This document shows, piece after piece, positions 1 through 64,000 of a DNA stretch of 64,000 nucleotides. Position numbers and translations under genes: made by a program. Under the pieces are notes generated by a model. That model was given only the letters and a program-made list of their open reading frames with translations, was not told where the DNA came from and searched no databases. The number at the start of each line of letters is the position of its first letter. Positions within the stretch are counted from its first letter, which is position 1. This DNA comes from Polytrichum commune (lineage: Eukaryota > Streptophyta > Polytrichopsida > Polytrichales > Polytrichaceae): NCBI GenBank assembly GCA_950295325.1, contig OX485804.1:37188429-37252428 (forward strand), in the 5' to 3' direction.

Positions 1-1757
1 ATACAGAAAATTTTACCATATTAGGTCCTTTTAGCCTACACTTCATAGGGATTTGAACCTTCGCTAACAACAAGAGGCCAACATGATCAAGGAGGTACAT
101 TTGATCACACTTTCAATATCTCTAGTAATTATAAGACCTAAAAAGAACTGTGCAAGGTGGAAATAGGGAGAACCACATGTTGTCCTACATGCATCATGCA
201 CAAAAGTTAGAGCCCAATGCATGAATTAGTGTATCAAGAGTAAGAGCAATATCTATCATCTCTGGAAAAACAATTCACTGAGTGATGAGCTATCCGGGGG
301 CAAAAGCCATATGCTCAAACCCACATACAAAGAGGACACATGGCTCAGGCTAATTAACTTGAATTTTTCAGGAATATTGAACCCTCTTCAAAACTTGCTG
401 TTCAGCCACTGGGTAATGTGCAATCACATGTCAAATCATCTTTATATCAATAAATTGGTAACTGTACAGAATACACAATTATGCTAATGTATAACTATGT
501 ACATTGCTTTGGTATGCACAAATACCACTCGATCAGGTGGAGGTCAACAACCAGAAAAACCTTACTGCATCATGATTCATAAAGGATGAACCAGAGAGTT
601 GAAAGCAGCATCCCTTGCTGTGCAATTTTTCCAGGAAGCAGCTGAGATTAAAATATTTGTCAGGAAGCGATCGCTATGATGTAAAACCAATATACACTTC
701 CAGGTCATAATGCAGATAGCTCGCAATTGCACCAGAGAGATGCATCCCAGCTACTTGAGATGAACATGGCATCCTGCTCCCCAAAGGATGGTCCCTGATT
801 GATGGACAAAGAGCCGCTTCCAGCGAGAACTCTGTACATAAGCAGCCAGCACATCCTTATATATATACATCATCTTGCCAAAAATTATAGTTTTCATGAC
901 TACACATACCCTCATGAAATACTAAATGGATAATACACTGTTACTCATGAAGCTTAAGATGTCATCAAATACTGACATGTATTCAAAAGCTAACCACAAC
1001 GCCATCCTCTGGCCAGAAGCTTGATTGCAGATCATAAAAAACAGGAATATTCCTATGTGAGCCACTACAACATACTAACTCAAGTATTACAATGGACCAG
1101 TAAATTCAGCAGAGAGAACAGACAGCTGTAAACAAAGCGATAACAACTCCAAACTCTTCATTTCACAAGCTTCACCAGCTAAATTGGACGTGACAAACAA
1201 ACTTGTCATGCACAGAATGCAATATAATACATTGAATGTTCTAAGTTTCTTGTTGATTTGAGTGCAACTTCATAGCCACACATGCCCCAGCACTCTGAAA
1301 TAAGGTGTGACCTTCTAAAATCGATGGGGGGATGCATGTCAAGAATGAATCTTACCAGATATCGATCAACTTTGTTAAGTCCTCTTTTAGCAGACCTGAG
1401 CCAATGCCAAGCAAGTGATCCACCTGCAGAATAGTCATCTAAGACGTTCAGCTCCGTTCATGGACAGAGAGCTTAGCTTCAACTGATCGAGACCCATGGC
1501 CTCGCATGTCAACCAACTTGGTGAGCCTACACTAGAACCCATGTCAAACCAAAGCCACATGTATCGATGATACAGGGTGGTGTTGGGAAGCTAGACACTT
1601 ACATGATATGTCAAGCATGTCGCAGACCAAGGTCATTTCTTTTGCAGCCAGGTCACTCGGGGTTTGAGCCCTTTCCAACAGCTCCATTTACAGGGGCAAC
1701 CTCGACGGCCCACATTGCAAAGAAAAAACACCACATCAAATGCACATGTCATCATCG
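1..1757. other. Intergenic or 3'-flank DNA, no gene seen
   Basis: I see no convincing coding exon on either strand in this stretch. It is moderately AT-rich unique-looking DNA. The right-hand part probably includes the 3' untranslated region of the minus-strand coiled-coil gene whose stop codon lies at 1758-1760. No tRNA or other RNA gene fold was recognised. Confidence 0.4.
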
Positions 1758-2336
1758 TCAAGTTGAACTGCCATACCCAGAACACACATCGTCATCATTC
1801 TCATCACCCATCCCATCACAAAAACCTCCCCGTAACCTTTGCCTAAGGGCGTTCGTCTCATGTTGCATCATGAAGAGTTGCTCTTTCAAACTCGAATTCT
1901 CGTCCTCCAAGTAAGCAATGTGCCTTTCCTGCTCTGCAAGCCGGAAGTCCATCACATGTGACATGTTATTAACATCATTTCCAGATGTAGGATGGATCAT
2001 GACGAACCGGCTCACATCCTGGTCCAGTCGCATCTCTACCTGCTGTACAGAAAGTGCACTGGATAGACGAGCCTCCACATCATGAGATTGGCCTGAGGCG
2101 GCCACCTCATCATCCACATCAGCACTGGCATTTGACATGCCACCAGCAATTGCCCGAAGGTGGATGAGACCTGCCATAGAGCCATACCCATCAACAACCA
2201 AGTCCTTAACGTCCTCTACAAGATCCTTGACCCCTCTACTCTGACATTCTCGTAATTGAAAAGCACCAGACCCCATTAAAGGTTTACTAGCAGGGGAAAT
2301 TAGCGATGCCAAACCCCCGGATTGACGAACACTCAT
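1758..2336 (-). CDS. Conserved-looking coiled-coil protein of unknown function
   Basis: The minus-strand frame encodes about 192 residues if the ATG at 2336 is used (MSVRQSGGLASLISPASKP at the N-terminus). The composition is protein-like. An N-terminal Gly/Ser/Pro-rich part is followed by an acidic middle, a segment EARLSSALSVQQVEMRLDQD, and a C-terminal heptad-like coiled coil around LAEQERHIAYLEDENSSLKE, ending in an acidic tail (DENDDDV). The coiled coil suggests dimerisation or a partner-binding role. I have an impression of similar uncharacterised plant proteins but cannot name the family. The same frame stays open upstream to 2621 and includes a basic stretch (KRFSKRRKSVPKAP), so the true start could lie further upstream or in another exon. 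Function and start are inference; the reading frame is seen directly. Confidence 0.6.
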   Translation of the reverse strand: MSVRQSGGLASLISPASKPLMGSGAFQLRECQSRGVKDLVEDVKDLVVDGYGSMAGLIHLRAIAGGMSNASADVDDEVAASGQSHDVEARLSSALSVQQVEMRLDQDVSRFVMIHPTSGNDVNNMSHVMDFRLAEQERHIAYLEDENSSLKEQLFMMQHETNALRQRLRGGFCDGMGDENDDDVCSGYGSST

Positions 2337-2621
2337 CAAGAATGAGCTGTTGTTGAAGGGGGCTTTAGGCACACTCTTCCTCCTCTTGCTGAACCGCTTC
2401 CTGGTCCTTATTTGCTTCTGTCGTTGGAAATCTCTCAATCTCGGGCACTCCTGGATGGCTGCCCCAAAGAAAAACTCTCCTCCTTGTTGCCTCCTCGGTC
2501 TATAGCTATTCCACTGACTTCTCCACTGGATTTTCTGCAATGGATGATGATCCCCTTTGCGAACTCCATAGCTGGCCTGCTGACAAGCCAAATGCATCAT
2601 GGGAGGCTCCATTGAGCACAA

Positions 2622-3379
2622 TGTGCAAACGATGCCAAAAGTACCAACACAGAAATGGGGGGAAACGTAGCAAAGCGATGTCCCCTCTTTCTGTTTCTCC
2701 TTTCACAAAAACAAACTATTCTAGAACTACAAAGCCCGCCGTGGTTCATTCAGGCTTGGAAGTGTGCAGCTATGCAGTTCAAACCCTTAACTCATCAACT
2801 GGCTCCGCAAAGATGACGGCTCTAAAACAATGTAATGTAATGTATGGTTCTTTGTGAGATAGAAACAAAAACTACTTATGTTATACAACAACAACGCTGG
2901 CCGTGATGACTCCTTCAAGCTTGGAGAGTACACAATGTACAGCACACTCAATCCGCAATATTGGCTTCGTGAAGAAAAAGACCGAACAAATCGATGTATC
3001 TTGTGAGACAGAAAACCGAAGCCGGGCTGGTCGTGACTAAATCGTGGCTTGCAAAGTGCGTATGCGATGATGCTTGGATGGCGATCTTGGCGAGAGGCTC
3101 GTTCTCGGAGACTGATTTGTCCGTTCGCAAAAGCAGGCTGGCTTTGTCCGTCTAGGGTTTCCCTAGCTAGGGTCGTAGGCCTACCAGACCTAGGAGATGA
3201 AGATGTGTACCTACTACCTGCCCTTCTTATCGTCGCTTATTGAACTCCACACTAATTTAAGGTAGTGTGGCCCACACTATTCATCGTCGACCCACATGAT
3301 GATCTCGCAATTACCGGGTAGCAATTGGAGAACGTGGCATGAACACTTGTTGTTGCAAGACAAGTCGCAAAGGCCACTT
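2622..3379. other. Upstream region of the coiled-coil gene
   Basis: This is the 5' side of the minus-strand gene that ends at 1758. Short overlapping frames occur on both strands (for example 2540-2857 on the plus strand), but none shows a recognisable domain or splice structure. It probably contains the promoter and leader of that gene. I could not place a TATA box with confidence. Confidence 0.3.
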
Positions 3380-3382
3380 TAA

Positions 3383-3723
3383 GGGTCACTTCACACACGA
3401 GCCAAGGGTTGTGACCATGTAATTGTGAGGGCCCTTGAATCTCATCCAAAGGTCGCACCAGTTGTTTAACTAACACATTGTGTCAGCATTTGCGCATGCC
3501 CGACCTCTTGGAAGTGGGCTTGATGCAAATCCCGAGACATTTTAAATTTATAATATGCTATATATGTAGGATTCCGTATACTTTTCATCCATACTAATTT
3601 ATGTGGCCTTAGAACTTCATCTTCTAATGTGAAGTGAACTTGGACGGTCTCGGCCTTTTCAATCATTGAAAGATCGTAGAATGCAATGGTCACATGCTTT
3701 CAGTCTCGTGTGTGAAGTGGCCC
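3383..3723. mobile_element. MITE, 341 bp, TAA target duplication (family A)
   Basis: The left end reads GGGTCACTTCACACACGAG and the right end, read in reverse, starts GGGCCACTTCACACACGAGA. These are terminal inverted repeats. The trinucleotide TAA lies directly outside both ends (3380-3382 and 3724-3726). A 3-bp TWA duplication with GGGCC-type ends is what PIF/Harbinger-derived elements leave. There is no transposase inside. Related copies lie at 21085-21390 and 60513-61014, and possibly at 17264. Confidence 0.75.
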
Positions 3724-3726
3724 TAA

Positions 3727-5329
3727 TTAATATGGCACACTATTTTCAACATCACATATTCAATACATAAGAGGTGCTTTGTGGGCCACAAATAAAGTAT
3801 GTGTAATTTTCATTATGACTTCGTATTCAAGCAACATGTTGCAACCATTTGTACGTGTATTGGAGGGTTAGTGGTCTTAGAGTGAGTTTCCAAGTAGGCC
3901 ACTTGCCCACCAAACTCTAGTGGGAATAAGGACAAAATTTACCCAAATATAGATGGAATCTATGTGGGGTATTTTAATTGAAATCATCCAAATTGCAATG
4001 GCCTCATAGATGGCACATTGGTGTGGAGATAAAAAGGTTGTGGAAGAATGCATTTCATTCCAAGTGGTTTAACCAAAGAAATAAATTTATTACATGAACA
4101 ACACCGTGACTATTAGTCACGAGGGTTTGTTCATGCACATTGACCTAGGTTACCCTGAATCCTTCTACGACATCACAACTTTAAGACACTTTCAATTTTC
4201 ATCAAGAGTGGCAAACAAGGTTCACACACACCGATGATTACTTTCGGATAGTTATTGAGGGATTTTGGGTTCAAAGGTGAAGTTATGTTCATTATGCATG
4301 GGATGGTATTTACAAAGTTCCTCCTGGTATTGATGATCTAGCTCTCAAATCTTACAATAAGACGCATGCAAGGTAAATTTTGCAAGTAAAACGGGGTAAA
4401 AAAAACGGCGGTGATTAATGAAGAGGTTTGATTGTATTAAACCCATGTACAATCACATTTTTATTTATTTATTTGTGTGCATTGATGATTAATTTTCTGC
4501 ATCAGCGGCGAATGGACTTCACATAGTAGATCGGCGATTGCATTAATGCCCATGCATTGAGAGGTTGGGAAAGAGATCATTAAATTCTTCTTCCTTTTTA
4601 ACCTATTAAACTACATGTGTGCATTCTACATTGCAAACAAAAATTCTAGCCTACTTGAGTTGAAGCCACAAGCACTCTCACAAGTTCTTAACTCACATAC
4701 TTAGTCTACTCAAGTTGAATGCATAAGCATTTTCACAAGTTCTCAACTCACATGCTTAGCCTACTCAAATGAACTATCAAATGTACATAGAAATGAACGT
4801 CATTTTTTATTGAAATAAACACACACAAAAAGATAGTTGAAACCAAATGTATTGCATAAGGAGCCTACAAGCTTTAAAACATTCTAACTGGAGTCTTCAT
4901 GTCGTCTTCCCTAAGCACTCCAAGCTCCATAGTTACTCTTAAGTTATTGATTTTGCCAGTTGTTGTCCTTGCTTCAAGTGGGTTGTCACGCTTAAACTAA
5001 CCAATCGTCAATTTGAATGATTATATGAAATTTTCCAAAACTATGTCATTTGAAAATACAATAATTGTGAATGATAGATAATAATCACTATAAAGGGTAA
5101 TGACATTGCAGTCAAAAAATAAAAGCATTGAACGTAGAGCATTAAATTGTTTTTAATCATAAGATGATGATTTTTAAGAAGCATAAGAATCAATAAGATT
5201 TGAATAGACTCATATGCTTTGTGAGAAATGGGAGTTGAAATATCCCACATGCATTTTATGAACCAAGAAGCAAAAATGCAATAAAGGACAAGACAAGGGG
5301 TGATGATAACCATCTCATTCCAAGCATAA
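3727..5329. other. AT-rich intergenic DNA with a short tandem repeat
   Basis: No gene was recognised. Around 4647-4770 a unit of about 56 bp (starting AGCCTACTTGAGTTGAA, then AGTCTACTCAAGTTGAA, then AGCCTACTCAAATGAA) is repeated a little more than twice. A minus-strand frame at 5041-5334 is hydrophobic. It lies directly beyond the decayed membrane-protein copy and may be further remnant of it, but I could not align it. Confidence 0.35.
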
Positions 5330-5640
5330 TTCATATGCCTTTGTGTATGTGTATTTGCTTACGCAATCTGATCTCTAGTTCTTTTATACTTCAATAAATC
5401 CACCATGTCAAAGTTCCTCATTTGCTTGATCATTCCAAGTCTCAGTGCAACCATTTGCAACAATTCATGTTACCCTAAATGCAAGTTCCAATTCAACAAC
5501 ACACTAGGTTCCACATCATATTGGTCAATTGTTGAGAAGTAAGTAACCATAACCACAACTATGTCGAATATTGCATTGCCACGCAACACCACACTATCGC
5601 AATTGTTAGATCCAAACCCACAAGCTCAACAAACATTAAA
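5330..5640 (-). pseudogene. Decayed partial copy of the neighbouring membrane-protein gene
   Basis: This minus-strand stretch closely matches the N-terminal coding part of the gene at 5846-7312. Shared blocks include TTGCATTGCCACGCAACACC, CTCAGTGCAACCATTTG and GATCATTCCAA. They correspond to roughly residues 30-105 of that protein (around CCVAMQYST and MVALRFGMI). The copy has in-frame stops and frame changes and lacks the rest of the gene. It lies about 200 bp beyond the 3' end of the intact gene in the same orientation, which fits a partial tandem duplication followed by decay. Confidence 0.75.
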
Positions 5641-5845
5641 AAAAACCAGGAGTTAAAGTCAGATGGGGTGGGGCCTTAAGGTGTACAATGCCTAATTAGG
5701 TCAAAAGCACTCAAAGTTCTCCCACAACCCAATTTAGCTTTTTGTTGCAACAATGTGTCCAAATGAAGAAGAATATACAATCAAGCAACCAATGCAGGTG
5801 CAAAATGTAGCTAAATCTTGCTGCAATGCAGGCTTTCGACTATCC

Positions 5846-7312
5846 TCAAAAATCATCGAATGCTTGAGCAAATGGGTAGTTTCTCGTTCTAAAGCAGTAG
5901 CAACATCGGACCTCTGTTTTGTTGACATCGTCTTCTTGCTTCTCAAAGTCAAATGCAAAGGCACCCATGCACGCGTGAATGCTGAACTTGTTTGCGGTAC
6001 CACGACAGGAGGAGAAGCAGCAACAACAACTGTGGAAGTTTGCAAAACCGTCCGTGTAATCGCCCCAAATGGCAGGGTTCTGCAATTCAAGTCTCTGGTT
6101 TTCCGTGTCTGAGAAGTCCATTAACCGGATGGGGTTGTCGCTATACGGTGAGAATACGTTGCGAGCAATCGGCCAATCCGTGTAGATTGGGGCGTCGAAA
6201 GGAGGCAACGACAAGGGGTGGATCACGTCGTTTGTTTGCAAAGCGGATTGATCAGAAAGTTCCCAATTAGATCTGTCCTCCGACTCTGGAGGTAGAATCC
6301 CAGGCCAGATGCGGACATGATGGTGTCTTCTCGTGTACCACAAGACGACCAGTGACCACGCTGCTGCAGTCCATTGCAACCAGAATATTGCATCACTGAC
6401 GTTCGACCTGATGAGCCGCACAAGTACCCACACATCAATTGCAACATTGATAGTGGTAAAACCAACCTGCCCCAACACAGTTGGCAGATTCGTGGTGCCC
6501 AGGTAGCCTCGGTCATGGTGAGTATCGCCAATGATGACGGGCGGCCCTTCGAAGAGCTGCAAGGTTAACATGACTGACATCCACACAATGGCAACCTCTA
6601 CAAGGTAGGTTACGATCATCCGTGCCACGTTTCTGCAGCCGTCGACATGGTTGTATCTAGGCCACAGAACAAGCCAGAATAGTAACGAGTAGGCTACAAT
6701 GACAAGGAGGTACAATGCAATCTGGACATACAACCAAAGACGATGCCTACGCGCTTCTGTCACTTCATCAGGGTGGAGGCCATCACAGTGCGCTTCACGC
6801 ATTCGTCGATCCGCACGTTGTTCCATGCCATTTTTTTTCCCTAACCACTTGATGCTCGCATGTTCAGTCCACAAGTTGCCACAGGCCACGAATAATACTT
6901 TTGCAACAGCTTTCAGGACCACAAGTCCTGCCGTTCTTGCAACAGCGAGCCAGTAGGTCTTTCCGTCCACACTTTTCAAAATTTGATAGACTAGAGAAAA
7001 TGCCCTGAGGTAGTAATTTACAAGGCCACTGTTCTTCATTTGCTCGATCATTCCAAATCTCAGTGCAACCATTTGTGCCAGTTCGTTTCCCCCTAACCGC
7101 AGGTTCCAGTTCGTGAGCACAACATGTGGCACAAAATACGTCTCAGTGGTTGAGAGTAACCATAACCAAAACCTTGTTGAATATTGCATTGCCACGCAAC
7201 ACCACATTATCGCAATCGTTAGACCCAAACGCACGCTCTTCTCATGTTTGCTGAGCTCGTGGGTTGCAGGTCGGTCTTGATCACATACTGGCTCCGCACT
7301 TGCATTGACCAA
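5846..7312 (-). CDS. Multi-pass membrane protein of unknown family (5' end unresolved)
   Basis: An open frame of about 488 codons runs without a stop. I do not recognise the family. Six hydrophobic spans can be seen at about residues 29-53, 125-145, 192-217, 230-254, 283-302 and 308-326 (for example LYVQIALYLLVIVAYSLLFW). They are followed by a hydrophilic C-terminal domain of about 150 residues with a cysteine cluster (SCCCCFSSC) and a second CC motif near the end. The frame has no ATG before codon 36 (position 7207). It stays open upstream to an in-frame TAG near 7367, so either translation starts at 7207 or a 5' exon is joined just upstream. A decayed partial copy lies at 5330-5640. The protein is probably an integral membrane protein; its role and location are unknown. 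Confidence 0.6.
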   Translation of the reverse strand: MVNASAEPVCDQDRPATHELSKHEKSVRLGLTIAIMWCCVAMQYSTRFWLWLLSTTETYFVPHVVLTNWNLRLGGNELAQMVALRFGMIEQMKNSGLVNYYLRAFSLVYQILKSVDGKTYWLAVARTAGLVVLKAVAKVLFVACGNLWTEHASIKWLGKKNGMEQRADRRMREAHCDGLHPDEVTEARRHRLWLYVQIALYLLVIVAYSLLFWLVLWPRYNHVDGCRNVARMIVTYLVEVAIVWMSVMLTLQLFEGPPVIIGDTHHDRGYLGTTNLPTVLGQVGFTTINVAIDVWVLVRLIRSNVSDAIFWLQWTAAAWSLVVLWYTRRHHHVRIWPGILPPESEDRSNWELSDQSALQTNDVIHPLSLPPFDAPIYTDWPIARNVFSPYSDNPIRLMDFSDTENQRLELQNPAIWGDYTDGFANFHSCCCCFSSCRGTANKFSIHACMGAFAFDFEKQEDDVNKTEVRCCYCFRTRNYPFAQAFDDF

Positions 7313-7369
7313 TAAAGGCTTCCCAACAAAACCTTCAGTGCTGCCACAGCAGTGGAACTGGATCCCATT

Positions 7370-9034
7370 CTTCGTCTATTATCCAACAGGCCGGAATTCA
7401 AAAGGTGTGTGGAGCTTCCGCCTGCTCGTGATGGGACAATCAAAGAAGTTCAAAACAGAATGTCAATTCTAGATTTTCCCAACCAATTCAGCTGCAAGAG
7501 TGATGACCAACCATATTAGTATGTAGCATATATGACACTAGTGAATGAATGGGATATTATCATCATGTGTCAATTCCAAATCTTCAAACACAGACGTAGG
7601 TTCTCGCAGGTTTTCAAAACTGGGGCAAGGTTGAACTGAAAGTATTAGAGATATGAGAGCAGAGTAACACCAGGCTTTGTATTTTCCTGATGACCGATAG
7701 GAGATGTAAACAAGGGCTGGAATAACAACAAAACAGTCAAATGTATAAATCTAAGAAATACATGACTCTTGGCGTTAATTTCCTACATGACGTTTCTATC
7801 AAGGATCAGCAACACTGGTCTGACCGACTGTCCTGGCAACAACAAAATTTACGTTCTTATTCCTTTTGGGCTGCAGTCCTTTATCATCTAACCTATGGAG
7901 TCCAATGCCTCACACTTTACCGAGTTCTCTAAGAAGGCTCTAGTGCATTACAGGAGGAAAAGTAATTGGAGCGAGCGACACAGGGGAGTTCGAAACCACG
8001 CTTGACTACAAATGTTCACCAACAATTCGAGCGTCCAACTAAATTTTGGTTAGTCATTTCAATGTGACTTTGATTTCCTGCAACAAACCATGGAAGGACA
8101 GAAACCATCCACGAACAGCATTACCCGAATCCTTTCCATCTTGAATTGAGTTTTGAAGAGTATTGCCTTGTACATATAGTATCAGGTATTCATTCCAGGT
8201 CACTACGACCGACATCTTAAAAACGACTTCTCACAGATAGGAAGCAAATAACCTCCGAGCCCGGAGTAATGTAAATTCAAGTGCCTGAATTTAGTAAAAG
8301 CGACCACAAAATTTTCTCTTGACTGCCTCCCATGCTCAAACTCTAATTGCTCCCTTCAATTGCCTCCTACCAACAAAAAAACGGAAATGAGATAAACTGC
8401 ACATAGAGTAGGTGTGTGCCCTCGACAAACCACCAAGTGCATAGAAATCGTGCCAAGGGATACGATGCATGATCCCCTTCATGAATTATTTTACATGAAG
8501 ACAGTAACAATTTCGAAAAAAAGAAGAGAAAATAGAAATAATTCAAGCATACGTCATTGCGCAATAGCAAAGCATTTTCCGCTAAAGGAACAGGCTGATG
8601 ATAGATGAGAGAGCAGAGGAAAAGGTGAAGAAGAATCTCGATCATCTCAACGGATGAACAAGGAAACAAGGAAGAAAGAAGGAAAGACGTGAACACAAGG
8701 ACCTTGTTACTTCGTAACAAATCCTGAAAAATATGCAACCGAATAGACTGACAACAATGACCCACTCACCATACAATTATGGCTATACGGTAACAAGCCT
8801 CGGATGAGCAGACATGAGCAATGACAATGTACTGAACCCACCTTAATCATAGTAAGCGATATTGTTTGCGCAGTGCAACTTAAAAGTCTAATACCTCACG
8901 CAACTCGTTAACTAGCCTAGGAAACAAACGATTCGGAGTAATAGTACAATCTAGCGGCACAACGATTAACTTCATCTCAAGCCCAACCATTTGTAAGTAC
9001 AACGACGAAAACACGTACAAGGGATATTTCAATG
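7370..9034. other. Intergenic or intron DNA upstream of the membrane-protein gene
   Basis: No strong coding exon was found. If the membrane-protein gene has an upstream exon, this stretch is its intron. A minus-strand frame at 8367-8765 is open but its composition is low-complexity (runs of Phe, Leu and Ser from poly-A/T-rich DNA). I do not treat it as a gene. Confidence 0.3.
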
Positions 9035-9292
9035 TCACTCGATGCCATTCGCAATTTTGATCGATTGATCGTCATCCCATCCACTTCCCATGCGAAGAAA
9101 TCCGCCTCGATCAAACCCCAACCTGTAAAATGTGGTCCTCGGCGAGATTCGTTTGCCATCTTCATAGAAGACTGGAATGGGTCCCGACTTCTCGCCGACA
9201 GGGGCAGTGAGAGCATCAAGATTCCTACTGCTTCCTTCCACCACCGACATCGCCATTGGTGAATTCCACCCACACAAGGTCAACCAAGTCAC
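9035..9292 (-). CDS. Possible orphan exon, unrecognised protein
   Basis: A minus-strand frame encodes about 85 residues with protein-like composition, including APVGEKSGPIPVFYEDGK and RISPRTTFYR. A plausible splice donor (ACAG followed by GTTGGG) falls just after the RTTFYR codons, so it may be a first exon. It could be the missing 5' exon of the membrane-protein gene at 5846-7312 or the start of a separate small gene. I found no downstream exon that I could join with confidence. An overlapping frame at 8977-9273 on the same strand looks less protein-like. Confidence 0.25.
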   Translation of the reverse strand: MTWLTLCGWNSPMAMSVVEGSSRNLDALTAPVGEKSGPIPVFYEDGKRISPRTTFYRLGFDRGGFLRMGSGWDDDQSIKIANGIE

Positions 9293-9478
9293 CGCGTTGG
9301 ACCGAATGCAATTTCCGACGCCGGCTGCCGCGGCAGCATCTCACCTACCACGAATGCTTTTACATGGCAGATCGGAGGGATCGATTGCCCCGCCGTGTTG
9401 CAAAATGGGACTCTCGATTGTCAATTTCAAATGACCGGATCTTGCTCAACAATAGCTGGCCCTCATAGCCTTACCTTA

Positions 9479-9726
9479 AGGCCGGTTCACACCATGGACC
9501 ATGAAGTCGGACCATGAATATGGCCTTTTTTCTTTCATGGTTCAACTTATGGTCTAACTTACATGGTCCGAGTTCTTAAAAAAACAATTTACAAAGTTTT
9601 TGGGTCCCTCACTAGCTGTAAACCGAATGTGGACCAAAAAGAATGATCATGCATCAAAAAGTGAATGTGTTGATTTTTTTGAATATATGTTTAGAAAGGT
9701 GACTTTTGGAAGAAAAAGAAGAAGAA

Positions 9727-9764
<38 letters not shown>

Positions 9765-10033
9765 TAAAGACTGACCATTCTTTTTGTCTTCTCTTCCCCC
9801 AAAAAAATTTGGGCTCAAGCACCTCTTTTGCCTCTCCCATCACAAAACCCGTTGAACTATGTCAATGGATAATGTAGGTCTTAAAATATGTCTTTTGGGG
9901 ACCTCAAACTCCATGGTCACATTGACTATTTTTCCTTGGCGTAACCAAAGTGGTCTCAAAACGAATTCAACATCCCATCATATATTTTATAGGGCCTTGG
10001 GACAACTTCATGGTCCATGGTGTAAATAACCCC
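9479..10033. mobile_element. MITE, 555 bp, TTA target duplication (family B)
   Basis: The left end reads AGGCCGGTTCACACCATGG and the right end, in reverse, GGGGTTATTTACACCATGG. These form inverted repeats of about 27 bp, both continuing into GACCATGAA. TTA lies outside both ends (9476-9478 and 10034-10036). There is no coding capacity. An (AAT)n microsatellite sits in the middle. A truncated relative in the opposite orientation lies at about 28845-29122. End sequence and TTA duplication fit a PIF/Harbinger-derived MITE. Confidence 0.8.
9727..9768. repeat. (AAT)n microsatellite inside the MITE
   Basis: This is an array of AAT/AATAATAAC units, about a dozen copies, within the family B MITE. 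It is absent from the truncated relative near 28.9 kb, so it expanded after the two copies separated. Confidence 0.85.
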
Positions 10034-10036
10034 TTA

Positions 10037-11954
10037 TAGTGATCCCATAAAGTCCCTCAAAGAGTGATGAGACGTGGAGTTTGATCCATCTTTGAGAGAA
10101 TTCTATATTAAGCACTTCATAACTCTTCCTATGTGGGAGCCTGTTTTTAAAGTAGGGTAAAATTGGCGGACAAGCTAGAAGGACAACCCAACTTTCTAGC
10201 TTGTCTTTGAGTGTGTTTATTTAAGCTGTGAGAAAACTTAAGTGATTGTATGGATACTACGCTCTTAAACTCACCTTTTATCCAACTCACCAAGAGTTTG
10301 ATCCCTAGAGTTTATGGATAATTCTCTTAAAGATGGACCAAACTCCAATTTTCATTCCTCTTGAGAGACATTACGGATAACTCCATGTGCTAACAACCTT
10401 CCAACAATCTATGGTATATGTAATTTCAATGAATCACATCAAGATTTTTCTAGGCAAATATTTGAGATGTATTATTATTTATATATTCCATAGTCTTACT
10501 CTTAAACTCATTACACTGGAAATCCAAAATTATCTTTTATACTGCATGGATATGATCCTTTGGTGGTGCCTCAACTTCTTTGCCTGGTGATTCTCATGAA
10601 ACCCTTGGAAGTGTTATTTCATAACATTCGTCAGAGAATGCTCCACCCCTCAGCCATTTAAGGGTTAAAAAAAACTCTGTGTAGCATCTCCCTGGGATTT
10701 AATTAATTTTGAAGTTTGTACTTGTAAGCATGCACCCAAGAACCAACCTACCACAGAAAAATATTCTTCAGTCAAATGGCAAATTATATACAGTAGTGGC
10801 ATTTGCATCCAACCCTCCAGTAAAGAAACCGCACCGTAGATTTGAATTTATTAAGACATGGTGATTTGAAAAAGTTGCATAAAACCTCAGCAGTAGGTGG
10901 TGGCACAAGGTTTATCGGTTTCAGCCTCTTCAAACTTGGCAGCAACATGCAACTCATGATCACATTCCACCATTTCGATGTAACTTACTTTCCTACTTGA
11001 GGCATTAAGGCGTCATGACACATGGCTAATTCTTATTATATATCATTGGGAAGAATTTGATGCAGGGTCGTGAAAACCTTTGAAGTTTTCTTGCCACATA
11101 AGATTGTGTAGGGTTGTGAATCAATTACTACTTTCTAGAGGCAGGTCACGCTCACAAAGAATCCCTTGACTAGAGTAGCACCCTAATAATAATACACAAA
11201 AATGAAGTATACAACAAAGTTAATTGAAGATAATTAGTCTGTAGTGACATCGGTGGCCCTTTATTCCATGGCATTTTAACCTTTGTGATGATGAAACAGA
11301 AAAAGACAAAGGCTGGAATGCTTCTCTACAAGCTCAACCATATTGGAAATTTATTGTTACCCCTTCTGATCTTTGCTGGAATGCAAACTCAAATTTACAA
11401 TGATCATTAACAAAACTAAAATGCACATTGACATACCCCGCTCATCCTTCCACCACAATAAACAACGTGACACAAGCTTGACGTGAGATCACTAGCTTCT
11501 TCATAAACGCCCAAAAACTTGGACATCAACACATGGAACTAGGGGTCTGATAAACCTTAGGCGAATTTGAATTTACATCCCCAGAATGTGATTGATAATC
11601 ATAAGAAGTCCATGTTGCTTCAAGGCATTCCACCATCTGCCTTTGCAAGGTCACCAACCCTCACATTTAAAACATGTTCTGGCTGGATTCAAAGGTCAGC
11701 ATGCTCTCCTTGAGAGGAAGAACCAATCAGAAGATTGAACCGACCCCACAATGACATTTCAAAACATGTACCTGAATTTTATCCCCTCTACACCTTGAGA
11801 AAGTGGTCTACCATTTTAAAAAGTCTGGTAGCCTCTGATAGCCCTTGTCAAGATTGTCGAGAGTCACTGAGGTGAGTGATCTGCAAGTCGCAGCCAAGAG
11901 AGATATAAAGTTGTCTCTAAGTGCATGACCACTAGCCTCCAGCCCCTGAATTTG
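10037..11954. other. Intergenic DNA downstream of LSM5
   Basis: No gene was recognised on either strand. The right part (to 11954) should hold the 3' untranslated region of the minus-strand LSM5 gene. The stretch contains short imperfect AT-rich segments but no clear element ends. Confidence 0.35.
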
Positions 11955-14331
11955 TTATTCAGGCCCACCCCCTGGAACAAGCTGCACAACAAACATGCAA
12001 CTGTGAGCTTCCAGCAGAACTACACTGAATATGGTATTTAGTGTCACTTATTATTTGGATTTACACAATACTATATCTTTTTACTATTGATGTAATTCTT
12101 TACCAAATGAAGTTGTTGATGTTCTATAATGTCCACACTACCAATTTAATATTTGTTGGTAAAATATGAGATATCCAGTAAATAGATATAGCATTGCATA
12201 ATCCCAAATAGTAAGTGACACTAAATTTCATAGTTAGTGTACTACACTGAATGTTTTGAACAGTATCTCAAGTGAACAAATCTGATTTTGCCAAAGCTTG
12301 ATGGCAGACAAGATTGACAACACCTGCTTGCTGATAACTAAATGAAACACCACACTAACAGTGCAGTGGTTGACACCGCAGTATGTTTGAAATTAGCTAT
12401 GCCCTGCACTGTATAATTGCGGGACTTGCATTATAAGGTATATGGACCTTATATGGTCGCTCCTCCTATTGCAGTGGGTGTATGGCAAGGTTTCTAGATA
12501 AGTATGGATACCAAAAGGACATGCTCTGTGATGAGATTGGACTGGGTCAAAATATTAACCATTCTAGTTTCAATTGTGAACAGAAATGGGGAGGACATAT
12601 GCCACCACTTAAAGAGAAAGAGAATCTTCACTTTGGCATCTTTAGTCTGATTCTGAAACTTGAAATGACAATCTTCCTGATTTGCAATTTGCGAACTGGA
12701 TGAGACAATTCTTGATTTGATCCATTGGTCAACATCGTCTGTGGGGTTAGAAGTCAAATCAGAGGTTCAGCCAGCACAGAACAAAGAAGAGATTAACTGA
12801 TAAGGAAACTCACAATTGCAATGTTGTTGCCATTCAGCAATATCTGTTCCAGCTTCGTGATACGCCTCCCTTCAGGTGTAATCTCACTACAATCACCAAA
12901 CATAGCTCTAGTTGAGGGAATGGATGGGAAGTTGACCCCCACAATCCAACAAAATACACACAACCAAATACTACAAGATGAGGACCATCCTTTTCTTTAA
13001 AATATGAAGTAATACTTCAATATGCCATCAACGTATCTTTTCCCACAGCTTTGGGTCAAATGCAAAGTAGCATGTTTTCCTTTCCAAAAAGTGAATCCCA
13101 ACCTTCTGTCTGTCTTTAAGTGCTTTCCAGGGTTTGATAGCACCAGACCCTAACGAATAGATAAGTGATACGTCAACTGCAACAAATAAATGAGCAGTGG
13201 CAATTCGGCAGACTTGAAGAGATAAGAAGACAGCCACACCATGTGCAGTATAGGCAATCTGGTGGAGTGTTGTACTACACCAGAATGCCTTTACGGGCCG
13301 CAATTACATTGCAACGAAAAGGAATGCAGGATTGGGGACAGTCAAAGCCAGAAGGGTTTCACTTAGAACGCATGTTAAGGTTTGGAAGAGATAGTGCGAT
13401 TTGGGGCTTTGAGGGAACACTGCTCTACAATCTGTCCACCGATTCTTCAATGTGAACCCTAACATTTTTGTGCACAGGAGATTATTCCACAACAGAATTT
13501 GTCCACCAAGTAATTGTGGCTCTCTGTAGGGAAAAAAAACCCGTCTTCAGTACTAAGAGTAAGTTCCCCGACAGAACATCATTACCAGAACACAATTAAC
13601 ATTAAATCTTCGTACAAATGCAATTGCATCCAGACACCTAAATATGAGTTTCTCAATCCATCAACCAATTCTTCGATGTAAACCCTAACATTTTGGTGCA
13701 CAGAGAACTATTCCATGACAGAATTTGTCCATCAGGTAATTGTGGCTCTTTCACAAAAAATAACCGTCTTCAGCAATGAGATTAAATTCTCCGATAAAAC
13801 ATCATTACCAGAACTCATAGGCACAACACCTTCGTAGGGATACAATTGTATCCAGACACATGCATACACCTGAGTTTCTGCTTTTGGCGAGAGGGAGAAA
13901 TTACGAAATTCTTACTACTCAGTGACATCTTCGAGCACCATGTTGACGTACACGTCAAATCCTCGCAACGTGCCTACGAGCTCCTTGTCACCCTTCATGA
14001 TGACCCATATCTTCGATCCGATACATCTGTCAATCAACTCTGCTCCCAACCGACCGAGCACCACACGACACCGTTTGAGATACGAATACTCACAAATTAG
14101 GATCATGTATATATAAACTTACAAATCGCAGCAGTGTTAACCGTGCATAACAACGACTTCCTCGAGATTCTGTGCGTTAATCTCAAAACACAATTTCAAA
14201 CATGGCAACCAATCCGAAGCTCCCGAAGTGCTGGAAAGCTTAGAGTCTCGTTAAAATCGAAAGGTGAGGGGAGTACGTTAATGCAATGTGCACGTACCCG
14301 AGGGCATGAGGTGCGACGGATTGTGCGCCAT
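11955..14331 (-). CDS. LSM5: Sm-like protein LSm5 (four coding exons)
   Basis: LSm5 is one of seven subunits of the LSm1-7 ring (cytoplasmic mRNA decapping) and the LSm2-8 ring (U6 snRNA binding in the nucleus). The coding exons on the minus strand are 14331-14298, 14039-13916, 12886-12814 and 11981-11955. All introns are GT-AG and all joins keep frame, giving 85 residues, close to the usual length of about 88. Exon 1 encodes [11 protein letters not shown]. Exon 2 carries [20 protein letters not shown] and [14 protein letters not shown] (the Sm1 motif). Exon 3 holds [19 protein letters not shown] (the Sm2 motif). Exon 4 gives LVPGGGPE and a TAA stop. The match to plant LSm5 is nearly continuous. 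Intron 2 contains a tandem duplication and intron 3 carries a MITE and another repeat copy, yet the splice sites look intact. Confidence 0.93.
12021..12241. mobile_element. Small MITE (family C) inside LSM5 intron 3
   Basis: The left end TACACTGAATATGGTATTTA and the reversed right end TACACTAACTATGAAATTTA form inverted repeats that run on through GTGTCACTTA for about 40 bp. The 221-bp element sits between exons 3 and 4 of LSM5, about 40 bp upstream of the exon 4 acceptor in transcription order. A related, longer element lies at 20133-20517. Confidence 0.7.
12360..12760. repeat. Interspersed repeat copy in LSM5 intron 3
   Basis: The stretch shares collinear blocks with 18380-18780, including the region around GGACATGCTCTGTGATGAG here versus GGCGCATGTTGTGAGGAG there, and ATGGCAAGGTTTCTAG versus GTGACAAGGTTTTTAG. 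Ends and class are not clear. The short open frames on both strands here are a product of the repeat and not of a gene. Confidence 0.5.
13436..13887. repeat. Tandem duplication of about 226 bp in LSM5 intron 2
   Basis: Two diverged copies lie head to tail with an offset of about 226 bp. Shared blocks include CCCTAACATTTT, CAGAATTTGTCCA, GTAATTGTGGCTCT, ACATCATTACCAGAAC and CATCCAGACAC/TATCCAGACAC. The second copy ends just before exon 2, next to the splice donor of that exon on the minus strand. The copies differ at many positions, so the duplication is old. Confidence 0.7.
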
Positions 14332-14519
14332 CGCTACCACCTACAGCTCGGAGAACGAAGAAGTCTGATCAAGTTAGGGTTTCGGGTATGCAACACGCTT
14401 GGGCTGTCTGTGACACCCGGACCTCAGGTCATACCCGACTGGCAGGTTATGTACGCGTGTCCGGGTATGTACCTATAAGATTTGAAGTAGAATTCAAAAT
14501 GTTGGTACAAAAGGTAAGT

Positions 14520-16307
14520 GGGCCTTAATTGGACACTTCTGAGCCTTAATAGGATATGAAATAATGAGTTAGTGCAAGATGATTAGCAAGTCCATTTTCC
14601 CCGTGATTTATGGGGCTCATGTGACTATCTTATCGATTGTCAAAGTGAAGATTCTTGTGCTTATTAAATGGTCATATAGGTTCTCCCAATTATGTTGATT
14701 ATTATGTCTAGAATGGTTAACAAAGTTTAGCTTTGATGTGTGGTATTGCTGCAATTTTGAGTTGGTAGATTTTAATTGATATGTCAAAATGGGCATAAAC
14801 CCCAACTTAGACTATTATATTTTGCAAAGTTGAATAAGCAATGGTGATAGGGTTATGTATGCTAGGGATAAAGCTATCAGAATATGGATAGGACCTTGGA
14901 CAACCATGACCATTCAAATTGAATTGCAGGATGCATTGGACAATCTAAATTTTGAACATAGTAGTTATATTATGTTAGCTAGTAGTTTTATACCTCTTTA
15001 TGACTTTGAATTTTACATTGCTTCTTGCATCCCTCTATATTTCCCCTTGAAACACATGGTCATAAACTTGGAACTTACTAGAGCTTACTTGAATGCGATG
15101 TATATGACGACAATATTAGACCCAGGGAATGCACAAGGCAATAAAGAAGGGTGAGAAAGGATGAGAGGATTAGGTACGTACAAGGAAAGAGGAGGGCAAG
15201 AAAGGGAGGGGGTAGGAAGTTAGTAATGGAGGAAACTTGGTATATTTTACTAGGGAGAGGGAATTATCGCACACGAGCATGTCTATCATGCATCCAACAT
15301 AAAGCCTTTAATCACTGTATAACCCATATACTGCTTATTCTAATTCAATCAACAACGGAGTTAGCTTTAAAGATCTTGAATCAATCTAGTCCATGAACGA
15401 ATTGGCGACAAGTCTAGCTATAAGAAGTCAAGCAACTCATATATTTCCAAAATGTGAACTTTTAGGGTGTTTCAATTTCATGGGCGGATCTGTCAATACA
15501 TTTCTAATATACCCAATTTTCAAGGGAGATATATGAATCCTCAATGATTACATGAATCTTATGCTTTAAAATACGGTGGAAGAAATCAACCATATTTTTT
15601 ATAGTGTTAAATCTATATAATTTTATGTTGCATAGTGGAAACATAATCAACACAATTGTTATGATATTATTATAATCAATTATGCATTCTATCCAAGGAT
15701 CCTACCATACAATCCTCTTGTAAGATCCTATGTTAAATTTCTCTTATTTTACTTGTTTCTACAATACTACATGCACCGGTCTTCACAATAATGTGGCACC
15801 TTCGAAGAATTTTCATTCTCTAAATATTTATGGGGTTTTGTTAAGGGACGTCTTGGCACTATTGAGAACAAAGGTGAAATCGATAATTAGAGATGATGTG
15901 CCTATGCAAATGGGAGTAGCATGTACCATTGCCTTCATAGTAGATGTGCCTCTTTCGGTTCCTTATGTTGATCAAATACATGTGTTTAAGTGGTATGTGG
16001 TTAGGTGTGATTTCAAAAAACAAACATCAAAAAGACACGTGTTCATAAGAGACTGAACTACGTGCTCAAACTATGATAACCATAATGGACTCTATAATCA
16101 ACATAATAAATGGGAAAACGTATATGACCATTTAATGAGCACTAGAATCTTGAGTTTGGTATTGAATAAGATATTCATACGAGCTCCAGAAACTACGAGG
16201 AAAGTGGCTATGGCCTCAATGTGGATTTGCTAACTATCTTGTACCAATCAAGTGTGTCCTATCCTAGGAGAAGTGGGTTGGTTACAAATAGTAACCATTT
16301 AAGGCCC
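14520..16307. mobile_element. Element with long inverted terminal arms, about 1.8 kb
   Basis: The left end GGGCCTTAATTGG and the right end CCATTTAAGGCCC are inverted, and similarity between the arms continues inward for roughly 200 bp. For example TATGACCATTTAAT at 16120 has its reverse complement counterpart near 14670. No matching target duplication was seen and there is no transposase. Diverged pieces of the same family occur at about 61370-61600 (one arm) and about 39050-39480 (internal part, including a purine-rich GGAAGGGAGAGAG tract). The class is uncertain; long arms are common in Mutator-like and foldback elements. Confidence 0.55.
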
Positions 16308-19300
16308 ATCTACCTTATTTGGGAGTCCCACACGGATGTATTCGACACCTCATAGTAAGAGAACCTTTTAGGCATGTTCATTGGCTAGATAGCCTGGAAG
16401 CCACTGGAAGCATGGGATATTTCCCCCAACACTCTATATAATCTATTATGCACTTGGATTTCAAACAAAGTGATAGTGAGTGCAAGCACACTCGAGTACA
16501 CAACTCCATCACCATGCATAGATTAGGCAAAAATTATTCAAAACTACATACTAACTTGGAATTTTGTGAAGGAAACAATCATAAACATCACATTGATCTA
16601 CAAAGCCAAGCAATTCCAATTTATTTTCTCGAGAAAAGTCTACACATTTTAGAAGATGGTGCAAATAGTATGCAAGTAGATATGTTGAACACGTAATTGT
16701 CTAGAATTTGCTTGAAACGTAATTTAATTATATTAAATTTAACTTTTTTTCTTTGAGTTTTTGTAACGTTGTCCTCGAGTTTATAATGAATTCGAGGAAT
16801 ATGAAGAATTCCAACTTTAAAATGTCTGAGGTCATGAAATCTACATTCAAAACCATAATTAGCCAATACCTTTCGAGTAGTACTTTTAATGATAAGTTTT
16901 GAAGATCTCGTTTTGATAGTTTATAATTGAGTACCTAACACGATTATAGAGGGCACCATGAAAAAATATCCAATTTATACAACATATTGCTACTGCTTTT
17001 AGGTGTTTGACCAACAAAAAGATGGTTTTAGTATACTGGAGCATTTTTTTTGTATACTTGACCGTGCTTGCTCCCTACTGCATATAAATTCTCAATAGTT
17101 TTCCATAAGTTACCCATGATAACTTACTAATAACATGGTTAATTTATGCTACAAACACGTTTTGCTTGACCTATATGTACTATAGCCTAATTGAAACTCA
17201 TATGTTATGTTGTAAATATCATTTGCTTGCATTCTAAGGTGTTTTTGAAAGCTACCAAAGTCAAGGCCGCTTTACACAAAGAGCTTGAGGGCCCTTGACA
17301 TGTGATACATGACTTATGTGATTGGTCAAGGAGTTGGAGACAGTCCAAGTTCACTTTACACTAGACCTTGAATGCATAGGGGACCGAAGAAATTCGAATA
17401 GATGAAAAATCTACACGATGTCTTACATGGTAGCAAGTGGACAATGTTTCATGGTCCACATGATATCACGTTAGGCCGATCAAAAAGAGGTGGATCTAAT
17501 GCAAGATTATGGGCCGTGACAATCATTTAAATTGCCATATGTTTGTAGAAATATTACATTGATATGGTGGAGGCTCAAACCTGAACACATGTTGCGGTCC
17601 CTCGACATGGCCCACTTTCACTTTACACCAAGCTTAAAGATCCATCAATTGCAAAATTGGATCTCTATTTCCCACAGTACAACCTTTGGATGATTTTAAA
17701 GACCTTCACATGATGAGGTCATGGTCTTGCGTGCAATCGCCCATCAATGTTTTCTCCAATGGTTTTTGAATGACAAAACAAAGAACATTGCAATAAGCAT
17801 AGCATTCGTCTTGGTAGTAGAGCCCTCCACTATCTATTCTAGGTACTCCAACAACTGCGTACAAGCTCCGCACATGTATGACAATGAGATGGAACCGGTC
17901 ACATGTACTAAATGCATCTAATTGGCCACACAACCAACGTTATCCTTGTCATCGTGTGTGACGTTTTGGAGCAAGTTTTGTCTTGAATGATCACAACTTG
18001 CTCTTGACCACTTCTCCCAAACATTGCGTTAACCCTTAAAAGGACACCGGGTCCAATATACGGCCATACGCATAATTTATATGATCCTCATAAATCATAT
18101 TATATATATATTGAAGTGTTTACTTTATTGTTATATACATTGTCTTTTGTTTGAGGAGAAGAAGGGGGAAAAAACTAAAAAAGAAACTCATATTTGATGT
18201 TGATGATCGAAACACAACATATGTATTTGCATCTAAGGGCACCTAGGTTGCTTATACGCAGTTAAAGATTTCTCAATAACACCGAGGTAATCCAATCACT
18301 TGAAAACAATATTGATTTGAGATAGGATCATTTTTGACATAGTAAGCTGAAAATGGAAATATGTTGCTCATGTACATGTTTGTGCATAGAGAGACATGGT
18401 CTGGGCCTCTCGGATTTTTGGAGGGGTTAAGGCATCAATACTTAGGACGTGCAATATTCACTATGAGGTATGTGGACTTTACGTGGCCCCTCTTCTTATT
18501 CGAACACCTAAATATGATTGGTATGTGACAAGGTTTTTAGGCAAGAACGGATACCCAAAAGGCGCATGTTGTGAGGAGATTGGACTAAGTGCTTGAAATA
18601 CAAGAGTATTATAGGTTCCGTTGTCAAACACAAGTGAGAGGGTCTATGTGATCACTTCAAGAGAAATAAAAATTTCCCCTCTAACCTCTTACAAGTATTT
18701 GCAATCATTCGCTTTGACCAATTCCAAGATTTATAACATTGGTTGCTAACTAGATTAAACATTTCCAAATATGTTCCGATGGCCCACATTGTTCTTGGAG
18801 TTATTGTCCATGACACGGCCACATACCTTACACGAATTATAGAACGCAAGACCTAAGCGTCTAAGAGGCCTAGAGTGGACATGTCCAAGCGAAAAAAACA
18901 ACGTGTTTGAATTACACATACTTTCATTTTAAGCTAACCATGTTTGAAAATGACCCTATCTAAAATCAACTAATATGTCATTTGCATTATGTGAACAAGT
19001 CACACGATTTGATGTTATTGAATATCTAAGTTCACATGTGCTAGTTGGGTGCCCTTGGATGCAAACACATATGTTTATATCTTGATCGTCAATGTCTAGC
19101 ATGAGTACATTTACATTTTATCCTTGACATGAGACTATGTATACAAATAGGTTCCAAACACACAAATATAAAAATTTGATTTATGAACTTGTTGAAGCCC
19201 GTATAAATTGTGTATTTGGTTGCATATTGAGACCCGCGTCTTCAAGGTGAAGTTATACTAAAACCTAGGTGGAAGTTACACTATTTTGTGTCTTGCTTGC

Positions 19301-20132
19301 AATCGTGAATCCACATTTGGGATGGAGTGCTACACATTGGCCATAGTTTGGCAAGCAAAGTGTACTCACAATATGATGAAGTTGTCAATTGTCAATTGAT
19401 TTTTAGGGTTTCCAAACCAAATTGAGAACAACAATTCACAAATCAAGTTGTCCATGATTCTTCAATCAATCCACGAGATTGTTGTGTACTCTTATGTTAT
19501 AATATGGCCACATTCTCAAAATGGTGACCCACACTAGCGGGACTAATTAGTGTAGCAAGTGTCCCAATGATAGTGTGTCTTTGTAAATGATGTAGAAGCA
19601 TGCAAGAAGCAATGAACAATAACAACCGATAATACTTAATATGCAATATTTATGACATACATTTGATTTAGTGTGGCTCGCATCATTCCTTATTGACCCA
19701 TGTACATGTTCTTGCAGTCAACTAGGTGGTCGATATATAAGGTGCCATAGAACACGTGTTGCTTTAAGAAAATATGCATGCCACTCCAATCAACACAACA
19801 CATCAATTCAATGCCACACTAAATCATGTATTTCATGTAGTTAACATGAGAATATGACTTTGATGGCTTTGGTTGTCCAATACGTTGTCTAATTTCAATG
19901 ATCGTTATTTTTTGAGGAATGTGCACAAGGCCTGTTAATCCCCTACCCCGATTCTCACATCCTTCTCCATAGGTTACATCTCTCATTAGGTAACCATTGT
20001 TCTCATTGGTTGTTGCTACTTAAACTCAAAAGGCTATAAGAGACGAGTCTTCACATTAACAACACACATTCGTACTATTTTGAATATATCATATGGGCGA
20101 CTGCAAACACAAATGCACAAGTAGGCTTGCCA
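16308..20132. other. Repeat-derived intergenic DNA without a gene
   Basis: This is a long AT-rich stretch with only short unconvincing open frames. A probable family A MITE starts near 17264 (GGCCGCTTTACACAAAGAG) and may end near 17740, but its right end is not clear. At 18380-18780 lies a relative of the repeat in LSM5 intron 3; its open frame at 18396-18596 is not recognised as a protein. Nothing else could be supported. Confidence 0.4.
18380..18780. repeat. Interspersed repeat copy related to 12360-12760
   Basis: The order of similar blocks matches the copy in LSM5 intron 3 over roughly 350 bp, with substitutions and small indels. It contains an open frame of 66 codons on the plus strand (with WYVTRFLGKNGYPKGACCEE). 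The corresponding stretch at 12.4 kb is interrupted by a stop. This could be a remnant of a coding element, but I cannot name it. Confidence 0.45.
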
Positions 20133-20517
20133 CAACTACACTAAATATGATATGTAGTGTCATATGGTATTTAAAGTCACTATGGTAACTTTTTGGATGA
20201 CACTTTTTAATAAATGAGCGACCAAAATATTGTCATGGATGATGGATGAGTTCGTCCAATGGCCAAAACGCTACCTTCACTTGTCAGCAACTTGTGATGA
20301 AATATTGTCATGGATGATTGAAAATTGGATGAAAAACACTTGGTAATTGACAGTAATTGCAACACTGTAAATCTTTAATCCCCCGAGTTTCTTACTAGGA
20401 ATGACAAATTATGTTGGGTAAATATTTAGTGTTGGTGACACTACACCGTGGTTTACAATTAGTATTGACCAAGACAATTAGAATTGGTGACACTAAATAT
20501 CATATTTAGTGTAGTTG
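20133..20517. mobile_element. MITE, 385 bp (family C)
   Basis: The ends CAACTACACTAAATATGATA and the reverse complement of the right end are nearly identical for about 30 bp (running on through TTTAGTGTCA). There is no coding capacity. The same end motif borders the smaller element in LSM5 intron 3. The ends contain CACTA, but the inverted similarity continues outside that motif, so this is not a standard CACTA element. Confidence 0.75.
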
Positions 20518-21084
20518 CTCCTACAAATAGAATAACTCCCTTGGGCTTTTACATCTACACAAATACAATCTCATCCATATTTTGTTTTGTTTTGTTTTGT
20601 TTTTGTGTGGTCACAAGCAATTCACCCCCCCCAATAAAGAACTTGAGTAGATGGATGTCTTGCTACTACTATTGTAGTTCCTCGATCCATTATATTATTA
20701 TGAGTTATAGACGACAATAACAATAAGATATCCACCTACGGTTTGTGGGACATAACCAATATGCTCATGGACAAAGTGTGAGGTTATAGACGAGATGTTA
20801 TTTGCATGAATAGAACAATCACAATGACACTACATTGACTAAAGCATATAATTCATGCATACCTTTGTTGGTGTGACACACTCTTTGCTACCCTATAATG
20901 TGGCCACCATCATGCATGAAACAAGTGTACAACCCTAAAGCACCACGTCCATAGGTTTTTGCATTACGAGGTCCAAAGTTTCCTCTTGAAAGATGAATTT
21001 GATGTCAAGCATGTGTGTTCATAATGGATATTGTATCACAAGTCATGGGCATATTGCAAATCATGTATCACATATGGACAATAA
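20518..21084. other. Intergenic DNA with a TTTTG microsatellite
   Basis: No gene was seen. A short (TTTTG)n run lies at about 20580-20602 and a poly-C tract at about 20624-20631. Confidence 0.4.
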
Positions 21085-21390
21085 GGGACATTTCACACAC
21101 GAGACCGAAGGCCCGTGATCATTGCATTTCTAAGATCTCTCATTGGTCAAAAAGGCCGAGATTGTCCAAGTCCACTTGACAATAGAAGGCGAGGGTATAA
21201 GGGTCCAAAGAAATTATCATGGATGAAAAGTCCACGTGGACATACCATGGGTAATGTTTCACGGTATGCCAAAATTTGCTTCAGGTTCACCCCCAAGAAG
21301 TAAACTTGACGCAAATTCTTACAAACCATGTCAATGAAACAACTAGTATGGCCTTTGGACGAGAGTCAAAAGCCCTCACAATCACACCCT
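21085..21390. mobile_element. Truncated MITE of family A
   Basis: The left end GGGACATTTCACACACGAGA is preceded by TAA, as in the other family A copies, and internal blocks such as CTCTCATTGGTC and GTCCAAGTCCACTT match the copies at 3.4 and 60.5 kb. The right end is shortened: a piece like AAGCCCTCACAATCAC leads almost directly to CCTAA, with most of the inverted repeat missing. Confidence 0.6.
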
Positions 21391-22407
21391 AAACTCCGGA
21401 ATATCACCCATCCCTAATGTCACTCCTTCTCTTATATCCCCAAACCCTAGGGAACAAACACATGTTCTCAGCTGTCACATTTCCCTCCCGTACATCACGG
21501 GTGTTGACATAAAAGTAATCCATCAAAGAATTCAAACCACATACTCACACACGTCACGTTGTATGCATTGTAATCATTGTCATTACTATATTGTTGACTT
21601 TGTGTTATTCCATCACAACACCACATACTATCATCACGTGCACTGTGGTGGCCGGAGGCGTGATATTAGGGAGGCTAGAGTGCACATGGTCATGGCCCTA
21701 GAGTAAAAACCATAAACCTGAGTAGCTCGGATTTGAAAAGAGCTGGCCTATCCAGCTCAGCGCACACAGACACAGACACAGACACACACACCCACGCTCA
21801 CACTCACAGGGCAGCTAAGCTAAGCTAAGCTGGGAGAGTTCCCAACGGTGCTCTCGACACAACACACAGACGAGCTTCACTTTGCAAAGTGACTCCCCCT
21901 TGCGTCTGCCGTCCCCTCCCTGCTCCCTGTTTCTCTTAGGTTAGGTCGCCCAGCCCTACTCCACTGCCGTGCCTCACCTCACCTCCCCTCCGCAGGCCGG
22001 GAGGCAGACGGGGAGAGATAGGGACACCATCGCAGCAAATTGGTAAGTGTGCTTTTTAAGTTATTCATCACGCTTCCCGAGTTCTCCAATCTTGTTGTCA
22101 CAGTGTTTTTATTTTTACGAAGGTTCCGCGTAGGAGGGGTTTCGTGTTATATGGTCTCGGGATCGGCGTCGAGAGAGAGAGAGAGAGAGATATTTAGGTT
22201 CTCGTGAGAGCCATTGGTGTTTATCGAGGTTAGAGAGAGAGAGAGTAGAGAGAGAAGGGGGGGGGGGAGTGAGGCTTGGGGAGCAAGTTTTGAGAAGGGG
22301 AGGGTATAAGAGGAGGAGTTGGTCTCTCCTGAAGAGTTGGATCTGAATTTATTGCAGATTGAAAAGGGAAGGAGAGATTTGGATTAGGTGTGCGGAGGTT
22401 GTCCACA
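21391..22407 (+). promoter_or_regulatory. Promoter and 5' leader of the CAS gene, with a leader intron
   Basis: The stretch turns GC-richer towards the gene. It carries a CA-rich tract at about 21760-21806, a short AGCTA tandem at about 21815-21833, and GA runs at about 22170-22190 and 22230-22260. A good splice donor (TTG followed by GTAAGT at 22043) and an acceptor (TTATTGCAG ending at 22357) define a probable intron in the 5' untranslated region. GA-rich leaders with an intron are common in plant housekeeping genes. No TATA box was evident. Confidence 0.55.
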
Positions 22408-25400
22408 ATGCAGAACTCGGAGGAGACATTGAAGACACTGTCGCAGTGTTTCTTGCAAACCCTAGCTCCCAATCCGGAGCCACGGAAGCAAGCAGAGAAT
22501 TTCTTGAAGCAAGCGGCGGATCAGCCCGGGTACGGGATCATAATCCTGCAAATTCTGAGCTCGCCAACAGTGGATGAGCAAGTGCGGCAGGCGGCAGCTG
22601 TGAATTTCAAGAACCACATCAAGTTCCGATGGGCAACTCCGGACCCGGAAGCTCTAGCTTCCACGGTTCCCATCCAAGATCCGGAGAAGGAGCAGATTAA
22701 GGGGTTGATTGTAAATTTGATGGTCACCAGCCCTCCCAAGATCCAATCGCAGCTCAGTGAAGCCCTAGCTATCATGAGTCAGCACGATTTTCCCAGTAAG
22801 TGGCAGAGTTTGTTACCGGAGCTTGTTGCGAATCTTCAGTCTGCCACTGACTATTCCATCATCAATGGCATTTTACAGACTGCGAATTCGATCTTCAAGC
22901 GCTTTAGGTACCAGTTTAAGAGCAATGAGCTTTTCATTGACCTAAAATACTGCCTTGATGGGTTTCAAGCGCCTCTTCTTGAGCTGTTTCAGAAGACTGG
23001 ATTAGTTGTTGCGGCCCATACTGAAGCTCCGGCCGTCTTGAAACCTGCTCTAGAATGTCAGCGGTTATGTTGTCGCATATTCTACTCTTTGAATTTCCAG
23101 GAGTTGCCTGAGTTTTTTGAGAATCACATGCCTGAGTGGATGGGTGAGTTCCACAAGTACCTTGTGTACTCGAATCCTTTGCTGGTGGAAAAGAATGCGG
23201 AGAATGTGAGCGTGGTGGATGAACTCAAGGCGGCTATTTGTGAGAATATCAATCTGTATATGGAGAAGAATGAAGAGGAATTCCAGGCGTACTTGAGCCA
23301 GTTTGCTACGGATGTGTGGAGCCTGCTCATGACCGTCTCTCTGGCTCCCAGCCAAGATAAGCTGGCCACTACTGCCATCAAGTTCATTACCACAGTAAGC
23401 AAGAGTGTGCACCACAACCTTTTTAGCGATGCTGCAACCCTAAAGCAGATTTGTGAGAGCATTGTCATACCTAACGTGAGGATACGGGATGAGGATGAGG
23501 AGCTTTTCGAGATGAATCATGTCGAATACATCAGAAGGGATGTGGAGGGAAGCGATCTTGACACCAGGTAAAGTGTCTTACATCTTGATTCTTGACCAAG
23601 GGTAAGGGGTGTTGTGTTCTGTTTGATCCCAGTTTCTCGGAGTAGTACCTGCACTTGTATGTTAGGGTGTAGGACTAACGATCTTCCGTCAACTCTACAG
23701 CACTGTATGTGGAACTAGAGACTGGGTTTTGTCATCTGAAGATTTCAGATTATTTACTTCCGTTTTTTTGCATATTTGCAGGAGAAGAATGGCTTGTGAG
23801 TTAGTGAAAGGGCTATCCTCTCACTATCGAGAACAAGTGACCGGAATGTTTACTGGTTACATTCAAACAATGATTCAGGAATATGCTGCAAATCCAGTGC
23901 AGAACTGGAAAGCAAAGGACTGTGCAATCTATTTGGTTGTCTCTCTCGCCCAAAGGCAAGCATCAGTAGGGGCCGTTGCAAGCGATCTCGTGAATTTCGA
24001 GCAATTTTTTAGCTCTCAGATTGTGCCTGAGTTGCGAGCTCAGGATGTGAACTCGAACGCCCTTCTGAAGGCTGATGCTCTAAAGTTTGTCACCACATTT
24101 CGCACTCAGATTCCCAAGCATCTGACATTGGAGTTGATGCCCCAGCTGATTGGGTTTCTTGTGGCAGAATCAAATGTTGTGCACTCATATGCAGCCTTAG
24201 CAATTGAGAAACTGTTGGCTATCAAGGATGGGAAGCAACCACGCTATACTGGATCAGATCTTACGCCCTTCTTACAACCACTCTTCATAAACTTGTTTGG
24301 TGCCCTAAAGCTACCCGAGTCTCAGGAGAACGCATATGTCATGCGCTGTATCATGAGGGTATTATCCATAGCAGACATTGGGCCATTTGCACCTCAATGT
24401 TTAGGTGAGTTGGCTAATATTCTTATGGTTGTCTGCAAGAATCCATCGAACCCTAGCTTCAATCACTATCTTTTTGAGGCAGTAGCAGCTTTGCTGAGGA
24501 ATGCATGCGAGAAGGACCCTGGACAAGTAGCCACTTTTGAGAACCAGCTGTTCCCTGTGTTCCAAGCAGTTCTGGAGCAAGACGTCACCGAGTTTGCTCC
24601 TTATGTCTTTCAAATCATGGCACAGCTGATTGAGAGTCGAAGACCACCTCTTCCTCAGATATATATTGCATTCTTCCCTCCGTTGCTGACTCCCCTACTT
24701 TGGCAAAGGCAGGCGAATGTCCCAGGTTTGGTAAGGCTTCTGCAGGCCTATCTACAGAAAGCTCCGCAAGAAATCAATAAAGAGAACCAATTAATGCAGG
24801 TTCTTGGAGTGTTTGAGAAGCTAGTTGCCTCGAAGAACACAGACCATCAGGGTTTTTTCATCCTGAACACCGTTGTGGAGAATCTGAGCTATGAAGCTCT
24901 GTCGCCATTCATGGCACAAATTTGGAACATTCTGTTTTCTCGACTGCAGTACCGGAGCACAGGGAAGTTCATCAAGTCGCTCATAATATTTGCTTCTCTT
25001 TTTAGTGTGAAGCATGGTTCAGGACGAGTTATAGAAACAATCAATGCAGTGCAACCTAATTTATTTGCCAGCATCTTGGATAAGATCTGGATTCCAAATC
25101 TGACCACCATCAGTGGGGACATTGAGACCAAACTGTGTGCAGTGGCTGCTACAATGCTTGTTGCTCCACTGTTTCAAAGCTCCCAGGAAATCTATGTGGG
25201 GAAGTTGGTGAATAGTGTGATGACACTTCTTGTAAAGCCAGAAGAAGACAGAGTTGAGGAAGATAAAGATGTGCCGGACATGGACGAAGTGGCAGGCTAT
25301 GTGGCCGTGTATGCCCAACTCCACAATGCAGCTAAGAGGGAAGATGATCCTCTCAAGGATATCAAAGACCCAAAAGAGTTTGTGGCGAAGACCCTGGCAG

Positions 25401-25513
25401 GAGTGTCTCAGCAGTATCCAAAGTTGTCTTCTATTATCCAGCAAGGGTTGGAAGCAGGAAACATGACAGCTTTGGCACAGTTTTGTAGTGCTTACGGAGT
25501 TAGTATAGTTTAA
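22408..25513 (+). CDS. CAS: Exportin-2 (CAS/CSE1, importin-alpha re-exporter), two exons
   Basis: Exportin-2 is an importin-beta family HEAT-repeat protein that, with Ran-GTP, returns importin-alpha from nucleus to cytoplasm. The coding exons are 22408-23567 and 23782-25513, joined GT-AG in frame (DTR followed by [11 protein letters not shown]), giving 963 residues, close to the usual 970 or so. The start [19 protein letters not shown] matches the family N-terminus; the frame is open upstream but the first ATG is at 22408. The importin-beta N-terminal domain lies at about residues 25-105 ([13 protein letters not shown]), the Cse1 domain covers the middle, and the CAS/CSE1 C-terminal domain ends at the stop. 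No frameshift or missing segment was seen. Expression is expected to be constitutive from the GA-rich leader; this is inference. Confidence 0.96.
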
Positions 25514-26650
25514 GGCTAGTTTATGTGAGTTCCACTTTCAAGTGGAAACAGAAAGAAAAAACACTCTGGTTCCAGGTTATTCATCCAAACGTCTTATTAT
25601 GATCCAAAGCATGGATGTTTCTAGGCAGGAGAGTCTAGAAGAGAAAAAGCTGTGTAAACCGTATCTGTTTCTTCATGTCTCTCCTGTTGGTATTTTCTCA
25701 TGTCTCACCAGTTTGGAGTTGTTGACATACAACAGTGACGACGTTAGCAGCTTTGTTGTGGAGTTACTAATTAGGGCATTATTCTCTGTTCTGGTTGTAT
25801 TTTGTTGCCCTTTGGCTTGCAGTATGTGCATGCTGGCATATCTCCTCAGCTTTGTGTGGTCAATTCCAAAGCAGCTCCCCTCCATTGACAAGGAGAACAA
25901 AGTGATGCCTCGTCGAGTAAGTCTGCCAGGTCTGTGACTAACTGTCCAATTTCCTGTTTGCACAGACGTATAGAAATTGCAGATATCCTGTGTATGTTGG
26001 CACATTTGTTATCACGGGTGTCATTTTCTAGTACAGTAGTGATCAGACCATTTAACAAAATTTCTGTGTGGTGTCTCTTGTTTTGCAGGTCTGGAACTTG
26101 CAGTACAGGGTAGAAACAGAGACGGACAGGCAGAAATTTAATAGGGTTCACCAATCATCGTTTGTGACAAGAATTACCAGTATTGAGACTTGTGTTATGG
26201 GGGATGAGGCTTTGCGCTTGCCATGCAAATGAGACAACCCTGTATGAAGTTTATTGCTTAGCGTCCTTTGGAGTGGGCTATTTTGGTGTGCCTTGTTTGT
26301 CGATGACTTATGGTTGGCCTGGATAATTTCACTTGGTCTAAGTGTCCAGTTTCCAGTTGTTGATAGTGCCAGTGTAGAAAGTAATTACTGGCGACATATA
26401 TCAAGTGATTTTTGGGATGTAGTAAGATTGTATACTTGTAATGAATGACGCCTGTTTTGCTGATAACTGATGCTGAGAGTATTGCTAGATCTGTGACTTT
26501 GGGGAACAGATGGTATAAGTCATAATAGTTGGGTCCTCCAAGGAATCTTCTGTGCTAACTTTCAAGAACTCAGGGTTTGTAAGTTTTTGTAAATATTGCA
26601 CTACATGCAGTGAATGCGATCTATAAGTGGAGTAATTTCATGTTGAGAAT
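25514..26650 (+). other. Probable 3' untranslated region of CAS, possibly with an intron
   Basis: The sequence after the CAS stop is unique and has no convincing coding frame. A possible GT-AG intron (donor GAGTAAGT at 25917, acceptor TTTTGCAG near 26089) lies within it. The frame at 25542-25937 is probably untranslated. Confidence 0.4.
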
Positions 26651-28844
26651 CTCTTACAAGTGTTCTTAGAATTGGGATGAAGAACATGCACCTTTTCTGG
26701 TAGTATGCACAATGATGTACCCCTTGTTTAGCATTCTTAGAATTACACTTTTTGCCATGCACGGAGTCCCTGTATCGTACAAGAAAAGAAAACGACGTTT
26801 CTGTAACACATACACCAAGCAGCCACTCGAGTCTTCAGTGCAATGCATTGATTTGAATTGAATTTTACTTGATTCGAAATCTATTTATAGTGCATTAATT
26901 TTATGGTGTATGTAAATGATGGTTTGACATCAGATGGTTGCTGGAAAGTTGGGCGTGAAACTTGTGGTATGAGATCTTCAGATCAAACAGCTCTTTGATG
27001 GTATTTTGACATCTTTTACAAGAAGTCGATTGGTTCTTTGAGCTGCTCTTGCAAGTCCGGCTAGGGGTCAATGAGTAGCCTTGTGAGGTGTATTCATCCT
27101 TTGGCGGTGGTAAAAACCATTTGATTCATAAATTAAATTACAAAATTTGCCTTTCCTCCCCTATCAAGGTTCATTCAACCCGTGTATCAACCAAGGTATC
27201 AGACGATTGGGCCGATGTTGCAACTATAATAACAATAGTCACAAAACTTTCATTTTTCTCATGATGCTTAAATTAACAACTGAGTACACTAAACATACGT
27301 GTTGATTTAAAATTAATTAAATACATTGGTCATGTAGCATCAAGTGTCATGCCATGCCCTATCTAGTTGTCACCCAATGAGTGCAAGACAATCACTGTGG
27401 ATCAATGATGAATATTGTGAACTACACTAAAATAGATGTTCAATGCAATATCATGGCATTTTGTTGGTGTTATGAGTACATGCAGTGCTTGCTACACAAT
27501 GCACAATAAAGACTACCAGTTGGCAATATTTTCCATGAAATTGGGGTTAGGTCACAAGGGAGGAGCTATCATGGTTCACTATTGGCAACCACGTAGGTTG
27601 TTTGCAGGACACTTGATGTGGAGTTGGCACTGACCTACCAAACCATGTTGATTTGTTGCTTTAGTTTTGTTTTTTTTTAATAAAAAAACCATTTTTCAAG
27701 ATTTTGTTCTAAAGTGAAAATATCAACACACTACTTTTAGGGCAATTCTAGCATCATGAACCCATACAAATCGTCATTGTGCAATAAGGATCAATTAAAC
27801 CCATGGCCTTAACCAAAATCCCTATGGACGACTTATAGGAAGTCATTCTCACAAGCCTCCATCAACTGATTGACATGTGTAATAATTTGTAAATGCTTGA
27901 TTTTAAATTGACATAATAACACTAGACTTGAACCATTACTTGCCCCCCCCCCCAATTCTTCTCTTAATATAATTTTTTCACCCTTAAATGAATAGTACAT
28001 CTAAGGTCTCACTAGATATACATCATTTTGTATAAGTTTATATGGCTAAAGTTTGCCTTCTATGTATGCACGTCCAATTCATATAACTTGAAAAACAACC
28101 CAGTCGTGAAAACTTCTTGCCTATCCATACTCATAATCCCATAACATATAATTTGGTTTGATAATTTCATGTAAAATGTTGAATGAAAATACTTCCTACG
28201 TTCTCCGCCAACTATTGGAGCTAAAATAAGAAGTATGATGTAAAGTATACCATGCAACTGCTCAAATATCGAAGCTAAAACCTTAAACTATAATTCACTT
28301 GGAGTTTGTACAAAAAATGGTTGAAGATGCTTCCTAACATCTCTACAAAATTCCCTTATGATTTTGATAATACAATCTTGTGGACTTTATACAAGTAACC
28401 TATGCTATGCAAGCCATCACCACTACCTAACTTGTGACATTGCTACCCTCTCTTGCACTGGCACAATAACCCTATAACGAATATCTTATTTCTTAAAATA
28501 GGGGCCCAACCTCTCACACAAAAAATTGAATGTAATGTATTTTACTCGAGTTTGCTTCCTATATTTTTTTCCATTCATGAACATAACAACAAATGGTCTA
28601 CAAATCCGCACATCCATAATGGACTTCATATGTTTATCTCTCTATGCCCCGTACTCTCATAAACCAAGCTTAAAATTACAAACTTCTCCCTTTCTCCTTG
28701 CAATAACAATACCTAAATGTCCACAACATGCTTCACAAGCATGTACGAAAACATGTATAATCCTAAGAGTAAAATAAGTCTCCTCCTCCTCTCCTTCATT
28801 GTAACCATGCTTTTCTGAAATTCAAGGTGAAAACAAGCAAAAAT
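26651..28844. other. Intergenic DNA, no gene seen
   Basis: AT-rich DNA with homopolymer tracts (a poly-C run near 27945 and a T run near 27670). Only short frames occur and none is recognised. Confidence 0.4.
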
Positions 28845-29122
28845 AAGAAATGAAGACAAGTAAAGCCAAGAGAAGACAAGAGAATGGTCAAACTTGATCT
28901 TTGTTTCTTTCAAAACTGCTCTTTTAGTCATATATTATAAAAATCAACACATTCGTTTTTTGGTGCATGGTCATTCCTCATGGTCCACATTCGGTTTACA
29001 CCTAATGAGGGGCCCAAAGGCTTTGTAGATTGATTTTCTAAGAAATCGGACCATGCAAGTTGGACCATGCAAGAAGGCCATCTTCCATGGTCCGAATTCA
29101 TGATCATGGTGTAAACCGGCCC
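28845..29122. mobile_element. Truncated MITE of family B, inverted relative to the 9.5 kb copy
   Basis: The right end TGGTGTAAACCGGCCC is the reverse complement of the family B left end, and inward blocks (CATGGTCCACATTCGGTTTA and AAAATCAACACATTCG) match 9600-9690 in reverse. The other end is missing or too diverged to place. The right end lies about 950 bp upstream of the phytocyanin-kinase start codon. Confidence 0.65.
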
Positions 29123-30070
29123 TGAGCCCAAAATAATGGCCATGGCCGAAATTAGGCAGAGCATTCAGAAAGCCTGTGACCGGACGCGCAGCTAGATCAG
29201 AATCCCTGCATTTGTGTCGCATCAATCTTTCCCGCCTCCACAATTCTAATTTGGTGCGCGCATATAAGGATCGAACTGAAGCATCCCTCGGTAATGGTCT
29301 AAATAAAGGCGAGCTTTTCTGTTTCTTCGAAGTTCGGCGATGTAATTACCGTGGCAGTACTCGTGAGCCGGTGAGACTGCTCACGTGCGTCTCATTATTC
29401 CGTCACCACGCTCCGATCTAGTTGTGTTGAGTTAAGTTCATTGCACAATGATGGCCGATCTGATGAATCCGGTGAACATGTTGATGAAGATGACTATCGG
29501 AGAAGCGGAGGGAGCGCGTGAGTCATCGAGATGATCGCCTTACTGAGATCACAATCGGCATAGGGTGAATGTGGCTCCCCGACGCCGTACTCCTCAAATT
29601 TCGGCGCAGAGGTCATCACCCGCCTTAACCACTTTGAGAATGGGCAAAGCTTCTGATTCGGATATAATATGGAGAGGCATTTATGCAAGGGCGAGCGTCT
29701 CTTCAGTCGAATAGCTAGTGAAGATGCAGGAACCTCATACGGGAGCGATCATGGCAATGTTGTCGAAATGAATGCAATGCTGCTAGTACATTGACATGCA
29801 TGATCGACCTACACGTGTTCTTGTATCATGTTTGTCATTCCCTAATCGACGCCTTACATAATGTGCTCCCGACGTAACTTCCAGCAGGAGCTCTCAGGCC
29901 AAGGAGAGTGCCGGAACAACGCACCGCATTAGCACATGTAGTACAATGTTTGCGAGGAATACGATAGTCTGGAGGATTCACTTGAGCAACTACTACTTCT
30001 AGTTGCGGTTCACGGGTGCTGCAAGTGCTGCTTGTAGCGTGTGGTAATAATATAGGATAGTCACGGCGCT
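29123..30070 (+). other. Upstream region of the phytocyanin-kinase gene
   Basis: GC is higher here than in the repeat-rich flanks. Short frames on both strands (such as 29176-29421) show no recognisable domain. The promoter and leader of the downstream gene should lie here. A TATA-like or other core element could not be assigned. Confidence 0.35.
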
Positions 30071-32576
30071 ATGGCTGATTTTGGAAGACACAGGTGCATC
30101 ACACGAGTTCTTCTATACCATTTATCCACCATATTCGGATTGTTGATAGCAACCCAAGGAGATGCTAAAACTGTTCTCGTAGGTGGTGACGCGGGCTGGA
30201 CCAACGTCGATCCGGTTACTGCGAGAGCTCCAGATTATACTGTGTGGGCGGCTAGTCAAACTTTATACGTAAACGACGTGCTTGGTAAGAAATGTGAAGT
30301 GGACAGGAACGTCTTGCTCCTGACATGTGCTTGATCTGCGTCGAAGGTCTTGTGGATGAATTTGAAATTTGGAAGATTGATGATGTTGCGTTGTTAAGAT
30401 AATTCGCGTGCACCTGTGGAGTTGTCTTAAATCACATGGCCCTTGTACTTTCAGATGTGTAGTTTCACCAGTACGAGAACTTTTTAAGAAATAAAGATAC
30501 AATACACATTTTCGTGAATATAACAAGTCTTTGAAGAATGTTTGTACACGAATCGAAGATGTAGCTTTCGTTGAAAGATTAGTACGGTGAAAATATCCGA
30601 CGTGTCATAATATTTGGAACGACGGATATGGCGATGATCACATTTTGATTTCCTTGCAGAATTTGTGTTCGTCGCGGGGTCACATGACTTGTACCAACTC
30701 ACATCAGAAGCAGCCCTAGCCGCTTGCAATTTCACTGGTGCAACGGTCATCTTCGACAAGTCTGCTTCTAGTCCTTTCAATGTGCGTGGGCTTGAAGCTA
30801 ATCAACCCGCTCAATTTCCTGCATAAGTTCTTTACAAATTTCTTCACATGCTTCACGTGATATTCTTTACCTTAGGATTTCTTAGTATAACAATCTTGTA
30901 TGTATGTATGTATTATAGGATGATCTGCTTCCTTTTTGAAGTGGCTGCTCTTGAACACTGAATGCTTCACTTTTCTCCAGGTTACGCTAAATGCTGGAGG
31001 TGTGAGCTACTTAGCGTGTTCATCTGGCGGGTCTTCACATTGTCTACAAGGACAAAAATTTGCAGTAAACGTCACTGGCCCGACTATCAGCCCTATCAAT
31101 CCTCCTTCGTCTTCATCAAATAGCAGCAATTCCTCAGTGATTACAGGTGCTCGATTACAAAATCCTGCTCTCTTCACAATAGGTGTAGAATGAGTTTTGT
31201 AACTGGAAATAAGGACTGCATCCTAATTGCCTTGTTGTAGGATCTCGGTACAAGGGACAACCAACTGCTATGACTACGAAAGATAGACATGGCTACCTAC
31301 TCTTCAAAGTAACAGGCCGCCACGCCTCCTTCTCACATCGTCAGACCATAAATTAGTTTTCAGATAATTCATCTCCACGACGACTGAAAACCACTTTTGA
31401 TAGTTCTTGCTATTATCTGTGAGAAGGATAAGGCACAGGATGACTCTTGGAGCTATGCTAAATTGAGCTTCCAGTGCACTGTTTTTCTCAGGAGTTGTGA
31501 TTACGTTGCTGGTAGTGATTGGAGGGGCCCTCGCTGGATACATCTGCTATCAAAGAAAGCGGAGAAATGACTTCAAATCCTTAGTGCGCAAGCGCACATC
31601 GAACAGCAACTTGCAGGAGATGATGTCCTCAATTACCCAGGGGAAGGGTTCGGTGCTTGCCTTCACGTTGAAGGAGCTGGAAAAAGGGACCGAGAATTTT
31701 GGTGAGCACCTCATCCTTGGGATTGGTGGCTTCGGAACAGTGTATAGAGGCACCTTGAGAAATGGAATGGTACAAGTTGCTATCAAGATCTCAAACCATA
31801 GTAGTACCAGTGGGAAGAAACAGCTTCTAAACGAAGTTTCAATTCTGTCGAAAACCAGTCATCCCAATCTGGTGCGACTGTACGGGTGTTGCCTCGAGAC
31901 GGAGGTTCCAATCCTCGTCTACGAATATATACCGAACGGAAATCTGTACGAGCACTTGCACAGGCTCCGCTTTGGAGTGAATTTGAACTGGACAAAACGC
32001 TTACAGATTGCAACAGAGACTGCTGAAGCGCTTGCTTACCTCCATTTCTCCGCGCATCCTCCCATTTATCACCGCGATGTGAAGTCAGCAAACATTCTGT
32101 TGGACAACACCTTCACGGTTAAGGTTGCTGATTTCGGTTTATCTCGCTTGACCAATCCCGAAAAGACGCATGTCTCCACAGCCGTGCAAGGCACGCCTGG
32201 GTATGTGGACCCCGAGTACTTCGCTAGCTACCATCTCACCGACAAAAGTGATGTGTACAGCTTCGGTGTGGTCTTGCTGGAGCTCATCACTTCCAAAAGG
32301 CCATTGGATCTGAGGAGGGAAGATGATCACCACTTGTCTGCTTACGCCAAGCCATTCATCAAGGAAGGGAAGCTGGATATGATCATGGATCCTCAGCTGA
32401 AGGAACCAGCAGAGCAATATGAACAGACACTCCCAATCATCCAGTGCGTTGCAGAATTAGCACTCGACTGTCTGGCAGATAAGAGAAAGGATCGTCCGAC
32501 GATGAAGGATGTGGTCGAGGATCTTCACCACATCAAGGGCTTCAACCGGCGTATTGATCGGAGTATGATCACTTAG
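30071..32576 (+). CDS. Receptor-like kinase with a phytocyanin (copper-protein) ectodomain
   Basis: The coding exons are 30071-30284, 30660-30781, 30981-31146 and 31492-32576. All introns are GT-AG and all joins keep frame, giving 528 residues. A signal peptide (about 1-32) precedes a phytocyanin domain (about 33-143) that starts KTVLVGGDAGW. The type-1 copper ligands appear present: His80 (GSHDLYQL), Cys125 (YLAC), His132 (SSHC) and Gln137 (GQK, stellacyanin-like). The disulfide pair would be Cys94 and Cys133. A Ser/Asn-rich stalk follows, then one membrane span (about 169-187), basic KRKRRND-type residues, and a WAK/LRK10L-like kinase from about residue 225: glycine loop GIGGFG (244-249), Lys266, HRD Asp363, DFG Asp381, and an activation segment GTPGYVDPEY. 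All kinase catalytic residues are kept. Two extra residues lie between Cys125 and His132 compared with common phytocyanins. It probably sits in the plasma membrane with the copper domain outside; the ligand is unknown. The splice joins are inferred from sequence, not from transcripts. Confidence 0.88.
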
Positions 32577-34345
32577 CAGGCAAATAAATTGCGGTTTAAT
32601 CTTACATTCCTCGTCATTTAAACCCTTTCTCCGAGTTCGTCAAAGACATAGGTCAAAAATTTATAGATGCTTCAGTACCGATGCTGCGTGCATCATTCCA
32701 TCTTTCACCAAACTTAGCGCTCCTAGAACTGGCTCCCGAATTTTGCATTATTGTCACGGGGCATTACACATGAAGAGTATTCTCAACAGTTTCTCTTTGC
32801 TTACGTTTGATCCCCAACATTAGCTTCCCTATGTCTTCCCCCCCTCCTTTCCCATGTACAATGATCAGGTTGTCAAAATTAGAGGTTAAGGTTTCCACAT
32901 AGGAGGTTTAAACAAATGTAGTGAATCAGGAAGGCAATCAGGTAAGAATGTGCGTAGTTCTCTAACAATGCATTAAGTTCAGAGGCTGTCCTTGCTGAAT
33001 TTGTGCTCACTCTAATTGTCTGACTTTCCTGTACAAAGAAATCTCCTATGACATGTATCTGGGGCAGAGAGACCATGAGCAGGCAGACACTATTTCACTT
33101 AGCAGACATTGTCCCTGCACGGGCCATTGCATTATGATGGTTACTTCATCGCAGAGAACTTTATAAGTAGCTGCAATGTCTCCTGTGTTGTTTGGATTGT
33201 ATTATGAGAGATTCTCGAAACACTTGTAATAGGCTACATGTAAATAAAAAACTACCACAGCGTGCTGACATGTTAAAACAGGTTGATCTTATCATCTTAA
33301 TTCCGACCCCGCCACTCAGGGGGAGTAACTTAGTCGATCACTTATTCAATATTCAGGAACTTCAATCATCGAATTGCAATAACTTAGGTATCACTGTGTC
33401 CAACGATACCTAGCAGTTCACTCATTGGCGATTGTCAGGGTAATAGGAGCTTGTAACGAGAGGAGTACTAAGTAATGATACAGTTCAAAAACGTGAGGGC
33501 TAGCTGCTGCCAGGATGTACGGAAGACCACCCTTACTTTAAGCGCGCGATGATTGGAAAAGCCTCCGATATAAGAAATCTTTTCACATATATTCACTCAC
33601 CCTCGAAATTGTTCCGAACTTCCGATGCAGGATTTTAGTGAGCGTTACCGAGACGGCTTTTGTTTCTATAAGATGGCCCATGCAATGATTAAGAGACTTT
33701 TCAAAGCAGTCGAGGCCGGGAGCCGCTTACTAACTTAGACTGGAAGCGAGTATCATATGGAAGGGATGAGTCACGTGTGACCTTGTGTCAGTACCTTGCG
33801 CAAAGTGTACTACCGATTGCCTTCCAGTACTTGACTCGCATCGTGGCACTTGAGGAAGCTTTCCGAAAATCTCGCGGCGAGTTTCGCTTGCGGTGACTTC
33901 CTTACACACTGTTTGCAAAGTATCGGTCCTCGCCAACACAACAATCTGGCAAATGCTCTGTTCTAGAATCGGGTGATGAGAGAACTTTGTGACACTCCAC
34001 TTAGAGATTTGTCCATGAATGCGACGCTTTTTCAAGGTTTCGTGCATCAGGTGAAAGAGTCCCACATTGCCGTGGCATTTGATTAAGTAGTAGGTGTCTT
34101 CAGAGGGTGCGTAATGTTGTTCTATGTCTTTCGTGTACTAGGCTCTGCGAGTCACGGTATTCGCCTTTGAAGAACTCCCGAATTCGGTCTTCTAGAAGGC
34201 GACTAGCACAGCGATCTCACCGGCTTGAAGGTCTCAAACCCTAAATCCGGAGATGAAATTTGAAACCACAAGTATTTCCAGAAACCGGACTCGCCACGGC
34301 GAATAATGCACTACGGAGCCATCGCTCCTCAAAGTGTAACTCAAG
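32577..34345. other. Intergenic DNA between the kinase and transporter genes
   Basis: This should contain the 3' untranslated region of the kinase gene and the promoter of the transporter. A minus-strand frame at 33730-34065 (111 codons, including FSHHPILEQSICQIVVLART) has protein-like composition but no recognised domain and no supporting exon. I leave it unassigned. Confidence 0.3.
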
Positions 34346-37300
34346 ATGAAAGTGCGCTCCCCGAAGCTGAATTATGATGCTTTGAACGAGGTTCGTATGT
34401 CGCCAACTTCCCTGGACAGAAGTAGTAATCACCTGGCTGAAAATGACGCGAGCCATTTTTTACCAAAGAATGTGGAACTGTCGCATCTCGGAGACCCGAG
34501 TGAAGGCCCCCTGTATTTGGAGACAAATGGCAAAGCGGATGTGGACCCGGTCGACATCGGGATTGCACAGAGGACATGGCGGTATTTCATGCAGCCCTTC
34601 TCGTGGACAGCTATGTTGTCCCGGTAAGCTCTAGCTATACAACTGAGATCTTCTCTTTCAGTGCTTGAGTTTGTCTGTTACGAATCCAACCTTATGGATC
34701 TTGTCTATAGACTGAATTAGACAATTCGAGACAAATTTTTGTAACCCACCTGCCTAGATTACGAAGAGGCTTTTGAGCGGCATAAATTGCTTCCGTATTT
34801 TGTGTCTCAGGGTCTTCTAAGTTTTGAATTCGAGTTTACATCCCTCGTAGAAGGACTGAACCTCAGCAGTTAGACTTGAACGCAATCTCTCAGCCTATTG
34901 TCTCATCTACTCGAAAGCTCTGCAACTCATGAAACCTGTGCTGTAATGGTAGCTTTGCCCTTACCCTCGCCATCGACGTGAAACGAATTCAGTTACTGTT
35001 TAATTTACAATTTGAAGCTCACGACAGATCTAGTACTTCCTGTTGTCCACTAGGCTGAAACTACATACAGGGTCACAGAAAGTGTTGATCAGGGTTTTGT
35101 GTCTCAGGGTTTTCTAAGTTTTAGATTTCGAGATTACAACTATGAATAAATGGTTGGTCACAGCAATGAATGTAACTATTGTTCAACCTAGAAACAAGTG
35201 ATTCGAAATGGAGAGATCAGCTAATATTGTACATTACGTTATGATGGTATACCGGAGCTTGAAATCTTGTCTTTCCTGCATCTATCAAGGTATTTGTCAT
35301 CAGTAAATAATCATAGAGCTCGTACTTGGTACCTCTCAATCTGACTCCATATACACTACTAAATTACTCTTGGTTTTTGTTGGTTTTTGACAGTCCTAAG
35401 TCCTTGTAGTTTCTTTCTGCAATTGCCTCTCCCGTAAGCAATGAGAGAATACGGACATTTGCCAACCGTTCTGCGTTAACAACGGACATCCGAAAGGATT
35501 TTTCTAATCCTTTTCTCTCGTTCCTTGTGCTGATTCTCTGACAGGGAATTCGATGTCACATTTGTTGTTGGAGTTATAGTGGTGTATGGCATAAGCCAGG
35601 GGTTAGGGTTTGCCCTAAACCGTGTTGTTGTGGATTACTATTGGAAAGATGTGCAAGGGGCTCAGCCTTCAACTGTGCAGTTCTACCGCTCAATTATGTG
35701 GTCCCCCTGGGATGTTAAACCCATCTATGGCCTCCTCACTGATCTCCTCCCATTTTTCGGATACCATCGCCGGCCCTACTTCGTCCTTTCAGGTCTATAT
35801 ACAGAACCTTAAGCATTCATGGTAATTCTGTCCTGTGCTGTGTGGAAGTTAGCATCTGAGTCCAAAACAAGGGTGGTTTACTCCAATGCACAACAACATG
35901 GAATCTAGACCTAACATCTCTGACCCATACTATGTTAGAGTTAAGTATAGTATTGAAAATGCATTGCACTAGTTTCCACCAGATTCAGGATTTATTCTTA
36001 AGTTGTCCTCTTCTCCAAGATAAACAGAAGGACTATAGGAGATCTGATATGCTTGAGGGAGGAAGTGGACAACTCATAGGCGAACATTATTACAATAGAC
36101 ACATCATAATAACTTTAAAAGTCGATAAATAGCTATGACTGATAAAGCTCATACTCTGAACAGGCCACAGAAAATTCAGTTATGTAAATTGCAGTATATT
36201 AATAGTGGCGTATTATTCAGCTTCGCTACATGATGACTGCAGGCCTCTTCAAGTTCATAACATAAATTCAAGAGCCTTGTTTGTGGTAAGATAGGTCTTG
36301 TGACAGTGTCAACATACCTGGTACTCGTACTTGGTGGAAAATTACATGCGGCGACGGCGCTCATGATGTTTGTCGGTGCCTCAACGGCCACGGCTATGGC
36401 TGATGTGACAATTGATGCTATGGTGGCCATGAAGAGTCGAGAAAGACCAGAGCTTGCTACACACTTACAGAGCTTCTGCGGCTCCTGCTTATCTATTGGA
36501 GGCTTATTGGGATTCTTGATAAGTGGGCTTGCTGTGCATGCCTTTGGGCCCCAGGTCTGAATACTTCTTTGGAGTCTCTTCAAGATTTTTGTCCAGCTCC
36601 AATCTAATCATCAATAACATCAGAATGTGCTTCTAAAGAACAGAGGAAGGTCACAAATTATCTCAGTCAACCCAGCTATTATACTTAGCACCGCCCTAAC
36701 TGCGCAAGGGGTTTCAAAGGAGGTTTGAGTATGTTTGTGTTCTATATGATTTTCACCTGTGATTTGAAGTCAGTAGGCAATTTTAATCTCAATGTATAAG
36801 TAAGGACTGTTCAGTCATAATCTGACGAGTTTGTGAGGGAAGAAAGGCTATCACTGCATTGTGATGGTGTGGTTCTTTTTGGAGCAACATTCACAACCTT
36901 ATCATCTAGTCTTGTTCCGCCATGTTTTATGTATCCTAGACCTTTACAGCATGTTCTTGTAGGATTTCTTTCAATACCCTCCCCCCCCCGGAGTTTGAGG
37001 TAACTGTCAAGAATTCATCCATACAATGATATTCCAGATTTCAGTGTCACCTTGATAAGAAGCACGTTGGAGACTGGTTGTGGGATGTGACTGAGCTTGG
37101 CAGCTTTCCTTCTTGCAAGTGTTAGGCAGAAGATTGAGAAGGTAAATTTACCAGAGAGTTTCTGCAGATTGCGTTGGGTATCATGATCGGTCCTGGAGTT
37201 CTTCTGCTCATTCTCGGTTTTACCATATTTGAGCACCGGCTACCTCGCCACCTTTGGCATTCTGGCCAGGTAACCTCTACTACTAACTTTGCATGGTGGG

Positions 37301-40177
37301 AAGTAATTCAGTTTCTGAAAGAGGAAGACATACAGGTTCAAATTTGTAGAAGATATGGCGAGTCATAAGTCACAATTTTCTGGTGTTTTGATCATAGGTG
37401 AAGCAGCAGATGAAACAAGCCTGTTCCAGTATGTGGGCCACACTGAGGAATTCTGAGGTCTGGCAACCAACTCTCTATATGTACCTGTCATGGGCATTAG
37501 CACCTGACATCTCAGAAGGCAAGTTCTATTGGTACAATGATGCCAACACCGGTCCTGGCTTCTCGGAGGTATAACCTCATGCCTTACCTCTAATATTTAT
37601 TGCTGTATTTATAGTATTCTGTTTGAGGTTCAGTGTCCTTCCATTTCACTAAATGAATCAAGAGCACAGTGCAATAGATCATACTGCTTACAATTACATG
37701 TTGGCTCATTTTTTGTCTAGTTGAGTATCACGAGTGAGATTCAGATGGTGTGAATGTGTAGTATCGAAGTCAAAACATTTTATTTCTTCCAATTCTTGAT
37801 ACATTCTCGACATATGGCACATGACAGTTGTACAAAATTAGTCCGATATACTTTGTGTTGTTGATCACCTCTCAGGAAGTGCACATGCAGTTCTAGGAGC
37901 CATTGTCACTTAAAGATATTGTTTTACTCCATCGAACACCCCCAATGCGTTTCCTGAAATTAGTGAACTCTGTAATTTGCCCAGCCGGTATCCTTGGCAC
38001 TGCTGATGCGCTGGTTCCTATGGATGGTGCAGGAATTTGTGGGGGTGATTTATGCAATGGGGCAAGTAGGGACCTTAATAGGTGTGGCCTTCTACCATAG
38101 ATATCTACGGCACTGGACATTTCGGAGCCTTTTGTTCTGGGTACAACTCCTGCTAGCTTTGAGTGGAATGTTGGACTTGGTGCTTGTGACTGGACTCAAC
38201 AGGAAGCTGCTCATTCCTGATTACATTTTTGCCATAACTGATGAAGGAGTTTCACAAGTAAGTAGCTCTGCTTCATCTCATGTTCAAGTCATCGATTCTT
38301 GATTGTAAGTTTGTTGCTGATCAAGTTGTATTTTCAAACAACATCCTCACAAAATTGGGTTGGGAGTAAGTGTTTGGACTTTTCCTAATTAGCTTTCTAG
38401 GAATTAGAAAGCTAGCAATAACAGTCATCAAATGCCTTTCTAAAGGTACCTGTCCAATCTCTATCTGGATATAATCACAGCTTCAAGATAGGGTTCTAGA
38501 AAAGATCTGGAAAGCACATTTAGGACTTTTTAGCGTCACAGATCACTTTTGGAGGAAAAACATCTCGTAAACACGTGGGACCTATTTGTGTTGGCAGTTA
38601 TTCTATATGATTTTGGCTAATTCATAACCACTTGGCTGAAGTGCTATTGATCTGTTTGTTATCTTATGTGGAGTGTGTGGATGTCGTAGTTTTGTCTGTT
38701 GTGGAGCATTCTATATTTGTTGCAAGTCTGCATATGAAACTTCCATTTCACCTGTCTTTTGATCACTATATACATCTAAATAATCTTAAATCAACTATAA
38801 GATTGGAGTATAGTGATTGAAAAGTGACCTCTTTGATTTCAAAGAACTCACCAGTGAGTTTATGAGGCACTCTGTTTCAGACTCCTGGCAAGCTTGTCAT
38901 CCTCATTGTTACATGAATCATTCAATTCTAGGGGGCACATCCTTCAAATATGTCAAGAATATATTACAGACAGGGTATAGTAGCCCCATAGCAAAGTTAC
39001 AACCATAACAACTCTAAGCACAAGTGTTCCCATTTGGGGTCATTGATGTGGCATATATAGAAATTACATAGCAACAATCGATAAGAGCAAGGGGCAATGA
39101 ATGAAATGGAAGCTAGGTATAAGGCTAGGAGAACTGGTGTAGGAGATTTATTAGGTCATTGCACATTAGCTCGTGACCATTGATTCTAAATTGAAGGATG
39201 CATTGAACAACCAAGACTTTCAATGTAACTGTTGTTGTGTTAACTGGTATTTGCATGTCTTTTAATTTCTTTGATTAATCAATCGCTTCATCCGTGCCTT
39301 TGCTTTTTCCTTAGAACACGTAGTAATAATCTTGGGTTTCATAGAACTTACTTGAGCAATGTACCTGAGGGCAAGGGAAGACTCAAGGAATGCATAAGGT
39401 AGGAAGGAAGGGAGAGAGAGAAGGGATAAGAGGGAGGAAGGGAGGGTGGTAAGGTAGATTTCACTTGCTTTTGTTAGACAAGGTATATGTAGTCACTTCC
39501 CAATGGCGTGAGCACCTCTGGAAATTTCTCTTTAAATTTAAACATGGGATATTGTCAAGGGGGTCCACAATTGGAAGCAAAGGTGAAAATAAAGATAGAA
39601 CTAAACCATGTCTGCATTCAAAAACGTTGCTGAAGATGAAAGATTCACACATCCTCATTTGAATTCATTTGTAATCCCGCGATCAAAAAAGTCTGAACAT
39701 TTTCACACCAAACCTTCTGTTTTCGAATTAATTGTGCTTTTTCTTGTTATATGTATCTTGCAGGCAATTAAACGGATCAAATGGATGCCTCTTCTAGTCT
39801 TGGCTGCCAGATTATGCCCGGCAGGCATTGAGGGAACATTCTTTGCGTTGCTTATGTCGGTGGACAATGTAGGCATGTTGTCGGCTTCATGGGCAGGTGG
39901 ATTGTTGCTCCAGGCGACAGGCATCCGACGCAAAAACTTCAAATATTTATGGCTCGCAGTTCTTATTCGAAATATTATGATGCTGTTTCCTCTTCCGTTC
40001 CTGGGTCTAATTCCTAACACTGATCCTGACCTACCGATTCTGCCTCCCGAGCTGTTGAGTGGATCCATTGAGCCAACACCAGTCCCTGGGAGCGAGCATG
40101 CTATTATTGACGAAGAGAAAGATGAGGAGGACGTCCAACTCCCCATGTTTGCCTCCGACAGAGGGCACCAGAGTTAA
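34346..40177 (+). CDS. Folate-biopterin transporter (BT1 family), seven exons
   Basis: This family moves folates and pteridines across membranes by a major-facilitator-type fold; plant members are plastidial or at other membranes. The exons are 34346-34623, 35545-35792, 36295-36554, 37168-37269, 37398-37568, 38033-38257 and 39764-40177. The introns are GT-AG and all frames join, giving 565 residues. The first exon encodes a polar N-terminal extension of about 90 residues. Family-typical blocks follow: VVDYYWKDVQGAQPSTVQFY, WDVKPIYGLLTDLLPFFGYH, RRPYFVLSG, MADVTIDAMVA, and CPAGIEGTFFALLMSVDNVG. The membrane spans are spread over exons 2-7, and the tail is acidic (DEEKDEEDV). Intron 6 holds a repeat copy (about 39050-39480). 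A piece resembling the start of exon 7 sits just before exon 6. Subcellular site and exact substrate are not shown by the sequence. Confidence 0.92.
37915..38032 (+). pseudogene. Fragment resembling the start of the transporter's last exon, in intron 5
   Basis: Directly upstream of exon 6 the plus strand reads through PPMRFLKLVNSVICPAGILG followed by TADALVPMDG. Exon 7 reads WMPLLVLAARLCPAGIEG followed by TFFALLMSVDN. The shared CPAGI-GT--AL pattern, and matching nucleotides around TGCCC-GC-GG-AT, suggest a decayed duplicate of part of exon 7. The match is short and could be chance. Confidence 0.35.
39050..39480. repeat. Repeat copy in transporter intron 6
   Basis: It shares collinear blocks with 14840-15260 (for example GGATGCATTG and the purine-rich GGAAGGGAGAGAGAGAAGGG next to the region ending in AGGTATATGTA versus TTGGTATATT). 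It is probably an internal piece of the long-arm element at 14520-16307. Confidence 0.45.
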
Positions 40178-41254
40178 GAGTGCCTCAACTATTTTTTAAG
40201 CTAATTTTTTTTTTCTGGTGGTTGCACACCCTAGGGTGTGTTGTGACCATCTAGTTTCTACACAGGACAGATTGATTGTGCATGGCTATCAGTTTCTGTT
40301 CCTTTTGAGTTGGTTCAGTTAATCAGTTCCAAACTTTGACTCTATGTGAATGTTATTTTTCCAGACGCAATAGGTCCTGATGTGCAACAAGAAGAGAAAT
40401 AGAAAGATGTACAGAAGTTCTCTGGTATGTTTTGAGACCAGGGAACCCTTACAACGCCAAAATTTAATTTCCTAACCCAACCCTTGAAATTCACTAAAAT
40501 AAATTGCCAGAGTTTTAACGAATGGCAAAATTTCACTCAGTTGACTTGGAAGAGTTTTTTCCTTGAGTTGGGAAATTGGAGACGAATCCTTGTGATTTTG
40601 ACAATGGATGTCGATCCCACTTTTGCCTCATATCTGTGTGACTGGCCGTTTGTACATGAACTACTGGTAATTCTCACTCTCTTCAAGAAATGCACAGAAG
40701 GATTTCTACACATGCTTCTATGCCAGATTAGTTGGGGAAACTGAAGGAATCTGGACAGACAACGCACAATGATAGAGAAAATGTGTGTTGGAAGTGTTCA
40801 AAGTTAATTGATATTTTCTGTTTTTTTCAAGTTTCTGCACAACAAGTAGCAGTAGTTTATACATGCATACATATTACCTAGTGCATTTATGAACATTCGC
40901 TTGTCGAATGGTGATGGCTCTTGAATAGCTTCTCGTGGAACGTACATTCTGCCTTGAATGTGTGTAGAAAGTCGCCTTGCCAAATCTGGCCATAAATTAA
41001 GGGCGGCCAGTTTATTGCCAGTGATGAGTCATTCGCAGAGGTTGAAATTACTGTCCTTAACAATCCAGATGTTCTTGTGTAGCGGCACATTAAGTAGCGG
41101 TTGAATTGTTGTACGAATAAGTATCAAGTTTCAGACTGATCGGCAAATTGCAAAGTGGACTTCAACGTGAGTGTGCCCTTCTTCCAGGTGTTTTGGGGTG
41201 GGGGGGGAGGGAAACCAACGCTCCAGGTTAGGTCATCGCCCTAACCCCTTGCCT
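40178..41254. other. Convergent 3' flanks of the transporter and polyubiquitin genes
   Basis: The two genes converge here, so both 3' untranslated regions should lie in this stretch. Short frames (such as 40484-40744) are not protein-like. A poly-G tract occurs at about 41202-41210. Confidence 0.4.
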
Positions 41255-42468
<1,214 letters not shown>

Positions 42469-42471
42469 TTA

Positions 42472-44927
42472 GGGTGGATTTACATTAGGGTCCGGGTTCA
42501 AGAAACTTTAAAGGGTGTTGTAACCCTTACCTTCCCAAGCCCATGAAGAAGGGTTGTATTGATTGTGCTTCAACACTCAATGTTGGTGGTGGAAATCTGC
42601 ATGGACAAGGTTTGAGGTTAAAATGGGATTTGTCTGTAGGATCTTGAAACATGGGAGATGAGCTATAACAAGGGAAAATATGGGCATGAATAAACCTTGG
42701 GATTTTTAGATTATAACAATTGAAGGAAGTGATGCATAAGAAAATGCCATGTTTTATCCCCTGCTTTTGACCAGTCAAAATTCACTTGGAAGATGAGCGG
42801 AAGGCTTGTGTGATCCAGTAGATGGGAATGACTCAATAGTTGAGGATGTCCACAAATTCTCATGCCAAAAATGTGCAAATCACAATAGACTAGGCACTTT
42901 GCATTTGGAATATGTCAACTGTCTCATATTTCTAAGCACATATATGCAAAAAGATTCCTTAAAAATTTGAGAGTGTCCAAATTGTTAAACTAAACGGTCG
43001 ATGTGAGCACAAATGCCATTATGTTTATTTCTAAATCACTTTTACCAAAATGAACATCTTTGATGTTCATGCAAGGTTTGAATTAAAGTGGCAATTATTG
43101 ATTGGAGTCAACACCCTCACATGAGCTCCTAACACACCAAAAACATGATCACTACCCACGTCGACATATTTTTACACATTCTAATCATCAACAAATTCCA
43201 CGGCTCATGTGTTTATGTGTAGATATCCATGTTGGCTTGATGTTTATGGTTATTTTGATTGTGGATGAATGAGTTAGGCATGGTTAATGTAGGGAAGTAA
43301 TCATCCATCAACCAGTAATTGGTTGCTTTGGAAGTTAGGGGTTAAATGTTTAGACTGGTAGGTCAAAACAATTTTTGGTTTCAAATTTCTAGGAGGGCGG
43401 CTAGGTTTGTCCCACCGACTATCTTACATAGTTGATTTTAGCCTTGCGCAAGCCACTGGGTCGGATCTACATTTATGAGGGTCCCGCTATTGATGTTGTA
43501 GATGCTTATGGATGTTGCTATCAACATGGTAGGTAGGAAGCAAGATTGCAAGTAAGGTATCAATGCCTTAAAGTAGCACCTTCCTTTTGGCAACGCCTAT
43601 TTTACATCCTTACACCATCAACAAGCAAGCGCAATGGTACCATTGAGTAAGTCATTGTTAAAGCAATTAAACATATGTGGCATTCAATACATAATAGCAT
43701 CACTTTGGCCATTTATAATAGCAATGTAAGAAGGATGCGATAACGCTTTAAGAAGAGCACCGACTTTGGCCAATTACAATAGATCATAGGGAGGGCACTC
43801 CATTGTCAAGTTGAGCACCATGTGCGATCAAAGTTTGCTACCCCTATATTACATGGCATAGATAATTTTTAATATTATCATATTTTTTCTACATACACAT
43901 AACCATTGATAGTATCTTTTGTGTATTATTTTGAATTGTTAAGTCAACTTCATTTTTGTAGTAAATTTTTGAGTTCAAATCTGTGTCATTTAAGTTAGGA
44001 ACGGTATGTTTTATTAAAAATACAAATCAACAAATTCAGTTACCATTTTTAACTATGTAAATAGGTACCGTGTATATCTACTCATGAATCAAGTTGATAA
44101 AAGTTTGACCCATTTTGGTGATGCTTTATGTAAAAAGTAGGATTTTTTACATGTAAAGTGTTCACACGTGGTTGTTCAACTTTACAATGGAGTGACCTCC
44201 CCATGCAATAGATAATCGAGGATCTATCCACTCAATGAGGTGATGTAAGAAGTGATCCATGAAAGGTCACTTCATTTAATAGAAGACTCTCACCTGCAAT
44301 AAGGCTGACATTGTGGTGATTCTCACCTAGCATTTAACATCAATGGACCCCCTAGTGGATAGTAAAAAGGCTAATTTCTTAGACTTTGCAAATTTTTGTA
44401 GATTGCACATGGATTTATTATTTTTTGGAAGAAATTATGTAGCCTCTTTATATATTTTCAGAGTCTATAGAATAACTAAAAAAAATTAAATCTATTTAAG
44501 CAGCTTGAAATAGATTTTTTTTTGAAAGTGTCACTTTCAAGCTCAACTACCTTAATCTTTGCATATCTTCGTAAAACAAAGATCAAACTTGGTTTCAGTG
44601 TTGGGGAACTCGTCCTCAACACCAACCAATGTGTGACACATTGGCAACCAGAAGACCAAAATTGGCTAAATTTTTGGCACCAAGATTGGACCGAGCTTGA
44701 AGGCCAGGTTTTCAATCTAGGAGGAGAATGCTCTTGAGTGGGGACCGTCAAAAAATTGACGGGGAAGTGATGTCACATTAGTACCACTCCATTTTTCTTT
44801 ATACTCAAGACATTTTTTGTTTTTGTTTTTTGTAAACTCCTTGGGTCCACACATTGTGTGCTCTTGACTAGTAGGATAACTCCATTTTGAAGGTTTTTGG
44901 GTCTTGGACACTAGTGTAAACCCACCC
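42472..44927. mobile_element. TIR element of about 2.46 kb with TTA duplication, carrying a nested element
   Basis: The left end GGGTGGATTTACATTAGGGT and the reversed right end GGGTGGGTTTACACTAGTGT are inverted, with TTA outside both (42469-42471 and 44928-44930). The ends and target site fit a PIF/Harbinger-type element like families A and B. A second element (42520-43345) is inserted just inside the left end. The rest of the interior has no recognised transposase; the minus-strand frame at 44476-44751 is not convincing. Confidence 0.6.
42520..43345. mobile_element. TIR element with TTAA-type ends, copy 1 (about 826 bp)
   Basis: The right end reads AAGTTAGGGG followed by TTAA, and the left end reads GTAACCCTTACCTTCCCAAG, the inverse with a changed target site. 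The interior matches the copy at 61777-62607 collinearly (for example GATCTTGAAACATGGGAGATG-type blocks). No coding frame was recognised. It sits just inside the left end of the element at 42472-44927. Confidence 0.7.
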
Positions 44928-44930
44928 TTA

Positions 44931-45692
44931 GTAATGACACTGAACCAACCATGTAGAAAACTAGGGCTTGCCCTTGGGAGGATATATATACAGATTGGCT
45001 CATCTATTTTTGTTTGAGGTGTTCATCTTTGAAAGGAGGCATTAGTTATCTTTGGGGAACCCTCTAATTCTTGTGGTGCTTGATTCTAGATTACGGATAA
45101 TTTTAGACCAACTCGGAAATGACGCAACACCATAATCCACAATCATCTCTTCTATCAACCCCGAAGTGTCCACTCCCTTCTTATAGCATGTTTCATGTGC
45201 TGCCAAAGTCAAGGAAACCACCAAATGACAAGATTGGACCTCCTTCCACGTGGGATTGGAACTTATTTTCTCCACAAAACTAAAGTAGCCAAAGTTGGGT
45301 ACCAACCAATATATCCAACCCTTGGTATCAACTTGGGTATGGACCGCCCCCTATCATGTGAACTTTACTCTGCACATATGACTACACGTGAGTGCACAAA
45401 AGGGGTGTTAATTTGAACTTTGTTGTACTATGTATACATATGTTACAACAAATTATAACTTGTAGTTATGTACATATATGGATGATCTTTCAAAAACATA
45501 TAACATTTGTTCTTGTGTAGTAGTATCAATATGTTAAATCTTGGTTGTGCTTGTGATATGTGTTTTTTGAGCATGCCTTAAGCTAATATTGTAAAAAAAT
45601 GATATAGATAAATAAATAAAAAACAACAACTTTTGGGTTGTTGGGAGGGTCTAAAGATCCATAGAAAGTTTGGTAATCTTTTGGTGGAGTAT
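44931..45692. other. Intergenic DNA between two transposons
   Basis: No gene was recognised. Frames at 45042-45305 (-) and 45195-45416 (+) overlap and show no family. Confidence 0.4.
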
Positions 45693-47754
45693 AGGCACTA
45701 CAACAGAACACGTCTTTTACAACTGGGTTTTTCAACTTCTACAAGTGAAAAAACCCAGACTTTACTGACGTGGAAAACGACCAGTCACTTCAGACAAGAA
45801 GTAAAGTGTGGTCATAGTCATGTCGGACAGGACGTTTCCAATGGACATGTTCCCAATGACAGTGAAGTTTGGGGTGCTCCAGTGCTTTACTTCTTAAAGT
45901 CGTGTCCTACTTCACTACACCTCGTCAATATAAGTAAGATAAGACACACGTTCATATAACTAGGCCTAGTGGACTCATGGCACTGGCACCAGTTATGTAT
46001 GGTGTTTGCACTTCACTACACAGAGTCATAACATGTAAAATGCATATATATACATTCCAAATTACTAGTCAATGTTAACAACGTGATTGAAACAAATAAG
46101 TTTCATCGTGACGATGATTAGTTGAATTAATTTTTACACATTACTGTTTCCCGTAATCGCGGACAACAAAGCGAGAAGTCAATAACGTTGCGTAGTAAGC
46201 ATCTCTGACTGCTAATAGTAAATAAATACAACAAATGCATTTTGTTTTTACTACATGTCGTGATATCTACTTCACTGAGTGGAGTAATGTTTACATCAAC
46301 CAGTAATTTCTGGCCTACGTTGTGAGGTCATGTGGTTGTCGTATGTCTTTGTTATGTATTACTAGTAGTGAAGTGTATATGACTTTGCCAAGTCATATGT
46401 TTTTAATGCAAATGATTGCGTTTACTGTATCGAATAACATGGGGTTTACTTGACATAGTGATATGTCCTGGCATACACATTATATTGCCACTGGTCATAC
46501 TAGACAATAACTTTGCGTAGTAAGCGTCTGTGACTGGTAGGAGTGAATAAATATGGAAATGACATATATTTTTTACTTGACAAAGTGATATCTACTTTAC
46601 TATATAAAGTAATGTTGACAACAAACGTTGTAAGGTCATATGGTCTTCATATATCTTTAGGGTTTATTATTAGTAGTTAACTTCATGTTCACTTTGCTAA
46701 GTGCCATGTTTATGATGCAAATGATTGTGTTTACTGCAACTAGTAACATGAGGATGACTCAATAAGGTCATATACTTGTGGTATGCACCATATATTTCCA
46801 CTTATCATACAAAATACAGTCACCTATAAAATGCAGTCACACAAACATGGTAATGATGTTAAAAAACCAAATCATATTTATACAATAGTATGTCATGAAT
46901 GTTTCACAAATCGCTACTAACAATGGTAAGCCCTAAACTCCAAAGGGGTCTATATCTAAAAATCAACATAGGTCTACAAATTCACTCCACACTCACGTAT
47001 TTGCACACAACCTTACCCAGTCACCTGCCAAAAGAATGAAATGGCCCTTTGCTTGGCCAATTGTAACCTCCCCTTCGTGGCAAGGGGAGGTTTATCATCC
47101 CGACGCTTATCCATCAATTTTTTGTCTCATTCTTTCTCCATTTTCTTCGAGCCATTTTTTGATGGGCTAGACCTCAATTTCTCTGCAATGTTTATTCAAC
47201 CATTTTAGCCTTACATTGATTAATGCATTGTAAACTAATGTAGAGAAGGACATTAATGTTAGTTCTACCGAACATGGCCGAAAGTTTTAGAATTTCCTAG
47301 TTTTAGAATTTCCTACAGCTAGTTCTTAGTATGTACCACTTCTTATATAAATGTATATCTCTTGAAATCCATCTCTAATGTCTAAACACTCCACGGCTTT
47401 ATGACTATCACATTACTGCTTCTAGTAATATAGGACAACTATGTTGCAGGCCAATAACTATACGTAGTAAACGTCAGTGACTACGGGTAGTAAAAAAATA
47501 CGACAATGGCCATTATTGCATACTGGCTACAGTGATACTTCACCATGTGGAGTTATGTTTACATAAAAATATAACTTAGCATAAACACTCAGAATAATGC
47601 AACCCCCCTTCGTGAGAACGTAACCTTTCTGCAGCATTGCACCGGCCTCCAAAGTTAATTTCTCGTTTTCACTCAGACGTATACGCTTTGGTTTAGGTCC
47701 CCTCTTTCATACACACACACACACATACACACATATTTTCATTCATACAAATAT

Positions 47755-48420
47755 ACACATACCTTTGTCAATGCATTTGGTGAAGACATTAGGTTATTCA
47801 TTCCAAACCCTAACCTTTGGATTATTTCTCATATCTACACTAACAATCTTATCATTACACTCATATATATATTCACACACACACATACATTTTCATTCGT
47901 ACAAATATATACATACCTTTGTCAATGCATTTGATGAAGACATTAGGTTACACATTCCAAACCCTAACCTTTGGATTATTTCTCATATCTACACTAACAA
48001 TCTTATCATTACATTCATATATATATTCACACACACACACACAAACATTTTCATTCATACAAATATACACATACCTTTGTCAATGCAATTGGTGAAGACA
48101 TTAGGTTACACATTCCAAACCCTAACCATTGGATTATTTCTCATATCTACACTAACAATCTTATCATTACACTCACATATATATTCACACACATACACAC
48201 ACACATTTTCATTCATACAAATATACACATACCTTTGTCAATACATTTGGTGAAGGCATTAGGATACACATTCCAAACCCTAACCTTTGGATTATTTCTC
48301 ATATCCACACTAACATTCTTATATTCCACTCACACATATATTCACACACACACATACACATTTCCATTCACACAAATATATAAACATACCTTTGTCATTG
48401 GATTTGGTGAAGACATGGGG
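47755..48420. repeat. Tandem array, about five units of 154-158 bp
   Basis: The phrase ACCTTTGTCAATGCATTTGG recurs at 47761, 47915, 48073, 48231 and 48388, with the rest of each unit also conserved. Each unit holds one AACCCTAACC (telomere-like) motif and a CACACA-rich spacer that varies in length. The 162-codon frame at 47765-48253 is only this repeat being read through and is not a gene. Confidence 0.85.
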
Positions 48421-48603
48421 TTGCATACTCCAAGTTCCTCGCTTTTGATTTATCTCTTATATCCACACTAGCACTCTCATAGTCATACACATATTCTCAT
48501 GTATTTCCTCACATATTTATGGTAAACCCTAATATTGCAAATATTGGGTTCCGCACTCTAAGTTCCTCACTTTTGGCTTGTCTCTCATATCCACACTTAC
48601 ACT

Positions 48604-50684
48604 TGTTGAGTAACAACATTATAAGAGAGAAAAGATGCACAATGGAAAAGCCAACGACAACATACATCACCAAGAGGAGAAATGAATCACCACCGAAACA
48701 AAGAATGAGCACCGAAGACAAGAGGAACTCGGAGAGCCTCGGCCATGATTTTAGGCCCCCTTTCAACGGATATACAAGGAAGTCGCGCGGTTATAGGGCC
48801 CCTTACCCACGGCAATGGGTCCCCAGCGGCCTAATGAAGAAAACTTAGAACTTAGAGATAGAAGATCACTATATAAGTATGAAAGGTCTTATATGAGGAA
48901 TATATAGGAGTATATAGGGGTATTAGAAAGTATATAGGACTAGGATTACATTCCATTAGTATGAGTATACGAGATTTTGTTCAAGGACAATTATGAAAGA
49001 AGAATATTTAAGCAATTACGAGGAGTATATAAGTATTAAGGAGTATATAGGAATATGGTACATTCTACTAGTATGATCATTGGAATTTAAATCAACCAAT
49101 ATGAAGATTTGATGGATTCTAAAAAATGATTTGAAATGTAGCCACGACAAAGATATAGTGGAATCTTAGAAAGACGAACATTAGAGTGGTAAAACGGTTA
49201 TAACCGTTTATAATAGATATCATCTACCTATGTCAGAGATAGGTAGTTATCTAGGAAAGTGGAGTTAACAACCATTTTAAATATAGATTTTAGGTTAGGA
49301 AGAAAAGACTATATAAAGGGAACACTTTTAGGAGACTACACCTCATTTTTAATACGACGAAACTATCTTAAATTTGAGTGTCAAAAACATTTGAGTTCTT
49401 TTTGTATCTCTTCTCTCGGAGTACTTTTGTAATATACTATCTTTTCCACAAATATGTGTGATCTATCTCTCTCTCTCAATTGGACTTACAAGTTGTTAAG
49501 CGGTATTTGGAACTTAAGTGATTAAGCAACCGAGAGAAGAGTAGATTCTTTTGAACAAGAACTCAAAAGATTAGTGTGTGAGGGTGAGAACAAAGCGCTC
49601 AAGGATATTCGGAGAATCAATGGAATTTTGAGAAATGTTGTTATGATGAAGCAAACGTCAATTCATACAACGTGAATGAAGGAAACAAGATTGTCTCTTG
49701 AAAGTGAAAGTTATCATTGAACTCCTCAAAAGGGAATTATCCAAATATAAAGTGATAGAGTGATTAAGATTGAGTTGATAAGACTTGCATGCATATTTCA
49801 ATTAAATTGAGAGTAAGACTTCTTAAATATTACTAAGAAAGAGATACAATTAATTGAGAGAAACTTCTCAATATAAACTATCTATATATATTATGTGACT
49901 TATGGATGATAGTTGAACTTACTCATATTCAATTCTTTAAGTAAATTGTAAAGATAGTAACAAAGATTTTATTGATACTAACAAAGATTGATTGATTAAC
50001 TATTCACAACAATTGTTATTGAAACTTCTTACCTTTAAGATTCTTGTGAGTTGTTGGATGTCATTACAAGTGAAAGATTAACTATCAAAGAGAAGAGTTC
50101 TCTCTCTTGAGCAAAACTCAAGAGAGTTATAATTACTCTTGTCATCAAGAAACACTTTGAAGTAAAAACGTGATATTGCAAAATAATCAATGGTGTTTTG
50201 GATATAAGGTTATAACCACTATATGTTACACATATCAAAGTTACAATACTATAAGTAGTAACACTTGAGCTTAAAAAAGAAGATTCAATAACACAATATC
50301 TTTCTTATTATTATAAGTTATGGAGCAATATTATAAAGTATGTGATTGACATTTATGAACTACGAACTTAACTCCTTGAAGACTTATATAACCTATTGAA
50401 AATTATATTGTTATCAACGATATTGTTATACTTCTTGAAACCTTCTCTAATCTAATTGTTCTTATTATCAATGATGCCTTACATTGAGAGTGAGAATATA
50501 TGATAATGAGAATGTGTTCACTACAATAATTATATTCATATTACAAGGAGAAGAGAGAGATTACTAATTCGAGACCGAGCATATTAATGAGACACAGTAG
50601 TTCTCAAGAGAATATAAATTTACATGATGTCTCATCGTAAATCTTCTTAGCTAATTACGAAGGAACGACCCACGGCGTCCATCA
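48604..50684. mobile_element. LTR-type insertion (probably a solo LTR) inside the CACTA element
   Basis: The segment begins TGTTGAGTAACAAC and ends GGCGTCCATCA, that is TG...CA, and is flanked on both sides by ACACT (48599-48603 and 50685-50689). This is the 5-bp duplication usual for LTR retroelements. Removing it would restore a continuous CA/TC-rich tract of the host element. A TATA-like ACTATATAAAGGG lies near 49307, as expected inside an LTR. I see no second LTR and no coding domains, so a solo LTR of about 2.1 kb is the simplest reading. It is younger than the CACTA insertion. The superfamily cannot be told. Confidence 0.65.
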
Positions 50685-51219
50685 ACACTTCCATTCTCAC
50701 ACTCACAACTACATTTTCACTCCTACCCACATACACATTCTTACTCACATTCTTACACTAACACACACATTGTCACATATTCTCATTCACACTCTCACAC
50801 TCTCATACTCACACACATACATTGTCATTCACACTCTCAAACACATTCTCATTCATACTTTCACATACTCCCTCACACTCATACACACTCACACACTCAT
50901 ACACACTAACGGGACATTTTTTGTGAGTATTCTGTCTAAAACCCTGAAACATATGACAATTGGACTTAACATTCTCTCCATGTAGACCACTTCACTACCC
51001 ACAGTCATGCACGTTCTACTGGACGTTCCCAAACACGTTTACAAGAGCGTTCCCAACTGAATTGTTGTCCCACTTCACTACTATGACTCCGCAAAGTTAA
51101 TTCGGACATCAAATGAGCCCATGTGGATTTCTATAATTCCTCCAATCATTGTTTATAATAGTAAAAGACATGTAGTGAAGTAGGTGTTGGAATAAAAGAC
51201 GTGTTTTGTAGTAGTGAGG

Positions 51220-54200
51220 GATCCAATTGACTTGGTGAACCATCCATCAAATATAGAGATTGGCTTATGATGTTATCAAAAAGGAACCAACAACAAGTGA
51301 ACAAATAATCTTACTGATCATTTGATGGTAGACTTAAAAACAATAAATGCATAAGTTGTTGTGACATATATTGCAAACTTAGATGCTTATGAGTTAACTA
51401 TGGGGGATTAAAAAATCTCCAACGACTTTATTGATGCGATTTTGCATTATACATATGATAGGGGTCGATTGTTATTAAAAAGATATATATTTGTATACTT
51501 ATGTTAATGACTATACATGTTTATTCACTTGTATTTTCATCATTGAAATTGTACATGTATTACTTAGTTCTATACAAATAAACTTGTACACATGGGGTCG
51601 TTAAAATATGTTGCAAACACACGTGATTCTTGGTTTTAATGAAAGGTGCACCCACCCCCAAGGGACCCAGCCTAGGTTGAGGCGATAAAAGAGAACTAAG
51701 TGTATTGCCCATGTCTCTAGAATGAAGTAGATTTCAAGACACGTCTTACATGAGATGTGTCTTGTATGTCTTTATATGAGCTCAACATGTGGACACCCTA
51801 GTTATTGCAACAGGTGGGAGAGTTTTGATAATGCACTTGTCCTGTGTTATGAGTAGGTCAAGAAGTAGATCAGTCAGGGTCTGGAAAAGTCTCTTGTTCA
51901 CAATCCAGATTTCAGATTCCAATTGAATAATCCATGTTCTGTCATATTATTGTAGAAGAGCTTCAATAATCATATAAAACTGGCATGGGTTTCTCAACAT
52001 GCAATCTGGGCTACAATTTCCTGGAGTAAACAGATTTTTAATCTGACACCTTTCATGATTCTGACATGCTTGTGTTTGTCTGGTGAAGAGCCTTACAACA
52101 ATTAGAAAAGAGATTTCATGGAGCCATCTGCTTTGCTCCTTCTTCAACTTGGAAGCACAAATTCTCCAAATCATTGCACACTGCTGTCAAATGCTTTCGT
52201 GCGCAATCTGTGCTCCTTGGTAGGATAGGAAGTCCAGATCGATGAGAGATAACTGAGCTAACATTTGCACGATGGATATATAGGAGGGTGTGGGTCATCT
52301 TTGATGATGCCAAAAAATCGTCATGACTCCATGGCTCCAAAAAATCAGCAAGGGTTTGAAATGTGCGATGCACCTCAAGAACGATTCTCCTTGTTCAAGT
52401 AGCTTGTGACACAGCAACTGAGGACGAGCATCTAGTTGGATCCCTGGCACCCTAAACCCTATACTTCCAGGCTTGTAAAATACTTGAGTTAGCCGATGAA
52501 TCTTGCACCCTCGGATGAGTGTATCATTTTCGTGGACTTTGAATTCGTCGTGATGATGCACCTGACATTACAAAACTCAGAAGAAAGCTCTTTCATGGAC
52601 GATGAAGGAAAGACAAGCAACTCTTACAGCACGCCCACAAGCGCACCCACAATAGGGCAAGTTGTTGGTCTTGGCAACATGAGAAGTCCCTCTTGATAGG
52701 AAAAGTTTGTCTCTTTCCAAAATTTCTTGCTACAATAAGTGTTTTTCATCCTACTCCCAGTAACCATACTGGATGTGATGTACTACAGTTTCGCCCATTC
52801 CCCACACTGCATGTAAGACATAAACTCCAATCACAATGGAAACTCTCCCATTGGTGTGGACATCTTCTTAGACTGATATTTTCCTCATCATCTTTCTGTG
52901 TATACAACTCTGCTTAAACTTATATATTCTTCCTGCATTACCTTTATATGCATACAACTGTTGATTATTATGAGTCTATGTAAGAGGAATCTAGAATACT
53001 AAATGAGCACTTTGTTCCCAAGCTTTCAATCGCAGGGAGCTTTCAATTGTATTAGGGACGTGACAAAATCATAATTAGAAGTTTTTGGAAGCAAGGGAAG
53101 AGAATCAAACACCTTGTTGGAGAATAATTCCACACTACGGGAACGGGAATCGAAGTTCCTTACCACCAATTCTCTTCCACTGGATGGTTTTATGTTCTGC
53201 CAAAGTAGATTTCCAAATCATATTCACAGATATCAAACCCGTTTAGTGGAAGAAAATCAATGACAATGCAATACCCTTGTAGTGCAAGCAAAATAAGGCT
53301 CAGTTATGTTGTGTCAAGGTTGGAAATTCTTATCACTATATACAATACTAATTCCTTGCTCCTAGGCAAGGCGCAACGTAAGGCGGGTGGATGCATTCTA
53401 TTTTTTGAGAATGAAGTTTTGAGAACTTGTTCCCTCTCTCCTACTCGTGCTTCTGATTGAGGTCTCTTGAGGATTTAAGGAGAATAGCATACTTTTGTGG
53501 AAAACATCCAGAATTCTAATTTTGTGAGAGGGGAGATAGAGTGGAGGAGAGCATCCAAGAATGAAAGAAGAGAAAGAATGTATGAGAAAGAATGAAGTTT
53601 GTGGGTTTGTAAGAAAGTGAAAGTTAAATTGTGTATGTGAGAAGAGAAAGACAATGTATTTTGAGGGAGTGTGTGGATGTAAGAGAATGGAATTGGTGAG
53701 TGGGTGTGTTATCAAGAATATTGAAATTCATGGGTGTATTTGTGTGTTATTTGAGGAAGAAAATGAGTAATTTTGTAGAAATACATATGTACATATGGAA
53801 GAGATGTGTACCCGATGTCGACTGTGTGTATGTGTGTGAGAGAGAAAGAGAGGTTGTAAAATTTGTGGAGTGAGTATAAATGTGGAAGAATGAAGTTTGT
53901 ATATGTGTTAGAGAACAAAAGAAAATGATTAAAATTGTGAGTATGTTAAATAATATAATTGGTGGGTGAGTATATGTATAAAACAATTTTCTTTTGTGTA
54001 TTGTGTGTAAGAGAAAAAAATAATGGATTGCAAAAATGCAAATAAGACTTCAAGTTTTGTGGATTGAGAAGATTTTATGGAGATAAAAAACCAAGAAGCC
54101 AATGAAAATGACACAAAAACTTCACAAAAACAAAAGTTTTGAAAATAAGAGTCAAATAACCTACATACATGAAGAAGGATATGAATATGGGATATCTTGA

Positions 54201-54900
54201 TCATCTACATGAGAATTTAATTTCAAGAGTTTCGATTGAAGGGGTGCAACCGCAATCCATGCCATGTTTGAATGAAAAGAAGTTGAAGAAAAAAATCCAA
54301 AATTTGCAAGGTACTCGCATTTTCTTCTTATTCAATGACCAAACTTGTTCGAGAAGGAATCAATGATTTTGTGATGAAAGGAAGTGAAGTTGATGAGGAC
54401 GACATAAATAACTTTGTGCAAGGATTCGATGGTAAACTCTTCATTTATATTGGGCTTGCATTCATCACCAAAAATATTGTACTCAGCCATGTATAATTAT
54501 GTGAATTTCTTTATAATCATGTTGAAGTATTTATTCATTCCTAGTTCATGTATAAAGTGATTGCTTCTCAGTTTATAGACTAGAAGGTTTGAGTATATGG
54601 AGTGATACAACTTGGCTGAGTTCTTGAATATGGGGAAGACATATACTCCTTTGGTAAGGTGAATTTACAATTACATGATTTTACAAACTAATTAGCAATA
54701 GGTCCTATCAATTTCATTGGAATCATGAACCAAACTCACTGTATAGACATCCAAATTAACTTGAACTTTCAACCAATTTCATAATTTGGTATTTATATTC
54801 ATAATTTTACATAATCAATTTCATGAATTATATAACTTTGTTTCACAAAGAAAACTACATCATGCATAAGATTCTCCTAATTGCTCCTCATGACTGGCTC
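51220..54900. other. Intergenic DNA with unrecognised frames and GA/GT-rich tracts
   Basis: Minus-strand frames at 52116-52373 (LADFLEPWSHDDFLASSKMT) and 52295-52561 overlap and have fairly protein-like composition, but I recognise no family and no clear splice structure. At 53400-54100 the plus strand is rich in GA and GT, with imperfect repeats such as AAGAATGAAGTTTGTG (about 53589 and 53887). Nothing else could be supported. Confidence 0.3.
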
Positions 54901-54928
54901 TACCAAAATATTTATTGACCCCTCGTAT

Positions 54929-55903
54929 TCAACCTTGGACCATGTCTGCAGTGATTACTTGTACGTCATCATGAATGTAACCTAATAATGTTTGATGATT
55001 TTGGAGATCATTATGCCGGACATGACTTTTGATGTGTCTAAATGCCCATTCTACAACACTAAGAAATAGACTATATGATGGGCAAATGGAAGTAGATGTG
55101 TCCAACATCTTCAAAAGCTTATTGTATTTCACAAGATTTGTGATACATGACATTGTCCATTAGGATAAACCTTTGTTTATCAAGGCTAGGAATGACCTTG
55201 GTCTAAATGAATTCTAAGAACTTGTTTGGATTGTGGGCACCAAGTGTGACATCTTGTGCAATGACTCCTTCACTACCAATTGCAACCACCAAAGATAAAT
55301 TTCAATCCTTTGAGTTGGACAAATTTGTTGGCATCCATGTCCTCGACGAACCCTTCCAAATCAATGTGTCAAATGTAAATTTAAACCAACATCTTCCACG
55401 TTTAAAACGTCAGCCATACTGCCACTGAGCTCTAAAAACTTTTGACACTATTCTATGCGCTCTCTAAGACGTTCTTCATTGTTATACTCATTGGTCCATA
55501 GCGCATCAACTTGAGGGTATATCCAGCTTGACCGCGAATGGCTTCTGAGACACAACTAATAGATACATGGCGTGAGAATTGAAAAGCTTCATTCAACTAA
55601 CAATGGAGAGATTCTATAGTGATGTCTAGATCTACATGAAGCCTCTCTACTAACCATTGAATGTTCATCTTGTAAAATTGGATAACAAACACCGCCTTTG
55701 TGTTTGGGCACTAATTGACCATTTTCTTCAAAAGCTATGGCTATGCTCATGATAGTCTCATAAGGATACCCATAACGTTCACTTGTGTCAGCATAAGATA
55801 AGCTCTTATTAAAAACATAATGTATGATTCGTGAGCAAAGTGCAACATCTATGCGATTACATCTACACGGGCGACTAGGCATGGCTACTGTACTAAACAA
55901 CAT
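54929..55903 (-). pseudogene. Decayed Tc1/IS630-type (DDE_3) transposase
   Basis: Read on the minus strand, the N-terminal part shows a helix-turn-helix segment (SRIIHYVFNKSLSYADTSER, then YGYPYETIMSIAIAFEENGQ) and a following LVERLHVDLDITIESL block typical of Tc1/IS630 transposases. Further on come a first-Asp region near DTLIWKG, then VVAIGSEGVIAQDV, ILMDNVMYHKS (second Asp) and a YSLFLSVVEWAF block (Glu), the family's LPPYSP..NPIE position. About 34 residues separate the second Asp from the Glu (DD34E). The frame is interrupted by several stops and at least two frame changes, so it is dead. Terminal inverted repeats were not located. Confidence 0.75.
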
Positions 55904-58900
55904 ATGAAGATAGTATCAAAACTTATGAAGATAGTATCAAAACATAGTATGTGTACAAACTTTGTCAATCTTAGGCATTCACAAGAATACATTTCCCAAA
56001 GGTTTTGTACTATGAGGTTGTTTCCATTATCACATTTCGGATTATTTTCTATATACTTAGAAACTACAGACAAAGGAGCATAGGGTTTATCCTCTAAAGT
56101 ATTACGTAACAGAGCATCTTTTATGGCTTGTAAAAGAACCGACAAAGTGAAAATTCCTCTTCACTTATGGTAGCCCTCCCCCCCCCCCAAATTTATGATT
56201 ACTAGTACTGGTAGTAGGAGATGACTTAAGTGATACAGACAAAGTAGACTATGTCTATACAACATGTGAATCTGAATAAGTTTGTGTATTAGAATCTATG
56301 AACACAAAGAATGCGGAGAGGGAAAAAAAAAAAAAAAAAACACACATATTATTGCTTTTTGTTGAGTCGTGCAAAAGAGGCCTTGAGGCAAGTAATCATT
56401 ACAAAATCTTGTAAGAAACCCTGAGTATGTTAGAGAACTGGATCAACACATTAGAGAACTAGAGAGTTGTATGTGGGCACACAAATTCGCTTCCAAATCA
56501 ATTCTACTGTCAAACCTAGCACGAAGGCTCTCACCAACAACCGGATGTTGTGAAACAAGAAGGTAAAGAATGCAAAGCGAGAAGGCGAGAAGTTGCGAAT
56601 ATGAGAGCTCCTTGGTTTGGACGATTCATGAAGGTGCTAGTGGTAAAGGTCCATTATTGTGAAACTGAGGTGTGCCACATGTCAAGGTGGTTTAGTAGAC
56701 ACCATGAACTAAAATAGAAGGTTCATGAAATTGGTAGATCACTCCGGTAACATGAGTTGGAAGGTTCATGAAGTAGCTTGGAACCATCATGAAATTGACT
56801 TTGCACTTCTGTGAAGTCATCTTACCAAGGGAGTAACAAAAAAAAAACAATTGTTTGACGATGTGGAGTTAAAGAAGGAGAAAACAATCGATAGGAGGAT
56901 GGAAAAGTCAAATTTTGATGTATCCCATTACCTCTCGCAATTTAAACATGAGAGAAGAAGCTCAAAAGGAGAAGTATTCTCTCTCACCTCTACCCACATC
57001 CCACTCTGAAAAAAACGCACAGTTTCCATAAAGACTTTAACTTCAAAGGCATCACAAACCACAATTTTTTATAAAAAATTGCTTGAATTCTAGATTAATG
57101 ATACATAGTGCATTAAGGGAAAATTCCACCAATATTGAAACTTGCATTACAAGTGTAACATTCTTAGAAAATGTGATCTTTTTTCCATGTGAAAATAATG
57201 GATAGATCAGTTGTTACTTTAATGACTCTTGGAAGCACATGTAGTTTTTCTTTAGGTCTTGATAACAATACATGAAGAGATTTTGTTGTTTATGTTAAAT
57301 TATGATTGACTTTGATCCTCATCATGTTCTAAAAGTTGCAATCCAATTTTCATTCTTATGACATTTATTTCTTGTTTTGTAAACTATATAGGATTTTTTT
57401 TTTGTGCCTCAATGTTTTTTGGTCTTACAAACGTACTCTAGGTTGATAGATTAAAAAATTAGCATCTTTTATTATGATCTTCCTGTGTTCTTCTTCTTCT
57501 TCTTCTTCTATTGTTATGACCTTCAACTTTAATTTTGAAAATTCTATCTCCATATTTGGAACACGGTTTTTGACAAATAATTAGACTATTGTATACACTT
57601 GAATTGTTCACATTTGCTCCTCCTACGCGATCAACATCTTCTCCAAAGAATTGACAAAAATTCAATTATGATTGATCTCTTTAAGTTTTCATTTCTTGAT
57701 TTCTATATATCATCCGCAAATGGTTGTTTAAAATCTTCAAAATATTTTCTTCATCAACATCAAATTCAAAGCAAGTATATGCTTACATATTACGCTTGAT
57801 AGTGCCGGACAATCACAAAATACTTAATCAACCCAAGTTTGGATCACCTTCCTGCATTGTCTCGCTTCCCACATTAAAATATTGGTTTTTTGATTTATAA
57901 TCATATCATTTTTTTATCCATTTTTAATTCATGAAATATTATTTCTCATGCGGTGAACCGGTTCTAGTGTTGTTTGTCGATTGTCCTCCATGTGAATCCT
58001 CCAACATCAAAATCCACATTTGATGCTCTCAAGCATGGCATTATGGCTAAAGAATGGAGATTTTCCCACCTCAAGGGAAAGAAACTAAACAACCTTCACA
58101 TCAAGGATTTAAAAAAAAAATTGAATATGAAGCATACTTGAAGCTACACTTGACTCCACCCCAACTCAAAATTATCATTGCCTATCGCAATACAAGTCAT
58201 ATATAGACCTGCAATTGAAAATGATCATCCCAATCCCCAAAGATATCACATCATGTCACCTTTGTCCTTACATAATAGTCAAAAATAAGACACACTTTGT
58301 GTGATTTTGTGTTGTGGTGTCCCCTCTACAACTCCATGAGAAATAGTTTCCTTCCTTACTTCAGAGTTTAGTATTACGTAGTCTCAATTCTTCTTTCCAA
58401 TTGGACCATCAAGATGATCTAACCTTCTATCTCAAGGAAGTCATTGCATTGTGTTACTCTAAGAAATCAACCTTCTAGCACCATCTCGATATACTTCTAG
58501 TCTTACAAGCCTTTTGGCTTCCTAGACTCTAAAATTAGTTCTGCTTCATTGTAGACATAGATGTAGACTATAATATGGTGATAATTACTCACTGACAATG
58601 ATGAGAAATGTTACTACAATCCATTGGTATTTTTAATCACAATATACTTGATCTCCTATCATTTCAAACTAGTGATAACATTATGATATTTTGAGTACAG
58701 AATTAGGTGGCCTTTGTGAACACGTTGCCTCTTTACCCATGCAAACTACCTTTGAGTCAACCTCAATCACGAGAACCTATAGCTTTGCTTATCAATCCGT
58801 ATGACAACCACTTTAAAAAAATAAGTTTTTTTTTTATTACTGAGGTTAAACCTAATTGCACATATGAGTGTAGAAGTAGCTTGAGCTAACGAGGGTTAGG

Positions 58901-59124
58901 GCTTTAAATACTATTGAATGGTGTGTTTAGCTGTAGTGTGAGGGGCCAATAGGAATCTAAGTTGCGATTTGGATTTGTGTACGTTGGACCTTTGGAATCG
59001 GTATCAGGCACATGCGTTTACAACATGGACAAGGGGCAGATGTTCTAATGTACGTTTGGGTTACTATGGCCCACACTAATAGATGCAATTTGGAGGGGGA
59101 GGGGGAGGGGGAGGGGGGAGAGAA
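55904..59124. other. Intergenic DNA with homopolymer tracts, no gene seen
   Basis: There are long poly-C (about 56168-56180) and poly-A (about 56322-56341) runs and AT-rich DNA. A minus-strand frame at 55885-56145 directly upstream of the dead transposase could be part of the same element but shows no domain. No other gene was recognised. Confidence 0.4.
59092..59120 (+). repeat. G-rich GGGGGA repeat, potential G-quadruplex
   Basis: At least four runs of five or six G separated by single A occur here, ending a few bases before the target site of the MITE at 59128. A sequence of this kind can form a G-quadruplex. This is a prediction from base pattern only. Confidence 0.6.
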
Positions 59125-59127
59125 TTA

Positions 59128-59512
59128 GGGCCAGTTCACACTATGGCCAAACTTCGAGAGAAGAAGTGTTTGGACCAATGAAAATGCAGAAATGTCCAAA
59201 GTCCGTCCTCTCAGCCTTCACACTAGAGGCCGAAGTCCAAAGGACGTTGCCTCCAAAAGAGCCTAGGTGGCAGCACTTTTAGGAAGTTATGGCGCCAAGA
59301 GTTCGGCCTCTCAAGCAAAGTTTGGGTCGAGCAAAATGCTCGACCCAAACTTCCGTGAAGAGGCCGAACTTTTTTTTCATTAAAATATTCAAAATTTGAC
59401 AGTGGATTCTTTTTAATATACTTTTTCAGCCCAAAGGCTTCTCCTCTCAACATAGTTTGGTCTAGAAAAGTGACGCTTCTCCTCTCGACTTGGGCATAGT
59501 GTGAACCGGCCC
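59128..59512. mobile_element. MITE, 385 bp, TTA duplication, with a palindromic centre (family D)
   Basis: The left end GGGCCAGTTCACACTATGGC and the reversed right end GGGCCGGTTCACACTATGCC are inverted repeats of about 40 bp. TTA lies outside both ends (59125-59127 and 59513-59515). The centre (about 59304-59370) is a second inverted repeat: AAGTTTGGGTCGAGCA, three bases, then its exact complement, flanked by GTTCGGCCTCT and AGAGGCCGAAC. There is no coding capacity. The end type again fits PIF/Harbinger. Confidence 0.85.
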
Positions 59513-60177
59513 TTATTGCACACAAGCATACCTCTCTTCCATCCAACATAAAGACATAGGGTAGAAATATGGGGGGGAAAGGAATGGTGAAAATAGGATG
59601 ATTTGGTCAAAAAGAGTAGCTTGAAACCTATACTGCACACATGGAGTAGAGGAATTGATGAGGAATGCACGTTGTTTTGTAGTTTTGTTCCATGTAAACA
59701 ATTAGTTACATTTTTCTCAAAGAGGCACATAAGTTAAACCCCCCCCCCCCCTACTTGGACAATATAGTCTCCCTCATTTGAGGAGCAAAATATCTTACTC
59801 TACATACGAATGCACACAGAATGATGAACTCAGTGGCACCCAAAAAGGATCCCAGGTGGTGTGAACACAAGACCTATTCGACTAATCGTTGCATCCGGCC
59901 TATCGCTGCATCTTTTTCGGGTCATCACTTTTACAGGTAGTCGTTATGGGTCCACAGAAGAACCGTTGTGCTCCCTGGTCTATCTAGTGCACCAATAATG
60001 GTCATTCACCATTTTCAGTTTTTGTACTTAACCTCTTGTAGGTTAGTGGCCAATTCATCTCAAATGACTTCGAACATACCACTTCGGGATCTTTGAAGCG
60101 AATTCCAATGTCAACTTAACCATAAATAATAACATTCGGGACACATGCTAATTTCAGAGCTTTTATGTTGGATGAAT

Positions 60178-60305
60178 GGGTGGCTCAAACCCAAGGCCTC
60201 AACCCGGATCCCATGGGATATCGGAACTTCCGAGGTTAAGCTACCTAAGGCTGGAATAGGACTTGGATGGGTGACCTTCACAGCACTTGAGTTTCAGTGC
60301 ACCCT
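60178..60305 (+). rRNA. 5S rRNA-like sequence, diverged (pseudogene or 5S-derived repeat)
   Basis: The stretch starts GGGTGGCTCAAACC and ends TGCACCCT like a plant 5S rRNA. It contains CCGGATCCCATGGG, GGAACTTCCGAGGTTAAGC and GGATGGGTGACC in the order and spacing of the 5S sequence, including the internal promoter region (box C nearly intact, box A altered). It is slightly longer than 5S and has many substitutions. It is single, not in an array, so it is most likely a pseudogene or the head of a 5S-derived SINE. Confidence 0.7.
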
Positions 60306-60512
60306 ACCACCTACGATTTTTGTTGATGTTTCAGCGTAGATTGACTGTTGCAACACAAGATTGGTTGTGTAAATCCGATTGGTAGGAGTTGGAGAGAATG
60401 TAAACAAACTGAATAACACCCACATACCTTACATTGATGGAACTTGTGGTGATCTATAACTTGTAAGTAATGAGGATCTCCCTGACCATGACAAGAGCAC
60501 CCTCCTCACTAA

Positions 60513-61014
60513 GGGCCACTGCACACACGAGACTGAGAACCCGCGACCATTACACTTCAAGCACTCTCATTGGTGGAAAAGGCGGAGCCGGTCCAAGTTC
60601 CAAGCTTCACACTACGCTTGAGGGACCAACGGAGTATGTGAATGCAAGATGGATGTAAAGTCTACATGGATTCCTACATGGTATCCAATGGATCATGTTT
60701 CCTGGTCACTTGGATTATTTTCAAAAACCACCTCTTGGAGGCAGGCCTAACACAAAACCGGGAGATCATGGCACCCCGAACCCTCACAAACGTTGGTTTA
60801 TTCTATTTTATCATGTATGAGCATCCGCATGAATAGACATTCTTTGAAATAGCATTTGGTTGAGAGCCCGGTCACATATGACTTCACACTACACTTGAAG
60901 GTCCATGACCACACTACATGATTCTGGAAGTGTCTTGAGATGGCCTTTGAACACTTTCTTTTGGGCTCTCACAATTTCATGGTCATGGCTCTTGGCTCAT
61001 ATGTGAAGTGGCCC
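60513..61014. mobile_element. MITE, 502 bp, TAA duplication (family A, best-preserved copy)
   Basis: The left end reads GGGCCACTGCACACACGAGA and the reversed right end GGGCCACTTCACATATGAGC, with inverted similarity extending about 50 bp. TAA lies outside both ends (60510-60512 and 61015-61017). Internal blocks (CTCTCATTGGT, GTCCAAGTTC, TCTACATGGA) match the copies at 3.4, 17.3 and 21.1 kb. There is no transposase. Confidence 0.8.
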
Positions 61015-61369
61015 TAAGCCAACTCAAGGTCTACAAATATTGCAGAAGAAGGTCAATCAACCATTAAATCACAAGAATGTGATCCTTGGACCTTGTATTT
61101 GCTAGTGATTTTACAAGTTCCAAGATAAACTTAAGTTTTTATTAAGTTCCGGATCAAGATGCGTGCTTTGAGATTAGTAGAAAGTTTGCTCTTGTGATTT
61201 GTAATATGTTGGCAAGTTAGTGAATCATAATGGAGTTGTGGGTGCTTGGAAACATTAAAGTAGATGTGCCCAACTCCAACATAACAAAAAAAAATTCTGA
61301 CATTTACATTTGAGTGGTGTATAAATAGGTAGAACGAACACCAAACAAACATGTGTTCAAAATTGATCA

Positions 61370-61620
61370 GACATGTGCTCAAAAAATGGTAACCACTATA
61401 ACCTCCAAAGATCAACATAATTGGGGTGGGGTGGGGGGGGGGTATGACTGTATATTGAACACGAGAGTCTTCACTTTGGTAATGAATCAAATGGTCTTAT
61501 GAGCTCCAACATTCATGAGGTGATTGACTGCAAGCACAATATGGATTTAATAACTATCTTGTACTAATTGCATGTTTTATGTCCTATGAGAAGTGGGTGC
61601 ACAGAGAGAAGTATTCAAAT
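61370..61620. repeat. Single arm of the long-arm element family
   Basis: It matches the right arm of the element at 14520-16307 in order (AGATCAACATAAT, GAGTCTTCACTTTGG, TTATGAGCTCCA, AACTATCTTGTAC, GAGAAGTGGG). A long poly-G tract interrupts it near 61427-61441. No opposite arm was found nearby, so it is a fragment. Confidence 0.5.
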
Positions 61621-61776
61621 AACACACATATACCTTACACGGCCTCACCAATAAGTGCATCAGGAGCATCGGGTTGGATTTCAAGTTTACAATGCTCATT
61701 CTAACTTAATACATGGAGAGGACAAAATTAAAACCTTATGAGTCATCACTCTAGTCATGGAACATTGGGTTGCAAC

Positions 61777-62607
61777 TTAACCCCTAACTTGCCAAGCCCA
61801 TGAAAGGGTTGTTTTGAGTGCATTTCACTCGATATTGGTTATGGATTTTTCATGGTTGAAATGTGATTTATCCGTAGGATCTTGAAACATGGGAGATGAG
61901 CTAATTTGAGGGGAAAAAATTGGGCATGCATAACCTTTTGCATTGTAGATCATAACACTTGAAGGAAGTAATGCACAAAAATATGCTAGATTCTATTCCC
62001 CCAATAAGACCTTTGACCAATCAAAATCACCTGGAAAATGAGTGCAATGCTTGTGTGATCCACTGGATGGGAACATCTCAATAGTTGAGCACCTCCACAA
62101 TTTTTCATTCCAAAATATGCAAACCCCAATAGGCTAGCCACTTTGCATTCGGAGTATGTAAACTGTCTCATATTTCTAACTACATGCATGCGAAGTATTC
62201 CCTACAAATCAAAGAGTGTCCCAATTTTAGATTGTCAGCCAATGTGAGCACAAAGGCCGTTTTTACATGTATGTGAATGAAAATTTCACTTTTACCAAAA
62301 CAAACATCATTGATGTTCATGCAAAGTTTGCATTCAAGTGGCAACCATGCATTGATTGGAGTCAACACCCTTACATGAGCTCCCACCCCCCGAAAAACAA
62401 GATTGTTTTGCACTTGACATTTCCTTACACATTCTAATCATCTTTAAAATTCAAATTGCATGGGTCATGTATCTATGGGTAGATATTCATGTTGGCTTGA
62501 GGATTATAGTTATTTTAATTGCGGATGAATGAGTTAGGTGGGATTAATTTGTAGGGAAGAAATCATCCATCAACCAAAAATAAGTGTCTTGGGAAGTTAG
62601 GGGTTAA
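61777..62607. mobile_element. TIR element with TTAA flanks, copy 2 (831 bp with target sites)
   Basis: The left border is TTAA then CCCCTAACTTGCCAAG, and the right border is CTTGGGAAGTTAGGGG then TTAA. The ends are inverted and the four-base target site is present on both sides. Collinear with copy 1 at 42520-43345, including TAGGATCTTGAAACATGGG and GAGTGTCC blocks. No coding frame was recognised. TTAA target sites with C-rich ends are the mark of piggyBac-type transposition, although this does not prove that class. Confidence 0.75.
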
Positions 62608-63806
62608 GGAGGGTAGTCCTATTTTTTTGGCAATGCCATGATTGGGGCCACATATCAGAGCTAGGGCTAAGATAGGCAAACCCAAAACAAAGGCATAATA
62701 GAATGCCCATTAGGTACATACCATTATCATCAATTTGAAGAACAATGAAGCCCTTAAATGTTTGATTCTAGTACATAGTGGTGGTTTGGGGTATATGCAC
62801 CTTAGATTTCTTGGTACTCTTTGGATTGGTCCCAACAATCTTACTAAGGTAAAATGAGTCTAGTAGAGAAGATGGCCTTCACAAGTTTATGGTCAAGTCA
62901 TTCCAATTACATCCCACTAGACAATTTGGGGTCTCTAATGCTAATTCCAAGATCAAATCAACTAAAATTAATCATGTATGTGTATAATATATTTGTCTAC
63001 CTAAATCACCTTTTGTAAGATTTATGGGGCCTACTTTGAAGTGCAAGATGTTTACCCTTGACCCACATATGACTAGGCACGTGCCCAAAATGAGTAACCA
63101 ATTTCTTGTGTGTGCACATTGGTGGGACAATAACACATGTAATCTCTTATCAATATATCTATATATGTATTTTGGTATGTAAACATGCATCCCCCCCCCC
63201 CTTGTGGCATTATTACCCATGTCATAGTATAAACATGGCCACAATTTGTGATCATGATCAACATTGATAAAACATTTTATATCATATAAAAATTGTCTCT
63301 CATGTTCCTCATGTCACCTCTATTTAGGGCAGAGAGAGAGAGAGTCTCTATTCATCCATGTTAAAACATGCCTCTTATAGATTTGTGGGGTTTGATTTTT
63401 ATAATTCTTTAAATATGTCCTACAAGATTGCTCTAAATAGCCCTACTAGTGTGGATCACAATGATTTTGTAGGCCCACTTAAATTCTCAACCCACGTCAA
63501 ATCTTTAGTTTAAAATTAGTGTGGACCACATTTTTTTCTAGGAAATTGATATGGATAAATATTTAATTTTATGCTACTTTTGATGTAGGACGATTATTTG
63601 TTTTATGTAATGTGTTTCTTGGAAGTCTCGAGGAAAACTCAGGGGAAGGCCTAGGATCTTGAACCCATGCTCTTTCCACCGCAACTAAACGATTAGAGTG
63701 ACCAAAGTCAACTATTTCCATATTGATTTTCCACCAACACTAATTGGATTGTTTAGTGTATTTCGTGTTTTTTAGAACTAATTTCAATGACAACTTATCT
63801 TAGAAA

Positions 63807-63864
<58 letters not shown>

Positions 63865-64000
63865 GCCATGCCACTAAAATTTTGATTTCAAACTCTTACA
63901 TTAATCTACCTAGCAATTGTCCTCTTTATAAATAGACGACTATATGCTCAAGAGATTCTAAGTCTACATACATGGAAAGAAGTCATACTTACCATGAAAT
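62608..64000. other. AT-rich intergenic DNA to the window end
   Basis: No gene was recognised. A poly-C tract lies near 63191-63200 and a GA run near 63332-63343. The final stretch contains a compound microsatellite, listed separately. Confidence 0.4.
63807..63862. repeat. Compound (CT)n(CA)n microsatellite
   Basis: About ten CT units pass directly into about eighteen CA units. Confidence 0.9.

Follow-up and report, generated by a model that had tools for sequence, protein, structure and literature searches.

A phytocyanin domain joined to a receptor kinase in a predicted gene of the moss Polytrichum commune

Does a single gene of Polytrichum commune place a phytocyanin domain at the head of a membrane-spanning kinase, and if so, what could such a receptor do? 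The question is raised by PCRK1, which lies on the forward strand of a window of 64,000 nucleotides, that is, the whole stretch of DNA that was analysed (C2:37188429-37252428). A preliminary description had read the locus as one four-exon gene whose joins all keep frame and whose product fuses a phytocyanin domain, a stalk, a membrane span, and a complete kinase.

The gene model of PCRK1

The four exons of PCRK1 (Table 1) join into 1587 nt, giving 528 codons and a stop with no internal stop in the joined frame, and all three introns are GT-AG, in phases 1, 0, and 1. The product begins with a hydrophobic N-terminus and a stellacyanin-like phytocyanin domain; a Ser/Asn-rich stalk then leads to a single membrane span, and the C-terminal part is a complete RD kinase. 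Homology extends through every exon, which upholds the reading of the locus as one in-frame gene and rules out chance open frames as the source of its exons.

Table 1. Coordinates of PCRK1, of other features of the window, and of two related loci elsewhere in the genome
Feature	Position	Strand	Content
PCRK1, whole gene	window 30071-32576	+	four exons
PCRK1 exon 1	window 30071-30284	+	start codon; hydrophobic N-terminus, probably a signal peptide; first part of the phytocyanin domain; phase-1 end between VNDVL and E
PCRK1 exon 2	window 30660-30781	+	middle of the phytocyanin domain, with the first copper ligand His80 and Cys94
PCRK1 exon 3	window 30981-31146	+	remainder of the phytocyanin domain, with Cys125, His132, Cys133, and Gln137, followed by the Ser/Asn-rich stalk; phase-1 end
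PCRK1 intron 3	window 31147-31491	+	fusion joint, 345 nt
PCRK1 exon 4	window 31492-32576	+	RD Ser/Thr kinase (about 224-512), preceded by the span (about 165-187) and a juxtamembrane segment; stop codon
Polyadenylation-like signal	window 32583-32588	+	AATAAA just past the PCRK1 stop; pattern match only
Open frame	window 5849-7375	-	509 codons, no Pfam match at E ≤ 0.01
Exportin-2 (CAS/CSE1) gene	window 22363-25510	+	at least two large exons; Cse1, IBN_N, and CAS_CSE1 over cut-off
Open frame	window 39605-40174	+	part of a BT1-family transporter, 100.7 bits
Polyubiquitin	window 41258-42244	-	four matched ubiquitin stretches
Simple-repeat open frames	window about 47600-51000		His/Thr-rich, likely microsatellite DNA
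PCRK2 (L056)	C2:47894214-47896709	-	second open phytocyanin-kinase fusion
L052	C3:52661349-52662588	-	phytocyanin exon followed by span and kinase pieces

In codon usage, every exon scores higher in its annotated frame than in the other two forward frames; the scores of exons 1-3 (0.050, 0.151, and 0.045) lie within the range of nearby chance open frames (95th percentile 0.175-0.180), and in exon 2 a reverse frame outscores the annotated one (0.166 vs 0.151). It is homology that argues for the predicted gene model, the codon bias being weak. This weak bias in exons 1-3 would suit a different reading, namely that a phytocyanin gene is closely followed by a receptor-kinase gene and that the two have been joined on paper only. 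Against it, the joints are in frame and lie at intron places common to relatives. The phase-1 intron that ends exon 1 stands at the same place in PCRK2 and in L054, an unfused phytocyanin, and intron 2, which is in phase 0 before VTL, lies within about 2 residues of an intron of L054, whose edges were placed by eye. At the fusion joint, the phytocyanin exons join exon 4 in phase; retention of intron 3 would bring a stop about 14 residues on, and no long hydrophobic GPI-type tail was seen by eye in any frame of this intron. Exon 4 has no in-frame ATG ahead of the membrane span, its first Met being residue 211, so the upstream exons are needed. Furthermore, PCRK2 carries phytocyanin and kinase in one unbroken frame, and this second open fusion strengthens the case against a mis-joined PCRK1 model. 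With no evident phytocyanin ending in intron 3 and no start for a membrane-spanning kinase in the exon 4 frame, we reject the two-gene reading as highly improbable. No direct or inverted repeats of at least 40 bases were found within positions 24000-40000 of the window.

The phytocyanin domain, its copper ligands, and the kinase

Searched against Pfam, the joined protein matches Cu_bind_like at residues 54-137 (34.2 bits, curated cut-off 20.8) and, at about 242-512, PK_Tyr_Ser-Thr and Pkinase (172 and 171 bits); beyond these, no family is matched at E ≤ 0.001. Hydrophobic 19-residue windows above 1.6 occur solely at 9-27, a probable signal peptide, and within 160-188, and hydropathy and motifs together give a single membrane span in a receptor-kinase layout. 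Pfam, structure matches, and hydropathy thus agree on the fusion of phytocyanin, stalk, span, and kinase that had been put forward.

Compared with solved structures, residues 31-146 match cucumber stellacyanin (1jer, E = 1.5e-13), umecyanin (1x9r, 2.3e-11), and mavicyanin (1ws7, 6.3e-7). These three distinct structure sequences, all of them phytocyanins, make up the matches at E ≤ 0.001, and the alignments are near end-to-end and traverse all three ectodomain exons. The type-1 copper ligands His80, Cys125, His132, and Gln137 align to those of the three structures with normal His-to-Gln spacing, and the residue numbers first given for them prove correct. Cys94 and Cys133, at the positions named earlier for the disulfide, fall on conserved cysteines in these structures, and we take the pair to form the phytocyanin disulfide.

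PCRK1 differs from these stellacyanin-type proteins in that a span and a kinase stand in place of a secreted or GPI-type end, and in that the ligand loop is C-X6-H rather than C-X4-H, which bears out the initial observation that it is two residues longer than usual. Cys-X4-His spacing is usual in these structures and not defining. The longer loop is not peculiar to the fusion, since L055, an unfused phytocyanin of the same genome, also has C-X6-H. Known type-1 sites have Cys-to-His gaps of 2 to 8 residues, so X6 in PCRK1 should not forbid copper. L055 (C4:32.71 Mb) additionally carries an insert ahead of its first His.

In the kinase we find the G-loop GIGGFGTV, Lys266, Glu282, HRD at 361-363, Asn368, DFG at 381-383, and DPE at 407-409, residues that presumably fill their catalytic roles. 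All catalytic motifs being present, the kinase is complete, as had been supposed. Its top PDB matches are SymRK and FERONIA, with BRI1 and BAK1 also among the best.

A second fusion and the origin of PCRK1

We searched the moss's own genome, a 408-Mb assembly of 64 contigs in which C1 to C7 total 406.1 Mb. (Contig C8 carries psaA- and psaB-type frames, and the frame compared with solved structures matches 7ksq, 6l35, and 8htu best, at 1671.8 bits each vs 1634.3 for the next; these are Physcomitrium entries, in keeping with a moss.) A whole-protein search with PCRK1, which scored the best 82 of 1164 candidates, brought up PCRK2 through its L032 frame, in which 495 uninterrupted codons run from the second half of a phytocyanin domain through a membrane span to a kinase. 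An upstream exon, its edges placed by eye, supplies a hydrophobic N-terminus and the N-terminal part of the phytocyanin, and the phase-1 junction between the two is placed like intron 1 of PCRK1. Pfam scores the 495-codon frame at 40.3 bits for Cu_bind_like and 163.1 bits for Pkinase. In its copper site the His, Cys, and His are kept, and the axial place is occupied by Val with an extra residue, the usual axial ligand being absent. The best PDB match of the PCRK2 kinase is 6cth, a lectin-type receptor kinase, at 312.5 bits vs 222.7 for the next, that is, about 90 bits ahead.

A third locus, L052, has a phytocyanin exon and then a membrane span and pieces of a kinase on the same strand, with the frames broken and Tyr in place of the copper Cys; it has either decayed or never was one gene. 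The best matches of its three kinase pieces fall in the PCRK2 kinase clade, and one of the three matches PCRK2 itself, so L052 and PCRK2 could have a common kinase ancestor. The presence in the same genome of a locus with broken frames and a lost copper Cys lends something to the view that PCRK1 is likewise a recent, non-functional chimera heading to decay. We consider this very unlikely, as the frames of PCRK1 and its catalytic and ligand residues are intact and the closest relative found for its kinase stands at just 64% identity. Such a distance implies that the kinase part has been kept open over a long divergence, a point that concerns the kinase and not the age of the fusion.

How general are such fusions among the phytocyanins of this genome? 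PF02298 detects 15 places at E ≤ 0.001 and 19 at E ≤ 10. A kinase was looked for beside all 15 (L001-L008, L047, L048-L052, and L032), over 1.5 kb or more of downstream flank, and beside L053-L055, intron-split phytocyanins missed by PF02298, in stretches of 7.5-8.0 kb. The census of 19 places, window gene included, yields two open fusions, one decayed juxtaposition, and 16 places where no downstream kinase was found, so that fusion is not general even in this genome; the four weaker PF02298 places seen at E ≤ 10, one of them at the cut-off, stand outside this count, and it covers fusions whose introns fit within the flank and split phytocyanins that the searches brought up. L051 has a kinase fragment nearby, on the opposite strand. 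Among 15 unfused phytocyanins aligned, 12 have His, Cys, His, and Met/Gln, and the other three (L048, L050, and L051) have Ser for Cys; the L050 match contains internal stops. L003 and L055 keep the four ligands with an extra residue before Met. L053, whose middle exon was not found, stands apart from this alignment and has Ser where the copper Cys is expected, provided that its exons 1 and 3 belong to a single gene.

The kinase tree is built from this genome, with no named WAK reference among its 36 rows. The rows were drawn from the loci of two own-genome searches, the best 30 of 86 places in one and the best 12 of 82 in the other, PCRK2 being the first of the 12. Two rows repeating L035 and L037 were dropped, as were L016, L017, and L027, which are fragments of the L029 gene or of a copy close to it. 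PCRK1 is sister to the EGF-type L029 with support 99/96; the two kinases are 64% identical over 290 aa, and the upstream exon of L029 bears EGF domains. PCRK2 falls within a clade of 12 rows (100/99) including L035 and L037, in both of which Pfam finds a legume-lectin domain; of the rows other than PCRK2, the ectodomain check covered these two. At 37.44 and 37.42 Mb of C6 stand two EGF-type receptor-kinase genes, L016/L029 and L017/L027, very similar by eye and about 25 kb apart, which are the nearest kinase relatives of PCRK1.

For the phytocyanin domain the tree (21 rows, 69 columns) is unsettled in bootstrap, with one of 18 branches starred, and the nearest unfused relatives are therefore named from pairwise matches only. 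Outside the window, the best own-genome match of PCRK1 exon 1 is the unfused L042/L053 at 40% (47.5% over 40 aa with L053); L054 reaches 48.6% over 37 aa at an E-value weaker than that of L053. The nearest unfused relative of the PCRK2 ectodomain is L007 (44% over 68 aa), and that of the L052 phytocyanin is L047 (64% over 55 aa). Given their different kinase families and different nearest unfused phytocyanins, PCRK1 and PCRK2 look to have been made independently.

In PCRK1 the exon that encodes the span and the kinase opens at 31492 with a phase-1 acceptor, and L029 has one at the corresponding position. L011 and L012 have a phase-1 AG at the same place before the span, as judged by AG position and phase only, and in L010 the sole AG in the scanned stretch is in phase 1, 14 bases upstream of the anchor residue. 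All six AGs in the scanned stretch of L012 are in phase 1, so part of this agreement could be chance. The phase-1 intron before the span that is common to PCRK1 and its EGF relative suggests exon shuffling, and the closeness, on the phytocyanin side, of intron 2 to an intron of unfused L054 is a trace that such shuffling would be expected to leave. We propose that PCRK1 could have been created at this old intron, when a WAK-like, EGF-bearing receptor kinase would have exchanged its extracellular exons for those of a three-exon phytocyanin gene. PCRK1 resembles the WAK/WAKL group in its kinase and in the place of this intron, and differs from it in having, by Pfam, no EGF or GUB_WAK domain and a phytocyanin domain instead. 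The PCRK2 kinase groups with the L-type lectin receptor kinases by both 6cth and the tree, and it carries a phytocyanin domain where L035 and L037 have a legume-lectin domain.

Possible functions of the phytocyanin head

What the sequence of PCRK1 establishes is its anatomy alone; copper loading, a ligand, and signaling are what we infer from it. On balance, we favor the hypothesis that PCRK1 is a chimeric receptor kinase, derived by exon shuffling between a phytocyanin and a WAK-like gene, in which the state or the contacts of the head switch the kinase on. The phytocyanin head, which probably carries copper, would lie in the wall space. A change of its state there, or contact with the wall or with a partner protein, would alter receptor pairing and thereby turn the kinase on. 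PCRK1 would then be the one-chain form of the two-protein ENODL/receptor-kinase arrangement.

ENODLs, to our knowledge, lack the copper ligands. The closest working parallel to PCRK1 is that of ENODL14/15, which are reported to interact with FERONIA (PMC6726743); there too a phytocyanin-like domain and a receptor kinase come together at the plasma membrane, although as two proteins rather than one chain. The chimeric GPI-anchored phytocyanins (uclacyanin/ENODL) differ in that the stalk of PCRK1 leads to a span and a kinase, with no hydrophobic GPI signal.

The ENODL14/15-FERONIA interaction favors one particular form of head contact, in which the cupredoxin fold is a binding surface only, for a protein or wall ligand, with copper either lacking or purely structural, in the manner of ephrins or ENODLs. 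Ephrins have been proposed to descend from cupredoxins with loss of the copper (PMC6485061). Within this genome, PCRK2 is without the axial ligand, the unfused L048, L050, L051, and L053 are without the Cys, and the kinase relatives of the fusions bear EGF or malectin domains in the case of PCRK1 and legume-lectin domains in that of PCRK2. PCRK1, however, retains all four ligands though its nearest unfused relative, L053, has lost the Cys, and we give the binding-surface reading slightly less than an even chance.

That retention, together with that of both further cysteines, speaks instead for a copper or redox sensor, whose type-1 site would take up copper or shift its oxidation state in response to ascorbate, peroxide, or quinones of the apoplast and so activate the kinase. 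Type-1 copper sites, however, are rigid between oxidation states and suit electron transfer better than switching. Moreover, the usual axial ligand is absent from PCRK2, and the axial Val of PCRK2 together with the unusual C-X6-H loop indicates that the purpose of these fusions need not involve copper. We know of no copper site in HPCA1. HPCA1/CARD1 nonetheless offers a precedent for a receptor-kinase ectodomain that senses an extracellular oxidant, differing from PCRK1 in being an LRR receptor kinase that works through oxidation of ectodomain cysteines (PMC12040379), and the WAK-type OsWAK11 is tied to copper tolerance (PMC10868138). Copper or redox sensing, the distinct sensing system that the preliminary description had envisaged, is in our view plausible but doubtful, and no likelier than a receptor for a wall or protein ligand.

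In the available text of a survey of phytocyanins in ten plants, which counts 28 genes in Physcomitrella, the word kinase occurs 0 times (PMC4499708), and phytocyanin and plastocyanin each occur 0 times in the corresponding parts of two receptor-kinase papers (PMC10868138, PMC10916322). No phytocyanin-kinase fusion appears in the accessible portions of PMC6993872, PMC7733995, and PMC5073881, and none is named in the titles or abstract starts among the literature matches listed, a scope outside which subscription papers mostly fall. Public proteomes may already include proteins of this architecture that have gone unnoticed. We regard the predicted phytocyanin-headed receptor kinase as a real and new receptor-kinase architecture.

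The extracellular role of phytocyanins is largely open. A phytocyanin wired to a kinase in one chain would make that role testable by setting the copper ligands against kinase output. Two open fusions with different kinase families and different phytocyanin relatives suggest, as does the pairing of ENODL14 with FERONIA, that phytocyanins and receptor kinases act in the same signaling process. It is conceivable, if rather unlikely, that the moss lineage repeatedly made phytocyanins into receptor heads, in at least two kinase families, and that the products are cupredoxin receptor kinases, their kinase controlled by a type-1 copper site in the wall space. If true, these would be the plant counterpart of the use of the cupredoxin fold in cell-surface signaling, with the metal kept. 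With a second, apparently independent fusion in this genome, phytocyanin-type domains may have been recruited more than once as plant cell-surface sensors.
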